From Olivibacter sp. SDN3 (lineage in GTDB: Bacteria; Bacteroidota; Bacteroidia; Sphingobacteriales; Sphingobacteriaceae), in NCBI RefSeq assembly GCF_014334135.1, contig NZ_CP060497.1, positions 5,828,001 through 5,892,000 on the forward strand: DNA of 64,000 bases, given 5' to 3'. Under the pieces are notes generated by a model, which saw only the letters and a list, made by a program, of their open reading frames with translations, was not told the DNA's origin and searched no databases. Shown in pieces: positions 1-64,000 of this stretch (the stretch's first letter is position 1; each line of letters begins with the position of its first letter). The position numbers and the translations under genes are program-made.

Positions 1-201
1 AATATCCAGGATAGCGAGTGTATCTCCCTTCCGGATAAAATCCCCTTCTTTTACGCGAAGCTCAACGATCTTTCCGGGAACCTTTGACACGATCCCGATT
101 TGCTCCCTTTCGATTTTTCCCTGAATGGTATTGCTTTCCGGTTTGTTGCACGCGGCACTCAACATCACGGTGATTGACAATAAAAAATATAGCTTTTTCA
201 T
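1..201 (-). CDS. HlyD-like membrane fusion protein, N-terminal part (cut by window edge)
   Basis: Only the first 67 residues are in the window; the frame stays open through base 1. The start ATG is at 201-199. The protein opens with a lipoprotein signal (MKKLYFLLSITVMLSAAC, lipobox Cys at residue 18), then reads into a biotinyl-lipoyl-like stretch containing VPGKIVELRVKEGDFIRKGD, typical of periplasmic adaptor subunits of tripartite export pumps. It lies 13 bases downstream of the TolC-like gene in the same direction, so the two are probably co-transcribed, with an inner-membrane ABC or RND partner presumably further left. Whether it is an RND or ABC adaptor cannot be told from this fragment. 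Confidence 0.85.
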   Translation of the reverse strand, partial: MKKLYFLLSITVMLSAACNKPESNTIQGKIEREQIGIVSKVPGKIVELRVKEGDFIRKGDTLAILDI

Positions 202-214
202 GTTGTTTGATGAT

Positions 215-1597
215 TTATCTTAAAACGGTTTTATTTAGTTCCCCTGTTACGGAAAGTGCCTCCAGTGCAGAGAGTCGCTGGTCGATCAACGTTTGGATTT
301 TATTTGTTGATGCCTTTAACAGGTCATTCTCTGCTTCCAATCGTTCCGAGATGCTGATCAGTCCTTCCTGGTATTGTTTAGTCGCCTTATCCAGGTTATG
401 AAAGGCTACTTTTTCCTGTTCCAATCCATTTTGGTATTTCTGGTTTTGGAGTCTGTAGTCCGATAGATTATTCGCTAGAAGCAAGGAAAATTTCTCTTTG
501 GTATCATCCAGTTGGTTCTGTACTTGTTGGGAACTTAATTTGGCTTCGTGTATTTTATGTTTCCGTTCAAAACCGCTGAATATTTCCCATTTCATCGACA
601 GCCCTACCATCCAGTTGGGACTTAGGGTAAATTCATTTACCCTCCCATGAAGACCGGAACCAAGGATAGGAATCGCAGGTGTGGACATATTAGCATTGAA
701 CAGGCTCGTATAAGCAAGGCCCCCAAAGGCGCCTAATACAGGTAAATAGCTTCCTTTTTCTTTTTTTATCATATAGTCGGACGCTTTTTTGAACGATTCC
801 AGTGCTCTGAGTTCCTGCTTGTTCTCAACGGAGAGGTCATCTTGAATGATGTAAGGCTTTAGTAAATATCGTACATCTCCGATTTGATTCTCGGAGTAGC
901 CGGTAAGGTAATTTATCTTTTGATAGAGGACTTTGCGCTTTCCCCGTAGCTCGATTTTTTTTGCCTGCAGTTCGAGGTTCGCCAGTTTGATTTTATCCCT
1001 GTCATACGGTATGGCCAAACCTTCTGCGATAGCGCGTTCTATCCGTTTGGTTTCCATGGCGAGGCGTTTTTCGCTATCATCTACGAGCTTTTCCAGTTCG
1101 TCCAGCAGATGGATCTGGTCAAATGAAGCGATCACGTCTTTTACCAGACTTTCTTTTTCCGCTTCCGAAAGGTAGGCTGTACCAATGCGTTTTTGCTCTA
1201 AGGCCTTTGCTCCGTTCTCGATCTGGAAGCCACTAAACAGAACTGTTTTTGCCATCAGGCTTCCGGCCAGGATATTGCCATTGTTATCCATTGAAGTTTT
1301 TCCATCATAAATCGGCTGGTCAATAATGGGAATTCTCTCTGTCGGTAAATCCAATGTTACTTTGGTGTCAAAATATAGATAACTTGCGGATCCTTCGACT
1401 TTCGGAACGTACTTGTTCCAAACACTTTGTTTTTCGGTATTGATTTTTTCTACTTCCAGGTTTTTGTTGCGTATGGAGGCATTCTTTTCAATCGCTTTCC
1501 TGACCGCCTCCTGCAAAGGGGGTGTTACCTCTATCTGTGCATGGCTGGACGTCGCAACCGCGACAGCTGCTACAAAAAATAAAATTTTCAGTTTCAT
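215..1597 (-). CDS. TolC family outer-membrane efflux protein
   Basis: 460 residues, the usual length for TolC/OEP proteins. A Sec signal peptide (MKLKILFFVAAVAVATSSHAQ) precedes two long, helix-rich halves with many Lys/Glu/Gln and heptad spacing, as expected for the periplasmic alpha-barrel, with beta-strand segments such as KVEGSASYLYFD between them. It would form the outer-membrane channel of an export pump whose adaptor is encoded just downstream (start at 201). No lipobox Cys is seen. Substrate unknown. Family assignment is firm; the exact export system is inference. Confidence 0.9.
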   Translation of the reverse strand: MKLKILFFVAAVAVATSSHAQIEVTPPLQEAVRKAIEKNASIRNKNLEVEKINTEKQSVWNKYVPKVEGSASYLYFDTKVTLDLPTERIPIIDQPIYDGKTSMDNNGNILAGSLMAKTVLFSGFQIENGAKALEQKRIGTAYLSEAEKESLVKDVIASFDQIHLLDELEKLVDDSEKRLAMETKRIERAIAEGLAIPYDRDKIKLANLELQAKKIELRGKRKVLYQKINYLTGYSENQIGDVRYLLKPYIIQDDLSVENKQELRALESFKKASDYMIKKEKGSYLPVLGAFGGLAYTSLFNANMSTPAIPILGSGLHGRVNEFTLSPNWMVGLSMKWEIFSGFERKHKIHEAKLSSQQVQNQLDDTKEKFSLLLANNLSDYRLQNQKYQNGLEQEKVAFHNLDKATKQYQEGLISISERLEAENDLLKASTNKIQTLIDQRLSALEALSVTGELNKTVLR

Positions 1598-2233
1598 TTA
1601 CTTAAATTTTTCGATTTCAAACCTTTACTGGTAATGCCGGTTTCATATAATTCCTCTTTCAGATTCTATATAGGTATCGGACCAATGCTTTATCTTTCCC
1701 GTCGTAGGCCCGTATTCTGTTCAGCATTTGCACGACTATCTTGATTGGACGGTGCTGAGACTTGATCAGGATATCATTTAGCAACTTGACGATTTCATCC
1801 CGAATCTGCTTTAGGCTATAAAAAGGCACTTGTATGCCATATATTGTTGTTTTCGCGAGTTCTATATTTGATTGAGAAATAAATTAAAATATCACTAAAA
1901 TAATAACTTTATAAGTTATTACAAACATTAAGTGTCATAGTATCAGGATTATTCAGACAATCATACGATACCTGATGTGGAAGCTTCATTTTATTATTTA
2001 TGGTATGTTACATAAATACCTTTTCCAAGCGCACGATTAGGACCATTGTTTGGATTATTTTCCTGAATATTTGCGCACTGAAAATTTTCCTGATCATATC
2101 TGACAGAAAAAGAGCGAATAATGCCGTTCATTCTTCAAACATGGGGTCTTGCCGGGCAATAAAAGCAAAGAGGTCAGGCAGCATCATCTGTGCCTGACCT
2201 ATGTAAAAAGCAGAGAGGTTATCAATTCTGTTT
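1598..2233. other. Gene-poor gap with a possible gene relic (minus strand 1880-1659)
   Basis: No convincing complete gene. On the minus strand the frame from 1883 down to a TGA at 1661-1659 is open for about 73 codons, has no ATG, and translates to coding-looking sequence including VPFYSLKQIRDEIVKLLNDI and ending in LVRYLYRI. The spacing of that motif loosely recalls the C-terminal region of IS21-type IstA transposases, but the following residues do not fit, so the family is left open. It may be a truncated gene end or use ATT at 1880. The plus-strand open frame at 2000-2197 has no family features and ends inside a hairpin, so it is not called. Confidence 0.4.
2171..2200 (-). terminator. Rho-independent terminator after the 3-hydroxyacyl-CoA dehydrogenase gene
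   Basis: A perfect 10-bp inverted repeat, AGGTCAGGCA at 2171-2180 and TGCCTGACCT at 2191-2200, with a 10-base loop. Read on the minus strand the stem is followed by a T-rich stretch (CTTTGCTTTTATT). It sits 34 bases beyond the stop of the leftward gene that ends at 2234. Confidence 0.7.
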
Positions 2234-3130
2234 CTATTTCAAGAAATCCTTTTCTTTGTACGCGGGGTTCGGGTATTGATAGAAACCTTCACCGGTAGAT
2301 ACACCAAGTTTGCCTTTATCGATGAAGTGCTCTTTCAGGTATTCCAGTGCCTTAAGCCGCAAGGGGTCCTGCGTTTTTTCTGCTGCCAGTTTATTGATGT
2401 TATAGGCCGTGGTAATGCCCACGACATCCAGTGCGGCAAAAGGGCCAACCGGTGCCCCGGTCGCCACCATCCAGGTCTTGTCTATCGTCTGTACATCAGC
2501 TACATCAGTGACCAACAGATTGATCGCCGCACCCAGGAACGGGACCAAAAGCGAATTGAGGATATAGCCGGGCTGTTCCTTGTGCAAGGGCAGTGCGATC
2601 ATGCCAATCGCCTTCGCAAATTCAACCAAGTCGTCGAAAATCTCCTTGTCTGTGCCGGGGTGGCCCATGATCTCTGCCGTATTGTTGATCCAAATGTTAT
2701 TCGCGAAATGCAATGCCAGAAATTTTTCCGGCCTACCGGTACTTTGTGCAAACTGGCTCGGTAAAAGTGTAGATGAATTTGTCGCAAAAATGGTTTTCTC
2801 CGGTGCAACTTTCGCCAGTTTTTCATAAAAGCCAATTTTGATTTCTGGACTTTCGGGAACGGCTTCAATAAGAAGGTCCGCATCTTTTACAGCTTCTACT
2901 AAGTCTGATTTATAAGCGAGGCGTGTTTTGGTGTCTGCTAATTGTCCGTCCGTCGCCGCTAAATCTCTTTTAAAGGCCGCCGCAAGAACATCAAATTTTG
3001 TTTTGGCCTTGTCCAAAACTTCATCATTGATATCATATACCGTAACGTTAAATCCGTGGAAAGCGGTTTGGAAGGCTATCTGATAGCCTAGTACGCCGCT
3101 GCCGGCAACAGTTATATTTTTGAAACTCAT
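2234..3130 (-). CDS. 3-hydroxyacyl-CoA dehydrogenase, NAD-dependent
   Basis: 298 residues, the usual length of stand-alone 3-hydroxyacyl/3-hydroxybutyryl-CoA dehydrogenases. It oxidises the 3-hydroxyacyl-CoA intermediate of fatty-acid beta-oxidation. Residues 9-14 carry the Rossmann motif GSGVLG followed by a strand ending VYDI; FATNSSTLLPSQ near residue 115 and ALHFANN near 141 match the family's NSS and catalytic-His regions; the C-terminal half is the helical dimerisation domain. It lies near an oleate hydratase, which suggests fatty-acid metabolism in this region, but the two are separated by a DUF2147 gene and gaps. The specific chain-length preference cannot be read. Confidence 0.9.
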   Translation of the reverse strand: MSFKNITVAGSGVLGYQIAFQTAFHGFNVTVYDINDEVLDKAKTKFDVLAAAFKRDLAATDGQLADTKTRLAYKSDLVEAVKDADLLIEAVPESPEIKIGFYEKLAKVAPEKTIFATNSSTLLPSQFAQSTGRPEKFLALHFANNIWINNTAEIMGHPGTDKEIFDDLVEFAKAIGMIALPLHKEQPGYILNSLLVPFLGAAINLLVTDVADVQTIDKTWMVATGAPVGPFAALDVVGITTAYNINKLAAEKTQDPLRLKALEYLKEHFIDKGKLGVSTGEGFYQYPNPAYKEKDFLK

Positions 3131-3339
3131 ACTGATATAGTTTTTAAAAATGATGGGTAAGATAGCTGTACTTACCCACCGAGTTGTTAAAAGTAAAAAT
3201 GTAATTGACTTTATACTGATAGCCTAAGCGAACCAAGAGTGTAGATGGAACTTGTAATCTGCGATACGGTGTCTGGTTTTAGCTATCTGTGGATGATGAT
3301 GTTTATTGATTCTATAGATTTCATGATTTGTTTTTACAC

Positions 3340-3768
3340 TCAGTTGCGGGTAAATACAGAAGTACGTCCGAACGCCGGGCTTCCTACATAGCCACGTACT
3401 TCCAGTTTCTCTCCGTTCATTTTCATTTCGCTGCTATAGGTCTTTCCAGACTTGGGATCATATACCTTTCCACTCGTCCATTTACCGTCTTTGTAAGTGA
3501 AGTTTTCGAGTATAACCGCATTGAGCAAGGGACGGCTGCGTAGCTTGCTGTCCTTGTTCTTGGCATCTTTGAGTGGTGTCTTGCCATCAGACTCCACGCT
3601 ATTCTTCATCCAGATAAGCTTTCCGTAGTATTTGCCATCTTTTTCATATACCTCAATCTTGCCGTCTTTCTCCTCGTTAAACCATACACCTTTGATGCTA
3701 CCGGCCTGTTGTGCAAACACGGTAGACGCAAATAAAACGATAGACAGTAATGAGATTATCTTTTTCAT
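3340..3768 (-). CDS. DUF2147 domain secreted protein
   Basis: 142 residues. A signal peptide (MKKIISLLSIVLFASTVFAQ) is followed by a single DUF2147 domain: GVWFNEEKDGKIEVYEKDGK, then LRSRPLLNAVILENF, then VYDPKSGKTYSSEMKMNGEK and a closing RGYVGSPAFGRTSVFTR. The family is a small exported beta-rich domain of unproven function, common in Bacteroidota and Proteobacteria. It lies 51 bases downstream of the oleate hydratase gene on the same strand, so co-transcription is possible. No biochemical role is claimed. Confidence 0.9.
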   Translation of the reverse strand: MKKIISLLSIVLFASTVFAQQAGSIKGVWFNEEKDGKIEVYEKDGKYYGKLIWMKNSVESDGKTPLKDAKNKDSKLRSRPLLNAVILENFTYKDGKWTSGKVYDPKSGKTYSSEMKMNGEKLEVRGYVGSPAFGRTSVFTRN

Positions 3769-3819
3769 ATTTTAAATTTTTTGTTTTATAAATTTTTGAC
3801 TGTCTCTCCAAAAAGTTCT

Positions 3820-5766
3820 TCAGCTTTTAAATCCCGCGACCCACTCTTTAAATTTGCCGAACTGTTCCGCCAAAAAAGATTCCTTTTCGTCTTCCTGGTG
3901 CACATCTGATCCAACAGGCAAGATGTGTTCGAAGTAAGTTCCTTTTAGTACTTTCCTTAGGAGGCCTTCGCCCAGAAAATGCCGGTCATCATTGAGCGTT
4001 TTGGTTGCTTTTAATAAGTGGCGGATGTCGTACTGCAAAGGGTTGATATCCGGCACCTGCTTGTTGAGGTTCAATAATTCATAGACCGCAACGCGCGCGG
4101 TTCTTACAGAACTTTCCATGGTAAATACCACATCGTTGTTGGTCTCCACAAACTGGCCAACCAACCCCAGGTTTTTACAGCCTTCCGGAATAATCTGTGG
4201 ACGGTCTCCTTTGGCTCTAGGCATAAACATTGAAGTTATGTAAGGCATATAGGCAGTACGTACGATCGTGTTTTCGATCACGTTATCTATCTGTTTCTCT
4301 ATTCCCAGATGGTAGCACAGTTCGGTTAGAATCTCATTCCCAGTAGCGGTGGGCATTGTCTTTTTGATATAATTGCCCTCCTTGTCCATGAAAAGGGCGT
4401 ATACCCATAGTACCAGAACATCGTCAGGCTGTGTAGGAAAGTGTGGCTGGCGGTTGCAGGTGAAGCTCATCAGCCAGTTGGAATCGGCAATGGTGATAAT
4501 CCCTCCCGTTACGGTTTTTCCGGAGTACGGGTCGTTCACCGAATATTCCTTCAGTTTTTCTATTAGCGCTGACGGCCTACAGGTTAAGGTCACGGACTCC
4601 CAGGAAGATTTTTCAATGTCGGAGCAGAATTTTTCCGGCCTGCCGAAGATCGGAGATTTGGCAGCAAGGTTCTTCCACAGCTTCCATCCCGCACTCTGAC
4701 CACTGGTACCGTTGTCCACCACCGGTATAGGAGCTGTCGCATTGGTTCCGTACGAGGTGTCTTCGGTCATTGAACCGGTAGTCACCACCACATAATCGTC
4801 TTCTGTGACCGGTATGATCACCTCAACGCCTTCCTGTTCGGTGATGATGCCCTTCACAGTTTTACCATCTGCATTGATGAGGATGTCTAGGTCTTTAACC
4901 AAGCTGTTGACCTGAAGCTTTACTCCCTTTTCCTTTAGCCATCTGCCCAATGGTGTAACAAAGGAATCGTATTGATTGTATTTCGGAAAAATCAACGAGG
5001 AAAGATCATTGAGCCCGTCGATAGCATGCAGGAACTTGTGCATGTATAGTTTGAACTCCAGCAGACTATGCCAATTCTCGAAAGCAAACATCGTGCGCCA
5101 TAACGTCCAGAAATTGCTAGACAGGAAGCTTTCGCCAAAGTAGTTCTCTATGGTAACATCGTCCAGATCTTCCTTCTTTTTAAGAAGTAATTTGATAATC
5201 GCAAGCTGGTCTTTTTTGCTCAGACCAAATTTACTGAAATCCTTTATAGCGCCTTGTTTATGGATCAAACGGGCGATAGAATAGTTGGAGTCATTATCGT
5301 TAACAAGACGGTATTCATCAAGCACGCTGTAAGGGGCGGGCAGTTCCAGCGCTGGGATATCCTGAAAAAGATCCCAGAGGTTTTCATACGTGCAGTCCAT
5401 TTCACGTCCGCCGCGGATAATATATCCTTCCGTAGCATTGCCGGCACCATCAAGAGAGCCACCTTCGATATGCAACTGCTCTATGAAAGTGATATTTTCG
5501 GGAATAAAATGGCCATCGCGGATAAAGTAGTACGCAGCTGAAAGTCCTGCGATACCGCTTCCGATGATATACACCTTGCTGTCTTTGTAAGACTTTGTGG
5601 GAATGCCTTTATTGCGTTGGTAATTCCCAATCTGATCTGCGAAAGGATAGGATTTTTCAGGTGTGTTCCGCAGTGTTTCTTTGCTGCTGTCCGGCTGGTG
5701 GTCAACCCTGCCATAAATGTCGGAAGCTTGAAGAACCTTGTCAAATTTTGATGTGATGTTTTTCAT
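3820..5766 (-). CDS. ohyA: Oleate hydratase (FAD-dependent fatty acid hydratase)
   Basis: About 648 residues from the chosen start [11 protein letters not shown] at 5766; an in-frame ATG 24 bases upstream (5790) lies next to a promoter-like GACCTTTG and adds residues not typical of the family. The enzyme adds water to the cis-9 double bond of oleate to give 10-hydroxystearate. The FAD fold motif [17 protein letters not shown] is near residue 52, followed by the family hallmark [11 protein letters not shown] and then [17 protein letters not shown], which includes the region of the catalytic Glu. Formerly called myosin-cross-reactive antigen. An AraC regulator is encoded immediately upstream on the same strand and may control it. 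Confidence 0.95.
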
Positions 5767-5862
5767 AAACGGATATCGTTTGATTAACATTACAAAGGTC
5801 AGGATATACTTAAACTCAATGGTATCCCTAAATTCGCCAATAATGTACGGAAATTCTTTTTT

Positions 5863-6735
5863 TTACAACGATTGCTGTTTTCGATATTCCTGAGGGGAGA
5901 TGGCTGCGTATTTCTTAAAAAAACGACCGAACGAAGATGTCGAACTGAATCCGGTATCGAGTGCTATTTGAAAAATGGTCTTTTCCGGATTCCCGAGCAA
6001 TACGCAGGCTTCTTTGAGCAGGTTCTCGTCTATGATTTCGTGGGGTGTTTTGCCGGTGGCCTTCTTGACTACCGTAATCAAGTATTTGTTGGTGATAAAC
6101 AATTTATCGGCATAAAATTGAACGTCTTTACGGAACGTAGCATTTTCTTGCACCAATTTCGTGAATTTAAAAAAAAGGTTGTTTGTTTCCTCGGTATCAT
6201 CTGTTTTTTCCGCTCGCTGAGTGTTAACAAGAGTCGCTATTTCGAGTAGGATATTTATAATAATGGTTCTGACGATGTCTTCGATGAACTTGCCTTGCCT
6301 CCCGGCCTGCTTATGGAGATAGTCGAGCAATGTGAGCAATCTCAGGGAAGACTCTGCTTCCGGAGCGACTATGCTGAAAGCCCGGTTTCTGAATAACGAC
6401 AGCTTTTCGATAAAAAAAGGATTAGAGATGTTCTTGAGCAGGAAGTTTTTTTCGAAGAAGAGGAGTTTCATTCTGAAATCCTTACTTATATGCACAAACC
6501 TTATAATGGTAGCTGGCGCCGAGACCAAGAAATTATTCAGACCTATACAATAATGGCGGTTGTCTATTTCGAGGTCTATCTTGCCGGATAAACAAATGCA
6601 AAATGCATAAAAATCCATTCTAAAAGCCTCTTTCGGAAATTCGAAGATGGGATTTCCGGAAGAAATATAATACGGTTTATTGTATTTCACACCATAGAAA
6701 GACAACGTCTCTTGTAGGCTTTCGTATGCTTTCAT
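5863..6735 (-). CDS. AraC family transcriptional regulator
   Basis: The chosen start MKAYESLQETL at 6735 gives 290 residues; the frame is open to 6810 but the extra 25 residues are basic and unlike the family. The N-terminal two thirds is a cupin-like effector domain; the C-terminal ~100 residues hold two helix-turn-helix motifs (YADKLFITNKYLITVVKKAT, then IFQIALDTGFSSTSSFGRFF) and the closing ISPQEYR signature. It sits upstream of, and in the same direction as, the oleate hydratase gene, so it is a candidate regulator of that gene, possibly responding to a fatty acid. The effector is not visible. Confidence 0.9.
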   Translation of the reverse strand: MKAYESLQETLSFYGVKYNKPYYISSGNPIFEFPKEAFRMDFYAFCICLSGKIDLEIDNRHYCIGLNNFLVSAPATIIRFVHISKDFRMKLLFFEKNFLLKNISNPFFIEKLSLFRNRAFSIVAPEAESSLRLLTLLDYLHKQAGRQGKFIEDIVRTIIINILLEIATLVNTQRAEKTDDTEETNNLFFKFTKLVQENATFRKDVQFYADKLFITNKYLITVVKKATGKTPHEIIDENLLKEACVLLGNPEKTIFQIALDTGFSSTSSFGRFFKKYAAISPQEYRKQQSL

Positions 6736-6810
6736 ATATGATAAATATTTACAAATGCGATTTCTATTTCGTGAGATTTTAAAAAAACGTGTGGAACAAG
6801 CTTTTTTCAA

Positions 6811-7668
6811 ATGTGCGAATCTTTGCGCTTACAATTTTACAAAACTATATTTTGGGTTGTATGATAATATTTGAAAAATACATATAACGGTCAATATGCG
6901 GGGTCAAGAAACCATTTTTGATATACTTAATAAGTTGGTGAATTCATTCAGTCATAAACTTGTAACCAGATTTCCACTGGCATACATGCCAATATTGGTG
7001 ACGACGATGACGCCTACGGAGTACAGGAAAATGTAGTATTTGCGTACAAACTAAAACGTGAAGGCTATTATACCATCAACTGGAATTGAAGTTACCGTCC
7101 CGCATTTCTGTGGGGATTGTGTAAATTAGCAGTCGGGAGTCACATTAGGCAATCGCGACGATGCCAAAAATAAAAAAGAAGAAATCGATCAATTCCTATC
7201 ACAATATGATGAACATGTTCATGCCAATCGTATTTGATAATTTATACACGTTACGCATATCCGTCAAAAGATCCAGCTGGTCATAGCAGTATAGGAAAAT
7301 GACACTCTGCAGTTTTCGAGGTATTTCCTAATAAAATTATTATCATATTCAATTGGTCAAAGATATAGTCTCTTGTATAAAAGCATCTAAAGTACTATAT
7401 TTGTTTTAGTTGAATAAAAGGTAATTACATCAAAATATTTGAGGATATTTTTGAGTTCTGTGACAAAATCATCTTATTTGATATAATTTGAACCGTGCCC
7501 CATTTCATGCCCTTATAATATTAATGGTTTTGTAAATGGTTGATATAAAGTTCTTTAGAGGAAGTGTGTAGTCGTACTGCCACTCCGACTTTACAAAAAC
7601 AAGCTCTTGCGAAAGTAAGGGCTTTTCTTCTTTTTGGTTGAGCATGCATTCTCAATAAGTTTAAATTT
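6811..7668. other. Gene-free relic zone left of the recombinase
   Basis: About 860 bases of AT-rich sequence without a credible complete gene. Two short plus-strand stretches look like ends of decayed genes: one about 6948-7089 translates to a piece ending VFAYKLKREGYYTINWN then stop, another about 7124-7239 includes KNKKEEIDQFLSQYDEHVHA and ends ANRI then stop. Neither has a start codon or a recognised family. A terminator-like hairpin at 7601-7624 also lacks a gene to serve. The picture fits debris from earlier insertions or deletions. Confidence 0.45.
7601..7635 (+). terminator. Orphan rho-independent terminator
   Basis: AAGCTCTT at 7601-7608 pairs with AAGGGCTT at 7617-7624 (8 bp, one G-T wobble; 8-base loop), followed by TTCTTCTTTTT. 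It points rightward, yet no intact rightward gene ends nearby, which suggests the gene it served has been lost. Confidence 0.55.
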
Positions 7669-7683
7669 TTTTGGGTACTACCT
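7669..7683 (+). repeat. Left copy of a 15-bp direct repeat (candidate att core or operator)
   Basis: TTTTGGGTACTACCT occurs here and again, perfectly, at 9823-9837. The pair brackets the 53-residue gene, the serine recombinase and the HTH gene. The inner GGTACTACC is an imperfect palindrome (GGTA-C-TACC). It ends 60 bases before the ATG of the small gene at 7744. Confidence 0.6.
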
Positions 7684-7743
7684 TGTGTGTTGTCAATATA
7701 AGTATTCTCTTTTAAACATCATTGCGTTTAAAATGATAATACA

Positions 7744-7905
7744 ATGGAGAGACAGCAAGAGACAAATCGTTCAATCAACCCAAAAAAGGCGGCAGCAATT
7801 TTAGCTAAAAACGGGGTGCATCTGAATGAAAAAAAAGTGGAAGAAATTTTGGATGTTATGTATTTTTTGGCTAAATTAATTGTGAATCAGAACTTTAAAA
7901 AATGA
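7744..7905 (+). CDS. Small protein (53 aa) translationally coupled to the serine recombinase
   Basis: ATG at 7744, stop TGA at 7903-7905 overlapping the recombinase start (ATGA at 7902-7905), a classic arrangement for translational coupling. The product begins MERQQETNRSINPKKAAAIL and continues with a predicted helical segment EKKVEEILDVMYFLAKLIV. Short proteins of this kind, with a conserved KxAxxIL...VEEILxxxY pattern, are often found directly before serine recombinases in Bacteroidota mobile elements; their function is not established. It is too short for many gene finders. The tight overlap is the main support for it being real. Confidence 0.75.
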   Translation: MERQQETNRSINPKKAAAILAKNGVHLNEKKVEEILDVMYFLAKLIVNQNFKK

Positions 7906-9644
7906 AAACTGCCGATCTTTATATTCGTGTTAGCACAGACGAACAGGCCGATAAAGGTTACTCCCAACGTGACCAAGAAGAAAGGCTACAAAAATATTGT
8001 CAAGCTAACGACATAACAGTAAGAAAGATAGTTCATGAGGATCATTCGGCCAAAACTTTTAATAGACCTGAATGGGAAAAACTATTAGTTTTCCTGAAAA
8101 AGAATAAACGTAAATCAGATTTTGTGCTGTTTACCAAATGGGACAGGTTCAGCAGAAGTGCACCCGACGCATATCAAATGATCAATATATTAAAAGGGCT
8201 GGGAGTTGAACCACAGGCAATCGAACAACCCTTGGATATGTCTGTTCCCGAAAACAAGATGATGTTAGCGATCTATCTTACAGCTCCTGAAATAGAAAAC
8301 GACAGAAGGGGACTGAATGTGTTTTACGGGATGAGAAGAGCAAGGAAAGAGGGGAGATGGCCAGCGAAGGCACCAGTTGGTTATGTCAATAGGATTTCGG
8401 AAAGTGGCAAAAAATTTATAGCAATTGAAGAACAACAGGCTTCTATCATGCGATGGGCGTTTGAAGAAATTGCCAAGGCGAAATATTCAACTGAACAGGT
8501 GTTCAAGAAAGCTCACAAAATGGGGCTAAAATGTGGAAAGAATAATTTCCTTCTATTGATAAGAAATCCGGTTTATTGCGGCAAAATACCAGTACCTAAA
8601 TTTAAAGATGAAGAAGAACAGTTGGTTAATGGACAACACGAGCCTTTGATCTCGCCACATTTGTTTTATAAAGTTCAGGCCATATTAAATGGAAAACATA
8701 GGGTGACAAACACCAAAATACTTTCGCCTAGTCAATTGCCATTGAGGGGCTATTTAAATTGCTCCAAGTGCACTAGAACGCTTTGTGGTAGTGCTTCTAA
8801 AGGAAGGAATGCCTATTATTACTATTATCATTGTTCTTCAACATGTGGATGCAGATACAAAGCAGTTGAGGTAAACAACGAGTTTCTACAGGTTCTGTCA
8901 GAATATACGCTAAATGAGAATATGGCAGAACTGTTCAAATATGTAATAATTGATACCTATTCCAATGATACAGTGGAATATCAGGCGAATAAGAGCGAAT
9001 TTCTCAAGAGCATTGCCAGTTTTAAAGAAAGACTAAACAAGGCTAGGGAACTCCTTCTTAACGGTGATATTGATGGAAAGGATTATAAAGAAATAAAGGA
9101 TGATTGTGAAAGCAATATAATGCTGTATGAATCAGAATTGGAGAAACTCTCAAGAAATAAGTACAGCAAAAAGGAGCTAGAGTCCGTAATTGACAAAGCA
9201 ATCTTCATTCTAACGAAAGTAGATTCAATTTTCTTTAAATCAGATAGTTACGGAAAGCGAAAGATAATTGGTTCGATGTTTCCAGAAAAGTTTACGTTTG
9301 AAAATTTAAAAGCTCGAACCGCTATTGTAAGTCCAGTGTTCAATTGTATTTATCTGATTAACAAGGAATTGCAAGGAAATAAAAAAGGGCAAAATGCTGT
9401 AAAAAACATTTTGCCCAGTAAGGTGCTCCTTGTGGAGCTTGAACCAAGAATCAAAATATATAGGGGTGTTTTGCTAATTAGATATCTTTTCTGTGTTATT
9501 GTGTATTCATCAAATCGAGTATATCCTCATACTTATAATACATCAATCCCCCAATTTTGGAGTATCTCAGAGTACCATTTCTTCTTAGTGTCTGTAATGT
9601 ACCAGCAGATATACCCAAAAGATTACGCACTTCATAACTTTTAA
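7902..9644 (+). CDS. Large serine recombinase with an unusual C-terminal tail
   Basis: 580 residues. The N-terminal resolvase domain has the nucleophile region LYIRVSTDEQ (Ser11) and KWDRFSRSAPDAYQMI near residue 86; a Recombinase domain follows (PVGYVNR, then LIRNPVYCGKIPVPKF); next a zinc-ribbon CSKCTRTLC...CSSTCGC at about 285-320, and a charged coiled coil at about 370-440. Such enzymes integrate and excise mobile elements through a serine-DNA intermediate. The family-like body ends near residue 510; the last ~70 codons run antisense through a terminator hairpin and the neighbouring HTH gene and look non-native, as if the original stop had been lost at a junction. Coupled to the 53-residue gene upstream. 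Confidence 0.92.
   Translation: MKTADLYIRVSTDEQADKGYSQRDQEERLQKYCQANDITVRKIVHEDHSAKTFNRPEWEKLLVFLKKNKRKSDFVLFTKWDRFSRSAPDAYQMINILKGLGVEPQAIEQPLDMSVPENKMMLAIYLTAPEIENDRRGLNVFYGMRRARKEGRWPAKAPVGYVNRISESGKKFIAIEEQQASIMRWAFEEIAKAKYSTEQVFKKAHKMGLKCGKNNFLLLIRNPVYCGKIPVPKFKDEEEQLVNGQHEPLISPHLFYKVQAILNGKHRVTNTKILSPSQLPLRGYLNCSKCTRTLCGSASKGRNAYYYYYHCSSTCGCRYKAVEVNNEFLQVLSEYTLNENMAELFKYVIIDTYSNDTVEYQANKSEFLKSIASFKERLNKARELLLNGDIDGKDYKEIKDDCESNIMLYESELEKLSRNKYSKKELESVIDKAIFILTKVDSIFFKSDSYGKRKIIGSMFPEKFTFENLKARTAIVSPVFNCIYLINKELQGNKKGQNAVKNILPSKVLLVELEPRIKIYRGVLLIRYLFCVIVYSSNRVYPHTYNTSIPQFWSISEYHFFLVSVMYQQIYPKDYALHNF
9381..9416 (-). terminator. Terminator of the leftward HTH gene, inside the recombinase frame
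   Basis: GGGCAAAATG at 9387-9396 and CATTTTGCCC at 9407-9416 form a perfect 10-bp stem with a 10-base loop. On the minus strand it is followed by TTTTTT (plus 9386-9381), a canonical intrinsic terminator placed 80 bases after the HTH gene stop. It also encodes KGQNAVKNILP of the oppositely transcribed recombinase. Confidence 0.8.
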
Positions 9645-9762
9645 GCCATTCCTTTTGTTCCTGCTTTTTATGTATTCCGAAAGCTGGTCTTTTTAACTCT
9701 GCAAAAAGCTCTTTCTTGAACTTCTCTAAGTCCTCTTTTGTAATAAATTCAATAGTTGCCAT
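9496..9762 (-). CDS. Helix-turn-helix protein of mobile-element (excisionase/MerR) type
   Basis: 88 residues from MATIEFITKEDL at 9762; in-frame ATGs at 9783 and 9801 are possible but the chosen start matches the usual opening of this Bacteroidota family. The N-terminal half is a charged helix (EDLEKFKKELFAELK); the C-terminal half is a winged HTH of the helix_turn_helix_17/excisionase type: WLKSYEVRNLLGISAGTLQT, then RYSKIGGLMYYKYEDI. Such proteins accompany tyrosine integrases in conjugative or mobilisable elements and are thought to act as directionality factors or regulators. It is followed by a terminator at 9416-9381 and fully overlaps the recombinase's 3' tail on the other strand. Confidence 0.85.
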   Translation of the reverse strand: MATIEFITKEDLEKFKKELFAELKRPAFGIHKKQEQKEWLKSYEVRNLLGISAGTLQTLRRNGTLRYSKIGGLMYYKYEDILDLMNTQ

Positions 9763-9822
9763 GTCTTTTGTTTTTATCTTCATGACAAAGTTCACTATCA
9801 ATTTACTGAGAAACTGACAACC

Positions 9823-9837
9823 TTTTGGGTACTACCT
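9823..9837 (+). repeat. Right copy of the 15-bp direct repeat
   Basis: TTTTGGGTACTACCT, identical to 7669-7683, lying between the integrase stop (9858) and the HTH start (9762). It begins 60 bases upstream of the HTH ATG, mirroring the 60-base spacing of the left copy to its gene, so it could be either an attachment core or a shared operator. Confidence 0.6.
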
Positions 9838-9857
9838 AAAAAATAATTCATAACCAA

Positions 9858-11108
9858 TCAAATGGCGTGTAATAATGATTCGTTCCTTTTCGCCATAAGA
9901 GACTTCATATCATTTGCAACTTTCTTTTTCTTCACCTTTGCATATATCTGCGTCGTGCGAATACTGGCATGTCCAAGCATAGCCGAAACGCTTTCAATAC
10001 TTACCCCGTTCTCCAAAGTAACAGTGGTGGCAAAGGTATGACGCGCCACATGGAAAGTGACCTTTTTGCTGATACCGGCAAGGGCAGCAATTACCTTTAA
10101 ATACCTGTTGGTTGTTTGGTTTGTGTAGTAGGGAAATATTGTTCCTTTTCCAAGTGATGCGGGATGATTTCTGTACTTTTCAATCAATTCCAACGCTTCG
10201 GGTAAAAGCAGTACAAAAAATTTCTGCTCGGTGGTGTTAAAGGTTTTCTTTCTTGTCATTTCCAGCCATTGGTCACCGTTTTCATCCCGAATGATATGCC
10301 CGTGACTGAAATTACATATTTCACTGTATCCCAATCCGGTGTAACAACTGAAAAGGAACATATCCTGAACTACGATTTGGCCGAATTTGAAGAGCTTGAC
10401 CTTTCTGAATCTTTCCAGTTCATTACTATCAAGCGGTTCCCTGTCTTTTCTCACCATCTTTCGCTCAAAATGCTCAAAGGGATCGTTCTTGATCCACTTG
10501 TTTTTCAGGGCAATGCCTACCATCTTTTTAAGCCTTTCCATGTGCTTCATGGCAGTATTATTGGAGCAGGGGCGTTGCCCTTTATCGGGCTTACGTGTTA
10601 GTAGGAAAATTTTAAAATCAGTGATGAACTGGTTTCCGATCTGGGAAAGGTGGATGTCCACTCTTTTCTTTAGCGAGATAAATTCATGGATGAAGCGCTC
10701 GGTAGTCCGGTAGTTCTTCATTGTTCCTTCTGTGAGCACCTTACCAATTACCGTGTTGTGGTATTTGAGCAGCGCTTTCAATGTACTGATCTCAACATTG
10801 ACACCTAAGACCTTTGCTTTGATCGATTCCGAAGAAACTGGCTGTTTGTCCCTGACAAGTTCATCGTACGCATTGTCAATATCTTTCCTATAGGACCTTA
10901 GCTTACCACTGGCACGTTCATCTTCGTTTGTCTTGCTTTCAATTTTCTGTTTATCATGGTTCCATGATGAAATATTGACCCTATATTTAAGGGAAAGGTC
11001 AGCAGGTACTCCGTCCACCCATATACGTGCGTAGAGCGGTGCAGTACCTTTGCTGGCTTTGTCTTTCTTAAGAAAGAACTGAAAATTGAATGTGTGATGG
11101 CTTGTCAT
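9858..11108 (-). CDS. Tyrosine recombinase, IntDOT-like integrase
   Basis: 416 residues, typical of Bacteroidota conjugative-transposon integrases. Domains: arm-type DNA-binding domain (about 5-90, FQFFLKKDKASKGTAPLYAR), SAM-like core-binding domain (about 110-215), catalytic domain to the end. Catalytic residues seen: HVARH at 353-357, LGHAS near 378-382, and the tyrosine nucleophile in IYAKV (Tyr389). The usual first catalytic Arg of TGLR is Gly260 here (TGLGYSEI), as in CTnDOT-type integrases, which lack this Arg. The start ATG lies within a GATATG motif. It is transcribed away from tRNA-Pro, whose 3' end is 277 bases upstream. Confidence 0.93.
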   Translation of the reverse strand: MTSHHTFNFQFFLKKDKASKGTAPLYARIWVDGVPADLSLKYRVNISSWNHDKQKIESKTNEDERASGKLRSYRKDIDNAYDELVRDKQPVSSESIKAKVLGVNVEISTLKALLKYHNTVIGKVLTEGTMKNYRTTERFIHEFISLKKRVDIHLSQIGNQFITDFKIFLLTRKPDKGQRPCSNNTAMKHMERLKKMVGIALKNKWIKNDPFEHFERKMVRKDREPLDSNELERFRKVKLFKFGQIVVQDMFLFSCYTGLGYSEICNFSHGHIIRDENGDQWLEMTRKKTFNTTEQKFFVLLLPEALELIEKYRNHPASLGKGTIFPYYTNQTTNRYLKVIAALAGISKKVTFHVARHTFATTVTLENGVSIESVSAMLGHASIRTTQIYAKVKKKKVANDMKSLMAKRNESLLHAI

Positions 11109-11134
11109 ATCATTTGCCCCTTTCTATGCCATTC

Positions 11135-11183
11135 TGATATGTTTTGCCGCCCTTAAAAAGTTAGGGCATAACAAAACATATCA
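11135..11183. repeat. 49-bp interrupted palindrome upstream of the integrase
   Basis: TGATATGTTTTG at 11135-11146 is perfectly inverted as CAAAACATATCA at 11172-11183, and an inner pair GCCCT/AGGGC sits between them. Further GATATG copies lie at 11111-11106 (minus, covering the integrase ATG), 11291-11296 and 11311-11316, the last two within a repeated CTTGATATG. Arm- or core-site binding by the integrase, or autoregulation, is a reasonable inference. Confidence 0.6.
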
Positions 11184-11325
11184 AAAGGCATTAAAATAAA
11201 TTTAAACAACTGAATTACAATTGATTACATCTATTTCAAGCACAATAATACGAGAAAAGAACAGGGCACGGAATAGGGCACAAAAACCTTGATATGCCTT
11301 GTATTATCTTGATATGACAAAAATG

Positions 11326-11361
11326 AAAAAAGCCCCTAAATGTGATATTTAGAGGCTTTTT
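11326..11361. terminator. Bidirectional terminator downstream of tRNA-Pro
   Basis: AAAAAGCCCCTAAAT (from 11326) pairs with ATTTAGAGGCTTTTT (to 11361) with one mismatch and a short loop; A-run and T-run flank the stem so it can work in both directions. It lies 24 bases beyond the tRNA 3' end and 218 bases upstream of the integrase. Confidence 0.8.
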
Positions 11362-11384
11362 GTAGGCTTTTGTTGCCTATGCTG

Positions 11385-11458
11385 TCGGGGTGGCAGGATT
11401 CGAACCTACGACCTCCACATCCCAAATGTGGCGCGATACCGGGCTACGCTACACCCCG
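11385..11458 (-). tRNA. tRNA-Pro (anticodon TGG)
   Basis: 74 bases, 5' end at 11458. The 7-bp acceptor stem CGGGGTG/CACCCCG closes with discriminator A; anticodon stem-loop CCACA-TTTGGGA-TGTGG gives anticodon TGG; the T arm has GGTTCGAATCC. No CCA is encoded. The 3' end faces the integrase, the usual arrangement for an integration target, but no second copy of its 3' end was found to the left in this window. Confidence 0.96.
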
Positions 11459-11508
11459 ATCATGGTATCTTTCCCATTTACAGAAACCAATTCTCGGTAA
11501 ATGGAGTG

Positions 11509-11540
11509 CAAATATACGATATTTTTTTAATCTTCAACAA
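11509..11540 (-). promoter_or_regulatory. Bacteroidota-type promoter of tRNA-Pro
   Basis: On the minus strand TATATTTG (plus 11516-11509) matches the TAnnTTTG -7 element, with TTG triplets 18 and 21 bases further upstream (plus 11535-11540). The tRNA 5' end is about 50 bases downstream; an 8-bp inverted repeat (CCATTTAC 11474-11481 / GTAAATGG 11497-11504) lies in the leader. Confidence 0.65.
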
Positions 11541-11604
11541 TTTTTTATCTTCACCTTGGAATTATAGATTATATTGGCAGGAACACAACGCTATTTTATC
11601 ATCT

Positions 11605-12753
11605 TTATACTTTGATACTTAATAATTTAGCAATAACTGTTCCCGTCCTTATTAAATTCTGCCGGGTAAGCTTTAAAGCATCTGCTAAAAGCATAGGTTC
11701 ATGACCTATAGGCAATAGCACATCGAAAGCAGCCTGCATATCAACGTTATAGCGTACAGGCACCTTCCCCGCTAGAGCAATTACAGGCTTTCCCTTTTCT
11801 TTAGCTTTCATTGCTACACCAAATGGCCCTTTGCCTCCCAATGTCTGGCTATCTAAACTTCCTTCCCCGGTTATCAGCAGATCAGCCTTCGTCAATGCTT
11901 CTTCCAAACCTGTCAGTTGCATAAAATGCGTTATACCGTTTACCAGCTGAGCGCCCAGTGCGCCGTACAGGCCTCCTGCCGCTCCTCCTGCTACCCCTCC
12001 AGCATCTACAGCAGCCATATTTCTGCCGGTTGCTTTTTCAACGTGTACACTTAGACGGCTTAAAAAGCCTTCCAAAGCTCTTACCTCCTGCTTGTTTGCT
12101 CCTTTCTGCGGACCAAATACGGCTGCAGCACCTTTAGCTCCCAACAACCTATTCTCCACATCGCAAAGAATGGTAATTTTCACCTTTTGCAAGCGTTTAT
12201 CCAGGTCGCTTAAATCAACTCTTGCGAGCGATTGCAGATTTGCCGGATATACGTCTAAAGCGGCTCCTTGTTCATCATAGAAACGCGCACCCAAGGCAGC
12301 CAATATTCCGCAACCACCGTCTACCGTAGCAGACCCACCCATCCCAATAATCAGCTCCTTGACTCCCTGATCCAAAGCGTCGATGATTAATTCGCCGGTT
12401 CCGTAAGAAGACGCTCGCAAAGGATCACGTTCTTCATCTTTTAGTAGTTTTATTCCCGAAGCATTTGCCATCTCGATAAGAGCTACCTCCTTCTGGCGAA
12501 TTAAGCCGTAGCTCGCTTCAACCGGTTCTCCCAAGGGTCCCGCAACCGTTTTTAATACCCGTTTTCCAGTCAATTGATGCAACAGTAAATCAATGGTACC
12601 ATCACCTCCATCACCTATTGGAAAATATACAAGCTCTCCCCTGTATCCACCTGCCCGCAAGCCCTCACCAATAGCCTTTGCTGCCGCTAACGCGTCCAAA
12701 CTGTGCTTAAAAGCATTGGGAGCCAATAATATCGATTTAGTTTCCGTATTCAT
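11605..12753 (-). CDS. Glycerate kinase
   Basis: 382 residues, the usual size for the GlxK/GarK family, which phosphorylates D-glycerate with ATP, feeding it into glycolysis. Visible signatures: APNAFKHSLDALAAAKAIGE at the N-terminus (family APxxFKxSLxA), FPIGDGGDGT near 45, IGMGGSATVDGGCGILAALG near 135, and ITGEGSLDSQTLGGKGPFGV near 290. It lies 55 bases downstream of a GntP-type permease in the same direction, together a probable uptake-and-phosphorylation pair for glycerate or a related sugar acid. Whether the product is 2- or 3-phosphoglycerate is not readable. Confidence 0.94.
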   Translation of the reverse strand: MNTETKSILLAPNAFKHSLDALAAAKAIGEGLRAGGYRGELVYFPIGDGGDGTIDLLLHQLTGKRVLKTVAGPLGEPVEASYGLIRQKEVALIEMANASGIKLLKDEERDPLRASSYGTGELIIDALDQGVKELIIGMGGSATVDGGCGILAALGARFYDEQGAALDVYPANLQSLARVDLSDLDKRLQKVKITILCDVENRLLGAKGAAAVFGPQKGANKQEVRALEGFLSRLSVHVEKATGRNMAAVDAGGVAGGAAGGLYGALGAQLVNGITHFMQLTGLEEALTKADLLITGEGSLDSQTLGGKGPFGVAMKAKEKGKPVIALAGKVPVRYNVDMQAAFDVLLPIGHEPMLLADALKLTRQNLIRTGTVIAKLLSIKV

Positions 12754-12808
12754 ATGTATATCATTTCGTCATCGAGTAAATATCAGTACAGGTATTGGCT
12801 TATTATGC

Positions 12809-14149
12809 TTATAAAAGAACGATTGCTAACAGATAAATACAAATGATCGCAACTACGCCCATAAAACAGGTCGCAACACTATATACCTTCAACATCGCCT
12901 GCATAGGTAAACCAGAAAATTTGGCAATTACCCAGAAATATGCATCGTTGGCATGCGAAATCATCATGGAACCAGCGCCCAGCGCAAGTACACAGATAAC
13001 CCTTCCCGATTCACTTTCCAGGCCTAAACCTGTTAGTAAAGGTGTAACAATAGATGCAGCGGTAATAACGGCTACTGTAGATGAGCCTTGAGCCGTTTTT
13101 AGCACAGTTGCTATCAGAAACGGAAAGAATAAGCCTAGGCTAGCTATCGGGATATTTTCAGCAAAGTGCCGGCCTAGGTCGGCTTCAGCCAAGATAGCCC
13201 CAAAAGCACCACCTGCACCTATTATAACCAATATTCCGGCCGCTTTCTCCACTCCGTCGTGTAATAACTTTGTAACTGTTTGTCCAGCCATTCGATGGTT
13301 ACCCATAAATACCAGTATGATACCGATGATTAAAGCAACTTCCGGCATTCCTATCGTGAGAAGCACTTGTTCGGCGATGCTTCCAACAACAAAGGAACCC
13401 ATAAAAAATGATCGTAAGGCAATTAAGGCGATGGGTACCAGTATAGGCATTATTGCTGCGACTAACGAGGGGTGATGTGGCATAGAACGTTCATCAGTTG
13501 AGCTAAGGTTATTTTTGTGCAGCGCTATTTTCCGGCCGGCATATTTTGACCATAAGTAGCCGCAGTATGAAGCAGGGACCGCCACCAACAGTCCATACAG
13601 TATTACTGCACCAAAATCTGCCTCCAATGTCTCGGTAGCCGCTGCCATACCAGGATGTGGGGGCATCAAACAGTGTACCGCATAAAGTCCTGTAGCCAAT
13701 GAGGAAGCCATTATCAATAAAGACGTGCCGGAACGGGCAGCCAGTTCTTTATTCAATCCGTTTAACACGATAAAACCTGAATCGCAAAATATGGGCATGC
13801 CCACTATATAGCCACTGATATTCATTGCTAACGCAGATCTATCAGCGCCCACCTTCGAAAGAATAAAATTGGCAATGACCGTCGTACTGCGGGTATATTC
13901 CAATAATACCCCCAAAGTGGTACCTAATACGATAATTAATGCCAACGATCCAATAATATGTCCGAAACCCTCCTTAGCAACCCGAAGACTCTCCGTTAAC
14001 GGCAACTGAATAATGGTGCCCACCCATAAACATGCCGCTAACAGCGCAAAAAAAGCATGCATTCGATAACGGACAGTAAGCAATATAATCAACAAAATGC
14101 CGGTGAGCAGTGCTATTATACTTTGCCAGAAAGAAACTTCATGCGTCAT
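12809..14149 (-). CDS. GntP family gluconate/sugar-acid permease
   Basis: 446 residues from MTHEVSFWQSI at 14149; the frame opens at 14200 but the extra 17 residues (with two Cys) interrupt the usual start just before the first membrane helix. About twelve hydrophobic segments span the protein. GntP-type features include GYIVGMPIFCDSGFIVL near 110-125, HCLMPPHPGMAAA near 155, and the helix-rich C-terminal half with KTAQGSSTVAVITAAS. It imports gluconate-like acids with protons; the glycerate kinase immediately downstream suggests glycerate as substrate (inference). The RND operon to the right ends 24 bases before the 14200 frame start. Confidence 0.9.
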   Translation of the reverse strand: MTHEVSFWQSIIALLTGILLIILLTVRYRMHAFFALLAACLWVGTIIQLPLTESLRVAKEGFGHIIGSLALIIVLGTTLGVLLEYTRSTTVIANFILSKVGADRSALAMNISGYIVGMPIFCDSGFIVLNGLNKELAARSGTSLLIMASSLATGLYAVHCLMPPHPGMAAATETLEADFGAVILYGLLVAVPASYCGYLWSKYAGRKIALHKNNLSSTDERSMPHHPSLVAAIMPILVPIALIALRSFFMGSFVVGSIAEQVLLTIGMPEVALIIGIILVFMGNHRMAGQTVTKLLHDGVEKAAGILVIIGAGGAFGAILAEADLGRHFAENIPIASLGLFFPFLIATVLKTAQGSSTVAVITAASIVTPLLTGLGLESESGRVICVLALGAGSMMISHANDAYFWVIAKFSGLPMQAMLKVYSVATCFMGVVAIICIYLLAIVLL

Positions 14150-14223
14150 AAACTTCAGGAAATGGTTATTCCGGCAAGATACAGAATAACCAATACCCAT
14201 ACAACTGCACGCTCCTGCTTAAA

Positions 14224-17200
14224 TTAGGCATCCGCTTGGGCTACCTCAGATTCAATTTTTGGAGGCATCAATTTATAGACCACGGGTGTAACGATACGTG
14301 ATAATAATGTCGAGCTGATCAGGCCTCCTATCATTACGATAGCCAAAGGTGAAATGAGCGGATTGCTTGACCATGCAATCGGAGTTAGTCCACCTATCGC
14401 CGTGAGTGTTGTTAAAATGATAGGTAAAAATCGAATCTCTCCTGCTTTCTCAATCGCTTCGTTCAGCTCCATTCCTTCTCGGCGTAATTGGTTTGTAAAA
14501 TCAACCAGCAATATCGTATTTTTCACTTCTATTCCTGCTAGAGCTATGATGCCAATAGTTGCTACAAAAGAAAGGGAATTACCCGTTACCAGCAAAGCCA
14601 ATACCGCACCAACAATACCTAAAGGGATAACTGAAAGAACAATCAAGGTACTTTTAAACGTTTTAAACTCCAGTACCAGCACGGCAATAAACAGGAATAC
14701 AGTAATGATAATCACTGTTGCGAAACCACCAAAAGACTCCTGTCTGCTTTCTACTTCCCCTCCCATCTCATAATGATATCCTTCGGGTAATTCGTTGGCA
14801 TCCATTTTTGTGATCACATCGTTAATCACCCGATCATTTAAATACCCTTTTTGCACAAATGCATTCACCGAAACGGTCCGGATTTTATTGATATGGTTAA
14901 TACTCACTGGAGATGATTCAAAGTCGAGCGCAGCCAATTGCTTAAGAGGAACAGCCATTCCTTCCACATTATTTACATATAGATTATCGAAAACAGCTAA
15001 ATCAGCATGTGCTTTCCTCGGAACACTTAAACGGATTCGATAATCGTCATCATCCAACTCGGGGTTGGTATACGTTGCAAGATCAACACCGGCAATAGCC
15101 ATCCGCACTGTACGGTCAATCGCTACACTCGGCACCCCTAAACTCAACGCTTTTTCTTTATCGATAGTTAAGCGGATATCTGTCTTGTAATTCTTCACCG
15201 GGTTATTTACATAAATGGTACCTGCAGTTTCTTTCAACAGTGTCTCTGCTGTTGCGGCCAAAGAACGTAAAGTATCTAGGTTTTCACCAAACAAACGTAT
15301 TTCTACAGGAGAGATAATGGGTACGCCTTGCTCAAAATCTTTCACTTCCACTTTAGCTCCGAGATAAGGCGTCCAACGCCTACGCAGATCTTCTATAATT
15401 TCCGATTTCCGATCGGATCTAATATCAGGGTGCAACTGCACAAAAATTTCCGCGAAATCACTGCGTTGATTCTGCTGCGGAACGTTATAATAAATCCGAG
15501 GATTACCTTTGCCGACATTGGTGGTATAATACTTCACTTCCGGGATCGCCGATAGCTCGGCTTCAATGTTTCGGGTTACACTATCGGTGTAAAAAATATT
15601 TGCCTGCTGGGGCGCCGATATATCAATTAGGAATTGAGGTTTCTCTGATGCAGGAAATAAACTAAACCCTATTACCGGCAGTAAGCCCAATGATCCTCCG
15701 AAAATAATTACGGCAATCAGTATGGTTAACCAAGGTTTCTTTAGCGCTTTATCGAGTAACACGGCATATGTACTATGAATTACACGTTGAAAAGTACGCA
15801 ATACCACATTCCCTTCCGGGTGCTCATGAGCCTTTAATATCCTGCTGGATAGAAACGGAACCACCGTTAATGCTATCAGCATAGATGCCACCACTGTACT
15901 GATAACGGCCACGGGTAAGCTCCGAATAAAATCGCCCGAAGCTTCCGGCATGAACATCAAAGGCATAAACGCGATACATAAGGTTGCTGTACACCCCACA
16001 ACAGCCATAGCTATTTGCTGCGTACCTTTAATGGCTGCTTCTAACCTGGTGTGCCCTTCCCTTAACCACCGTTCGATATTTTCTACTACCACTATGCTAT
16101 CATCAACGAGGAGTCCAAGGGCTACAACGAAACCCACTATACTCAACTGGTTTAAACTATAGCCAAAGGCATTTAATAAAATCAACCCAATGGAAAGCGA
16201 TAAAGGAATAGCGATCATAACCACAATAGAAGCTCGATTGCCTAACGGGAGCAAGGTAATCAACACCAGCGATACGGCAATCAGAAAATCAATACCTAAA
16301 CCACTTAACCGGTGATTAACATTTTCTGCCTGGTCAAAATGTAATATCAAATCAATATTTTTCGGTAAGCCTTGCTTAAATTTATCGATGGCAGGCAGAT
16401 ATGCTTCTTGCGTTTTACTGATATTCTCGCCTGTTTTTTGTGCGGCATTAATCAGCAGACTACGATATCCGTTCAGGCGGGTGATATGATCGTCGGGAGC
16501 AAAATCAGTATACACATCCGCCACGTCCCGCAAGAGTACATTTTTACCGGCACTACTAAAAACAATCGTATTTTTTATCTGCTCGATGCTTTGGTAATTT
16601 CCACTAGTTTTAACACTGAATGACTTTCCTCCGGCTAGCACACTTCCCCCAGGAATATTACTGGCCTCACTCTGTATCGCGTCCATGACCGTACTCATGG
16701 GAATATGCATTTGCGACAAACGGTCTTGCTTCACGTCCACGCGAACCAACTGCTCGGGCAAACCGCTTATCTTGACCTCTTTCAACGAAGGAATCTTTTC
16801 CAGTTCATCCTGTAAATTTTCTGCTGCCTTTTTTAGTGCCTTACGGGACGCGTTTTGTGAGATAAGAGCCAGCTGTAATACGTTGACACCGCTAGGTTCT
16901 ACTTTCTGTATATCAATTGAATAAATATCCTGTGGTAACTGTGGCCTTAGCGCGCTGATTTCACGCACAAGTTCTTGATATTTATCGTCGTAATCACTCT
17001 CAAACTGATATTCAACAGTTAACACGGCTAAACCATTCAAGATATTAGTCTTGATACGCTTGATGTTATCCAGACCATATATTGTTGTTTCCAGCGGCTT
17101 AACCACCAGCTCTTCCATATCCTTAGGACTAGTTCCCGGATACACCACTACCACCGGGAACATCGGGGTACGCATTTCCGGGTCTTCTGCTCTTGGCATG

Positions 17201-17292
17201 CTGAGCATGGTACTGACACCAACAACGATTACCATAACCACCATAATCAAGGTGAATTGATAATTCTTTATTGCGTATGATGAGATATTCAT
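14224..17292 (-). CDS. RND efflux pump inner-membrane transporter (HAE/AcrB-like)
   Basis: 1022 residues, standard length. Twelve membrane helices in two blocks with two large periplasmic loops. The N-terminus NYQFTLIMVVMVIVVGVS begins helix 1; helix 4 contains the proton-relay pair in VALGLLVDDSIVVVENIERW (adjacent Asp residues near 400); GSNRASI-type and GIVGAVLALLVTGNSLSF segments mark later helices. It works with the adaptor (17340-18383) and the TolC protein (18376-19752) as a tripartite pump driven by the proton gradient. It is the last gene of a leftward operon led by a TetR regulator. Substrates (drugs, dyes, lipids) are not predictable from sequence alone. Confidence 0.95.
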   Translation of the reverse strand: MNISSYAIKNYQFTLIMVVMVIVVGVSTMLSMPRAEDPEMRTPMFPVVVVYPGTSPKDMEELVVKPLETTIYGLDNIKRIKTNILNGLAVLTVEYQFESDYDDKYQELVREISALRPQLPQDIYSIDIQKVEPSGVNVLQLALISQNASRKALKKAAENLQDELEKIPSLKEVKISGLPEQLVRVDVKQDRLSQMHIPMSTVMDAIQSEASNIPGGSVLAGGKSFSVKTSGNYQSIEQIKNTIVFSSAGKNVLLRDVADVYTDFAPDDHITRLNGYRSLLINAAQKTGENISKTQEAYLPAIDKFKQGLPKNIDLILHFDQAENVNHRLSGLGIDFLIAVSLVLITLLPLGNRASIVVMIAIPLSLSIGLILLNAFGYSLNQLSIVGFVVALGLLVDDSIVVVENIERWLREGHTRLEAAIKGTQQIAMAVVGCTATLCIAFMPLMFMPEASGDFIRSLPVAVISTVVASMLIALTVVPFLSSRILKAHEHPEGNVVLRTFQRVIHSTYAVLLDKALKKPWLTILIAVIIFGGSLGLLPVIGFSLFPASEKPQFLIDISAPQQANIFYTDSVTRNIEAELSAIPEVKYYTTNVGKGNPRIYYNVPQQNQRSDFAEIFVQLHPDIRSDRKSEIIEDLRRRWTPYLGAKVEVKDFEQGVPIISPVEIRLFGENLDTLRSLAATAETLLKETAGTIYVNNPVKNYKTDIRLTIDKEKALSLGVPSVAIDRTVRMAIAGVDLATYTNPELDDDDYRIRLSVPRKAHADLAVFDNLYVNNVEGMAVPLKQLAALDFESSPVSINHINKIRTVSVNAFVQKGYLNDRVINDVITKMDANELPEGYHYEMGGEVESRQESFGGFATVIIITVFLFIAVLVLEFKTFKSTLIVLSVIPLGIVGAVLALLVTGNSLSFVATIGIIALAGIEVKNTILLVDFTNQLRREGMELNEAIEKAGEIRFLPIILTTLTAIGGLTPIAWSSNPLISPLAIVMIGGLISSTLLSRIVTPVVYKLMPPKIESEVAQADA

Positions 17293-17339
17293 ATCATTAA
17301 CCTCTTTAACTGTTTACTTATGCTGTAACTTCAGTGAAT

Positions 17340-18383
17340 TTATTCTACCACGCGAATTGGCGATCCATCTGTTAAATATGCACTCCCTGAAACGATAACT
17401 GCTTCAGCTTGCTCCAATCCTGCGGATACCAACACCATCTCTTGCTGCACTTCATCCACTTTCACTTGTACTTTTTTAGCAGTTTTCCCATCTTCAGTTA
17501 TGAAAACATAGGCAGCCCCGGCATCACCATCCAATACAGCATCGTAAGGAATATGCCATACCTTCCGTTCATTTCTAGGTTTGATCGTGGCGTGGGCAAA
17601 CATTCCTGATCCTATCTTATGTGCCTTATCGCCAGCAAGCTTTAGCATGACTGTAAAGGTACCTGAGGCAGGGTCAATACCTTCCGACTTCTTATGAATG
17701 TAGGCAGGGATCTCTTCTCCCAAAATCTCGGAAGCGATCAAAGCAGAATCGCCCAGCTTCACGAGCGACCACTGCTGGTCGCTGAGTCCAACTTTTAGCT
17801 GCCAATCGTTGCCGTTCGTTGTATTAACCTGCAATACAGGCGTTCCTGGTCCAACAACCTGACCATCATTAGCCAAACGATTTAACACAAAACCAGAAGC
17901 CGCGGCCCTGATTTCCGTCTGATTCTGGTTGAAGTTTGCCGATCGCATCTGTTCTTTTGCAATCTGAAGTGCGGTTTCGGCATTTTGCAATTGTTCAAGT
18001 GTGGCCACACTATCACGGTAAAGCCGTGTTGCCCGTTGGTAATCCCGTAACGCTTTTTCTTCTGACAACTTCGCCTGCGCTAAACCAGCAGCAATCTCTG
18101 TTGGATCCAGCGACGCCAACAACTGACCACTTTTTATAGCGTCTCCTTCCTTTACATACACGCTCCGGATAACGCCGCCATTTTTAAAGGATAAAACCGT
18201 TTCTTTGTCGGTGGTAAATACGCCGGAAGTTTTTATATTCTGACCAGATACTCCCTGGGCAAGCGAAAGCAATTGTACAGGAATAGTATCTTCCCCGACC
18301 GTATTACTCGATCTTTTTTCTGAGCTACCACATGACCATATCATCGATAGCAATAGCAAAGCTAGGTAACTTAACTTATTCAT
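17340..18383 (-). CDS. RND efflux periplasmic adaptor (membrane fusion protein)
   Basis: 347 residues from MNKLSYLALLLLSMIWSCGS at 18383, a lipoprotein signal with lipobox Cys18; the longer frame to 18506 would place this signal internally and overlap tolC more. The start overlaps the tolC stop (ATGAATAA at 18383-18376), indicating translational coupling. Domains: lipoyl-like half motif SVYVKEGDAIKSGQLLASLD, short alpha-hairpin (KALRDYQRATRLYRDSVATL), second half-motif and a beta-barrel/membrane-proximal C-terminus. It bridges the RND transporter encoded downstream to the outer-membrane channel. Confidence 0.94.
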   Translation of the reverse strand: MNKLSYLALLLLSMIWSCGSSEKRSSNTVGEDTIPVQLLSLAQGVSGQNIKTSGVFTTDKETVLSFKNGGVIRSVYVKEGDAIKSGQLLASLDPTEIAAGLAQAKLSEEKALRDYQRATRLYRDSVATLEQLQNAETALQIAKEQMRSANFNQNQTEIRAAASGFVLNRLANDGQVVGPGTPVLQVNTTNGNDWQLKVGLSDQQWSLVKLGDSALIASEILGEEIPAYIHKKSEGIDPASGTFTVMLKLAGDKAHKIGSGMFAHATIKPRNERKVWHIPYDAVLDGDAGAAYVFITEDGKTAKKVQVKVDEVQQEMVLVSAGLEQAEAVIVSGSAYLTDGSPIRVVE

Positions 18384-19752
18384 TTTCTGTTTCTTTAAGA
18401 GGATATGTCGCATATTCCCGCTCCAATTCAGCGGCAGCAAGCAGCACATTGTACTTGTTAACTTCAGTAGATAAACGGGCACTTGTGAGTTGATTGCGCG
18501 CATCAATAGTTTCGATATAGGTATTCGTGCCAGCTTGGTAACCTTTGTCGATCAGCCTTTGATAAGACGCCGCAGCTTCCAATTGTTTTAAAGAGGAGCG
18601 GTAAGTACTCCATGCCGCTTCCAGGTTATTTCTGGCCACACCCGAACTCACGGTGAGCTGCCGTGTTATATGTGCTTTATTCAACACCGCTTCTTCCAGC
18701 TCAAGCATAGATTGCTTTACCTTCGTACGGTTGCGGTTACCGCTATATATAGGCAAATCAAACTGTAGGCCCAGCATGAGATATCGCGACTGATTATTGA
18801 ACCGAAGCTCTTCTGCTTGCGAACCCACATCCAAAAAGCCATTCATTTTCGGGATGGTAAATTTCCGGTTCATTTTCACCATGTTTTCATTGATATCGAT
18901 TACTTCCTGCAATGATTTCAACTCTTCTCTACCCGTAATGCCGCCCCCCTCCCTGAGCATACTCGAAGCCATCAATAAAGAATGCGCTACATCTTTCAAC
19001 GTATCAATCGATGATTCTCCATCACGGTTCAATAATGCGTTAAAATATAACCGGGCATTCTCCCTTTGCTGCTCAGCCTGGGTAACCTGTGCCTCCACCT
19101 GTTCGATTTCACTTTCCGATCGTAAAACATAAGCGTGTAGGCCTTGCCCATTTGCCAATAGTCGCTCATTCACCCTTCTCGACTCTTTTGCCAAGGATAG
19201 TGCCGATTGATAGATCGATACCGCTTGCTGGGCATTCAAATAATTAAAATAAGCAGACTTGATATCCTTTACCAATTCCCGTTCATAGGTCTGCACCTCA
19301 AATTCCTGCAAAGTCACCTGTTGCTCATTGATCCGCTTATTGTAAATAATATCCGTGTTAATGATGGGGACGGTGGTACGAATCCGTGCGTCATAATAAT
19401 TTGTAGGCAGGAAGTTTATCGACTGGTTTTCCAGCATAGGGAACTGCGACGAACCTGTCAACTGATTGAGCGTGGCATACACCGGATTAAGAAGATCACC
19501 CAAAGGCAGCGCGATATTACGTCCACCTGTTGCCGTACTATAGTTCGCTTGAAAAGCAACACTTGGCTGATACATGCTTTTAGCCGCTTGCAATGCCAAT
19601 AACGCTTTATCCAACGAAATATTCTTCTGTTTTAACACCAGATTGTTTTTCATGCCTTCTGCTATATAAACATCTAAGACATTGGTTTGCGCTACTGTAT
19701 TACCCGGTATTCCCAGCAGCACAAACCACATTAAAATAAACAGTGTTTTCAT
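18376..19752 (-). CDS. TolC family outer-membrane efflux protein
   Basis: 458 residues with a Sec signal (MKTLFILMWFVLLGIPGNTVAQ). Two OEP repeats with long helices, e.g. YLNAQQAVSIYQSALSLAKE and the second-repeat equivalent near 370-440 (LDAR/TIDARNQLTSARLS). It forms the outer-membrane exit duct for the RND pump encoded downstream, whose adaptor start overlaps this stop by 8 bases. A 13-bp palindrome at 19755-19767, matching one upstream of tetR, abuts the start codon, so expression of this and the downstream genes may be repressed directly by the TetR protein. Confidence 0.94.
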   Translation of the reverse strand: MKTLFILMWFVLLGIPGNTVAQTNVLDVYIAEGMKNNLVLKQKNISLDKALLALQAAKSMYQPSVAFQANYSTATGGRNIALPLGDLLNPVYATLNQLTGSSQFPMLENQSINFLPTNYYDARIRTTVPIINTDIIYNKRINEQQVTLQEFEVQTYERELVKDIKSAYFNYLNAQQAVSIYQSALSLAKESRRVNERLLANGQGLHAYVLRSESEIEQVEAQVTQAEQQRENARLYFNALLNRDGESSIDTLKDVAHSLLMASSMLREGGGITGREELKSLQEVIDINENMVKMNRKFTIPKMNGFLDVGSQAEELRFNNQSRYLMLGLQFDLPIYSGNRNRTKVKQSMLELEEAVLNKAHITRQLTVSSGVARNNLEAAWSTYRSSLKQLEAAASYQRLIDKGYQAGTNTYIETIDARNQLTSARLSTEVNKYNVLLAAAELEREYATYPLKETENE

Positions 19753-19754
19753 TA

Positions 19755-19767
19755 TTAACAGTGTTAT
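19755..19767. promoter_or_regulatory. Candidate TetR operator upstream of tolC
   Basis: TTAACAGTGTTAT: a near-perfect palindrome with central G, 2 bases from the tolC ATG. It matches the reverse complement of the palindrome at 20464-20476 at 12 of 13 positions. Confidence 0.6.
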
Positions 19768-19783
19768 TTGTTTATCAAAAAAA

Positions 19784-20428
19784 TTACTTTAACTGCTCTA
19801 AAAGATGAACAAAACCTTCAAAAGTTTTCTCCGTCACTTGCTCGACATCAACTATGTCAACCAAATGATGTCTTATCACATGATCCATATGACCATGCAA
19901 ACTTAAGGTGCAGAGGCCATGCATGGTTGACCAAACCAACATGGAAAAAACATTTACCTGCTGCTGCTTAAAAAAGCCCCGTTCTTTGCAACCTTCAATA
20001 GTTCGTACCAATACGTTAAATGCGTCGATTCCGTCATCCCATTCTTCATCTGCTCCGCAAACGTCATCAAAATATGTTAATGGCTCCTTCATAACGAACA
20101 TCAGCTCATAAAACTCGTTGTTTTCCAAAGCAAACTGCATATAGGTACGCCCCATGGCCTTTAAACGTTCAAAAGGATCATCTACATTCGATAGCGCCGT
20201 AAATCGTGTTCTCAACAGTTTAAACCCCTCCTTTTGCAACGCATACATAATGTCTTTTTTATCTTTATAATAGAGGTAAATAGTGGTTGGACTGAACTCG
20301 ATCTCCGATGCTATCTTTCTTATAGAAGTCGCTTCATAACCATGCTTCAAGAACAACACTTTTGCCGCATCTAAAATCCGCTGCTTTAAGTCTTCCTTAT
20401 GCCGTTCTTTACGTTCTTTTATTCCCAT
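19784..20428 (-). CDS. TetR/AcrR family transcriptional regulator
   Basis: 214 residues. The N-terminal DNA-binding domain is typical: KQRILDAAKVLFLKHGYEAT, IRKIASEIEFSPTTIYLYYK and DKKDIMYALQKEG within the first 65 residues. The rest is a helical ligand-binding/dimerisation domain. It is the first gene of the leftward operon tetR-tolC-adaptor-RND, with 31 bases to tolC, and most likely represses the pump until a ligand binds. Two matching 13-bp palindromes, one 36 bases upstream of its own start and one at the tolC start, are candidate operators. Confidence 0.94.
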   Translation of the reverse strand: MGIKERKERHKEDLKQRILDAAKVLFLKHGYEATSIRKIASEIEFSPTTIYLYYKDKKDIMYALQKEGFKLLRTRFTALSNVDDPFERLKAMGRTYMQFALENNEFYELMFVMKEPLTYFDDVCGADEEWDDGIDAFNVLVRTIEGCKERGFFKQQQVNVFSMLVWSTMHGLCTLSLHGHMDHVIRHHLVDIVDVEQVTEKTFEGFVHLLEQLK

Positions 20429-20463
20429 TACTATTATACAATATATTTACACAGCAAACATAC

Positions 20464-20476
20464 TTAACACTGTTAA
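20464..20476. promoter_or_regulatory. Candidate TetR operator upstream of tetR
   Basis: TTAACACTGTTAA: a perfect palindrome (6-bp arms around one C), 36 bases upstream of the tetR ATG in the region between tetR and the divergent M13 peptidase gene. A sister copy lies at 19755-19767. Confidence 0.65.
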
Positions 20477-20720
20477 TATTTACAAACATTTATTTATTTA
20501 TTTTCACAAAAACACTTCAGCAGTGTGTAAACATTGTTACAGCAATACGTCCAAAATAACTCTTAAATGTTTTACCTTCGCACTGATTATAGGTTTATAA
20601 AATGCAAATTATACCTTGTCTTTTGAGGGGTCGATTTTTTTTGCATTTATCAGGAAAAACATTGATTTTAGGCGCATCAACCAAAATATCATTCGATTGT
20701 ATAACACTAACAAAAATCAT

Positions 20721-22775
20721 ATGAAGTATTATTCTCCATTATTGTATTGCGGGCTAGCATTTGTAATATTTCAAGGCTGTTCGCAATCGCAACAAGACAC
20801 CACATTGAGCAATACGCCTGAGAAATTGATCGATCCGGCAAATATGGATACCTCTTATAAGCCTGGCGACGATTTTTTCCACTATGCAAATGGCGTGTGG
20901 CTCAAAAACAATCCGGTTCCTGCAAAAGAGACCCGCTGGGGGAGTTTTAATCAGTTACGCGATTTTAATGCAAAAGCTGTAAAAAGCATACTGGAGGAAG
21001 CATCGGCGAAAGAGAACGCTGAAGTTGGTAGCGCAGATCAACGTGTAGGTGATTTCTTTCGCAGCGCAATGGATAGTACACATATTGACGAGCTTGGTAG
21101 CGAACCGATCAAAGACGACCTCACCCGCGTGAGCAGTATAGAAGATATTGCCGGGATAGTTAAAGAAATCGCCTTTCAACGTACAGAAGGTATTGGTAAC
21201 CCCTTATATGGGTTCTACGTATATCAGGATGACAAAAACACTTCCGCCAATATCGCACAATTTGCGCAGGGTGGATTGACATTGCCTGATCGCGACTACT
21301 ATTTGGTAAATAATACCCGTAACCGTGACATCAAACAAGCTTATGAAAGCTACGCTCAAACGTTGTTTACATTAGCAGGCTTTTCAGATACGGAAGCCGT
21401 GGCTAAATTCGAGCAAATATGGGGTATCGAGGAATCTTTGGCCAAAGCGCAGTGGAGTCGGGAAGAAATGCGCGATCCGCACAAAACATATAACAAATTA
21501 ACCTTAACTGCGCTGGAAAAAGAAGCGCCTCAATTTAATTGGAAGGAGACATTCAGCGCATTGAAAATAACCGGTGAAGACAGTGTTCTGGTCAACAATC
21601 CTGATTTTTTTAAAGATGCTTCCCAATTACTGGCTCAAAAAGAAGTTAGCGAGTGGAAGACTTATCTTCAATGGAACATATTAAAAAATGCATCATCTGT
21701 ACTCAGCACACCCTTTGTCGACGCCAACTTTACTTTCAATCAAGCACTTAGTGGTCAAAAAGAGATGACACCTCGCTGGCAACGCAACTACGAGATTATT
21801 GACCGTAATATTGGAGATTTATTGGGACAATTATATGTAGCTAAATATTTCAAGCCAGAAGCTAAAGAGCGCATGGAAGAACTCGTAAAAAATCTTTCTG
21901 AAACTTTTGAAGAACGTATTCAGACGCTTGATTGGATGAGTGATGAAACTAAAGAACGTGCGTTGGAAAAATTGCATGCCTTTACCGCAAAAATAGGCTA
22001 TACCGAGAAATGGAAAACCTACGATGAATTGGAAATTAAAGCAGACGATCTTTTTGGTAATATCCGGAGAGCTAAGCAATGGAATTACAATGATATGGTC
22101 AATCAACTTGGTAAACCAGTTGATAAAACGCGCTGGGGCATGACACCTCCAACCGTTAATGCTTACTATAATCCGGTTAACAATGAAATCGCATTTCCAG
22201 CAGGGATATTACAGTTCCCTTTCTTTGATTTTTCAGCCGATGATGCCGTCAATTATGGCGGAATCGGTGCGGTAATCGGTCATGAGGTAACACACGGGTT
22301 TGACGATCAGGGAAGGCAATACGCGGCCGATGGGAATTTAAGAGACTGGTGGACTAAGGAAGATGCAGATAATTTCAAGGAACGTGCAGACCAGGTGGTT
22401 GAACAATACAATGCATACACCGTATTAGATACGTTGCATGTAAAGGGCCGATTGACACTTGGCGAGAATTTAGCGGATTTAGGAGGATTAGCGATGGCAT
22501 ATGCTGCCTTCAAAAAAACACCTCAGGGACAGTCAGATGAAAAAATAGACGGCTTAACGCCTGATCAGCGTTTCTTTTTATCATGGGCACAGGTTTGGCG
22601 GATGAATGTAACTCCAGAAACAGCTGCTCAACTCATTACTGTTGACCCACATGCTCCAGCCGAAGCACGCACCATTGGCCCTTTGGTAAACATGGACGCC
22701 TGGTATAACGCCTTTGATATAAAACCTGGCGATAAACTTTACAAACCTGAAAACGAACGAATAAGAGTTTGGTAA
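20721..22775 (+). CDS. M13 family zinc metallopeptidase (neprilysin-like), lipoprotein
   Basis: 684 residues from ATG at 20721; upstream frame extension starts at a TTG and is not needed. The start gives a lipoprotein signal (MKYYSPLLYCGLAFVIFQGC, lipobox Cys20), so the enzyme is anchored in the cell envelope. M13 N-terminal domain (DPANMDTSYKPGDDFFHYAN) then the catalytic domain: VNAYYNPVNNEIAFPAGILQ, zinc motif HEVTH at 521-525, third zinc ligand in ENLADLGG (Glu582, Asp586), and the C-terminal PGDKLYKPENERIRVW. It cleaves short peptides. Transcribed divergently from tetR, with a near-consensus TACCTTCG at 20573; ends at a strong terminator. Confidence 0.96.
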   Translation: MKYYSPLLYCGLAFVIFQGCSQSQQDTTLSNTPEKLIDPANMDTSYKPGDDFFHYANGVWLKNNPVPAKETRWGSFNQLRDFNAKAVKSILEEASAKENAEVGSADQRVGDFFRSAMDSTHIDELGSEPIKDDLTRVSSIEDIAGIVKEIAFQRTEGIGNPLYGFYVYQDDKNTSANIAQFAQGGLTLPDRDYYLVNNTRNRDIKQAYESYAQTLFTLAGFSDTEAVAKFEQIWGIEESLAKAQWSREEMRDPHKTYNKLTLTALEKEAPQFNWKETFSALKITGEDSVLVNNPDFFKDASQLLAQKEVSEWKTYLQWNILKNASSVLSTPFVDANFTFNQALSGQKEMTPRWQRNYEIIDRNIGDLLGQLYVAKYFKPEAKERMEELVKNLSETFEERIQTLDWMSDETKERALEKLHAFTAKIGYTEKWKTYDELEIKADDLFGNIRRAKQWNYNDMVNQLGKPVDKTRWGMTPPTVNAYYNPVNNEIAFPAGILQFPFFDFSADDAVNYGGIGAVIGHEVTHGFDDQGRQYAADGNLRDWWTKEDADNFKERADQVVEQYNAYTVLDTLHVKGRLTLGENLADLGGLAMAYAAFKKTPQGQSDEKIDGLTPDQRFFLSWAQVWRMNVTPETAAQLITVDPHAPAEARTIGPLVNMDAWYNAFDIKPGDKLYKPENERIRVW

Positions 22776-22791
22776 GATCGTGCTATAATCG

Positions 22792-22836
22792 AAAAAAGAG
22801 ATTGTATCTTTTTACTTTTGATACAATCTCTTTTTT
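22792..22836. terminator. Bidirectional terminator between convergent M13 peptidase and phytase genes
   Basis: A perfect 17-bp stem: AAAAAAGAGATTGTATC at 22792-22808 with GATACAATCTCTTTTTT at 22820-22836, 11-base loop. A- and T-tails let it serve both converging genes. Confidence 0.9.
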
Positions 22837-22854
22837 ATTTTTAACCGTATTCTC

Positions 22855-23934
22855 CTATCTACCGATATCTTCCAAATGCGCAGCGATCATACGCCAGTCG
22901 TAAAAATGAAAGGTCTTGTCAGTACTCATTGCTACAAAAATCCCTTTTGGAAACTGTGGTCCTAACGGAGTAGAGACGGCATCGGCGCCATCGGTTTCCA
23001 TCGCTTTTACAGCAATTTCAGCCAACAGCGGATAGCTTCCTTGTTCCCCTCCATCTCGTGGATATACCATAAACGTTTGAGCCCCTTGGTTAGACACCAA
23101 TATATAACCTGTTTTTGCCCCAGTTTTATAGATTGCAATTCCTTCATGATCGTCAGCGAAACCAGTCGCGGCAAAGATGGATAATTCTTCATCATTATCT
23201 GCATCAGGATCTGCTATATATTTTCTCACCCCTGTCTGCTCGTCCGAATAATAAACAAAACCCAACTCATTATCCACGGCAATAGCCTCAATCTCCTTTT
23301 TTCCACTATAATTACCAAACTTACGAACCAGCTTACCTTCAACGGCTCCGCTTTCATTGTCATGCAGCTTATACTGCCATAAATATTCCGTCCCGGGGCC
23401 AGACTTTCTGCCGACAATTGCAAATATAGCATGATCTGACGGTCTTGTATATAAGGCTATTCCCATGGGTGCCCGCTCCTCTTCCCCAGAAAACGTTTCT
23501 ATTCCACCGTCATCAACCGCTACCAGATCGGGCAGGCGAAATATCCGCAAGCGATTTGTCTCCCGCTCGGTAAGTACGGCAATATCAATACGCGCTCCAT
23601 TTAGCATAAAGCCATAAGCAACATCTACATTATTCGGACGTTTCAATCCTTCTACCTTTCTAATGATCTTGCCTTTGAGATCAAAGGCATATAACGCCCC
23701 ATCACTATCCTTATCAGTCCCTAAAACCAAACTTTGAGCTGCATCCTCAGGGTCAATCCAAATTGCCGGATCGTCACTGTCGTGGTTGACCGGCTCGGTA
23801 ACCACCGTCGGTAGCAGGGTATCTACCCTACCCTCAATAGCCCCCCTATCAGCAGTGCTATTTTGACTGCCCATATTACATGCTAACAACCCAATACTAC
23901 TAAGCACCAGAAATGTACTATTAATAAAATTCAT
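22855..23934 (-). CDS. Beta-propeller phytase (3-phytase), lipoprotein
   Basis: 359 residues. Lipoprotein signal with LSSIGLLACN (Cys19). Family motifs: HDSDDPAIWIDPEDAAQSLV near 52, GTDKDSDGALYAFDLKGK, RPNNVDVAYGF, GYILVSNQG and DDHEGIAIY, the acidic residues being the calcium sites of the six-bladed phytase fold. It removes phosphate from phytate and related esters in the envelope or outside. It is the last gene after a TonB receptor and a TPR/HTH regulator transcribed the same way, suggesting regulated scavenging of organic phosphate or inositol. Assignment is firm; the co-regulation is inferred from position. Confidence 0.93.
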   Translation of the reverse strand: MNFINSTFLVLSSIGLLACNMGSQNSTADRGAIEGRVDTLLPTVVTEPVNHDSDDPAIWIDPEDAAQSLVLGTDKDSDGALYAFDLKGKIIRKVEGLKRPNNVDVAYGFMLNGARIDIAVLTERETNRLRIFRLPDLVAVDDGGIETFSGEEERAPMGIALYTRPSDHAIFAIVGRKSGPGTEYLWQYKLHDNESGAVEGKLVRKFGNYSGKKEIEAIAVDNELGFVYYSDEQTGVRKYIADPDADNDEELSIFAATGFADDHEGIAIYKTGAKTGYILVSNQGAQTFMVYPRDGGEQGSYPLLAEIAVKAMETDGADAVSTPLGPQFPKGIFVAMSTDKTFHFYDWRMIAAHLEDIGR

Positions 23935-24063
23935 TTATTTAACTGTTATAATTTTTTACAAAATTGATAGCTAAGCCCTCGCAAAGCAAATTATTAACGT
24001 TACAATTCGTTAACATCTCCGATAGAAAAGGCAACATTTTGGCACTGTTTACCGAACACGGCA

Positions 24064-25701
24064 TCATGATATTCCTTGAAGGAATGCCGTTAAGCTTTTT
24101 CCCTGTTCTAGACGTAGTTTCTTCCTTAATCGATACCGTGAAACCCGCAGGCTATCTGTAGAGATTCCTAAAAGCGCAGCGATATCTGGGGTACTCATAT
24201 TTAGCTTTATGAGTGATACCAATCGAATCTCAGTGGAGGACAGATCTGGATTTATCTTTTGCAATTGCTGAAAAAAATCTTGATTGATCTCTTCAAATAC
24301 CCTTCTGAAGTCCTCCCAGTGAACATCCTTATTGAAATTCTGATGAATCTTATTGAGTAGCCTACGCAGCTCCTTCTTATAGCTTCTTCCATCACTCTTA
24401 ATCATTGCTGTGATGGACCATTTTACCTCCTCTAATAACTGATTTTTCTCAATGGCTTGAAGTGTATGTGACGTAATTTCCCGAGCTTTGCTTTCAAGTG
24501 TCTTCTTCATCTGCTCCTCTTTCAATTTTTTATTCATCAGGTCTGTCTCCATCAACTGCTGCTTTGTTTTCGATAAGGTCTTTTCTTTTTCCCTGATTTT
24601 ACGCTCACTACGTATACGCTGGCGCTGGTTTCTGATAACGACGAAAGCAAGAGCAACCAATAATAAAGCCACCACACCCGATGCTATATACAAGATGGTA
24701 GCTATCCTTTTCTCTCTTCCCATTTCAGCTATCCGGGCATCTTTTCGATCGAGATCGTACAACACCTTTAATAGTGCTGCTTGATTTTTGCTATCCTCGG
24801 TGTAAATATTTAAGAAAAGAGCTCTGCTTTGTTCCAGGTAATGAAAGGTACTATCCGAATGCTTCAAAAAATAAAAGGTTTTCCCCAAATCCCGATAAGC
24901 GCTGCTCAACCTACTGTATGCGCTGATTTCCCTGGATAGTTTTGCTGCTTTGCGTGTATAAAGAAGCGCTTCCTGATATCTTCCGCTTTTTCTATGAATA
25001 TCACCTATGTTATTATATGCATCTATCAGCATTGCTGTGTTGCCGTTGTGCTGAAATCTGGATAATGCCTTGGAAAAGTGAACATACGCCTGATCATATT
25101 CTTCTTTATCTTCGTAAATACTCCCCAGGTTTTCGTGAACAAAAGCAACACCATCTAAATCACCAATCGCTTCAAAAACCTTCATTGCTTCCTGCTGATA
25201 ATAATAAGCACTATCGTAGTCAAATACTTTCTCATAGAGATGCCCGAAATTGGCGTAGGTATTGGCTATTCCTTTCTGATCTTTCTGCTTTCGATAGCTA
25301 TCCAAAGCCTCCAGATAGGCCTGCTTAGCAGTCTCCTCCTGATTATTTATGAGCAGGCCCAAGCCCAGATCGTTTAAGTTGTCGGCCTTAAGGCGTTCGT
25401 TATTTTCTGATTGAAAGACGTCGTTGGCCTGCAGGTGATAATTAAGCGACTGCGCAAATAACCCCAACTGATAACAGATCTGTCCCATCCGTTGTAATGC
25501 CATACCCTGATTTAGCGGATCTTCATGAAGGATAGCGCGCTTGTACCGTTCATTTTCTTCCAAAAATAACGAGTCAGACGGTTGGAACGTATATCGTTCC
25601 AACCGGTCCCTAATATCGTCTGCCGCATTAAAATGTTGGGCCCGAAGGTTTCCAACTATCCAAAGCATCAGGGTACAACAGCTTAATACAACCTTAATCA
25701 T
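24064..25701 (-). CDS. TPR-repeat membrane regulator with C-terminal helix-turn-helix
   Basis: 545 residues from MIKVVLSCCTLMLWIVGNLRAQ at 25701, a signal peptide. Residues about 60-320 hold six to seven TPR units (e.g. GIANTYANFGHLYEKVFDYD, AFVHENLGSIYEDKEEYD). One membrane helix follows (LYIASGVVALLLVALAFVVI, about 323-342), then a coiled coil and a C-terminal LuxR-like HTH (STEIRLVSLIKLNMSTPDIA, LGISTDSLRVSRYRLRKKL). The layout implies periplasmic TPRs and cytoplasmic DNA binding, a one-component membrane regulator. It sits between the TonB receptor and phytase genes and probably controls one or both (inference). Confidence 0.85.
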   Translation of the reverse strand: MIKVVLSCCTLMLWIVGNLRAQHFNAADDIRDRLERYTFQPSDSLFLEENERYKRAILHEDPLNQGMALQRMGQICYQLGLFAQSLNYHLQANDVFQSENNERLKADNLNDLGLGLLINNQEETAKQAYLEALDSYRKQKDQKGIANTYANFGHLYEKVFDYDSAYYYQQEAMKVFEAIGDLDGVAFVHENLGSIYEDKEEYDQAYVHFSKALSRFQHNGNTAMLIDAYNNIGDIHRKSGRYQEALLYTRKAAKLSREISAYSRLSSAYRDLGKTFYFLKHSDSTFHYLEQSRALFLNIYTEDSKNQAALLKVLYDLDRKDARIAEMGREKRIATILYIASGVVALLLVALAFVVIRNQRQRIRSERKIREKEKTLSKTKQQLMETDLMNKKLKEEQMKKTLESKAREITSHTLQAIEKNQLLEEVKWSITAMIKSDGRSYKKELRRLLNKIHQNFNKDVHWEDFRRVFEEINQDFFQQLQKINPDLSSTEIRLVSLIKLNMSTPDIAALLGISTDSLRVSRYRLRKKLRLEQGKSLTAFLQGIS

Positions 25702-25777
25702 ATAAGCAAAAATAACAAGCAAAGGTTAAGTTATTGTTAATTAACACAGCGCTTTTTCATAACACCTTATCACCATG

Positions 25778-28606
25778 CTATAAATCAAATTTAACCCCCA
25801 AGTTATAACGTGGTCGATAAAATTCATTCTGCATTGGTCGGCTACTCACGCCCTGATAATACCTGAGCGACTGATTGGTTAGGTTATTTGCTTCGATAAA
25901 TACACGGGTATATTTGCCAAATCTGTATGAAGCATTCGCGTCTAAGAAAAATTGCTTGTCGTAGTAAAAATCGAAGAAAGCTTCCGAACCTATCTCATCA
26001 ATATAAGCCGCTGTATAGTTAGCTGAAATCCTTGCAGAAAAACGCTGATTTTCCCACGATAGAGAGCCATTAAACATATGAGGTGCTGTTTGAGGTAAAG
26101 TAATGTCATTTCGTGGATTCCCTTCATCATCTGATATACCTTCGGCAACTGATTTGGTGAAGGTATAATTGGCATAAATCCCAAAACTTTTTAAAAACTT
26201 GCCCGGGAGAAAATCCAGCTGCCGTTGGATGGCCACTTCGAAACCATACACATTAACCTGTTCTCCGTTACGATCCTGGATAAAACGCCAGGTTTCGCCT
26301 TCCGGAATTAAATTGATTGCACCGGGAAAGTCCTGCGCAAAATTTTCTGCTGTATAATTCCTATTACTATAGGTATAAATAAAATTTGACAGATTTTTAT
26401 AGTATACACCTCCCGAAAGAATACCTACCGATTTGAAATATTTTTCCGCCATTAAATCAAAATTCCAAGCATAAGTAGCTTTCAGATTGGGGTTTCCTGC
26501 CATTACCTCGCTGTCGTCACCATCGGCAACAGACTGCACATAAGGTGCCAGGGAGTAATAATTTGGACGAGCCAACGATGTGGTTATTGCTGCCCGAAAA
26601 ACAAGATCTTCCCGTGGTACATATTTAAATGCCAGACTTGGTAAAATATTCGTGTAATCATTTTCCAATGAACGTGTACCGGCAAGCTCCTCTTCATCTT
26701 CCACCACATTTCCGGTGTAGTCTACCTTAGTATGCTCTAAACGCCCTCCTACGATCATTGACCATTCGTTGTTGAAGTCTTGATCCCATCGCAGATACCC
26801 TGCGGTAATGCGCTCTTTGGCGCGGTAGTTAATAGCCAGAAACTCGGATGGATCGAGTTCTTTTTCAAACTGCGAAGCGTCTTGCAGTTGAAGCCCTCCA
26901 AGCAGGTATCTACTAGCAAACAGCCCGGGAGCATATTGATTCCCGGGTTCGAACCTTCCGATCCAATTCATCGTAGGTACTTCTCCTAACGTTTCCAATG
27001 AAGCATTCAATGGTGTGTATTCGTAAAATTCATTATTCCGTTTCTTATCTTTCAGGCGTAAACGCCCACCAAAGCGTAGGCGACCTTTTTGTCCGTCAAT
27101 GACCGACAAAGGGATACGGAAATTTAACTTCGCACCGAATTCACTTTCATCGGTATAATCGTTATTTTCACTAATTGCATCCAACGTGCTTAGGCCTACA
27201 TCCGGTCTGGAAAAAACCAAATCTATCGGCCGGTCATTAGTAGTAGGCACTTGCTCTACAGAAACCTCTCCTTCACCTTCGTAAGCTATATAACGCTCAT
27301 TCGGACGCGATTCACTCGCTTTGGAATAGCTCAAGCCCCAGTCCATATCCAATGAAGTACCGAGCAAATGATCACCACCTACGGAGTAGTTCTGCACCCG
27401 TTGATCTTCCAATCGCGCATTTTTCACCCGGCCATTCCCAAGTCCTCCCTTGGTTTCTCTCGAAATTTTATCCAGCACAAAACCTCCGGCCACACCCGCA
27501 TCTTCGTCGGCTAATTCAACATCTGTACGTACCCGGAACCTGTTTTCCCAATCATCCCGCCAATTGTACATCGCATTAGCGTATAAGCTATGGTTGTCGT
27601 CAATTTTGTAATCGAAAGCGCCAGCGATACTTCTTCGTACCCTTTGCACGTTATATCGCCTAACATCCTCTCTTGAAAGCCACGCATTGCCCTGATCGTC
27701 TTTCGACCATTCGCCTTCCAAACCTTCAGATCCTAATTGGTTATTATTATAAGAACCACTGATCACCATTCCAAACTTATTGTTCGCGAAGCGGTTTCCA
27801 TAAACAAAGGCACCAGTATATATGGGCGTTTGATGCAAAGGATTATACCCTCCACCCAAGGTTGCGGAAATACGTTGTCCATTAGGTGATGCACGTGTAA
27901 TCAGATTAACCGAACCACCAATAGCATCGGCATCCATATCGGGCGTTAAGGTTTTATTGACTTCAATGCTAGAAATCATATCCGAAGGGATCAAATCCAT
28001 CTGCACGCGTCTGTTATCGCCTTCTGCCGAAGGGATACGATCGCCATTCAAGGTAACGGAATTCAACTCGGGCGACAGGCCTCTTACAATAATGTTACGC
28101 GCTTCTCCCTGGTCGTTCTGCATGGTGATACCCGGTACGCGCCGCAGCGCATCACCTATGTTCGCATCAGGAAAACGGCCTACTTGATCAGAAGATATAA
28201 TATTGGTAATATTAGCCTTGTTTTTCTGTTGGTTAAGTGCCCTCGCCTGCCCCCTTAGCCGATCACCCATGATCACCACTTCGTCCATCGTTACGGAAGC
28301 GTCGTCCAAAGTAAAATCCATTGCGGTATTTTCCCCTGCGCGCACGGTAACCTGTTGCGTTTCCGGTTGGTAGCCCATGTAAATCACTTCTATCTCATAG
28401 TTACCAGCGGGAACGTTGAGAAACTCATAATTGCCTGTCTGGTCGGAAATAGTATATCGATTGCCCATGTTCAATCGAACGGTTGCTCCCGGGAGGGATG
28501 CTTTGCTCCCTTTTTCTAGGATCTTGCCAGAAATTACGCCGCTACTTTGTGCATGACAGATGACGGTCATTAGAAATAAGAATACGGAAGTAAATAATGT
28601 CTTCAT
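25778..28606 (-). CDS. TonB-dependent receptor with carboxypeptidase-like N-terminal domain
   Basis: 942 residues. Signal peptide (MKTLFTSVFLFLMTVICHAQ), then a CarboxypepD_reg-like domain (ISGKILEKGSKASLPGATVR, about 24-110), plug domain with RFPDANIGDALRRVPGITMQ and ARNIIVRGLSPELNSVTLNG, and a 22-strand barrel ending in the terminal aromatic motif NLGVKFDL. It takes up a large substrate across the outer membrane using TonB energy. No SusD-like partner is next to it, so it is not a classical Sus pair; the phytase and TPR regulator downstream suggest a phosphate-ester or inositol-related ligand. Architecturally close to receptors annotated near phytases, but substrate is inference. Confidence 0.93.
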   Translation of the reverse strand: MKTLFTSVFLFLMTVICHAQSSGVISGKILEKGSKASLPGATVRLNMGNRYTISDQTGNYEFLNVPAGNYEIEVIYMGYQPETQQVTVRAGENTAMDFTLDDASVTMDEVVIMGDRLRGQARALNQQKNKANITNIISSDQVGRFPDANIGDALRRVPGITMQNDQGEARNIIVRGLSPELNSVTLNGDRIPSAEGDNRRVQMDLIPSDMISSIEVNKTLTPDMDADAIGGSVNLITRASPNGQRISATLGGGYNPLHQTPIYTGAFVYGNRFANNKFGMVISGSYNNNQLGSEGLEGEWSKDDQGNAWLSREDVRRYNVQRVRRSIAGAFDYKIDDNHSLYANAMYNWRDDWENRFRVRTDVELADEDAGVAGGFVLDKISRETKGGLGNGRVKNARLEDQRVQNYSVGGDHLLGTSLDMDWGLSYSKASESRPNERYIAYEGEGEVSVEQVPTTNDRPIDLVFSRPDVGLSTLDAISENNDYTDESEFGAKLNFRIPLSVIDGQKGRLRFGGRLRLKDKKRNNEFYEYTPLNASLETLGEVPTMNWIGRFEPGNQYAPGLFASRYLLGGLQLQDASQFEKELDPSEFLAINYRAKERITAGYLRWDQDFNNEWSMIVGGRLEHTKVDYTGNVVEDEEELAGTRSLENDYTNILPSLAFKYVPREDLVFRAAITTSLARPNYYSLAPYVQSVADGDDSEVMAGNPNLKATYAWNFDLMAEKYFKSVGILSGGVYYKNLSNFIYTYSNRNYTAENFAQDFPGAINLIPEGETWRFIQDRNGEQVNVYGFEVAIQRQLDFLPGKFLKSFGIYANYTFTKSVAEGISDDEGNPRNDITLPQTAPHMFNGSLSWENQRFSARISANYTAAYIDEIGSEAFFDFYYDKQFFLDANASYRFGKYTRVFIEANNLTNQSLRYYQGVSSRPMQNEFYRPRYNLGVKFDL

Positions 28607-28856
28607 CTTTTGTTTAAGTTGTTAAATACGGGATAATAATTTATCGCCACGAAGTTGAGTATTATGTAATGCCTCCAAAAAATAAGCACGTTACAAAAAG
28701 GAAACGGCAGTAAACAGACCGTTAACACAAAGGCAACACAGTCCAAAAAAAATACTATAAAATACTCATTATCAATTTTTTACCAAAAGACGAAAACACC
28801 ATTAAGTTTATGTTTCCTTTATAAGAAGAGTAAGTAAAATTTAGATTAACAAATAA

Positions 28857-29750
28857 TTAACTTCTCTTAGGTTTTGTTAATCGAGGATAAAAGTAAATAT
28901 GGGCAGGCAGGCCGAAAGGGCGCTCGCTAGTGGTATAATAACCCTTACCATCCCTTGCAAAAGTGATGGCCTCACCCTGTGGTTCGGCAGTATAGGGTTG
29001 CATCAATCCCTCCCGTTTGAACATACCCACGATAGACTCTCCCGGTTGGCGTTTCCAATAGTATACATTCAGCAGATTTTTCACCAGCACTTCACTCCCA
29101 TCTGCCGCGATATCGGCACTTGTAATAAACGTATAGGGGATAGATGCCTTCCTTTTTAGCAACAAAGTGTCTGCTGTGTTTTCCGCTGGAAGCTCGGTTT
29201 CATAAACTCCAGCCTGCAAATCCCTTTTACTGATGATATACAGCTTCTCGTCTATGGGGTCAAAAAACATCGACTCGGCATCACGGGGGCCATCCTCATA
29301 GGTTAAGGTGTAAGTTGTTATCTTTTTTTGCGGAATGGTATCCACAACTTGTCCGGGCCGATATGTTGGTTCTTCAAAACGATGCACCTTTATGGTGGCG
29401 TGCCTACCCAAGTTATCACCGATATCACCTACCAAAAGATAATTTTTGCCTTCACTTTGCATCGTAGTCATATCTTCCCAGTCGCGCGCTTCCACTCCCG
29501 CTAAATAATAAGTAGCCCGATGATGAGCTGTTCTGTCCAACAGAAAGACACGTGCATCATCTCCGCTATCATTATGCACCCAGAAATAGCCTTGGTTAGT
29601 TATCCCACAAGCAATACCCGATGCTTCATCTATTGCTGAGTGGCTTATCTTACCTTTGCTGATTGCATTTCCGAAAATACGTTCTTGTAATCTGGAGGTA
29701 AAAACGGTGATTAAAAAAGTAAGACCAATAATATTAATAAGTAACCTCAT
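28857..29750 (-). CDS. Exported beta-propeller-like protein of unknown function
   Basis: 297 residues. The N-terminus MRLLINIIGLTFLITVFTS is a signal or anchor with no lipobox. The remainder alternates short strands with repeated features: EASGIACGITNQGYFWVHND, ARDWEDMTTM, LLVGDIGDN, DAESMFFDPIDEKLYIISKR, ADGSEVLVKN and PQGEAITFARDGKGYYTTSE. This resembles the esterase-like/SdiA-regulated and phytase-like beta-propellers, with acidic loops that could bind calcium. It lies 250 bases upstream of the TonB receptor in the same direction and may belong with the phytase group. No enzymatic activity is claimed. Confidence 0.75.
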   Translation of the reverse strand: MRLLINIIGLTFLITVFTSRLQERIFGNAISKGKISHSAIDEASGIACGITNQGYFWVHNDSGDDARVFLLDRTAHHRATYYLAGVEARDWEDMTTMQSEGKNYLLVGDIGDNLGRHATIKVHRFEEPTYRPGQVVDTIPQKKITTYTLTYEDGPRDAESMFFDPIDEKLYIISKRDLQAGVYETELPAENTADTLLLKRKASIPYTFITSADIAADGSEVLVKNLLNVYYWKRQPGESIVGMFKREGLMQPYTAEPQGEAITFARDGKGYYTTSERPFGLPAHIYFYPRLTKPKRS

Positions 29751-29784
29751 TTAACAATTATACTGTTCATCAAAACGCTGCTCA

Positions 29785-29813
29785 TTGTCTTCCCCGTTTA
29801 TTTTGTACCTTTG
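29785..29813 (+). promoter_or_regulatory. Promoter of the MBL-rhodanese gene
   Basis: TTG at 29785-29787, 18-base spacer, then TACCTTTG at 29806-29813, matching the Bacteroidota -33/-7 pattern (TTTG / TAnnTTTG). The start codon is 18 bases downstream. Confidence 0.7.
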
Positions 29814-29830
29814 CGCATATTTTTCGACTT

Positions 29831-31174
29831 ATGCATATTGAACAATTTTATGATACCGGACTTGCCCATTCGTCTTACGCTATTTTAAGCAATAACGACG
29901 TTGTATTAGTTGATCCGGCAAGGGACCCAGAACCATACTTTGCCTTTGCTAGAGAAAATCATGCCAAAATTGTAGGGGTGATAGAGACCCATCCCCATGC
30001 CGACTTTGTTAGCTCTCACTTGGAAATACACCAAAAGACTGGAGCAACGATATATACCAGTGAATTAACGGGTGCCGAGTACCCGCACAGGGCCTTCGAT
30101 GAGGGCGATGTGATTACAGTAGGAAATATTACCCTGCAGGCTATTAATACACCCGGCCATTCCCCCGATAGTATCTGTGTGCTGTTGCTTGACGAACAAG
30201 GGAAAGAATCGGCTGTATTTACCGGCGACACGTTATTTGTAGGCGACGTGGGCCGACCTGATCTTCGGGAAAACGTAGGTAATCTGCAGGCTGAAGCCGC
30301 AGAGCTCGCCCGAGCGATGTTCCATTCATTACGCAATAAATTGATGCGCCTGCCAGCGGACGTGGTGGTTTATCCGGCTCACGGCCCCGGTTCACTTTGC
30401 GGTAAAAACATGGGGTCAGATCTCCAGAGTACGATAGGTAGAGAGCGATCAGAAAATTACGCCCTACAGAAAATGGAAGAAGAAGCTTTTGTAGCCTTAA
30501 TTACGGCCGATCAACCCTTTGTGCCCAAATATTTCCCTTATGATGTAGCGTTGAATCGTGCGGGTGCTGAAGCATTTGATGAAAGTGTAGAACAGGTAAT
30601 AGCGATCACAGACACCAATGCGCTTGAGCCTCAGGTGTTAATTATCGACGGCCGACCTGCAGAGCAATTTAAAAACGCGCATCATCCGATGGCGATAAAT
30701 ATACCCGATGGCGATAAATTCGAAACTTGGGTGGGCAGTATCGTATCACCTGGCGAATCATTTTATCTGCTAACAGACCAAGCTGAAAGAGCCACGGAGC
30801 TCATCAAAAAATTAGCCAAAATAGGCTATGAAAATCAATGCAAAGGCTTTTTTATTTCGCCAATCGGTAATAAAAAAACCACTGATTTTGATTTAGAAGC
30901 TTTTAAATCAAACCCTCAACAGTATACCATCATCGACATCCGAAATGACGGGGAGCTTGCTGAAGGTAAACTGTTCAGCCATGCTATCCACATCCCCTTA
31001 CCGAGACTTCGAGAGTCTCTTCCCGTGATACCCGAAGATAAACCCATTGTTGTCCATTGTGCTGGAGGATACCGATCTGCCATTGGGTCGAGCATTGTAG
31101 CGCCTTCGGTACAGGTGCCAGTATACGATCTCAGCACGGCCGTAAGTGAATTTAAACCCAACAACGAACAATAA
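29831..31174 (+). CDS. Metallo-beta-lactamase fold hydrolase fused to two rhodanese domains
   Basis: 447 residues: MBL domain (about 1-235) with metal motif THPHADFVSSH near 53, PGHSPDSI near 110 and FTGDTLFVGDVGRPDL near 136, the last being typical of the ETHE1/persulfide dioxygenase group; then a rhodanese domain (about 255-345) that lacks the catalytic Cys (LLTDQAERATE at the loop), and a second (about 355-440) with an intact CAGGYRS active-site loop. The family acts on glutathione persulfide or related sulfane-sulfur carriers. Likely cytoplasmic, no signal. Followed 18 bases later by the MnmD-like gene. Confidence 0.92.
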   Translation: MHIEQFYDTGLAHSSYAILSNNDVVLVDPARDPEPYFAFARENHAKIVGVIETHPHADFVSSHLEIHQKTGATIYTSELTGAEYPHRAFDEGDVITVGNITLQAINTPGHSPDSICVLLLDEQGKESAVFTGDTLFVGDVGRPDLRENVGNLQAEAAELARAMFHSLRNKLMRLPADVVVYPAHGPGSLCGKNMGSDLQSTIGRERSENYALQKMEEEAFVALITADQPFVPKYFPYDVALNRAGAEAFDESVEQVIAITDTNALEPQVLIIDGRPAEQFKNAHHPMAINIPDGDKFETWVGSIVSPGESFYLLTDQAERATELIKKLAKIGYENQCKGFFISPIGNKKTTDFDLEAFKSNPQQYTIIDIRNDGELAEGKLFSHAIHIPLPRLRESLPVIPEDKPIVVHCAGGYRSAIGSSIVAPSVQVPVYDLSTAVSEFKPNNEQ

Positions 31175-31192
31175 ACATTTTCAAACAGCAAC

Positions 31193-31867
31193 GTGGACTT
31201 CGTAATTACCGGAGACGGATCAAAAACAATATTTCACCCCACTGTTGGAGAACATTACCACTCCAAACATGGGGCGGTACAAGAGAGCAGGCATGTATTT
31301 TTACAATCCGGACTAGCCTATTACTTAGAGAAACGCACAGTTCCCATCGATGCAACTGTAACTATTTTAGAGGTTGGTTTTGGTACCGGTTTAAATTTTT
31401 TGCTTACCGCAGACTATTGTACGGCAAACCATATCACATTGCACTATACCGGTATAGAGGCTTACCCGTTAGATCATGCCATCATTGAGAAAACAGGTTA
31501 TCAATCGGCAGTCGAACCAGCCATTTGGAAGTCCTTTTCAACACACTACCAACAAGCGTTACTGGGTAAGCAATCCCTATCTGCACGAGTAAATTTAGCG
31601 ATTGCGCATCAACCTGTTTTGGGCTTTCACACTACGCAGCTATACGATCTGCTGTATTTTGATGCCTTTGCGGCTATACACCAACCAGAGATGTGGAGTT
31701 ATGAGACCTTAAGTCACATTTGCAAGTTTTTAAAACCTGGTGGCGTATTTGTGACCTACGCCATTACAGGCAATTTAAAACGTATAATGAAATCCTTGGG
31801 GTTTGCTGTTGAAAAGGCTCCCGGAGCCCCTGGAAAGCGGGAGATGCTCAGAGCAGTAAAGCTTTAG
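31193..31867 (+). CDS. mnmD: MnmD-type tRNA U34 5-aminomethyl methyltransferase
   Basis: 224 residues from a GTG start at 31193 (MDFVITGDGSKTIFHPTVGE); no nearby in-frame ATG fits. It corresponds to the methyltransferase half of MnmC without the FAD oxidase half. Seen: EHYHSKHGAVQESRHVFLQS, the SAM-binding loop LEVGFGTGLNFLL near 62, and LLYFDAFAAIHQPEMWS with FLKPGGVFVTY near 175. It would methylate the 5-aminomethyl group of wobble uridine in certain tRNAs. Stand-alone MnmD proteins are known in bacteria lacking full MnmC. Converges on the TIGR02757 gene with 5 bases between. Confidence 0.9.
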   Translation: MDFVITGDGSKTIFHPTVGEHYHSKHGAVQESRHVFLQSGLAYYLEKRTVPIDATVTILEVGFGTGLNFLLTADYCTANHITLHYTGIEAYPLDHAIIEKTGYQSAVEPAIWKSFSTHYQQALLGKQSLSARVNLAIAHQPVLGFHTTQLYDLLYFDAFAAIHQPEMWSYETLSHICKFLKPGGVFVTYAITGNLKRIMKSLGFAVEKAPGAPGKREMLRAVKL

Positions 31868-31872
31868 ACAAG

Positions 31873-32733
31873 TTATAGCTCCCCCTCCACACCCAAACCA
31901 AACAATGCAAAATCATACTTCACCGGATCGTGAGGATCAAGCTGGCGAAGGTTTTCCGTAAGTTCGACTGCTGTTTGCCAATCGGTTTGCTTGCGTGTAA
32001 TCAGACCGAGTTGCCGGGCCACTCGATCGACGTGTACATCACAAGGGCAGATAAGGTCTGCCATGGCGATATTTTTCCATATCCCAAAATCTACCCCTTG
32101 CCTATCCTTCCGCACCATCCATCTCAAAAACATATTCAGTCGCTTACAAGTTGATTTTTGAGCAGGAGAGCTAATGTGTTTGCGTGTTCGCTGTGGATAA
32201 TCGGGCAATCCAAAAAAATAAGCTCTGAAGTAGTTAAGCGCTGCTTCAATAGGTACGGGCTTATACGCCAGTTTATGTTGATAACAAACCTCGCTACTTA
32301 AATCCATACCCTCATTTGGAGTAAACGCAGTTATAAAATAGTCGCTTCTGAACTCAACGTTACGTTCATCAGGAACAAAAGCCTGTTCCAGCGATTCAAA
32401 TTTCTGATAATGGTTCCTAAAAAAACTAACAAAATACAACAGATCTGTGTCATTAAAGGTTCGGTGCTTAAAACCGAGCAAGTGTTTCAGGTCTTGATCC
32501 CGATGATTGCAAATAAAATCATAGGGACTCCCATCCATTCTGCCGATCAGTTCCCTGCATTTATTAATGATGGTTTTCCGCTGTCCCCAAGCCAATATCG
32601 CGGCAAAGAAACCCATGATTTCGATGTCCTGCTTTGATGTAAACAAATGCGGTATACCAATGGGATCATTTGCTATAAATTCAGGCTGGTTATATAGCGT
32701 CACCTTCCGGTCGAGAAAGCCTTTTAAATCCAT
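31873..32733 (-). CDS. TIGR02757 family protein (DUF2400)
   Basis: 286 residues, start MDLKGFLDRKVTLYNQPEFI. Family signatures: EIMGFFAAILAWGQRKTIIN near 38, YFVSFFRNHYQKFESLEQAF, and near the C-terminus CPCDVHVDRVARQLGLITRK with LDPHDPVKYDFALFGLGVEG. The helical fold with the final conserved Asp region resembles helix-hairpin-helix DNA glycosylases, but no activity is established for this family. Transcribed from the cystathionine synthase gene with a 9-base gap, so probably co-transcribed. Found almost wholly in Bacteroidota and a few other phyla. Confidence 0.9.
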   Translation of the reverse strand: MDLKGFLDRKVTLYNQPEFIANDPIGIPHLFTSKQDIEIMGFFAAILAWGQRKTIINKCRELIGRMDGSPYDFICNHRDQDLKHLLGFKHRTFNDTDLLYFVSFFRNHYQKFESLEQAFVPDERNVEFRSDYFITAFTPNEGMDLSSEVCYQHKLAYKPVPIEAALNYFRAYFFGLPDYPQRTRKHISSPAQKSTCKRLNMFLRWMVRKDRQGVDFGIWKNIAMADLICPCDVHVDRVARQLGLITRKQTDWQTAVELTENLRQLDPHDPVKYDFALFGLGVEGEL

Positions 32734-32742
32734 ACATTCAAC

Positions 32743-33882
32743 TTACCCTAATGCTTGCTTCAAATCTTCCAAGAGATCGTCAATATCTTCCACACCTACA
32801 CTGATTCGAATCAGGTTATCTACTACCCCCACCTTTTCACGTACTTCTTTAGGAATAGAACCATGCGTCATGGTTGCGGGATGATTAATCAGGGACTCAA
32901 CCCCACCTAAAGACTCGGCCAATGAAAACACGTTGAATGAAGATGCTAGCTTAAAGGTATCTTCCAAGGTGGCATCTTTGAGTACGATAGAAATCATGCC
33001 ACCAAAGTCGAGCATCTGTTTTTTCGCCACTTCATGATTGGGATGATCTTCGAAACCCGGCCAGTAAATTTTTTCTATCCGCGGATGATTTTTAAGAAAA
33101 GCCGCAATTTGACGACCATTTTCGCAGTGTGCTTTCATACGCAAATGCAAAGTCTTAATACCCCGTAGGGCAAGAAAGCTATCCTGAGGCCCCGGGGTTC
33201 CTCCGCAAGCATTATAATAAAAAAACAACTGCTTGTATAATTCTTCACTATTGGTAACCAGCGCTCCCATAACCACATCACTATGACCGGCAATATATTT
33301 GGTTACCGAATGCATCACGATATCGGCACCGAGGTCAATGGGATTTTGTAAATAAGGTGATGCAAAAGTATTATCTACCACATATAGTACCCCGGCTTCT
33401 TTGGCAATTTTCCCGACCGCTTCGATATCAATAATCTGCATAGTCGGGTTTGTTGGTGTTTCAATCCATATCAGTTTTGTACGATCAGATAAATGATGCT
33501 GAATACTTGCCGGGTCGGTGAGGTCGACAAAGTGAAATTTGATACCAAAATCCGCAAACACCTTCGTAAAAATCCGATAAGAGCCTCCGTAAAGATCATT
33601 TCCTGTAATCACTTCATCACCCGGCCTTAACAGTCGCAATACAGTATCTGTAGCCGCCATACCACTTGAAAAGGCCAATCCAAACTGCGCATTCTCCAAG
33701 GCAGCAATACAATCTTCCAAGGCCTTCCGTGTTGGATTAGTCCCCCTCGAATACTCATAGCCTTTATGTTCTCCCGGAGTCTTTTGCCAATAAGTTGACG
33801 TCTGGTAAATGGGAGTCATAATTGCTCCCGTAGTTGGATCAGGATGTTGACCTGCGTGTATCGCTTTTGTTCCGAACTTCAT
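32743..33882 (-). CDS. Cystathionine gamma-synthase / gamma-lyase (PLP enzyme)
   Basis: 379 residues from MKFGTKAIHAGQHPDPTTGA at 33882; the frame opens nine residues earlier at 33909. Cys/Met-metabolism PLP family: YEYSRGTNPTRKALEDCIAA, FSSGMAATDTVLRLL, GNDLYGGSYRIF, ETPTNPTMQI, and the PLP-lysine in SVTKYIAGHSDVVMGALV near 200. It either joins O-acylhomoserine with cysteine or splits cystathionine; the two reactions are hard to separate by sequence. The C-terminal ESLGGVESLINHPATMTHGS is typical. First gene of a probable two-gene unit with the TIGR02757 gene; proS lies upstream on the same strand. Confidence 0.92.
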   Translation of the reverse strand: MKFGTKAIHAGQHPDPTTGAIMTPIYQTSTYWQKTPGEHKGYEYSRGTNPTRKALEDCIAALENAQFGLAFSSGMAATDTVLRLLRPGDEVITGNDLYGGSYRIFTKVFADFGIKFHFVDLTDPASIQHHLSDRTKLIWIETPTNPTMQIIDIEAVGKIAKEAGVLYVVDNTFASPYLQNPIDLGADIVMHSVTKYIAGHSDVVMGALVTNSEELYKQLFFYYNACGGTPGPQDSFLALRGIKTLHLRMKAHCENGRQIAAFLKNHPRIEKIYWPGFEDHPNHEVAKKQMLDFGGMISIVLKDATLEDTFKLASSFNVFSLAESLGGVESLINHPATMTHGSIPKEVREKVGVVDNLIRISVGVEDIDDLLEDLKQALG

Positions 33883-33963
33883 TTTTTTTATAAGATTATT
33901 AGACGGCACGCCACGGGCTTCAGTTATTGCGTTACCTGAATACCGCCTTTTTTATTAAATTAT

Positions 33964-35436
33964 TTAATATGCCTTTGCAAATAGCACCCGTTGCTTGGAG
34001 GGTTTTCCTGTAAATATACACGTTCCTTCCTCCTGTTTATTGTTAAGCGGGATACAACGTATGGTTGCCTTAGTCTCTTCTTTTACCCGCTTTTCTGTTT
34101 CGGCTGTGCCATCCCAATGTGCGGCGATAAACCCTCCATCCTCTTCAAGCACCCGCTTAAATTCGTCGTAGGAGTTCACTTCCACGGTATGTTCGTCCCT
34201 ATACTGAAGGGCTTTCTGATAGATATTTTGCTGGATGTCTGCTAAAAGCTTTTCTATCTTATCAGACAAACCTTCCTGTGATACCGTTTCCTTGGTTTGC
34301 TTATCGCGTCGGGCAATCTCCACCGTTCCATTTTGTAAATCACGTGCGCCCACAGCCACCCGTACCGGTACGCCTTTTAATTCCCATTCCGCAAACTTGA
34401 ATCCCGGCCGTTGGGTATCGCGGTCGTCGTATTTTACGGAAATTCCTTTTGGCTTCAATGCTGCGATTAACTGATCGGCCAATTCCTCAATTTTATTACT
34501 TTCTTCTTCCGTTTTATAAATAGGCACAATCACCACTTGTATAGGTGCTAATTTGGGGGGCAATACCAGTCCAGCATCATCAGAATGTGCCATAATCAGC
34601 GCTCCCATCAGGCGAGTGGATACACCCCATGAAGTAGCCCATACATGATCCAATTTACCTTCTTTGGAGGTGAACTTAACGTCAAAGGCTTTTGCGAAGT
34701 TCTGCCCTAAGAAATGCGATGTTCCTGCTTGCAATGCTTTGCCATCTTGCATCAGCGCTTCGATACAATAGGTATCTAGTGCTCCTGCGAAGCGTTCGTT
34801 CTCCGTTTTTCGTCCTCTTATTACTGGAAGTGCCATCCAATCTTCAGCAAAAGTAGCATAGACCGCCAACATCCTTTCCGTTTCCTCTACAGCCTCTTTT
34901 TCCGTAGCGTGTGCGGTATGCCCTTCCTGCCATAAAAACTCTGCGGTACGTAAAAATAAGCGCGTGCGCATCTCCCAGCGTACAACGTTGGCCCATTGGT
35001 TGACCAGAATAGGCAGATCACGATAGGATTGTATCCAGCCTTTATAGGTATTCCAAATAATGGTTTCAGAAGTAGGTCTTACGATGAGTTCTTCTTCTAA
35101 TTTAGCCTCTTCGTCTACCACAATTTGTCCGGTACCATCATTCTTAAGTCGGTAGTGTGTAACCACCGCACACTCTGTGGCGAAACCTTCCACGTGAGAA
35201 GCCTCTTTAGAAAAAAATGACTTTGGTATGAAAAGTGGAAAATAAGCATTGCTGTGCCCTGTATCTTTAAACATCTGGTCTAATGCTGCCTGCATTTTTT
35301 CCCATATAGCGTAGCCATAAGGCTTAATAACCATACATCCACGTACGGCCGAATGCTCGGCAAGATCAGCTTTATTGACCAATTCATTGTACCATTGGGA
35401 ATAATCTTCTTTTCTGCTGGTAATACCTTTACTCAT
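33964..35436 (-). CDS. proS: Prolyl-tRNA synthetase (type without editing insertion)
   Basis: 490 residues, the short eukaryote/archaeon-like type. Class II motifs: motif 2 in [20 protein letters not shown] near 135 with [20 protein letters not shown] following, [14 protein letters not shown] near 245, and an anticodon-binding domain from about 285 with [12 protein letters not shown]-terminal extension ends RVLFAKAY, with a Tyr terminus characteristic of this type. No YbaK-like editing domain between motifs 2 and 3. It charges tRNA-Pro with proline. No T-box or attenuator was seen in the 240-base upstream region. Confidence 0.97.
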
Positions 35437-35543
35437 TATTGTATGTTTGGAATAATATTTGTATTTTAATACTTAAAGCTAATAGTTTAAGTAAACGTTA
35501 AAAATTGTTAAAAATGTTAAAATAACCTCAAAGTTACGTCGAT

Positions 35544-35576
35544 TTTGCGAATGTAAGGATTATAAAGTTATTTTTG
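35544..35576 (+). promoter_or_regulatory. Promoter of the Gly/Trp-rich lipoprotein gene
   Basis: TTTG at 35544-35547 and TATTTTTG at 35569-35576 (TAnnTTTG), 21 bases apart, slightly longer than the usual 19. The gene starts about 100 bases downstream. Confidence 0.5.
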
Positions 35577-35675
35577 TAGCAATTGCATTTTTACGACCGT
35601 TTACCTATTAAACCATTGGAGTTAAAAGATGTCTATAGGATATAAAACCACAAATTATAGTGAAAGGAAAGAGCT

Positions 35676-36947
35676 ATGAAAAGTAAGCCAAAAATAATAC
35701 AGGGTGCGATGTTGGTAGGAGCACTATCATTAGGTGCTTGTGCTACCAGTCAATATGCCCAGAATACTTTTCAGGATGATGTATATGGAGGAAAGAGCAA
35801 AGCACAGGAAGTAGCTTACCGCAGTCCGGATTATTACGATGAATATGCTGAACCTGCTGAGGATTATGACGAATATGGTTACGATGAGTATGCCGATTCG
35901 GATAGCAGCGCCTATGCAGACGAATATTACGACGATCAGAATACCAGCTATTATGACGACGAATATGCCGATAGCTATGGCGATGCATATGCTGATGAAT
36001 ATGATGATTATGAGTATGCCAACCGCATCAACAGATTCCAATATGCTACCCCGGGAATGACCTATTACGACCCGTTTTTTGACCCATGGATGGGCATGGG
36101 CTTTGGCATGGGCATGGGACCTGGTTGGGGCATGGGCCTCGGTTGGAGAGGTGGCTGGGGCATGGGCTTCGGCATGGGCATGGGCTTTGGCTGGGGCGGC
36201 ATGTGGGGTAACCCATACTGGGCCGGCGGCTGGGGCGGCTGGGGTTCTCCCTGGTGGGGTCCTTATTCCTACTTCGGCGGCGGCTGGGGCTGGGGCGGCG
36301 GTATGTGGGGCGGCGGCTGGGGCTGGGGTCCTGGTTGGGGCTGGGGAGGCGGTGTCTCCAGAAGAAATTATGCTCCCAGACCATATGCCACAAATGCATT
36401 TAATTCAAGGGGATCCATTATTAGGAGAAATACAGGTGTTGGTGCTAGGATGACCGGAGGGAGATCAAGTACAGCCAATACGGGAGGTAGACCAGCAGTT
36501 AATAACAGAGGTGTTGGCGCAAGAGCTACCGGTAATGCGCCGCGCGCAACCAGATCTGCTAGCGGAACTCGGGAAACCGCGAGACCAGCTACAGGTACCA
36601 GGCCATCAACAGCTAGGCCAGGAGGAACAGCTAGACCATCCGCCAGACCAGGAGGTACTGCTAGGCCTTCGGGATCTAACAGACCGACCTCAGTACGTCC
36701 GGGAGGTGCAAATAGACCCTCATCCGGTACGGCGAGACCTCAAAGTAGGCCTTCAGGTTCTGTCAGACCTTCAGGTGGTCAGTCTCGTCCGACTGCAAGA
36801 CCGAGCGCACCACCACCTTCTTCAAGACCAACCTCCGTATCACCAGGTAGGTCATCAGGAGGCTTTGGCGGCGGTGGCGTTAGCCGCGGCGGCGGCGGTG
36901 GATCCGTCGGCGGAGGAGCCCGTGGTGGTGGCGGTAGAGGCCGATAA
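35676..36947 (+). CDS. Low-complexity lipoprotein: acidic Tyr-rich, Gly/Trp/Met-rich and Arg/Pro/Ser-rich blocks
   Basis: 423 residues. Signal with lipobox (MLVGALSLGACATS, Cys22). Residues about 45-125 are Asp/Glu/Tyr-rich (repeated YADEY, YDEY); 130-230 are a Gly/Met/Trp-rich block (GMGFGMGMGPGWGMGLGW and related); 240-423 are Arg/Pro/Ser/Gly-rich with repeated TARPGGTARPS-like units and a Gly-rich tail ending GGGRGR. Similar three-part proteins occur in other Sphingobacteriaceae, sometimes mislabelled vitellogenin-like. Function unknown; composition suggests a disordered surface or envelope component. The antisense open frames in this region come from GC bias, not genes. Confidence 0.85.
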   Translation: MKSKPKIIQGAMLVGALSLGACATSQYAQNTFQDDVYGGKSKAQEVAYRSPDYYDEYAEPAEDYDEYGYDEYADSDSSAYADEYYDDQNTSYYDDEYADSYGDAYADEYDDYEYANRINRFQYATPGMTYYDPFFDPWMGMGFGMGMGPGWGMGLGWRGGWGMGFGMGMGFGWGGMWGNPYWAGGWGGWGSPWWGPYSYFGGGWGWGGGMWGGGWGWGPGWGWGGGVSRRNYAPRPYATNAFNSRGSIIRRNTGVGARMTGGRSSTANTGGRPAVNNRGVGARATGNAPRATRSASGTRETARPATGTRPSTARPGGTARPSARPGGTARPSGSNRPTSVRPGGANRPSSGTARPQSRPSGSVRPSGGQSRPTARPSAPPPSSRPTSVSPGRSSGGFGGGGVSRGGGGGSVGGGARGGGGRGR

Positions 36948-37081
36948 TTATAGTAAGGCAAATACCAATACAGTACATTTTCAAAGGCCGACTATTGTTA
37001 TAAAATGAAAGATCAAGTTAATAGCATTAGTCGGCTTATTTAATTATAAAATCATTATTAACGAAGCAAGCTATATTTAAT

Positions 37082-38620
37082 ATGAAAAGCAAAAGAATTG
37101 CAATATTGTGTCTTCTTTTGGGAGGGTTTTGTACGTCCCAGGCGCAGAATCTGGAAGAATCGCTCTTATTTTCGCAAAATGAGCAAGGTGCTACTGCACG
37201 CTTCCGGGCAATGGGGAATGCACAGACTTCTTTGGGGGGAGACTTAAGCAATATTTCAGGTAATCCCGCAGGTTTAGGTTTTTTTAACAGTTCTGATATC
37301 AGCCTTTCTCTCGATTATTTCGGCGACCGTAACAAAGCTACTTATTTTGGCAACCCAACGACCTCCACGGCCGACCGCGTAGGCATTAACCAATTCGGAA
37401 TTGTGTTTAACCTGCCCAATATGCGCGCAAGAGGCAGCAGCGATCTAGATCGTGGATGGTTAAATTTCAATGTCGGTATCGGCTATACTAAAACTAACAG
37501 TTTTCATTCTAAACTAAATTATGCCGGTATAAACCCAAACACCAGCATAGCGGATTTCTTTGTAGATCAAGCTTATGAAGGATCTTTTCTCGGCGACATC
37601 GGTTGGGATATGGGTTTGTACGATCAAGTAGGACAAAACAACCCTTATTATGCGATGACCAGTTTGGATAATGATCAAGGGGTAATGAACGCTTACTCCG
37701 GCACCCAATCGGAAGTCAATTTCTCTGTTGGAGCGAATTACAGCAATCGCTTCTACCTTGGTGCTTCACTGGGATTATCAAGCATTAGTTATAACGCCAA
37801 TACGCATTTCTACGAAGACGGATTTATCGCTGGAGAAGATAATCTTCAGGATCCCGGACCGGGCGAACAACCTTCCCGTTTCCTGGAAGAGGATGGTTAT
37901 AATGAGTTACTAAATTCGGCTTTCAGTTATGATCAGCAAATATGGTCAAGAACGAGAGGAACCGGAGTAAACCTGAAATTGGGAGCGATTTACCGGGCAT
38001 CAGATATCATCAGAATTGGGTTGTCTGCGACTACCCCTACCTGGTATCGCATGTCTGACAGTTATGACGATTTTTACGGTATTGCGAACTTTAATGCCAA
38101 CGGTGGTGAAATTTCTTCATATGAAGATTCACAAGTTGATGTATATTCGGAATATAATTTACGTACACCGTATCGTTTAAATGGCGGTATTTCTGCCGTA
38201 TTCGACAGAGGGTTAATAACTGCAGACGTTGAATTTGTAGATCATAAAAGTATCCGATTGTCAAACACCGACAATCTGTTGGAAATGCAATTTAACGAAA
38301 ATGTAGCCGCCAATTATCAAGGGGCTTTCAACTATAAAGTGGGTGGAGAGCTTATGATTGTCCCCGAGTTTTTATTAAGGGCCGGTTACAATCGTCAGGG
38401 AAACCCTTACCAAAATGCAGATTATAAAGCACAATCATTTTCTGGAGGTTTAGGTTTCCGCTTTGGCAATTACTATGTAGATGCTACTTACCAACATTGG
38501 AGACAAGACTATAGCGCTGCTCCTTATACATTCACAGAAGAAATAAACCTAGCTGCTCCTATTGCCGATGTAAGAAATTCAAGGAACAATGTTTTCTTAA
38601 CCATTGGTGCTAAATTTTAA
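37082..38620 (+). CDS. OmpP1/FadL/TodX-like outer-membrane protein
   Basis: 512 residues. Signal peptide (MKSKRIAILCLLLGGFCTSQAQ), then ARFRAMGNAQTSLGGDLSNI and SGNPAGLGFFNSSDISLSLD, the N-terminal hatch-like signature of FadL-type barrels in this phylum, followed by many amphipathic strands and the terminal FLTIGAKF. FadL proteins pass hydrophobic molecules through the outer membrane; several Bacteroidota members have no tested substrate. It starts 135 bases after the low-complexity lipoprotein and ends at a strong terminator, so the two may form one unit. Confidence 0.88.
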   Translation: MKSKRIAILCLLLGGFCTSQAQNLEESLLFSQNEQGATARFRAMGNAQTSLGGDLSNISGNPAGLGFFNSSDISLSLDYFGDRNKATYFGNPTTSTADRVGINQFGIVFNLPNMRARGSSDLDRGWLNFNVGIGYTKTNSFHSKLNYAGINPNTSIADFFVDQAYEGSFLGDIGWDMGLYDQVGQNNPYYAMTSLDNDQGVMNAYSGTQSEVNFSVGANYSNRFYLGASLGLSSISYNANTHFYEDGFIAGEDNLQDPGPGEQPSRFLEEDGYNELLNSAFSYDQQIWSRTRGTGVNLKLGAIYRASDIIRIGLSATTPTWYRMSDSYDDFYGIANFNANGGEISSYEDSQVDVYSEYNLRTPYRLNGGISAVFDRGLITADVEFVDHKSIRLSNTDNLLEMQFNENVAANYQGAFNYKVGGELMIVPEFLLRAGYNRQGNPYQNADYKAQSFSGGLGFRFGNYYVDATYQHWRQDYSAAPYTFTEEINLAAPIADVRNSRNNVFLTIGAKF

Positions 38621-38642
38621 AATTAACAATTAAATTTTCAAT

Positions 38643-38683
38643 AAAACAGCGTTTGATAGAACATGATCAAACGCTGTTTTTTT
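38643..38683 (+). terminator. Terminator after the FadL-like gene
   Basis: AAAACAGCGTTTGAT at 38643-38657 with ATCAAACGCTGTTTT at 38666-38680, a perfect 15-bp stem, then TTT. It lies 23 bases past the stop at 38620. Confidence 0.9.
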
Positions 38684-38749
38684 ATCGCGATCTTCCTTGA
38701 ACTACGGGTGATGGAGGTGGAAATTATGCATAAAACCGCCATTTTGCTC

Positions 38750-39285
38750 TATTACTTAAAGGCAGATACAAATAGCTTAGCGATCAGGTCAGTTATCATT
38801 GAAGCAGTGTTAATTGACTTGATGTTCATGTCAACTATATTGAAATCTAAGTCAGTTAAATTCAACATAAAGACAACCTTCTTGAACGTATTTCCACATA
38901 ACTTTGGTGTAAAGTAAGTTGGGATAGCAACATTGCCAATTGACTTCAGGGTTATTCCGATCAACTTTGTCATCATTCCAACAGGAATCAACTTCAAGTC
39001 AATAAGGTCTGGAGTAAAGACAACGGACAAGACGTCATTTCCAGTTATCATCGACTTCAAGTTTTATAACATAGTCTTCATCCCAATCTTCTTTATGACG
39101 GACTTAACTGGCTTTAACAAATTGCTGACAACCTTAGCCTTAATCCCAACTAACTTAATGATATAGCTGACTAGGTCCGACTTCATGTTGGTCAACATGA
39201 AGTCGAAGTTTATTTACGGAGCGACCAATTCCATATTCTTTATCATGAAGACAATCGGAGTCAAGGTTAAGTAAGTTGCAAAAAG
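38750..39285. repeat. Region of phased short repeats with a 28-bp palindrome; no clear gene
   Basis: Between the terminator at 38683 and the gene at 39409 lies about 530 bases full of related short motifs. GACTT or AACTT begins at 38816, 38900, 38942, 38963, 38990, 39053, 39101, 39152 and 39179; all gaps are multiples of three (84, 42, 21, 27, 63, 48, 51, 27). Other repeats: AAGTAAGTTG twice (38911 and 39269 areas), AAGACAA three times, ATTGACTT in both orientations. One arm pair CGACTTCATGTTG / CAACATGAAGTCG (39178-39190, 39193-39205) is a near-perfect palindrome. Both strands read as Lys/Ile/Leu-rich or Asn/Asp-Phe-rich repeats broken by stops; no family is recognised. Confidence 0.6.
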
Positions 39286-39408
39286 TTTCTTTTGATTCAT
39301 TTAATCTTTTTTAAACGATATGAGCGCAAAGCTCAATCGCAAACCATTGTACAAATTAATTGTTTAGCAAGAAGTTACCGCAACACACACCCAAAAGCGT
39401 AAGTGCAA

Positions 39409-39867
39409 ATGAAAAGTATCCGAAGAAAGATTATCGTAGACGCGACAGCTGAAAAATCTTTTGAAGTTTTCCTTCATGAGCTGGGTAATTGGTGGCCTAA
39501 GGAATACACCTGGTCTAAGGAAGAATTGGTTGCCTTAAGGGTAAACCCTACGGTGAACGGTTTCTTTACAGAGATCGGTCCATACGGCTTTCAATGCGAC
39601 TGGGGTCGCATTACTGAAATCAGCGATAACAAAGTAGTTTTCTATTGGCAGATCAGTCCTGAACGGACTCCTGAACCCAATCCTGAACGTGCCAGCCAAG
39701 TTGAACTATCTTTCACACAGGAAAAGAATTATACCGTCATCTTACTGGAACACCGCGCTTTTGAAAATCATGGAGAAAAAGGGGAGTCTTACCAGCAAAT
39801 GATGAACTCCCCGGAAGGCTGGGATTACCTCCTAGCCGCTTTTGTAGAATACTTATTGGTTAGGTAA
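39409..39867 (+). CDS. SRPBCC/AHSA1-like domain protein
   Basis: 152 residues from ATG at 39409 (MKSIRRKIIVDATAEKSFEV); a GTG two codons earlier is less likely. START-like helix-grip fold of the activator of Hsp90 ATPase homologue group: EKSFEVFLHELGNWWPKEYT, PTVNGFFTEIGPYGFQCDWG, then VVFYWQISPERTPEPNP and SQVELSFTQ. Members bind small hydrophobic ligands or act as environment-related enzymes, usually unassigned. Its last 15 bases overlap the convergent DNA-alkylation-repair gene. Confidence 0.85.
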   Translation: MKSIRRKIIVDATAEKSFEVFLHELGNWWPKEYTWSKEELVALRVNPTVNGFFTEIGPYGFQCDWGRITEISDNKVVFYWQISPERTPEPNPERASQVELSFTQEKNYTVILLEHRAFENHGEKGESYQQMMNSPEGWDYLLAAFVEYLLVR

Positions 39868-40962
39868 TAACAGCTCAAAAACTCCAGCAGCTTTTTCTTC
39901 TCCATTCACAATAACGGCCACCTTATGTTCACCCACATAAAATTTACGTGTAGTAATGGGTTTAAAAGATTGTTTACGTTGAACGGATACTTTCTCATTA
40001 GGCGCGTATACCTTTTCGCTTATTTTAAAGACTTTCTTGGAAAAATCGCCTCTTAGTCGCCTATAATATACCGCATACTCCAAACGAATGACCTGGGCTT
40101 TGTCTGCATTATTTTTTATGGAAAAAGTAAACGACAGGCTTTCCCCTCCTTTTACATGTGGTGTATTCACAACAAAATTATCCAACAATACCTGTGTACT
40201 GTCAAACCCATGTAGTTGTAAAACCTCCGGATTCCCTTGTTTAAGTAAAGTACGACAACCATGTTTAACCAATGCATCTGTCTCTTTGCTAATACCTTTC
40301 CATTTCCGTGCAATATCTAATACAATAGCCGGATGAGTTTTGGCGATATCATTTAAATGGTTAGCCACACTTTTCCGCACCCACAAAGAAGGATCGTGCT
40401 TTAAATTCTCCAATATCGGCAACGTTAACTGCGGCTGCTGCTTTAACAGTGGTACTGCCGTAGCCCAAGGGAGGCGTGGTCTTGTGCCCTCGCTGGCAAA
40501 ACGCCGAACTTTATGATTGGGGTGTACAGACCATTCCTGCATTTGGTCCATCATAGGCACACCGTATTTTATCAGGAATGGCCTTACGGCAAATTCAGCG
40601 CTAACAAACTGGGTAGTTCTTTCAAGGGCATAAACCGAGGCAGGAAAATCGTCCAAACCATAAGTCGCAATATAATCCGGCAGGAACATAAACTCCAGTT
40701 TATCTTCTCCAAAACCAGCTGTCTTCAATTGTAAAATAAGTTTTTCTAAAAGAATAACAGCCTCTGCATAAGAGACAGGCATGAATTGATGTAGCACTTC
40801 CGTAACATGTTGCATACGTCCTTTCCACTCCTTTTCCTCAAAGCCATTGGCATATATGTTATCTATAAAAGTAGTTTTATCAAATGCCGGTAATACCTGC
40901 TGAAGGTTCACTGCCAATTCCTTAAAAAAATTAAGTGTATAAATATCCTTGATAAGTGCCAT
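39853..40962 (-). CDS. DNA alkylation repair protein (AlkD/HEAT-like)
   Basis: 369 residues from MALIKDIYTLNFFKELAVNL at 40962. A helical HEAT-repeat fold fills about 1-240 (e.g. DYIATYGLDDFPASVYALER, VRRFASEGTRPRLPW, NHLNDIAKTHPAIVLDIARK); the C-terminal ~110 residues form a beta-rich region, RGDFSKKVFKISEKVYAPNE. AlkD-like proteins remove N3/N7-alkylated bases, but many relatives have not been tested; the beta-rich tail is a frequent extension in this phylum. Overlaps the SRPBCC gene by 15 bases at the 3' ends. Confidence 0.85.
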   Translation of the reverse strand: MALIKDIYTLNFFKELAVNLQQVLPAFDKTTFIDNIYANGFEEKEWKGRMQHVTEVLHQFMPVSYAEAVILLEKLILQLKTAGFGEDKLEFMFLPDYIATYGLDDFPASVYALERTTQFVSAEFAVRPFLIKYGVPMMDQMQEWSVHPNHKVRRFASEGTRPRLPWATAVPLLKQQPQLTLPILENLKHDPSLWVRKSVANHLNDIAKTHPAIVLDIARKWKGISKETDALVKHGCRTLLKQGNPEVLQLHGFDSTQVLLDNFVVNTPHVKGGESLSFTFSIKNNADKAQVIRLEYAVYYRRLRGDFSKKVFKISEKVYAPNEKVSVQRKQSFKPITTRKFYVGEHKVAVIVNGEEKAAGVFELLLPNQ

Positions 40963-41023
40963 AAACAAAAATAGTTTTCTTTATAATATCAAAATAAACA
41001 GTTGTGAGCTAGCATATACAGCT

Positions 41024-42124
41024 TCACATGATCTTTTTTCTCCTGATCCATAGCAAAAAACCTGTTATACAGAGTACACCGGGAGTAAGACCTAAAACTA
41101 CATAAAACCACCGTAAGACTAATCCTCCATACGTTCCGGCGTGTAAAGGTAAAACCATAGCCCTTAGTTTATCTTTCGCAGACATATGCTCTGCAAGTAC
41201 CACTTTCTCGGTATTGCCACTTTGTACATCGATATGCACAGCATTACTGTTGCCATATAAGCATGAATTTCCCGGTAAACTTCCGCGAATACTGAAACTC
41301 CTCCCGGGCTGTGTAGGGAAATACACATATTTTTTCGTTAAGTTAGGCATAATTTCCAAGGCGCGCGCATAGAGGGTATCGAACGATTGCTCTACCTGCA
41401 TATTAAGGGTATTTACGCTCTTTTTGCTCTCCCATACCTGCTTATCAAAAGCAAATAGATTCATCCAGAATCCTGTAAAAAATATGATCAGGTTGAAAAT
41501 CAACGACCAAACCCCAAGCACCCGATGTACTCCGGAAAATGCCATCCGCTTATTCTTCCATTTTATACCTGAACGAAAGGTTAACACTTTCCATATATGT
41601 TTTCGATAGATCGCTAAACCCGTGAGCATGGAGATCAACATGGTGATTCCAAAAATCGCTGTAAGTGCCGTACCTGGCATACCAAAATGAAAGGAAAAGT
41701 GAAACTGAAAAATCCATTGCATCATGCCTGCCTGCCATTGGTCATACCTCCCCTCTCTTAATATTTCCCCTGTATATGGGTCGATCGTGATGACACCTAA
41801 ATCGTAGGTATATAGATTACCATCGTTGAGATATAGTCGAAAGTCGTGTGCCTCGTTTGCTGAAGCTTCGGGGTTAAGCCACCCAATTCCACTTAACCGA
41901 GGGTATCTCTCCGTTATGATCTTGTAAATACGATCAACACCTATTTGCGTATCGCGAACTTCAACAGCAAATAATTCACGATTGGTATAATGATCAATTT
42001 CCTGCATAAATACGAGTGCAGAACCACTCAAGCCCAACAAGAGTAAAAATATACCGGTTAACAATCCGGTGAAACTATGTACTTGAAACAGGCGGCGTAA
42101 AAATTTATTCTTTTTGATCATCAT
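41024..42124 (-). CDS. PepSY-associated membrane protein (iron-uptake type)
   Basis: 366 residues with four membrane helices: LLTGIFLLLLGLSGSALVFM (about 18-37), one near 150-170, one near 200-220, and YVVLGLTPGVLCITGFLLWI near the C-terminus. PepSY domains lie in the loops (RDTQIGVDRIYKIITERYPR and YARALEIMPNLTKKYVYFPT). Conserved His pairs appear (FHFSFHFGMPG, FSGVHRVLG, LHAGTYGG). Proteins of this type accompany siderophore receptors and may reduce or release iron. Start abuts the receptor stop (42125) with no gap, so strongly coupled. Confidence 0.9.
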   Translation of the reverse strand: MMIKKNKFLRRLFQVHSFTGLLTGIFLLLLGLSGSALVFMQEIDHYTNRELFAVEVRDTQIGVDRIYKIITERYPRLSGIGWLNPEASANEAHDFRLYLNDGNLYTYDLGVITIDPYTGEILREGRYDQWQAGMMQWIFQFHFSFHFGMPGTALTAIFGITMLISMLTGLAIYRKHIWKVLTFRSGIKWKNKRMAFSGVHRVLGVWSLIFNLIIFFTGFWMNLFAFDKQVWESKKSVNTLNMQVEQSFDTLYARALEIMPNLTKKYVYFPTQPGRSFSIRGSLPGNSCLYGNSNAVHIDVQSGNTEKVVLAEHMSAKDKLRAMVLPLHAGTYGGLVLRWFYVVLGLTPGVLCITGFLLWIRRKKIM

Positions 42125-44263
42125 TTACCGGATTAAATAACCTAGTCCTACCCTTACATGTAATGGATCACCCAATGATGCAGTCACCGTACGTGAGTTT
42201 CCTCCATTAAAGTACCTTGCATTCGTCATATTATACATATTGAACTGTAAATTCCAGCGTTTACGCGCATAACTAAGTGATGCATCTAACACTGTAGATG
42301 CCGGTATCAAAAAATCCTGTGCCGCCAGAAAACCTACCTGATTGCTCATGTAACGTCCACCAATACCAAAGCCTAATCCCGTTAATTTTCCCTGGTTTAG
42401 TTCATACTTAAACCATAGATTGCCTATGTGTTTCGGAGCATTGTTAAACCGACTGCCCGCTGTACCCAAGCTATTATCGGTACGCAATACATGATTGTTT
42501 AGCGCATACCCTAAAACCATACTGAAATTCTTTATTCTCCCCTGTAGTGTAGCTTCTAAACCTTTACTGCTCGTACCATCTATCGCAACCTGTTTGTTGG
42601 GATTATCTGGTGTAGGCGACGGCGCCAGGATATTGTTATAGTAGATTGTATAAGCAGCCACCATAGCCGATAAATGATCATTAAACCAGCTCCCTTTGAC
42701 ACCTGTTTCGTATTGGGTGGCCGTTCGTGGGGGGAAGGGGCCTCCGTCACGCACCGAGTTAGATGTTTGCGGGTTAAACGATTTGGTGTAACTCCCATAA
42801 AAGGCGATATTGTTTTGCAACGTATATACCAGACCAATTCTGGGAATCCATGCGCTTGCATCCGATTCGTTCCCTTGTTCACTATCCCGATCAGATAAAG
42901 GGGTACGCAGCAGCTTATAAGAGTCATAACGCAGGGAAAGAAGTAATTTGATATGTCTATAACTTATCTGATCTTGTGCATATGCTCCTATGAGATTGAT
43001 CACTTGTTTATTATCGTCATAGTAGTCGGTGGACGGATCGCCAGGTGGTGGATCTTGACGATAATCAGGATACAATATATGGATCGGACGTGCTTGTGAA
43101 AACCTATAGTCGTTCTTTAACCAGCCATAGTTATTATAATCGATACCTGTTAGTACCTGATGTTGTATACTTCCTGTTTTTATAGCATAGTTAAGATAAG
43201 CGGTGGTCTGCCAGTTATACTGATCGTACAACCAATCCTGGTATCCTCGCTGGATAGTATCATTAGTTATCAAACCACTCGTAATATGATCGGCATAGTC
43301 AAATCGGCTACGTACATAACGTTGCACGAAAGTCAATTTTAAATCTTCATTTATTTGGTGATCGAAGTTTAATGCGACAGATGTATTATGTGTTTTTCCA
43401 TAATCGGAAGGGCTCTGGACAGTTAGGTTATTGGGGTAATAGTTAAAATCAAAAGTACCATCGGGACGGGTATATACATACGTACCTCGGTCGTATTGCT
43501 GTACAGTTTTTGCATAAGCATAATTCACTTCCAACAACAACGCACTTCTCTTGTCAAAATGATAAGCCAATGATGGAGCAACCAGTAAATTGCTTACTTC
43601 CTGATAATCTCTAAAGCTATTACTCCGATCATAACCGATAATTGTTCTATACAGCAACTTTTTATTCGCTGTTAGCGATCCGGTAGCATCGGCAGCAAGA
43701 CGCATCATATTCCAACTCCCATAAGATGCAGTAAACTCAAATTGCTCTTCGGCCTTAGGCTTTTTTGTGGTAAAATTTATGATCCCTCCCGGCGCTCCCT
43801 CACTGAATAGCGCAGAAGCAGGACCTCGTAACACTTCGACCTGCTCTATATTATACAAAAGTGGCTGCTGACTCCAAAGGTATAGATTACCTCTAATACC
43901 GTTAAATGTAAGGAAGCTCGCATCAAATGGATAATACGAAGTAAAACCTCGCATACTGAAAGACCCCATGCCATTGTTCGTCTTTACCCCAGTCATCAAA
44001 GGGGCTATTTCATTCAGTGTGAATGCCTGCCTATCGCGTATAGCCTGTTGACTTATTACCTGAATAGATTGCGGCGTTTCCAGCAATTTAGTAGCAGCTC
44101 TTGTTAGGTCTGTTACACTGTCAATATTATATTTTTTGTGAAGTGCATTGATGGTTACTTCATCTAAGTTCGTTGTGGCACTCGTATCAATTGTTTGGGC
44201 AAATAGCAAACAAACAGGTAATGCCGTTAATAGCAAAACCGTGCTTATATACCTAATATTCAT
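42125..44263 (-). CDS. TonB-dependent siderophore receptor
   Basis: 712 residues. Signal peptide (MNIRYISTVLLLTALPVCLL then FAQ), TonB box-like stretch TNLDEVTINALHKKYN, plug with KLLETPQSIQVISQQAIRDR and GVKTNNGMGSFSMRGFTSYY, PASALFSEGAPGGIINFTTK, then a barrel ending in VRVGLGYLIR. This matches the TIGR01783 siderophore-receptor group. Exports nothing itself but imports ferric siderophores using TonB. It is preceded by the small Cys protein and followed without gap by the PepSY protein, a recurrent iron-uptake trio in Bacteroidota. Confidence 0.93.
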   Translation of the reverse strand: MNIRYISTVLLLTALPVCLLFAQTIDTSATTNLDEVTINALHKKYNIDSVTDLTRAATKLLETPQSIQVISQQAIRDRQAFTLNEIAPLMTGVKTNNGMGSFSMRGFTSYYPFDASFLTFNGIRGNLYLWSQQPLLYNIEQVEVLRGPASALFSEGAPGGIINFTTKKPKAEEQFEFTASYGSWNMMRLAADATGSLTANKKLLYRTIIGYDRSNSFRDYQEVSNLLVAPSLAYHFDKRSALLLEVNYAYAKTVQQYDRGTYVYTRPDGTFDFNYYPNNLTVQSPSDYGKTHNTSVALNFDHQINEDLKLTFVQRYVRSRFDYADHITSGLITNDTIQRGYQDWLYDQYNWQTTAYLNYAIKTGSIQHQVLTGIDYNNYGWLKNDYRFSQARPIHILYPDYRQDPPPGDPSTDYYDDNKQVINLIGAYAQDQISYRHIKLLLSLRYDSYKLLRTPLSDRDSEQGNESDASAWIPRIGLVYTLQNNIAFYGSYTKSFNPQTSNSVRDGGPFPPRTATQYETGVKGSWFNDHLSAMVAAYTIYYNNILAPSPTPDNPNKQVAIDGTSSKGLEATLQGRIKNFSMVLGYALNNHVLRTDNSLGTAGSRFNNAPKHIGNLWFKYELNQGKLTGLGFGIGGRYMSNQVGFLAAQDFLIPASTVLDASLSYARKRWNLQFNMYNMTNARYFNGGNSRTVTASLGDPLHVRVGLGYLIR

Positions 44264-44371
44264 TTTTTATTGGTATTATAAAATATTAAACACAAAAAGA
44301 GAAGCTAAAAACTAGCTAGTGCAATAGTATCTGCTTCCTAAGAATTAAAGATTTGTTGATTTTTAAAAGTG

Positions 44372-44767
44372 CTATTCGGCCTGTGGTGGCTTAAAAACGG
44401 CTAACAACTGTTTAGAAGAGATATGAATACTGTTGGTAATAAGGTATTTACCAGTTTTTAAGAGCGGAAGAAAAATAGAAGGATCCCAATAGAACTGATT
44501 GCCAACGTATACAATTTCTACCAACTGCTTAACTTGTACCGGAGCGTGTTCATGCTCCTGCTTGTCCAGCTGCTTTATTTTTTTCATGAACACGCATTGA
44601 CCATTACATTCGAGTTCAGGTCTGTTCCGATTTTCACAAAGTTCTTTTGCTATGTATCCCTGGTTGATCTTGAAAGAAACGAATAGCCATAGCCTACCCA
44701 ATGGTTGCATAACAACAACCACTATTAAAAGCAACACCATAAATTTTACTTTCAACGAGGTACGCAT
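44372..44767 (-). CDS. Small exported protein with CxGxC motif, near the siderophore receptor
   Basis: 131 residues. N-terminal membrane/signal segment (VKFMVLLLIVVVVMQPLGRL), then a Cys-containing region ELCENRNRPELECNGQCVFM and charged KKIKQLDKQEHEH. The pattern C-x8-C-x3-C followed by Lys-rich residues recurs in small proteins encoded just before TonB receptors in this phylum; metal binding or partner contact is plausible. Otherwise unrecognised. Transcribed toward the receptor with 108 bases between, so it may be co-transcribed or have its own regulator. Confidence 0.7.
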   Translation of the reverse strand: MRTSLKVKFMVLLLIVVVVMQPLGRLWLFVSFKINQGYIAKELCENRNRPELECNGQCVFMKKIKQLDKQEHEHAPVQVKQLVEIVYVGNQFYWDPSIFLPLLKTGKYLITNSIHISSKQLLAVFKPPQAE

Positions 44768-44807
44768 TTACGGCTGCTAAAATAAATAAAATTACTCACC
44801 AAAACAT

Positions 44808-45944
44808 TTATTTATTTTTTTCTCCAAGTTTAAAGTTAAAAAACACGGCCAATCCCTTCGACTCTAATTTAGCTTGCCCGTATCCAACTCCTGTAAGCGG
44901 TAATTTGACAAAAGGTCTGATTGCCAGGCTCATATTATCACTAACATTGTGCTCTAGAGATATCGCTATGTTCGCTATACCAAAAAGATGATTGTTTTGC
45001 CCCCTAAGCTTATATGAGCTGGGCAAATTATTATTATAGCCAGTTCCATTATTCTCATCATAAAAGAACTGATATTGCTCCCTTAGCATAAAATAACTGG
45101 AAGCACCGGCACTTAACTTCAATTGGGTCGCTCCCCTTCTATAAACCTGATAATTCAATTCAATTGGAATGTCTAACACGTCACATACGGCTTCAACATT
45201 AGTAGGGGGAACCGTCCAGTTCCCTTGAGTTTTTGGCCGATAAAAACGATATGGGGCATTGTAATTCTTTTTGGCATACGCCAAGCCGCCGGAAATACTC
45301 CACCTGTTATTTAAGGGCAAGGTATATAGAACGCCGATATTCGGACTTAATTCATTACTACCGGCTCCTCGTATGCCCGTCAGATCGGGCGCCGCCATAA
45401 TGGAAAGGTAACCATGCTTATCTTTTCTTTCAGAAGGCAATACAGCAGATACATTAGACGACAGGTGGGTCTGTTTGATATTGACAGGAGCATGCGGAAG
45501 CACTAAATAGGTTTCCTTGCTGTCCGTTGACGGGGTTACGGTTTTTACCTGAGCCAGTAGGCCATCTTTGTCAATGCGAATCGTTTGGGTTTCGCGTTGA
45601 TCGGGTACCACTCGTGCTTGCTGCGTGATTACATTTTTTTCCACATCCTTTTTCATGCTTTCAAGATCAATCTGGGGTTGTCTCGAAGGTGCATCAGCGG
45701 GTCTTTTCCAACTATTTATAGGTTTAAGTTGCTCTCCTTCTGTTTCTGGCCGCCAAACTGTTAAGAAGATTCCCAATAGGATGGCAGCAGCTGTACCTAA
45801 AGAAAGCAACCAGATTTTTTGCAGTTTCTTTACTTTATGGGCTGCCAGTTTTTGCTCCATAGCTACCCAATCTGCCTCCTGGTAAGACAGCTCGTTTTTT
45901 GTCAGTCCGTTTTTAAAAAGTTCATCAATCGTTTTCTTTTCCAT
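44808..45944 (-). CDS. Membrane-anchored protein with anti-sigma-like N-terminus and beta-barrel-like C-terminus
   Basis: 378 residues. N-terminal cytoplasmic part MEKKTIDELFKNGLTKNELS, then a membrane helix (LLSLGTAAAILLGIFLTVW, about 43-61), a linker of about 110 residues, and a C-terminal region of alternating strands like small outer-membrane barrels (NRWSISGGLAYAKKNYNAPY, LKLSAGASSYFMLREQYQFF, ending FFNFKLGEKNK). It starts six bases after the stop of the sigma-factor gene and probably acts with it as a FecR-like antisigma/signalling partner. A one-helix inner-membrane anchor fused to a barrel-like domain is odd; the barrel reading is inference. Confidence 0.7.
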   Translation of the reverse strand: MEKKTIDELFKNGLTKNELSYQEADWVAMEQKLAAHKVKKLQKIWLLSLGTAAAILLGIFLTVWRPETEGEQLKPINSWKRPADAPSRQPQIDLESMKKDVEKNVITQQARVVPDQRETQTIRIDKDGLLAQVKTVTPSTDSKETYLVLPHAPVNIKQTHLSSNVSAVLPSERKDKHGYLSIMAAPDLTGIRGAGSNELSPNIGVLYTLPLNNRWSISGGLAYAKKNYNAPYRFYRPKTQGNWTVPPTNVEAVCDVLDIPIELNYQVYRRGATQLKLSAGASSYFMLREQYQFFYDENNGTGYNNNLPSSYKLRGQNNHLFGIANIAISLEHNVSDNMSLAIRPFVKLPLTGVGYGQAKLESKGLAVFFNFKLGEKNK

Positions 45945-45949
45945 CGCAC

Positions 45950-46567
45950 TTAATCATTAAAATCCACATCTTTTGAAATAGAACCTGTAATCGTATTACC
46001 ATGCTTCGCCTCAGCTTCCGCAGCCTTTAGCTTTTCCATCAACTTCGCACGGGCCTTATAAAGATTAGATTTAGAGGTTCCAATTGAAATATTTAACATC
46101 CCGGCAATCTCTTCATGTGAATACCCTTCTATAGCATATAAATTAAAAACAGTTCTGCAGGATGGACTGAGCGATTGTATCATCAACAACAGATCTTGAT
46201 AATTCAGCTTATCGTGAATGGCATCAATGGAGATCGGCAGGTATTGATGATCGTGAAGGTCTTCATTGTTGCTGAATCTAAGATTGGTTCGGTAGTAGTC
46301 GATAGCAGTATTTGTCATGATACGGCTAATCCAAGCAGTAAATGGCCTGTTAAAGTCGTACGTCTTTATGTGCATAAACACTTTTAGAAAACCTTCATTC
46401 ATGATACTGGATGCATCCGGCTTGCTATTGGCATAGCGAAGGCAAATTCCCATACCAAGCGTATAGAAACGTCTATAGAGCTCTTTTTGAGAGCCTCTAT
46501 CACCCCGGATACATCCCTGTATCAGTTTCGATATGATTTCATTCTGATCTTCCTTAGGTGCCACCAA
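45950..46567 (-). CDS. ECF-type RNA polymerase sigma factor
   Basis: 205 residues. Region 2 includes RGDRGSQKELYRRFYTLGMG and MNEGFLKVFMHIKTYDFNRP with the WISRIMTNTAIDYYR segment; region 4 has LNYQDLLLMIQSLSPSCRTVFNLYAIEGYS... with the HTH HEEIAGMLNISIGTSKSNLY near 155-175. It directs core RNA polymerase to a small set of promoters. Its partner gene follows after 5 bases. The following C-terminal AEAEAKHGNTITGS tail is variable. Confidence 0.93.
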   Translation of the reverse strand: MVAPKEDQNEIISKLIQGCIRGDRGSQKELYRRFYTLGMGICLRYANSKPDASSIMNEGFLKVFMHIKTYDFNRPFTAWISRIMTNTAIDYYRTNLRFSNNEDLHDHQYLPISIDAIHDKLNYQDLLLMIQSLSPSCRTVFNLYAIEGYSHEEIAGMLNISIGTSKSNLYKARAKLMEKLKAAEAEAKHGNTITGSISKDVDFND

Positions 46568-46772
46568 GCCCTCCTTTCAAAATTCATTACGGTGGTAATA
46601 TGCAAAAGGTTGCCTCAAAGAAAAAAAATTTCCGGGGATACAGGACCCACCTTAACGAAATAGTTTTTTTGACAAGCGAAAGCAACCATTTCTAAAATCC
46701 ATTCGTATTGCCTGTATGATTCCAATACCAAGCATATGATTTTAGAATTCTTAACAAAAACTAAATAATATC

Positions 46773-47141
46773 ATGAACAAGTATTTATTCGTTTATTTCA
46801 ATATCTTTCTATTATGGGGCCTTCTATATAGTTGCTCAAAAGATCAAGCGGCTTCACCAGAACCTGAACCTCCAGAAGGCAACGAGGTAACTGTAGAAAA
46901 TGTAAGCTATAACAATTTTGTAGGAGCGCTTTTTGAAAGTAAGTGTGGTTCTTGCCACGCTTCTGGAGGAGGCGCCAGTGGACGCTGGACATTCTCTGGC
47001 TACACATCTGTGAGAGATAATGCTTCACGGATTAACAATGTTGTACTAGTTACCCGTACAATGCCAATAGGTGGAACACTCACGACAAATGAAAGGTCGC
47101 TTTTACAAGCATGGTTTGACCGAAACACTCCTGAAGATTAA
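46773..47141 (+). CDS. Small lipoprotein with a cytochrome c heme motif
   Basis: 122 residues. Lipoprotein signal (IFLLWGLLYSCSKDQ, Cys21) then a single CxxCH motif in FESKCGSCHASGGGASGRWT, a c-type heme attachment site, and TRTMPIGGTLTTNERSLLQA, a Met that could be the axial ligand (Met near 97). Probably a small envelope electron carrier. It begins an operon with a YceI protein (11-base gap) and a DUF5777 protein (14-base gap). Confidence 0.85.
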   Translation: MNKYLFVYFNIFLLWGLLYSCSKDQAASPEPEPPEGNEVTVENVSYNNFVGALFESKCGSCHASGGGASGRWTFSGYTSVRDNASRINNVVLVTRTMPIGGTLTTNERSLLQAWFDRNTPED

Positions 47142-47152
47142 GCGCCCTTAAT

Positions 47153-47704
47153 ATGAAAAAAAACACTTTACTCATCATGATACTGATAACTTACTGCTTG
47201 AACTGCAGAGCACAGCAGGTGTTAACATGTCAGGATGTCCTCCTATCTTTTTTTAGCAGCACTCCATTGGAAGATATAGAAGGAACTAGCAAAACAGGTG
47301 CTTCAGTCATAAATGTAAGCAATGGGGATATCATTTTTAAGGTAAAAAATACATCCTTTCAATTTGAGAAAAAACTCATGCAAGAACACTTCAATGAAAA
47401 TTATATGGAGAGTGAAAAATATCCCCTTTCTGAGTTTAGAGGAAAAATTGAAGATGCGGAAAAGTTAGCAGAAAATGGCGTCCATTATTTAAATGTTTCT
47501 GGAATACTGACTATTCATGGTGTTGCAAAAAACTATCGTACAAGAGCCAAAATGACCGTAAACAATGGATTGATAACAGCCACCTGTTCATTTGATGTGC
47601 GCACCGCTGATCATAAGATTAAAATTCCTTCAATACTCGTAAAAAATATTGCCGAAGTAATGAAAGTAAACATTTCAGCCAACTATAAAAATAAACCGAT
47701 CTGA
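47153..47704 (+). CDS. YceI family exported protein
   Basis: 183 residues. Signal peptide (MKKNTLLIMILITYCLNCRAQ). YceI features: STPLEDIEGTSKTGASVINV, DIIFKVKNTSFQFEKKLMQEHFNENYMESEKYP (read as HFNENYMESEKYPLSEFRG), then VHYLNVSGILTIHGVAKNYR and the closing ILVKNIAEVMKVNISANY. YceI proteins hold isoprenoid-like ligands in a lipocalin-type barrel. Middle gene of the cytochrome/YceI/DUF5777 unit. Confidence 0.92.
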   Translation: MKKNTLLIMILITYCLNCRAQQVLTCQDVLLSFFSSTPLEDIEGTSKTGASVINVSNGDIIFKVKNTSFQFEKKLMQEHFNENYMESEKYPLSEFRGKIEDAEKLAENGVHYLNVSGILTIHGVAKNYRTRAKMTVNNGLITATCSFDVRTADHKIKIPSILVKNIAEVMKVNISANYKNKPI

Positions 47705-47718
47705 TAACTCAATGTATT

Positions 47719-48663
47719 ATGAAAACATTATACCTGGGTGTTGCCCTTTCATTCGCGATTGCTCCTTCTCCAGTGCAGGCACAGACTGATCTGGAACAGC
47801 TTATAAATTTAGGTACAGAAAAAAATGAAAAAGTTCCTGCTACATTTAAATCTACACGATTAATTAATATACAGTCTACAGAAACGATCCATAAGCATGA
47901 CTTAGATTTTCGGGTGGATCACCGTTTTGGAGACATTGCCGGAGGGAATGGCGGGATAGGTAATTTCTTCGGGCTTGATCAGGCAACCGATATCCGCATT
48001 GGCTTCGACTATGGCATTACAGATAATTTTAATATTGGAATTGCCAGGGCAAAAGGGGCTACAGCAGCAACACAACTTTATGAAGCAAATTTCAAATACC
48101 GGTTTCTGGAACAAACAACAGATAACAGCATCCCGCTGAGCATGGCATTTTTTGGTAGCGGCACCATTACGGGAGTAAAAGCCGCTGATGATCCAACGGC
48201 ATCAACTGCCTATGGTGGTTTTACCGACCGACTTAGCTACGTCAGCCAACTTGTTATAGCCAGGAAGTTTGATGCTAATCTTTCCTTTGCCCTCATGCCC
48301 ACTTATTTACATCGTAATTTCACACGCTACGGCGATCAAAACAGCTTGTTTGCTTTAGGTTTTGGAGGAAGATTAAAAGTCAGTAAGCGAATGGCTTTCG
48401 TTGCTGATTATATACTGCCATTTCGCGATGGACCAAAAAAAGAATATATAGAAACCATCAACCAACAAAAATTTTATAATGCACTCGGTGTCGGACTGGA
48501 AATTGAAACGGGTGGACATGTTTTTCATCTGAACTTCACTAATGCAACAGCCATTCAGGAATCACAGTTTATAGCCGAAACGACTACCTCTTGGGGTAAA
48601 GGTCAATATAGATGGGGATTTAGTATATCTAGAAGATTTTCTTTGAGCGGAAAGCAAAACTGA
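47719..48663 (+). CDS. DUF5777 family beta-barrel protein
   Basis: 314 residues. Signal peptide (MKTLYLGVALSFAIAPSPVQAQ), then VPATFKSTRLINIQSTETIH, LDFRVDHRFGDIAGGNGGIG, DIRIGFDYGITDNFNIGIAR and further alternating strands to the terminal WGFSISRRFSLSGKQN. This Bacteroidota outer-membrane-type barrel is commonly encoded beside c-type cytochromes and YceI proteins, as here, suggesting a role in envelope redox metabolism (inference). Followed by a terminator. Confidence 0.88.
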   Translation: MKTLYLGVALSFAIAPSPVQAQTDLEQLINLGTEKNEKVPATFKSTRLINIQSTETIHKHDLDFRVDHRFGDIAGGNGGIGNFFGLDQATDIRIGFDYGITDNFNIGIARAKGATAATQLYEANFKYRFLEQTTDNSIPLSMAFFGSGTITGVKAADDPTASTAYGGFTDRLSYVSQLVIARKFDANLSFALMPTYLHRNFTRYGDQNSLFALGFGGRLKVSKRMAFVADYILPFRDGPKKEYIETINQQKFYNALGVGLEIETGGHVFHLNFTNATAIQESQFIAETTTSWGKGQYRWGFSISRRFSLSGKQN

Positions 48664-48711
48664 TGATCTCTAGGCCTTTCTCATATTCCTTTGTGAGTAA
48701 TCCAAAAAAAG

Positions 48712-48740
48712 AGCCCATCCACTAATTGTGAATGGGCTTT
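48712..48740 (+). terminator. Terminator after the DUF5777 gene
   Basis: AGCCCATCCAC at 48712-48722 with GTGAATGGGCT at 48728-48738 (one mismatch), flanked by an A-run before and TTT after; can also serve the leftward dps gene ending at 48773. Confidence 0.75.
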
Positions 48741-48772
48741 ATAGTAAGTGTCAGTTGACACGTTAGAAACAG

Positions 48773-49252
48773 TTATTTTTTATTCAAAAATGCACGTAAC
48801 ATCCAATTTTGCTTTTCATTAAATTGCATGAACGCATTGATCATATCATTCGATCCTTCGTCATTGGCTTCATCGGTGATTTCCAAAAGATCGCGCTGTA
48901 AACCGATCAAGGTCTCCAAATCATCAACAACAGCTTTTACCAGGTCAATATCCGACATGTCAATGGTATCTATTTCTTTTATCTCAGCAGTTTCTAAATA
49001 GTCCTGATATCTACTCAATGGTGATTTTCCGAGCGTTAAGATACGTTCAGCCAATTCATCTATTGTCGTAATTGCATTATTATAAAGTTCTTCAAATTTA
49101 GCATGTAAAGTAAAGAAATGAGCCCCTCTCACATTCCAATGGCATCCTCTTAACTTCTGATAATGCACATGGTAATTGGCCAATAAATCATTTAAGTGAT
49201 CTACTACAGGCCGTAATTTTTTTTCTTCCAAACTAATTGATTTCGGATTCAT
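48773..49252 (-). CDS. dps: Dps/starvation-inducible ferritin-like protein
   Basis: 159 residues from MNPKSISLEEKKLRPVVDHL at 49252. Dps signatures: NYHVHYQKLRGCHWNVRGAH followed by FFTLHAKFEELYNNAITTID, whose His, Asp and Glu form the inter-subunit ferroxidase site; LAERILTLGKSPLSRYQDYL; and the closing NEKQNWMLRAFLNKK. Dps spheres store iron and shield DNA during oxidative stress. No signal peptide. Stands alone between the DUF5777 operon and the NfeD gene. Confidence 0.93.
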   Translation of the reverse strand: MNPKSISLEEKKLRPVVDHLNDLLANYHVHYQKLRGCHWNVRGAHFFTLHAKFEELYNNAITTIDELAERILTLGKSPLSRYQDYLETAEIKEIDTIDMSDIDLVKAVVDDLETLIGLQRDLLEITDEANDEGSNDMINAFMQFNEKQNWMLRAFLNKK

Positions 49253-49353
49253 ATATATCAATAATTAAAATGTTATAGTATGCGGTAATCGCCTATATGG
49301 CACACATAGCTGAACTACCGTGCACAAACATAACATTACCGAACAATTATTGT

Positions 49354-50730
49354 TTAATAAACTTTCTCTTCTTTCTTTTTTCTTACAAAAAGATTATAAT
49401 TCTCATGCTTTTCAACATAGATTATTGCGTCTTTTTCGATGTAGCCATCTAACGCTATGGCATCGTACCATTTTCCATCAATTTCAATTTTGCCCGATGG
49501 CCGTAATGCTGTTTTTGCAACACCTTCTTTATTGATCAAATCGACATTTTTGACAGACGATACGTACCCCATACCCGACTGTTGTTCGTCGGCCAATACA
49601 AGCCGTTGAAACGCCCGGGATTTCAAGATGCCTTTGCCAAAAATCACACACAACACAATAGATCCGATGGTAGAAGCCAGCACAATGATGAAGGAGGCCA
49701 TTACTTGATTGGGCTCAACGGGAGAGAAATTAAATCGTTCGTTAGGCACCATACTGAACGCTAGACCACAGACGAGCGCAATGATCCCTAAAATACCGGC
49801 AACTCCGAAGCCTGGGATTACAAAAACTTCTAATAAGAGTAAAATCACCCCAACAACGAACAGGGCAATCTCCCAATGATCTGCCAAGCCCTGAATATAC
49901 AGCGGGGCGAAAAATAACAATGCCGCAATAATGGCAACAACCAGTGCAAAACCAATGCCTGGAGTTTGCATCTCAAAGTATATTCCGCCAATGATCATCA
50001 GTATCAGCACACCGCTTACCGCAGGATTAATTAAGAAATCAATCACCTTATCTACCCAGGTTGTTTGATAACGTTGCACTACGGGAGCATTTAGATCTTC
50101 CTGTGCAAGAATTTCCGCTGTACTAGACACTTCAGCTGTAGCCATTCCTACTTTTATAGCTTCACTGGTCGTCAAGGTTAACACCTTGCCTGGTTCTTTC
50201 AATTCCGGAAGTACAACATCTGGATCAACAAAAGCCTCCGCAATCTTAGGATCACGTCCCTTTGCTTCGGCAGTAGCGCGCATTAACCCTCTCATATACG
50301 ACTGGTATTTTTCAGGCATAATTTCTCCCTGTTGATTGACCACGCTAGCGGCGCCCATGCTTGCTCCTTTCACCATATATATGCGGTCGCATGCCAGCGC
50401 AATCAACGCTCCTGCAGAAGCCGCGTTATGATTAACAAAAGCAACTGTTTTTATAGAAGAATTCAGGATTTTGGTACGAATAGAATCCGCATAATTCATC
50501 ATACCTCCATAAGTGTTAAGCTCTATCAGCACCAAGTCAACACCTGCACTTTTCGCTTCAGTAAAAGCCCGATCTGTTTTCCGCCAAGCGGCAGGACCAA
50601 TATCTTCACTGATATGAAACTGGTAAACTTTACTTGCCTGTCGATTTGCAGATGCAATCGTCAACATAGCAATAAACAACACCAATGTGCATAAGGCATA
50701 TCGATAATATGTGCGGCTAGCTAAGGTCAT
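49354..50730 (-). CDS. NfeD-type membrane serine protease (ClpP/stomatin-operon class)
   Basis: 458 residues from MTLASRTYYRYALCTLVLFI at 50730; the longer frame to 50784 adds residues before this signal peptide. ClpP-like protease domain (about 30-235) with the catalytic region NHNAASAGALIALACDRIYM (Ser near 110), then KGASMGAASVVNQQGE. Four or five membrane helices follow (about 245-375, e.g. GVLILMIIGGIYFEMQTPGI), then a C-terminal OB-fold NfeD domain with SGKIEIDGKWYDAIALDG. Such proteins process stomatin-like partners and affect membrane quality. No stomatin gene is adjacent. Confidence 0.92.
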   Translation of the reverse strand: MTLASRTYYRYALCTLVLFIAMLTIASANRQASKVYQFHISEDIGPAAWRKTDRAFTEAKSAGVDLVLIELNTYGGMMNYADSIRTKILNSSIKTVAFVNHNAASAGALIALACDRIYMVKGASMGAASVVNQQGEIMPEKYQSYMRGLMRATAEAKGRDPKIAEAFVDPDVVLPELKEPGKVLTLTTSEAIKVGMATAEVSSTAEILAQEDLNAPVVQRYQTTWVDKVIDFLINPAVSGVLILMIIGGIYFEMQTPGIGFALVVAIIAALLFFAPLYIQGLADHWEIALFVVGVILLLLEVFVIPGFGVAGILGIIALVCGLAFSMVPNERFNFSPVEPNQVMASFIIVLASTIGSIVLCVIFGKGILKSRAFQRLVLADEQQSGMGYVSSVKNVDLINKEGVAKTALRPSGKIEIDGKWYDAIALDGYIEKDAIIYVEKHENYNLFVRKKKEEKVY

Positions 50731-50961
50731 ATGTTTTATTTGTTCTTTAATATTAATCCACTTACTTTGCAGGATAATCATCATTTTTTTTACGTGCAGA
50801 TTTGTGGCATTTTTTATAAAGATAACTAAAAACTTAGATAAAATACCTTTTTATGCAATATACCAAGACGGCATAAAAAAGAGTTTATCGATCTCTCATC
50901 TGCCTTTGAGAGCTTTCTATAGATGAAAAATACATAATTCTGTACGCAATTTGCAGGTATA

Positions 50962-51708
50962 ATGGAAAAAGCATTCGATCATATTTTTGCAGGTGCCATT
51001 TGGAAAATGGATATCCATGAAATAGCTGAATTATTGGCTATAGAATGGCGGGACAGCTCCGGACAACCTCATTTCGCTGTAATCCATTATCCAAGTGGTC
51101 GCTTGTTGTTTGATGAAGTCACGTATGGTAACCGGTGGTGGACATTGGCAGCCGTAACTGCTCAGCACTTGTTGCTGCAACATTACCCGAGCCCCGATCA
51201 AGCGGTAACCCAGGGTTTGGTAGCCATTGACATTCATAAGAAGGATGTCGTATGGGAAGTTTTTAATTATCAATTCCAGGAGCTCGCTGCTTCAGGCATT
51301 GTTGTTAAGCAGCTTGCAGGCGTTGGCAAACATATGTCGGTTGTCGACGAGCATTCTGGGGCAATCGTTGCAGCAAAAGCTGAACGCAACCAGCTGAACT
51401 CACTGCCAAGAAACATCCATTATGCTTTACCAACGCCCCGCACGCCTTCATTGCCGCTAACGACCACAAAAGTAGTTGGGCCATATTTCCTGTTAGAAAA
51501 GGGTACTCGGGAGTTCTGGGCGTTCCACGAACAAAAAGAAAAGGGTTATCGCGTTAGATTTGCTGTCATCGTGCATGGCCAAATTTTGTTCAACGAGATC
51601 ATGATCGATAACCTGTCTTATTTATTGCCAGAGCTGTTCTTTATGGTTGGCGAACAATTGTTTTTTATACGGAATAATAAACGGGAAATTGCTTCGTATT
51701 TTGTATAA
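50962..51708 (+). CDS. DUF4905 family protein
   Basis: 248 residues, no signal peptide. Family features: FDHIFAGAIWKMDIHEIAEL, AIEWRDSSGQPHFAVIHYPS, GNRWWTLAAVTAQHLLLQHY, VAIDIHKKDVVWEVFNYQFQ, and the C-terminal MVGEQLFFIRNNKREIASYF. This domain is known only as a conserved Bacteroidota protein of unproven function. It is followed 11 bases later by the LysM protein on the same strand; the two probably form one transcript. Confidence 0.85.
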   Translation: MEKAFDHIFAGAIWKMDIHEIAELLAIEWRDSSGQPHFAVIHYPSGRLLFDEVTYGNRWWTLAAVTAQHLLLQHYPSPDQAVTQGLVAIDIHKKDVVWEVFNYQFQELAASGIVVKQLAGVGKHMSVVDEHSGAIVAAKAERNQLNSLPRNIHYALPTPRTPSLPLTTTKVVGPYFLLEKGTREFWAFHEQKEKGYRVRFAVIVHGQILFNEIMIDNLSYLLPELFFMVGEQLFFIRNNKREIASYFV

Positions 51709-51719
51709 TTGCAGTGCAT

Positions 51720-52664
51720 ATGAAGAATAAGAAATTATTGAAAAAATTAGGCCTCACGCTCACCTGTATGATGGGGACGAGCGTGATAGCTTTTGCTTAT
51801 CCAGTAGTAAGAGATTCGATAGGTGTAGAAAACCAGGATGGGAAAAAAATCATCTTACATAAACTTGAGCCAAAGGAAACTTACTATTCTTTGAGCAGAA
51901 AGTATAACCTAAATGCAAAAGATCTGATTGCCTTTAATGCTAACAAGGCGCTAAAAGTGGGGGATGTAATCAAAGTACCAACAAATTTAGATTTTGCAGG
52001 CGCGCCATCACATGAAGCCGACATCCCAAGTGATAATGACAGACCTCCAGTTGGAGGTGGCGCCACAATGACATCGCAAGCTTCGGATTATATCGAATAT
52101 AAAGTTGGCTCGAAAGAAACACTTTTCGCTATTTCTAAGCGGTTTGGTGTAACTGTTGACGCGATAAAAGAAGCTAATAACTTAACAGACAACTCATTAA
52201 AAGCTGATCAGGTTATAAAAATCCCGAACACACCTGTGGAAGCTGCCGCAGCAGACCCTAACGCCAATAGAAGAGTTATCACTAACGAAGAGCTCAGCAC
52301 GGCATCGGGAGGAACACTAACGTCCAGCGAGACAGCGGAAGAAGGCAACGACACGGAAGAATCAAAAGCTGAAACACCGGCTAACAGATATGGCATCAAA
52401 CAAGTGACTGCCAATGGAGTGGGAATTTGGATGGATGATTTAAATGGAGAAACTGGAAAAATGCTCGCGCTGCATAATGCTGCACCGATAGGAACAGTTA
52501 TTAAGATTACCAATCCAATGACAAACAGAACTACTTATGCTAAGGTCGTTGGCAAATTTAACGAAACGTCTGAAAACAGAGATGCTATTATTGTGATATC
52601 AAAATCCGTAGCTTCTTTGATTGGCGTTATTGATAGACGGTTCCAAGTCAACATCAGTTATTAA
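51720..52664 (+). CDS. LysM-repeat exported protein with a C-terminal double-psi domain
   Basis: 314 residues from ATG at 51720. Signal segment (LLKKLGLTLTCMMGTSVIAF). Two LysM domains: HKLEPKETYYSLSRKYNLNA and the second in DYIEYKVGSKETLFAISKRF, each ending KVPTN/KIPNT; a Ser/Thr/Glu-rich linker (about 175-230); then NRYGIKQVTANGVGIWMDD with GTVIKITNPMTNRTTYAKVV, resembling the RlpA-like double-psi beta-barrel. Likely a peptidoglycan-associated envelope protein. The catalytic Asp/His of true RlpA lytic enzymes was not checked and no activity is claimed. Confidence 0.85.
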   Translation: MKNKKLLKKLGLTLTCMMGTSVIAFAYPVVRDSIGVENQDGKKIILHKLEPKETYYSLSRKYNLNAKDLIAFNANKALKVGDVIKVPTNLDFAGAPSHEADIPSDNDRPPVGGGATMTSQASDYIEYKVGSKETLFAISKRFGVTVDAIKEANNLTDNSLKADQVIKIPNTPVEAAAADPNANRRVITNEELSTASGGTLTSSETAEEGNDTEESKAETPANRYGIKQVTANGVGIWMDDLNGETGKMLALHNAAPIGTVIKITNPMTNRTTYAKVVGKFNETSENRDAIIVISKSVASLIGVIDRRFQVNISY

Positions 52665-52758
52665 AACGAACTTCCGATTGGTTGTTTAACCAAAATTAAG
52701 CAACCACCTATTATTTTTTATGGGTTTTGGTTATTTTGCAGCCGAATTCAATTAGCAC

Positions 52759-53394
52759 ATGTCTAAAAAACCTTATGTTATTGGTATAGCTGGTAGTAGC
52801 GGTTCTGGGAAGACCTTTTTTCTAAAGTGTTTTCTTAATCACTTTAAAGCGCACGAGGTCACCTTGATCTCTCAAGATGATTATTATATACCCGTGGTTA
52901 CTAAAACACGGGAGGAAAACAGACTTTACAATTTCGATCTTCCCACTACCATTAACAGCGCATTATTTTATGATGATATTAAAGCGTTGATTACCGGGAA
53001 AACGGTATTTAAGGAAGAATATACCTTTCATAATCCTAACATTAAGCCAAAGCTACTGGAATTAAAGCCTGCACCTATTCTCTTGGTAGAGGGTTTATTT
53101 ATTTTTCATTTTAAAGAAATAAATGCTTTACTGGATGAGCGTATTTTTATGCATGCGGAGGAAGAGATAGCACTAAAACGCCGCTTGAAGCGTGACTTGC
53201 TGGAGCGAGGTTATAATGAAGAGGATGTGAAATATAAATGGTTCAACCATGTATTGCCCAGCTTTAAAGAATATCTTCTTCCCTATAAATCGCTGTGCGA
53301 TCATATTATTGAAAACAATACAGATGATACACAGCGAATGATAAAGATTACCGATGAAATTTCTGATAGTCTGAGAAGTAAACTCCAGCTTTAA
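52759..53394 (+). CDS. udk: Uridine kinase
   Basis: 211 residues. P-loop IGIAGSSGSGKTFFLKCF at the N-terminus, QDDYYIPVVTKTREENRLYN with the substrate-binding region, YNFDLPTTINSALFYDDIKA, LLVEGLFIFHFKEINALLDE and RRLKRDLLERGYNEEDVKYK. Phosphorylates uridine and cytidine in pyrimidine salvage. Its stop overlaps the convergent scoB stop by four bases. Confidence 0.93.
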   Translation: MSKKPYVIGIAGSSGSGKTFFLKCFLNHFKAHEVTLISQDDYYIPVVTKTREENRLYNFDLPTTINSALFYDDIKALITGKTVFKEEYTFHNPNIKPKLLELKPAPILLVEGLFIFHFKEINALLDERIFMHAEEEIALKRRLKRDLLERGYNEEDVKYKWFNHVLPSFKEYLLPYKSLCDHIIENNTDDTQRMIKITDEISDSLRSKLQL

Positions 53395-54050
53395 AGTTTC
53401 ATTTCCGGAACGACGGCATCGGCGAAAAACTTACCGGCGGTAGCATTTCGGATCTGCTCTACACTTATTCCGGGTGCTCGTTCGAGTAGGCGAAAACCTC
53501 CCTGCTTTTGGTCTACTTCAAAAACAGCAAGCTCCGTAACAATTTTTCGAACACATTTCACCCCTGTTAGAGGAAGCGTGCAAGTAGACAGTAATTTACT
53601 TTCGCCCGCCTTATTCACCTGCTGCATGGCTACAATAATATTTTTGGCCGCCGCCACCAAATCCATTGCCCCACCCATTCCTTTTACCATCTTGCCTGGA
53701 ATCTTCCAATTAGCAATATCTCCAAATTCTGAGACTTCCATTGCACCCAAAATGGTCAGATCCACTTTCTGTGCCCGTATCATACCAAAACTCATGGCAG
53801 AGTCGAATATTGCCGAACCCGGCAAAGTGGTAACCGTTTGTTTACCAGCATTTATCAAATCTGCATCCTCCTCCCCCGCAAAAGGGAAAGGTCCCATGCC
53901 CAATAAGCCATTTTCAGATTGTAGTACTACCTCTATATCATCAGGTATATAATTGGCTACTAAGGTCGGTATACCTATACCTAAGTTTACGTAGTAGCCG
54001 TCTTTTATTTCTTGAGCAATACGCTGCGCTATTCCTTCTTTAGTTAACAT
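53391..54050 (-). CDS. scoB: 3-oxoacid CoA-transferase, beta subunit
   Basis: 219 residues from MLTKEGIAQRIAQEIKDGYY at 54050; an in-frame start 14 codons upstream (54092) overlaps the scoA stop region and is less likely. Family motifs: YVNLGIGIPTLVANYIPDDI, the active-site Glu in QSENGLLGMGPFPF (Glu near 50), SAMSFGMIRAQKVDLTILGA, and GGAMDLVAAAKNIIVAMQQV. Transfers CoA between succinyl-CoA and acetoacetate in ketone-body or branched acid use. Follows scoA by about 50 bases on the same strand. Confidence 0.93.
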   Translation of the reverse strand: MLTKEGIAQRIAQEIKDGYYVNLGIGIPTLVANYIPDDIEVVLQSENGLLGMGPFPFAGEEDADLINAGKQTVTTLPGSAIFDSAMSFGMIRAQKVDLTILGAMEVSEFGDIANWKIPGKMVKGMGGAMDLVAAAKNIIVAMQQVNKAGESKLLSTCTLPLTGVKCVRKIVTELAVFEVDQKQGGFRLLERAPGISVEQIRNATAGKFFADAVVPEMKL

Positions 54051-54098
54051 GTTTTGATTGCATTGTAAATTGTTAATGCCGTTGCTATTCAACCACTT

Positions 54099-54794
54099 TC
54101 ACCCCCTAACCGTTCTCTTTTCAATCCGTTTCTCGTAATTCTTTCCTTGAAAAATTCGATGAACGTATATACCCGGTGTGTGCACCTGATCGGGGTCCAA
54201 TGATCCGACGGGAACGAGCTCTTCAACCTCAGCAATGGTTATTTTTCCTGCCATAGCCATGATAGGATTAAAGTTTCTAGCAGTTGAGCGAAAAATAAGG
54301 TTTCCTGTTGTATCGCCTTTCCATGCCTTCACTATGGCAAAGTCGGCTTCAAATGCCAGCTCCATTAAATAGTCTTTACCACTGAAATTCCTGACCTCTT
54401 TTCCTATGGCCACTTCTGTACCGACGCCTGCCGGGGTAAATATAGCTGGCATGCCATAGCCCGCAGCCAAACATCGGGTTGCAAGGGTACCTTGAGGAAT
54501 CAACTCCACCTCCAATTCATCGGATAGCAATTGACGCTCAAATTCTGCGTTCTCTCCTACATAGGAGGCTATCATTTTTTTTACCTGCCTTTTTTGAAGC
54601 ATAAGTCCAATACCAAAATCATCGACTCCGGCATTATTAGAAATACAGGTCAAGTCTGTTACCCCTTTTTTTACCAGCGCTTCAATACATTTTTCAGGAA
54701 TACCGCACAGACCAAAACCTCCCAACATCAAGGTCATACCGTCTTTGATTCCTTCGATAGCTTCATCTGCATCGTTAACGACTTTCTTTATCAT
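54099..54794 (-). CDS. scoA: 3-oxoacid CoA-transferase, alpha subunit
   Basis: 231 residues, start MIKKVVNDADEAIEGIKDGM. Signature GGFGLCGIPEKCIEALVKKG near 28, LTCISNNAGVDDFGIGLML, FTPAGVGTEVAIGKEVRNF and TARNFNPIMAMAGKITIAEV. Pairs with the beta subunit encoded immediately downstream to form the heteromeric enzyme. First gene of the pair. Confidence 0.94.
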   Translation of the reverse strand: MIKKVVNDADEAIEGIKDGMTLMLGGFGLCGIPEKCIEALVKKGVTDLTCISNNAGVDDFGIGLMLQKRQVKKMIASYVGENAEFERQLLSDELEVELIPQGTLATRCLAAGYGMPAIFTPAGVGTEVAIGKEVRNFSGKDYLMELAFEADFAIVKAWKGDTTGNLIFRSTARNFNPIMAMAGKITIAEVEELVPVGSLDPDQVHTPGIYVHRIFQGKNYEKRIEKRTVRG

Positions 54795-54997
54795 ATGGAA
54801 TTGTTTAAAAATTGGCTGTCAGGTGTCCAATTTACAAATTTTTATTTTACAGGGCAAAAGAAAAACAGAATTTAAAACAGCTATTAATACCGAAGGTTTG
54901 CCGACATATTCGCAGACCTTCGATATGCCTCTCGGCAAAACATATTAAAAACGCTGTCGTTTTTTGGAAAATATTTAGAATTGATTTAAATAATAGT

Positions 54998-55005
54998 TAT
55001 CTTTG
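54998..55005 (+). promoter_or_regulatory. -7 promoter element of the small Cys-rich gene
   Basis: TATCTTTG matches TAnnTTTG exactly; the ATG lies 13 bases downstream, implying a very short leader. No convincing -33 element at the standard spacing was seen. Confidence 0.5.
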
Positions 55006-55017
55006 CAACGCAAATTG

Positions 55018-55185
55018 ATGAAGATGAAGACATTGAGTTTTTTTGAACCTCAAACTTGGAAAGAAAACCCGTTAGATCCCGAAAACCATAAAGGTTTCAA
55101 TCCCTACCTATCTTGCTGTGATTTTAAAAAATGCTGTAAGAAGTATAAGAAAGGGAAACGCTGTAAAAAATGCCCTAAAGGATAG
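55018..55185 (+). CDS. Small Lys/Cys-rich protein
   Basis: 55 residues from MKMKTLSFFEPQTWKENPLD at 55018 (53 if the start is the ATG at 55024). The C-terminal half is highly basic with three Cys pairs: LSCCDFKKCCKKYKKGKRCK followed by KCPKG. The CC-x4-CC-x7-C-x2-C pattern suggests a small metal-binding or disulfide module. A family of comparable short proteins is recalled from other Sphingobacteriales genomes but no function is known. Support is the promoter match and the composition; a database comparison was not possible here. Confidence 0.65.
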   Translation: MKMKTLSFFEPQTWKENPLDPENHKGFNPYLSCCDFKKCCKKYKKGKRCKKCPKG

Positions 55186-55247
55186 AAAATTGTTATCCAA
55201 ACCTTTTCTCCTGAACAGGTCTACCAACCATACCTTTACATCAACAG

Positions 55248-55454
55248 TCAAGTATATTTTATACTTTCCCCGTTATAGATTATGACAGCATACCCAATAA
55301 ATAATAGCGGCCTCTCTACACCGATCTCGAGTCCCGTCCGCTTATCTTGCACCACTTCCTGACCGGCAAACCCCAAACCGAAGGATTGGGCCCGCGCAAA
55401 CTGCATATTTAAATATACACAAAGCAGATAAGTAACATAGTATTTTAGCTTCAT
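55248..55454 (-). pseudogene. Truncated exported protein, likely gene remnant
   Basis: 68 residues: signal peptide (LLCVYLNMQFARAQ) then SFGLGFAGQEVVQDKRTGLE, which looks like the opening of a larger exported Bacteroidota protein (the phrase GxGFxxxEVVxxKRT is typical of N-termini of much longer secreted proteins), but the frame stops after 68 codons and the 60 bases to the neighbour leave no room for the rest. Probably a truncation or deletion leftover. Could alternatively be a genuine short exported peptide. Confidence 0.5.
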
Positions 55455-55637
55455 AATTCCATTACTCCAAAAGTAGGTTGTTCTAACAGGCTTTTGCCTA
55501 ATACAGACACATATTTAATTGTTGAAGTTAAGTTTTCCAAAAAACATGCATATTTTATTTTGATATCACCTGCCAGGCTATTTCGAACAACAAGTATACA
55601 AACAAAATTCTTGTATATTAGTTGTTTGGATAGTCAT

Positions 55638-57137
55638 ATGTCGAAACAACAACTGCTAACACTCATTGGCGTTTTACTGGCGCTTTTCCTAGGTGCTCTC
55701 GATCAAACTATCGTAGCTACAGCTTTACCTAAAATAGCATCAGATCTTCAAGGGATCGATCGTTTTTCTTGGGTAGCCACTGCCTATTTAGTTGCCTCTA
55801 CTACCCTCGTACCTATTTACGGAAAGTTAGCCGACATGTATAACCAAAAAAAAATTGAGCTGACTGCCATTTGCATTTTCCTTATAGGATCTTTTCTTTG
55901 CGGAGTGTCCGGTGAATTTGGTTCGTTACCCTTGATTGGTGACGGCATGAACCAGTTGATACTTTTCAGAACCATACAGGGTATTGGCGGTGCTGGCCTA
56001 TTTGCCATGGCATTCATCATTATCGCCGGTCTTTTCCCTCCAGCCGAAAGAGGCAAATACCAAGGGATGGTAGGAGCAGTATTTGGCCTCTCCAGTGTGC
56101 TTGGTCCTACCTTAGGTGGATTACTGGCAGATCATGGTAGCATGCTGGTGCCGGGTATCGAAGGTTGGCGCTGGGTGTTCTATGTCAACGTTCCTTTTGG
56201 CGCCCTGGCTCTCTGGTTTATCGCTTTTCGGATGCCAAACTCAGTAAGCAAAAAAACAGTTAAAAAATTTGATTACCTATCTGCTCTCTTATTAATAGCT
56301 GCGTTGATGCCTTTAGTCACCGCTTTGCAAATGCATGGCAGCGATCACTCGGAACAAATTTTTCGATCGGCGCTGTTTATCTTTGCTTTTATTGCATTCA
56401 TTCTCCTTTATTTCAGGTCCATTCGATCAGACAATCCAATATTAAATCTCCAACTTTTCAGTAATAGTGTTTTTAAAACGGCCAATACAGCAACTTTTCT
56501 GATCGGAATCAGCTTTATGTCTCTCGTGATCTTTATGCCTTTGTACATGGTCAACGTTTTGCAAATGGAAGCTACTACAGCTGGCTTAACGATGGTTCCT
56601 TTATCCGCAGGTATGTTAATAGGTTCTATCGGTGCTGGACAAATAGTTTCCAGAATTAACCACTATAAAATGATTTTACTGATTAGTATTGCATTCGCAG
56701 CTGTAGGGGTTTTTCTTCTTACAACAATGAATATGGAAACCAAATTATGGGAGATATGTATGTATTTAACCATATGTGGCATTGGCTTAGGGCCTACAAT
56801 GCCTCTTTTTCCACTCATTGTGCAAAATGCGGTAGACCCTAATGAAATAGGACAATCGACCAGTGCTGTTCAGTTCTTCAGACAGATCGGAGGCGCCATT
56901 GGAGCTTCCCTCATGGGAGCCATCTTAAATTTCAACCTGGCCAAGAGCAAACACCAATTTGCTGAGCTAACGGGAGAGATTTCTACGCGAAGCCAGGCTC
57001 CCACACCTATGGAATTACAATCCCTTATCAGCACGGCCGCCACACAAATTTTTATCACGGCATTTTTCATTATGCTCTTAGCATGGGCGATTACCTGGCT
57101 TGTACCACAATTGGTATTAAGAAAAACAAACGACTAG
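55638..57137 (+). CDS. MFS exporter of the DHA2 (EmrB/QacA) family
   Basis: 499 residues from MSKQQLLTLIGVLLALFLGA at 55638; the open frame begins 48 codons earlier with unrelated residues. Fourteen membrane helices. Family motif D1 in LDQTIVATALPKIASDL (residues 18-34), RTIQGIGGAGLFAMAFIIIA (motif C region), GKLADMYNQKK (motif A) and GAVFGLSSVLGPTLGGLLAD. It expels drugs or other small molecules with the proton gradient. No regulator is adjacent. The remnant gene at 55248 lies upstream on the other strand. Confidence 0.93.
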   Translation: MSKQQLLTLIGVLLALFLGALDQTIVATALPKIASDLQGIDRFSWVATAYLVASTTLVPIYGKLADMYNQKKIELTAICIFLIGSFLCGVSGEFGSLPLIGDGMNQLILFRTIQGIGGAGLFAMAFIIIAGLFPPAERGKYQGMVGAVFGLSSVLGPTLGGLLADHGSMLVPGIEGWRWVFYVNVPFGALALWFIAFRMPNSVSKKTVKKFDYLSALLLIAALMPLVTALQMHGSDHSEQIFRSALFIFAFIAFILLYFRSIRSDNPILNLQLFSNSVFKTANTATFLIGISFMSLVIFMPLYMVNVLQMEATTAGLTMVPLSAGMLIGSIGAGQIVSRINHYKMILLISIAFAAVGVFLLTTMNMETKLWEICMYLTICGIGLGPTMPLFPLIVQNAVDPNEIGQSTSAVQFFRQIGGAIGASLMGAILNFNLAKSKHQFAELTGEISTRSQAPTPMELQSLISTAATQIFITAFFIMLLAWAITWLVPQLVLRKTND

Positions 57138-57173
57138 CATGACCATTGCCTAAGGATCGAACACGGCACCCCT

Positions 57174-59546
57174 CTAATTTAAATACACATAGGTGATGCC
57201 ATCCCCCCCTCTGTCGGGATGTTCATCCTCCATACGATTGACTTGGCTATATTTACGCAGGTAATCACGCACCATCTTCCGTAAAATCCCATCTCCTTTC
57301 CCATGAATAATCTTCAAGCTGGGGTAGCCCATCATAATAGCTTTATCCAAATGTTTTTCAATTGCCTGTAAAGCGTTATCGGTGCGCATACCTCTTACGT
57401 CTAATTCGGGGTAGAAACCTGCTAGCTCTTCTGTAAGTGTTGCACTATGTGCCCGCTTAACGGCTTTCGGCACTTCTTTATTGGACATTTTCTGTACCCT
57501 TTTTCGTTTTACAACGGAGCGCAGTTCGCCCATTGCCAATATGATGTTATCTTTAGCCACTTCCAACACTTGCGCGACATTCCCCGAATCGATAATTTTT
57601 ACCCAGTCGCCCATTTTTAACTCTTCCTTTAGTTCCTTTGCTGCGACCGTAGGTATTTTAGCTTCAGCTACTTGGTGACTATCGAGCGTTTGCTGCAGAT
57701 GCTGCCGTAGTTCTTTGGTTTTCTCCTTATCGGCCTTACTCGCTTTAATTTGTGAAATGGTGTTTTCGATCAGTTTATTAGCATTTTTAATGATCTCCTG
57801 TGCTTCTATTTTTGCTTGTTTCAGGATATCTTTTTTATTTTCGTCGAGGTAGTGCCGCAAATCTTCATTGTCACGCTGTAATTTACCTAGTCGTTGCTCC
57901 CGCGTTTCCAGCTGCCGCTTTGCGTCTGAGATGTTTTTCTTTTCCCGTTCCAAATCAACAAGCAAAGTGTCTACCCGTTTCTGCTGGGCACCGATCTTCC
58001 GTTTTGCAGCATGTAGCACCGCTTGTGGGAGACCTATTTTCTGGGCTATTTCGAAAGCATAGGAGCTGCCGGGTTTTCCAATCTCCAATATATACAATGG
58101 TTTCATCGCTGCATTATCAAATAGCATTGAAGCATTTTCCAGTCCTTCTGTTGCGTTAGCAAAATTTTTGAGGTTTGAATAATGCGTGGTGATCACCCCT
58201 CTAATTTTCTTTTCATTTAACACTTCCAGTACGGCCTCGGCAATAGGTCCACCAAACTGCGGATCGGTACCCGTACCGAACTCATCAATGAGCACCAGGG
58301 TTTTTGCATTTGCATGTGCGGTAAAATGTTTCATTTTCGATAAATGCGCACTATAAGTACTCAAATCACTTTCTATAGACTGATCGTCACCTATATCTGC
58401 AAAAAACTGCCTAAACACGCCAACTGTTGAAGACTCGTCGGCGGGAATAAGTAGGCCCGCCTGCGCCATCATCTGCAGCAGCCCAATGGTTTTCATGCAA
58501 ACGGACTTTCCTCCCGCATTTGGACCGGAAACTACGATTACACGCTGTACCTCATCAATTTTTACATTGAGCGGTACTACTGTTTGCTTTTCCCTTTTGA
58601 AGTTAAGCGTTAACAAAGGGTGTCTGGCATTAATTAATTCCAATGCGGCATCTTTTACAAGCTGAGGCATCTCAGCACCCAATTCTATGGCAAATAGTGC
58701 CTTCGCACGTACAAAGTCCAGTTTACTTAGCAATCCATGATAAGCTAATAACAAAGGTATATTTGGACGAAGCTCATCGGTAAGCCTCGTAAGAATTCGA
58801 ATAATTTCCCTTCGTTTCTCGAATTCCAAATCACGCACTTTATTATTCAAATGGAACACTTCTTCTGGTTCAATAAACACTGTTTGTCCAGTGGCCGACT
58901 CATCGTGTATAAAACCTTTAACTTTCCTTTTATTTTCAGCTAAGAGCGGAATACATAAACGCCCGTCCCGAACGGTTAAATTTCCATCGGCCGTCCATCC
59001 ACTACGCTGTGCACTTTTGAATACCTGATCAATTGTCTTACGTGCTTCCTGTTCAGCCTTTGCAATGCCACTGAGAATATCGGTGAGTTGAGGAGAGGCA
59101 TTTGACTTCATCTTACCCTTTACATCGATAACCTGCTCGATGCTCCTCACAATTGATTTCTCAATTGGTAAATGCTCGAAAAGGGCTTCTAAGTTCGGGT
59201 ATATGCCATCCCGCTCATTAAAATAACTGATAACAGCGAAAACCGTTCTTAATGAAAGGAATACGTGAAAAAACTCTTCCTCGGTTAAAAAGACGCCTTC
59301 TACCCTCGCTTTTTCTGCCAAATGACGAATAGGATATAAATGTTCAATAGGTAAGGGCGAATCATTTAACAATATTTCTTTAAATTCATGCGTTTGCCGC
59401 ATGAACTTATTCATCTGATCAAAATGGTACAGAGGCTGTATCTTATCAACCATTTGTCTACCCATTTCGCTCAAACAATGTGTTTTTATAAGTGCTTTGA
59501 TCTCGGTAAAACCCAACTTATCAACAGCATTTTCCGGATAAATCAT
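57174..59546 (-). CDS. mutS2: Endonuclease MutS2
   Basis: 790 residues from MIYPENAVDKLGFTEIKALI at 59546; the frame reads 14 codons further to 59588. MutS domains III and V: Walker A SGPNAGGKSVCMKTIGLL near 345, LVLIDEFGTGTDPQFGGPIA near 425, and GVITTHYSNLKNFAN; a coiled coil (about 520-620); and a C-terminal Smr domain ELDVRGMRTDNALQAIEKHL with KIIHGKGDGILRKMVRDYLR. It suppresses homologous recombination and rescues stalled ribosomes in other bacteria. Confidence 0.95.
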   Translation of the reverse strand: MIYPENAVDKLGFTEIKALIKTHCLSEMGRQMVDKIQPLYHFDQMNKFMRQTHEFKEILLNDSPLPIEHLYPIRHLAEKARVEGVFLTEEEFFHVFLSLRTVFAVISYFNERDGIYPNLEALFEHLPIEKSIVRSIEQVIDVKGKMKSNASPQLTDILSGIAKAEQEARKTIDQVFKSAQRSGWTADGNLTVRDGRLCIPLLAENKRKVKGFIHDESATGQTVFIEPEEVFHLNNKVRDLEFEKRREIIRILTRLTDELRPNIPLLLAYHGLLSKLDFVRAKALFAIELGAEMPQLVKDAALELINARHPLLTLNFKREKQTVVPLNVKIDEVQRVIVVSGPNAGGKSVCMKTIGLLQMMAQAGLLIPADESSTVGVFRQFFADIGDDQSIESDLSTYSAHLSKMKHFTAHANAKTLVLIDEFGTGTDPQFGGPIAEAVLEVLNEKKIRGVITTHYSNLKNFANATEGLENASMLFDNAAMKPLYILEIGKPGSSYAFEIAQKIGLPQAVLHAAKRKIGAQQKRVDTLLVDLEREKKNISDAKRQLETREQRLGKLQRDNEDLRHYLDENKKDILKQAKIEAQEIIKNANKLIENTISQIKASKADKEKTKELRQHLQQTLDSHQVAEAKIPTVAAKELKEELKMGDWVKIIDSGNVAQVLEVAKDNIILAMGELRSVVKRKRVQKMSNKEVPKAVKRAHSATLTEELAGFYPELDVRGMRTDNALQAIEKHLDKAIMMGYPSLKIIHGKGDGILRKMVRDYLRKYSQVNRMEDEHPDRGGDGITYVYLN

Positions 59547-59588
59547 TCTTGTAGTATTTAATTGCTCAAAGTACAGCGTACCAAGCAT

Positions 59589-60048
59589 TTGGTGAACACT
59601 TCCTTTGGATATTGAAAAGCCTTCGCTGCCATCAAATTTGACGCATTATATTAACCAAAGGCTTCAAAAACAGGGAACAAAGGTAGTGAATTAATACAAG
59701 TTATTATGCTGAAGCTCATCGCTAAATAAATTCAGGCTCCCCCAAACACCTCATCAATAACGTTGGCCATGTTTATTGATAAATGGCCGCACTTTGTTTA
59801 AAAATTAAAATCATTTACTAAATTCGCTATTTATCAAAGCTAATTAACGCCTTTTACACAACCATCGTTTTTATAAGAAATAATTGCCCTTTCAATTGCG
59901 ATGTTGTTAAAGTAACACTGCGTGGCAAGTAGGCGGAGATTTAAGAATAGCCCCCAGAAATAGCCAGTTATAGTGATGTCGATGCTATAAAACTATGAAG
60001 GTCTATCTAAAAAACAGCAACAAAACAATATTAGATTAGATTTTAGAA
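59589..60048. other. Intergenic gap between mutS2 and DUF1080 genes
   Basis: 460 AT-rich bases. A CAAAGGTA at 59678-59685 (minus-strand TACCTTTG) is a candidate -7 element for mutS2 with a 130-base leader. Nothing else convincing: no open frame of note, no tRNA or strong hairpin was seen by eye. Confidence 0.5.
59678..59685 (-). promoter_or_regulatory. Candidate -7 element for mutS2
   Basis: CAAAGGTA on the plus strand reads TACCTTTG on the minus strand, an exact TAnnTTTG. No well-placed -33 element was found. Confidence 0.4.
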
Positions 60049-60753
60049 ATGATGATAAGAATTTTAAAGACCGTTATTATAATAACCTTATATGCTTGCC
60101 AGGTACAGGCTCAGACACCAAATACGTTGAGCACTGACGAAAAAGCGGACGGATGGCAACTTTTGTTTAATGGAAAAAGCTTTAGTGGCTTGAAACAAAT
60201 AGCCAGTGGTGGTTGGGAGATAAAAAATGGCGAACTTTTGGCCACGGTCATACCACATGGTAAACAGATGGATATCATAACAGCAACGCAGTTCAGCAAT
60301 TTCGAACTAATTTTTGAATTCAAGCTATCGGAAAACACCAACAGTGGAGTTAAATACCTAGTAGTAAATAACTTACCCAACCAGAAAGGCAATTATCTAG
60401 GTTTGGAATATCAACTATTAGATGATCTTAATTACCGATACGCTGAACGAGGGAATCTGCGTTCTCTAGCTTCACTCTACGACCTCATTCCAGCTGATGA
60501 CGGAAAGCAGACAAGGCCGCTTGGAGAGTGGAATATTGCCAAAATCAGGGTGCAGGGAGATCATATTACACACTGGCTGAACGGCGACCAAGTAGTAACT
60601 TACGATCGCAATAAAAAAGACTTTAAGGACTTGATTATGAAAAGCAAATATAAGGATATGTTAAATTTCGGTCAGCAGGAAAAGGGCCATATACTTTTTC
60701 AAAATGAAGGTACTCCTATCGCTTTTAGAAACATTAAGATAAAGGTTTTATAG
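60049..60753 (+). CDS. DUF1080 (3-keto-disaccharide hydrolase-type) exported protein
   Basis: 234 residues with a signal peptide (MMIRILKTVIIITLYACQVQAQ). Single DUF1080 domain: WQLLFNGKSFSGLKQIASGG, WEIKNGELLATVIPHGKQMD, FELIFEFKLSENTNSGVKYL, EYQLLDDLNYRYAERGNLRS and GHILFQNEGTPIAFRNIKIK. The fold is lectin-like; some members hydrolyse 3-keto-glycosides, others are uncharacterised carbohydrate-active proteins. Exported, likely envelope or extracellular. Confidence 0.92.
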   Translation: MMIRILKTVIIITLYACQVQAQTPNTLSTDEKADGWQLLFNGKSFSGLKQIASGGWEIKNGELLATVIPHGKQMDIITATQFSNFELIFEFKLSENTNSGVKYLVVNNLPNQKGNYLGLEYQLLDDLNYRYAERGNLRSLASLYDLIPADDGKQTRPLGEWNIAKIRVQGDHITHWLNGDQVVTYDRNKKDFKDLIMKSKYKDMLNFGQQEKGHILFQNEGTPIAFRNIKIKVL

Positions 60754-60806
60754 TAGGACACCGTGAATGTGGGTTATTACAAAATATAGCAACAACGTTA
60801 GTATAT

Positions 60807-61436
60807 TTATTTATTCTTCAAAGAATCCAACGAGGTTGTTTGCGAAACGGTATCCTGCCCCAACAGCCCTGCTAACTTTTCGTTACTACCTTTGACAAGA
60901 AACATACGTCCTACAAAGGCTTGATACGCTTCCCTTGACCATGGTTTGGGTTGAAGGGCTATCGAATCCTTATTTTTCCAGAATAAAAGATTTTTGGTGA
61001 GTTGCCAATCAAGGGAGTCAGCTTTGATCCGCAGCACACTATCCTGTACAGCTGCATTTTTTATGGAATCGGCAATATAGATTTCGCGTGTTTTAGCATC
61101 CCTTATACCTTGTTCTGTTGTTTGCATTTGCTGCAAGTGTTGTTCAACCTGAGCATAAATACCATTAAGTGTTTGCGGATCCTGCGAATAGTAAATTAAA
61201 CTTTTATGAAAGGAAGCCGAATCGACACCGTATTTATCAAAAACCGCTTGATAATATTTGTTAGCCAATAATCGCGAAGAATCTTGGGGCAGGGAATAAA
61301 TATATCCTTCAGCCAAATGGAAATCGCTCAACAGAGATACCATCTCCTTTTGACTAACAATATCTGCAGGCTTCCTGTCTTTATTACAGGCCGCTAACAA
61401 AATCAATGCAATAAATCCTATTAATAACCGACTCAT
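60807..61436 (-). CDS. DUF4296 domain lipoprotein
   Basis: 209 residues. Lipoprotein signal (MSRLLIGFIALILLAACNKD, Cys17). DUF4296 region about 27-115: VSQKEMVSLLSDFHLAEGYI, KYYQAVFDKYGVDSASFHKS and YYSQDPQTLNGIYAQVEQHL. A helical linker and Trp-containing tail follow. The family is a Bacteroidota envelope domain of unknown role. A minus-strand TAAATTTG (plus 61461-61468) lies upstream. Confidence 0.88.
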   Translation of the reverse strand: MSRLLIGFIALILLAACNKDRKPADIVSQKEMVSLLSDFHLAEGYIYSLPQDSSRLLANKYYQAVFDKYGVDSASFHKSLIYYSQDPQTLNGIYAQVEQHLQQMQTTEQGIRDAKTREIYIADSIKNAAVQDSVLRIKADSLDWQLTKNLLFWKNKDSIALQPKPWSREAYQAFVGRMFLVKGSNEKLAGLLGQDTVSQTTSLDSLKNK

Positions 61437-61460
61437 TTCTTTAAATTCGCCGTAAAATTA

Positions 61461-61468
61461 CAAATTTA
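61461..61468 (-). promoter_or_regulatory. -7 promoter element of the DUF4296 gene
   Basis: CAAATTTA on the plus strand reads TAAATTTG on the minus strand, an exact TAnnTTTG, 25 bases upstream of the start codon at 61436. A TTG lies 15 bases further upstream, shorter than usual. Confidence 0.5.
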
Positions 61469-61599
61469 ATACGGAGCTTTGATCAAGGCTTCCAATTAGC
61501 GAAAGACAAATATTTTAAAACACTTATTTATAAATACTTAAGAAACACAATTAAACAAATAGCATGCTAAAGCTGAAATACTAGTTGCTAACATTAAAT

Positions 61600-62265
61600 A
61601 TGAGTATTACAGACAATATACAAAAAATTAAGAAGGAAACTGATCAATTACAAGTTCAGCTGATAGCGATCTCCAAGACCAAACCCTTAGAAGACATTAA
61701 GGAGGCTTATGATGCCGGACAGCGTGCATTTGGCGAGAACCAGGTGCAGGAACTTGTAGAAAAACACGAAGCACTGCCAAAGGATATTGAGTGGCATATG
61801 GTGGGTCATCTCCAGACAAATAAGGTTAAATACATCGCCTCATTTATTACCCTAATACACTCGGTAGATAGTTTAAAACTTCTAAAAGAAATCAATAAAC
61901 AGGCATTGAAAAATAATCGCATTATTGATTGTTTGTTACAGATTCACATTGCAGATGAGGAAACGAAGTTTGGTTTAGACTATGATGAAGTTATCGAGCT
62001 GTTACGTTCGGACGAATTAGCAGATTTGCAAAACGTGCGTGTTATTGGCCTTATGGGAATAGCTACAAATACCGACAGAGAAAAAGTGATCAGAGAAGAA
62101 TTCTACGAATTAAAAACACTTTTTAATGGAATAAAGGATAGTTTCTTCAGGAAAGAAGATAGCTTCAGGGAGGTATCTATGGGCATGTCTTCCGATTATA
62201 AAATAGCCATTGAACAAGGAAGTACGATGATACGTTTGGGCAGTACGATTTTTGGTTCCCGTTAA
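61600..62265 (+). CDS. YggS/PROSC family PLP-homeostasis protein
   Basis: 221 residues from MSITDNIQKIKKETDQLQVQ at 61600; the open frame starts at a TTG five codons earlier. Seen: LIAISKTKPLEDIKEAYDAG with the PLP lysine, FGENQVQELVEKHEALP, WHMVGHLQTNKVKYIASFIT, LLQIHIADEETKFGLDYDEV, LMGIATNTDREKVIREEF and SMGMSSDYKIAIEQGSTMIR. The family buffers free pyridoxal phosphate and has no known catalytic product. Confidence 0.94.
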   Translation: MSITDNIQKIKKETDQLQVQLIAISKTKPLEDIKEAYDAGQRAFGENQVQELVEKHEALPKDIEWHMVGHLQTNKVKYIASFITLIHSVDSLKLLKEINKQALKNNRIIDCLLQIHIADEETKFGLDYDEVIELLRSDELADLQNVRVIGLMGIATNTDREKVIREEFYELKTLFNGIKDSFFRKEDSFREVSMGMSSDYKIAIEQGSTMIRLGSTIFGSR

Positions 62266-62336
62266 GTGATCAATGTGTTTTAGGAAGAAACGACACCCTC
62301 TAAAAAGATCCTAACTGAGCAAAAAACAATAGTGAC

Positions 62337-62786
62337 ATGAATATAAACATACGAAAAGCAGTTAAAGCCGATTGCCCCAGAATTTTGGCGTTAATACATG
62401 AATTAGCGTTATATGAAAAAGCGCCACATGAAGTAACGGTTACCTTGAAGGAAATGGAGGATGCCGGATTTGGATCACAGCCAGTATGGGAAGCATTTGT
62501 AGCTGAAACTGCTGGCGTGATACAGGGTATCGCATTGTATTATATCAGGTACTCAACCTGGAAAGGACGAAGGATTTACCTAGAAGATTTAATTGTAACT
62601 GAAGAGATGCGAGGTAAAGGTATAGGTAAGCTACTTTTTGACTGCGTATTGAAAGAGGGAAAAAGGAAAGGCTACAGTGGTATGGCCTGGCAGGTATTAG
62701 ATTGGAATGAAACAGCCATTAATTTTTATAAAAAATATAATGCTTCTTTCGACTCAGAGTGGGTAAATGTTTCGATAAACAATTAG
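62337..62786 (+). CDS. GNAT family N-acetyltransferase (diamine/SSAT-like)
   Basis: 149 residues. INIRKAVKADCPRILALIHE at the start, AFVAETAGVIQGIALYYIRY, GRRIYLEDLIVTEEMRGKGI (acetyl-CoA binding R-G-K-G-I at about 96-100), GKLLFDCVLKEGKRKGYSGM and QVLDWNETAINFYKKYNAS. The arrangement matches spermidine/diamine acetyltransferase relatives, which acetylate polyamines or similar amines, but substrate cannot be fixed from sequence. Confidence 0.9.
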   Translation: MNINIRKAVKADCPRILALIHELALYEKAPHEVTVTLKEMEDAGFGSQPVWEAFVAETAGVIQGIALYYIRYSTWKGRRIYLEDLIVTEEMRGKGIGKLLFDCVLKEGKRKGYSGMAWQVLDWNETAINFYKKYNASFDSEWVNVSINN

Positions 62787-62842
62787 TTATGAATCTTGTT
62801 ACTATTATTTATTAATAATAACTGACAAGTAAATTATTTATT

Positions 62843-63640
62843 ATGAAGGTGTTATACCTAATATTTTTTTTCGCTTTTATTATTATTACCGCATGTGAGA
62901 CAAGGCCCGGTAGCGATGCGGGCAGTTCTGGAGTAGACACGCTTCAGTATAGCTACCAAACCTATTCCCTACAAAGCAAACATCTTATTGATAACGAGGA
63001 GAAAAAAGACACTACATATTTTAATGCCGCTTATCCCAGGTTTGAAGATCAGGCAATACAAGGTTTAGTTGCCAGAAACATCACGAGCAACAATAATCCA
63101 GACAGTACTTATGATTCCCTCGAAGAAGAAGCAGAAGCTTTTATAAGTAATTTTGACGACTTCATTGAAATGGATGAATATCCTAGAGCCTGGTTTACGG
63201 ATATTCAAGCTAAGGTTATTCAGAATACGCCAAATTATTTAGCGCTCTGCATTGATCATAGTGAATACACTGGTGGCGCCCACGGAAATTACGCTACTTT
63301 GTTCTTTAATTACGACCTCTCTCGAAGAGACACTTTGGGTTTAGGGGAGGTTATTCCGACAGAACATTGGGAAACACTGGATAGTATAGCAGAAGTGATT
63401 TTCAGAGAGCAAGAAAACCTTTCGACCAGCCAGGATCTTTCTGATGCATACTTTTTTGAAGATAATACGTTTCATTTAAACACAAACTTCACACTTAACT
63501 CCAAAGGATTATTATTTTTGTATAATGTTTATGAAATAAAACCCTATGCTGCGGGAACAACAGAACTATTGATTCCTTATCCGTCTATCGAGCAGCTGAT
63601 GACTGAAAAAGGAAAAAAGATCCGGGCAGAGTTAAAATAG
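62843..63640 (+). CDS. DUF4163/DUF3298 domain lipoprotein
   Basis: 265 residues. Lipoprotein signal (MKVLYLIFFFAFIIITACET, Cys18). N-terminal DUF4163-like part (YFNAAYPRFEDQAIQGLVAR) and C-terminal DUF3298-like part with ALCIDHSEYTGGAHGNYATL, LGEVIPTEHWETLDSIAEVI and ELLIPYPSIEQLM. These domains recur in envelope proteins and some anti-sigma factors; no enzymatic residues stand out. Function unknown. Confidence 0.88.
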   Translation: MKVLYLIFFFAFIIITACETRPGSDAGSSGVDTLQYSYQTYSLQSKHLIDNEEKKDTTYFNAAYPRFEDQAIQGLVARNITSNNNPDSTYDSLEEEAEAFISNFDDFIEMDEYPRAWFTDIQAKVIQNTPNYLALCIDHSEYTGGAHGNYATLFFNYDLSRRDTLGLGEVIPTEHWETLDSIAEVIFREQENLSTSQDLSDAYFFEDNTFHLNTNFTLNSKGLLFLYNVYEIKPYAAGTTELLIPYPSIEQLMTEKGKKIRAELK

Positions 63641-63662
63641 ATTCTTTAGAATATTCTTATTA

Positions 63663-64000
63663 ATGCAAATATATAAATTCGGTGGAGCATCCGTGAAAGA
63701 TGCGGAGGGGGTTAGAAATGTAGCCCACATAATAACACAGCATAAAGATAAAGAACAACAACTCATCATCGTGGTTTCCGCTATGGGTAAAACCACTAAC
63801 CTATTGGAAAATCTAACAAAAGCATATTATAATCAAGATGAGCAAACACATCTCTACTTTGAACAAGTAAAAGAATTTCATCAAAACATACTGGAAGAGC
63901 TGTTTGAGGATCGAACAGACGCTATTTACAACGACGTTTCCAACCTTTTTGTAGAAATTGACTGGATTCTTGAAGAAGCACCACAAGACACCTATGATTA
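63663..64000 (+). CDS. Aspartate kinase, N-terminal part (cut by window edge)
   Basis: The first 112 residues are in the window (113th codon truncated). Start ATG at 63663, 22 bases after the previous stop. MQIYKFGGASVKDAEGVRNV is the substrate/ATP-binding KFGGxSV motif of aspartate kinases; IIVVSAMGKTTNLLENLTKA is the second family motif. Catalyses aspartate to aspartyl-phosphate, the first step toward lysine, methionine and threonine. Whether a homoserine-dehydrogenase domain is fused cannot be seen. Confidence 0.93.
   Translation, partial: MQIYKFGGASVKDAEGVRNVAHIITQHKDKEQQLIIVVSAMGKTTNLLENLTKAYYNQDEQTHLYFEQVKEFHQNILEELFEDRTDAIYNDVSNLFVEIDWILEEAPQDTYD

What the first reader, a model, noticed from the sequence alone, without database searches (positions are those of the whole stretch)
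7669..9837. Perfect 15-bp direct repeat bracketing a serine recombinase
TTTTGGGTACTACCT occurs at 7669-7683 and 9823-9837, framing a 2.15-kb segment with the 53-residue gene, the large serine recombinase and the HTH gene. A chance 15-bp repeat at this spacing is very unlikely. Large serine recombinases leave short identical cores at both ends of an integrated element and usually sit near one end, as here, so this may be a minimal element or the shrunken remains of one. Alternative: both copies lie exactly 60 bases from a start codon and the inner GGTASTACC is near-palindromic, so they could be an operator for a shared regulator.
Basis: partly seen in the sequence, partly recalled or inferred. 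Interest (0 to 1): 0.72.

Follow-up and report, generated by a model that had tools for sequence, protein, structure and literature searches.

The report
Shared mobile-element promoter box, not attachment core
The two identical 15-letter repeats look like copies of a conserved switch that stands in front of DNA-transfer and excision genes of mobile elements, rather than scars left where a recombinase inserted DNA.

Summary
The repeat is real (7669-7683, 9823-9837; the only two exact copies in this genome). It is not the attachment core of the serine recombinase. In 68 of 89 recombinase loci scanned, the gene runs into the 3' end of a tRNA gene at a fixed distance; here the matching tRNA stub lies at 9425-9445, about 380 bases inside the right repeat. 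Read towards its gene, each repeat belongs to a 22-base box, GGTASTACC-N7-TTGTCA, with a -7-like element in fixed register downstream. The box recurs before excisionase-like HTH genes, small-gene/serine-recombinase operons, mobC and tra operons of other mobile elements. It also follows RteC genes (8 of 36 examined), including one RteC-tra junction 162 kb away in this genome. These are two promoters of one mobile-element regulon, probably switched by an RteC-type activator as in CTnDOT. RteC binding is inferred, not shown. The locus joins the integrase end of a tRNA-Pro element (tyrosine integrase, HTH) to the recombinase end of a second element. Side finding: a serine recombinase family that sits at tRNA 3' ends.

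The parts
7669..7683 (+). left copy of the 15-bp repeat
7674..7695 (+). left composite box GGTACTACC-N7-TTGTCA, heading the small gene/serine recombinase operon
7717..7724 (+). -7-like octamer CATCATTG (4 of 6 letters of TAnnTTTG), TTG at +32 from TTGTCA
   Evidence: promoter function inferred
7744..7905 (+). 53-aa gene, orphan family, two predicted helices
7902..9644 (+). large serine recombinase ORF (Resolvase + Recombinase domains); relatives align to about residue 515-520, the rest reads through the tRNA stub
9387..9416 (+). hairpin after the conserved part of the recombinase, present in relatives before the tRNA
9425..9445 (+). antisense tRNA 3'-end stub (..TTGAACC) = probable element end of the serine recombinase
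9496..9762 (-). HTH_17 (excisionase-like) gene
9786..9793 (-). -7-like octamer GAACTTTG (5 of 6 letters of TAnnTTTG), same register as the left one
   Evidence: promoter function inferred
9815..9836 (-). right composite box GGTAGTACC-N7-TTGTCA, heading the HTH gene
9823..9837 (+). right copy of the 15-bp repeat
9858..11108 (-). tyrosine integrase of the neighbouring tRNA-Pro element
11384..11458 (-). tRNA-Pro (TGG), probable integration site of the tyrosine-integrase element
7577..7634 (+). diverged tRNA-Pro 3' end and its terminator, inverted relative to the tRNA-Pro at 11384

Best explanation
The repeats are the palindromic core of a conserved regulatory box (T-rich stretch, GGTASTACC, 7 bp, TTGTCA, then a -7-like element at fixed distance) heading two convergent mobile-element promoters. 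One drives the 53-aa gene and serine recombinase; the other drives the HTH excisionase-like gene of a neighbouring tyrosine-integrase element. A trans-acting activator, most likely an RteC-type protein of a resident ICE, binds the box near -51 and switches on transfer (tra), excision (HTH), mobilization (mobC) and serine-recombinase operons together. Shown here: recurrence, geometry, gene classes and RteC neighbourhood. Inferred: promoter activity, binding, activation and the identity of the regulator (RteC about 0.6). The serine recombinase's own attachment site is probably a tRNA 3' end, left here as a stub.
For: 68 of 89 recombinase loci end in an antisense tRNA 1509-1539 nt after the start; the window keeps a stub there. 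Palindromes stand before the small gene in many relatives, in L033, L035, L041 and L044 within 3 bp of the window's position; second copies lie before mobilization genes in L033, L041 and L044 (MobC and relaxase domains for L033). The composite pattern is found in 43 of 399 family genomes. Of 30 loci saved, 19 have a C/G centre, 16 of these outside ORFs of 80 aa or more, before HTH (6), small gene (2), mobC (1) and tra (4) genes (domains tested for L161, L172, L178 and tra genes of the own ICE). TTG at +32 in 25 of 30 aligned rows. GGTASTACC within about 190 bp downstream of 8 of 36 RteC genes. G058:C18: of 100 kb, the only two GGTASTACC boxes head the HTH gene and the RteC-tra junction.
Against: No binding or expression data. 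The left -7-like octamer is weak (4 of 6). 28 of 36 RteC genes lack the box within about 190 bp, and the 36 were chosen by similarity to a box-bearing one plus the own genome's others. The reversed control pattern gives 23 hits against 54 (my counts), so part of the hits is chance. A second palindrome class (ACTCTASTAGAGT) was found in only 5 of 399 genomes, fewer than its reversed control, with 2 of 5 before a small gene. Six of the 19 C/G-centred loci have no gene assigned.
Confidence: 0.8

Rival explanations
1. Attachment core: the 15-bp repeats are attL/attR cores of a minimal 2.15-kb serine-recombinase element (small gene, recombinase, HTH).
For: Direct repeat with inward-facing symmetric flanks (GTTGTCA at equal distance on both inner sides, A-rich outer sides), as an attP/attB pair might show; recombinase inside.
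Against: The same box lies before HTH, mobC and tra genes of other elements; 35 of 36 HTH loci have no serine recombinase in the stretch seen; relatives end in tRNA 3' ends and the window's stub lies inside the bracket. The flank symmetry follows from two promoters facing each other.
Confidence: 0.05
2. Same box and promoters, but another regulator reads it: the HTH_17 protein itself, an XRE repressor, the HEPN protein or the 53-aa protein.
For: L033 and L044 carry the box with XRE and HEPN genes and no RteC in the stretch seen; the box heads HTH genes, which would allow autoregulation.
Against: The box follows 8 of 36 RteC genes, and tra operons with no HTH_17 gene directly downstream.
Confidence: 0.35
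3. Chance repeat.
For: 11 of 60 shuffles hold a 15-bp direct repeat within 2.2 kb.
Against: 22-bp composite in identical register and its recurrence in other genomes before a limited set of mobile-element genes.
Confidence: 0.01

Closest known systems
RteC-controlled excision and transfer of the Bacteroides ICE CTnDOT (and helper-dependent excision of the IME NBU1)
   Same: RteC controls excision and transfer genes; regulatory genes of CTnDOT act on other elements in the cell (PMC1976400 passages). Recalled, from no call: CTnDOT RteC binds an inverted repeat upstream of the -33 region of the excision promoter, which drives small HTH genes (xis2c, xis2d).
   Different: Here the box also heads tra, mobC and serine-recombinase operons, and RteC genes lie directly upstream of tra. 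The CTnDOT site was not available for comparison and binding was not tested.
Serine-recombinase IMEs (Tn4451, streptococcal IMEs)
   Same: [quoted passage not shown] MobC-like and relaxase genes in relative L033.
   Different: Those are described as disrupting genes, tRNA 3' ends being given for tyrosine integrases (PMC5704250 and PMC5357655 passages); this family sits at tRNA 3' ends and has a conserved small partner gene.

Membership tests
Serine-integrase attachment core (attL/attR) | Core lies at both element ends and not in loci lacking the recombinase | tested here: not met
   Box before HTH, mobC and tra genes elsewhere; 35 of 36 HTH loci without serine recombinase in the stretch seen
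Serine-integrase attachment core (attL/attR) | Element end of relatives coincides with it | tested here: not met
   68 of 89 loci end in a tRNA 3' end; window stub at 9425-9445, inside the bracket
Serine-integrase attachment core (attL/attR) | Empty site or circular junction at the repeat | tested here: inconclusive
   Left-flank search in 60 genomes found no joined empty site; the outer right flank was not searched; no junction data
Large serine recombinase | Resolvase N-terminal domain plus Recombinase domain | tested here: met
   PF00239 E 1.9e-24 and PF07508 E 4.9e-13
RteC-type regulated promoter | Inverted-repeat site upstream of an excision promoter | tested here: met
   Palindromic box in fixed register before HTH_17 genes; equality with the CTnDOT site not tested
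RteC-type regulated promoter | RteC binds and activates it | not testable with these tools
   Only neighbourhood: 8 of 36 RteC genes, one RteC-box-tra junction in the same genome
Integrative mobilizable element (IME) | Own relaxase, no conjugation apparatus | tested here: not met
   No relaxase-like ORF recognised by eye among the ORFs of window 1-20000 (not domain-searched apart from five proteins); relative L033 has MobC and relaxase domains. The window copy is at most a remnant.

The most novel reading that the evidence does not exclude
In Sphingobacteriaceae, ICEs and mobilizable elements with tRNA-targeting serine recombinases share a promoter code (GGTASTACC-N7-TTGTCA, and other palindromes at the same place) read by RteC-type activators. 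One ICE signal would then trigger its own transfer and the excision and mobilization of its passengers. The window keeps two such promoters, potentially still answering to an RteC 162 kb away.
Probability: 0.45. Interest if true: 0.7.

Novelty: new variant of a known kind. Interest (0 to 1): 0.5.

Why it matters
It turns a presumed insertion scar into a readable regulatory signature. The box can be searched for, to predict which dormant mobile elements answer to which ICE regulator. It also brings out a serine recombinase family at tRNA 3' ends, a site type that the passages I saw describe for tyrosine integrases.

Tried and rejected
Attachment-core reading: it first looked good because the flanks are symmetric; dropped after the tRNA ends and the recurrence of the box.

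Far end of relatives: no repeat of 14 bp or more of the tRNA 3' region left of the recombinase within the loci held. In one search, 7 of 74 loci have a second copy of the tRNA 3' half, all to the right of the recombinase, so the far ends remain undefined. tRNA-Pro 3'-end repeat in the window: no copy by exact words of 14 or more or with up to 7 mismatches in 30; a shorter, diverged and inverted copy was found through. No other site like the stub in this genome within 3 mismatches.

Second palindrome class ACTCTASTAGAGT: 5 of 399 genomes, fewer than the reversed control, 2 of 5 before a small gene; no support for a general code.

53-aa protein: no family over its cut-off in Pfam for the window protein and no convincing one for 23 members, none in NCBIfam. 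In the PDB, one search lists TAL-effector and other repeat proteins with no stretch passing on its own, and weak matches such as phosphonoacetaldehyde hydrolase (E about 0.001), which I take as chance. A two-helix model (mean pLDDT 84) gave Foldseek matches no better than E 1.9. PHROGs was not completed (one search failed and was not repeated). RteC has no relative in the PDB at E 1.

Papers: 7 searches. Passages only were seen of PMC10865816, PMC1976400, PMC5704250, PMC6764341, PMC12884075, PMC5357655 and PMC9723704. In these listings and passages I saw no RteC site letters and no tRNA-targeting serine IME of Bacteroidota; most subscription papers are not held.

Corrections: a notebook entry says 17 of 19 boxes outside ORFs; the recount is 16. 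One search assumed the right start codon one base off; the sequence puts it at 9762, with 60 bases between.

Full report
OBSERVATION. The 15-bp repeat is exact, in place, on one strand, and absent elsewhere in the 6.1-Mb genome. Sixty bases separate each copy from a start codon (small gene 7744, HTH 9762). As a bare repeat it is not remarkable: 11 of 60 shuffles of the window hold a 15-bp direct repeat within 2.2 kb, and the window itself holds four. What makes it real is the context below.

THE RECOMBINASE AND ITS END. The ORF 7902-9644 has Resolvase and Recombinase domains. Most of the closer relatives align to about residue 515-520. In 68 of 89 an antisense tRNA gene begins 1509-1539 nt after the recombinase start, so the recombinase reads into the tRNA 3' end. 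The tRNAs are of nine kinds: His, Met, Arg, Lys, Asn, Gln, Glu, Ser, Leu. One locus was too short and 20 had no such tRNA; one of the 20, L045, does have one at the end of its matched stretch. By eye, L033, L048, L073, L076, L078, L016 and the window keep a tRNA 3' half that breaks off just after the T-loop (..GAACC); others of the 20 break earlier or later. In the window the stub is 9425-9445, after a hairpin at 9387-9416, and is unique in the genome within 3 mismatches. The probable element end of this recombinase is therefore inside the bracket. I could not find the far ends of relatives, so the att pair is unproved.

THE BOX. A small gene like the 53-aa one precedes the recombinase in 46 of 78 relatives searched. 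Many have a palindrome before it, mostly 42-64 bp from its start codon; in L033, L035, L041 and L044 it lies within 3 bp of the window's position. Its letters differ between relatives: TTCGGTAGTACCGAA, GGGATATACC, TCCAATATTGGA, ATCAGTAGTACTGAT and others. In L033 an identical second copy, and in L041 and L044 near-identical ones, lie before a MobC-like gene (domain-tested for L033, and for L161, which begins like that of L044). L030, L038 and L026 have second copies before genes without a known family (the L030 gene was not searched). Aligned on the box, window-type copies share a T-rich stretch, GGTASTACC, 7 bp and TTGTCA, and a TTG at +32 in 25 of 30 rows, with 3 at +31 (two of the 30 rows look like chance matches). 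That TTG ends a -7-like octamer. With the -7 box at -12 to -5 (PMC9723704 passages), the box centre falls near -51 and TTGTCA at -39 to -34 (inference).

WHERE ELSE IT OCCURS. The pattern GGTANTACC-N7-TTGTCA is found in 43 of 399 family genomes, 54 places by my count; the reversed control gives 23. Of the 30 loci saved, 19 have a C/G centre and 16 of these lie outside ORFs of 80 aa or more, while all 11 A/T-centred hits lie inside. Downstream of the 19: six HTH genes like the window's (HTH_17 tested for L172 and L178), two small-gene operons, one MobC gene, four tra operons (one by eye, from its likeness to L196 and L197), six unassigned. The first tra gene matches no family, but the genes after it in this genome include DUF4133, TraG, TraJ and TraM. 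Of 36 HTH loci checked, 30 and six box loci, only the window has a serine recombinase in the stretch seen. G058 is a clean comparison: in 100 kb of contig 18 the only two GGTASTACC boxes are at the HTH gene beside a tyrosine integrase 54% identical to the window's, and between RteC and tra; no serine recombinase is found there.

THE REGULATOR. RteC (PF09357) has 9 matches in this genome. One gene (5672188-5673048) is followed at once by the third box of the genome and the tra operon, 162 kb from the window. Of 36 RteC genes examined, chosen by likeness to that one plus six others of the own genome, 8 have GGTASTACC within about 190 bp downstream. On the RteC tree they are partly clustered: 5 changes against a shuffled mean of 7.4, 10 of 500 shuffles as low. 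At another RteC gene of this genome (L155) a long palindrome stands between RteC and an HTH gene. RteC of CTnDOT controls excision and transfer genes (PMC1976400 passages). I therefore favour an RteC-type activator at about 0.6, with HTH_17, XRE, HEPN or the 53-aa protein as rivals; L033 and L044 show the box without RteC in the stretch seen.

THE LOCUS. The HTH and tyrosine-integrase genes look like the integrase end of a tRNA-Pro element: in two congeners the tRNA-Pro beside a similar kinase gene has no integrase in the 1.5 kb seen (L239, L240; kinase named by recall). The small gene and recombinase look like the end of a second element of mobilizable type. At 7577-7634 lies a diverged tRNA-Pro 3' end with its terminator, facing the opposite way, preceded by 100 bp like the end of the ICE at 5661-5701 kb. 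The locus appears to be a rearranged graveyard of elements.

VERDICT. Observation confirmed; attachment-core reading not supported; operator reading supported. Promoter function and RteC binding remain to be shown.

Noticed in passing
window 9387-9445; loci L004-L016 and L026-L105: A family of large serine recombinases whose genes run into the 3' ends of tRNA genes of nine kinds, in fixed register (68 of 89 loci), with stubs that often break at the T-loop. The far ends of the elements were not found.
   Followed up: partly
window 7477-7634; G000:C1:5661138-5661195 and 5700559-5700714: A tRNA-Pro 3' end with terminator, inverted relative to the nearby tRNA-Pro, preceded by sequence 77% like the end of an ICE of the same genome, whose two ends also carry such copies in inverted orientation; points to a past rearrangement.
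   Followed up: partly
window 7744-7905: The 53-aa protein belongs to an orphan family predicted as two helices; possible directionality factor or regulator, untested.
   Followed up: partly
L034, L045, L050, L051, L075, L248, L249, beside the small gene: A short conserved ORF transcribed away from the small gene, with a motif like KGRKFHGTPYLKLKKV.
   Followed up: no
L033:3398-5367 and L044:3450-5336: Mobilizable-type relatives carry an XRE-like regulator gene and a HEPN-domain protein gene between the relaxase and the recombinase operon (XRE domain tested for L033 only).
   Followed up: no
G000:C1:5666348-5667510 and 5686439-5687601: Two near-identical IS3-like ORF pairs (named by eye) inside the ICE that holds the third box; its TraG ORF covers only about the first half of the family model, so its transfer genes may be broken.
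   Followed up: no
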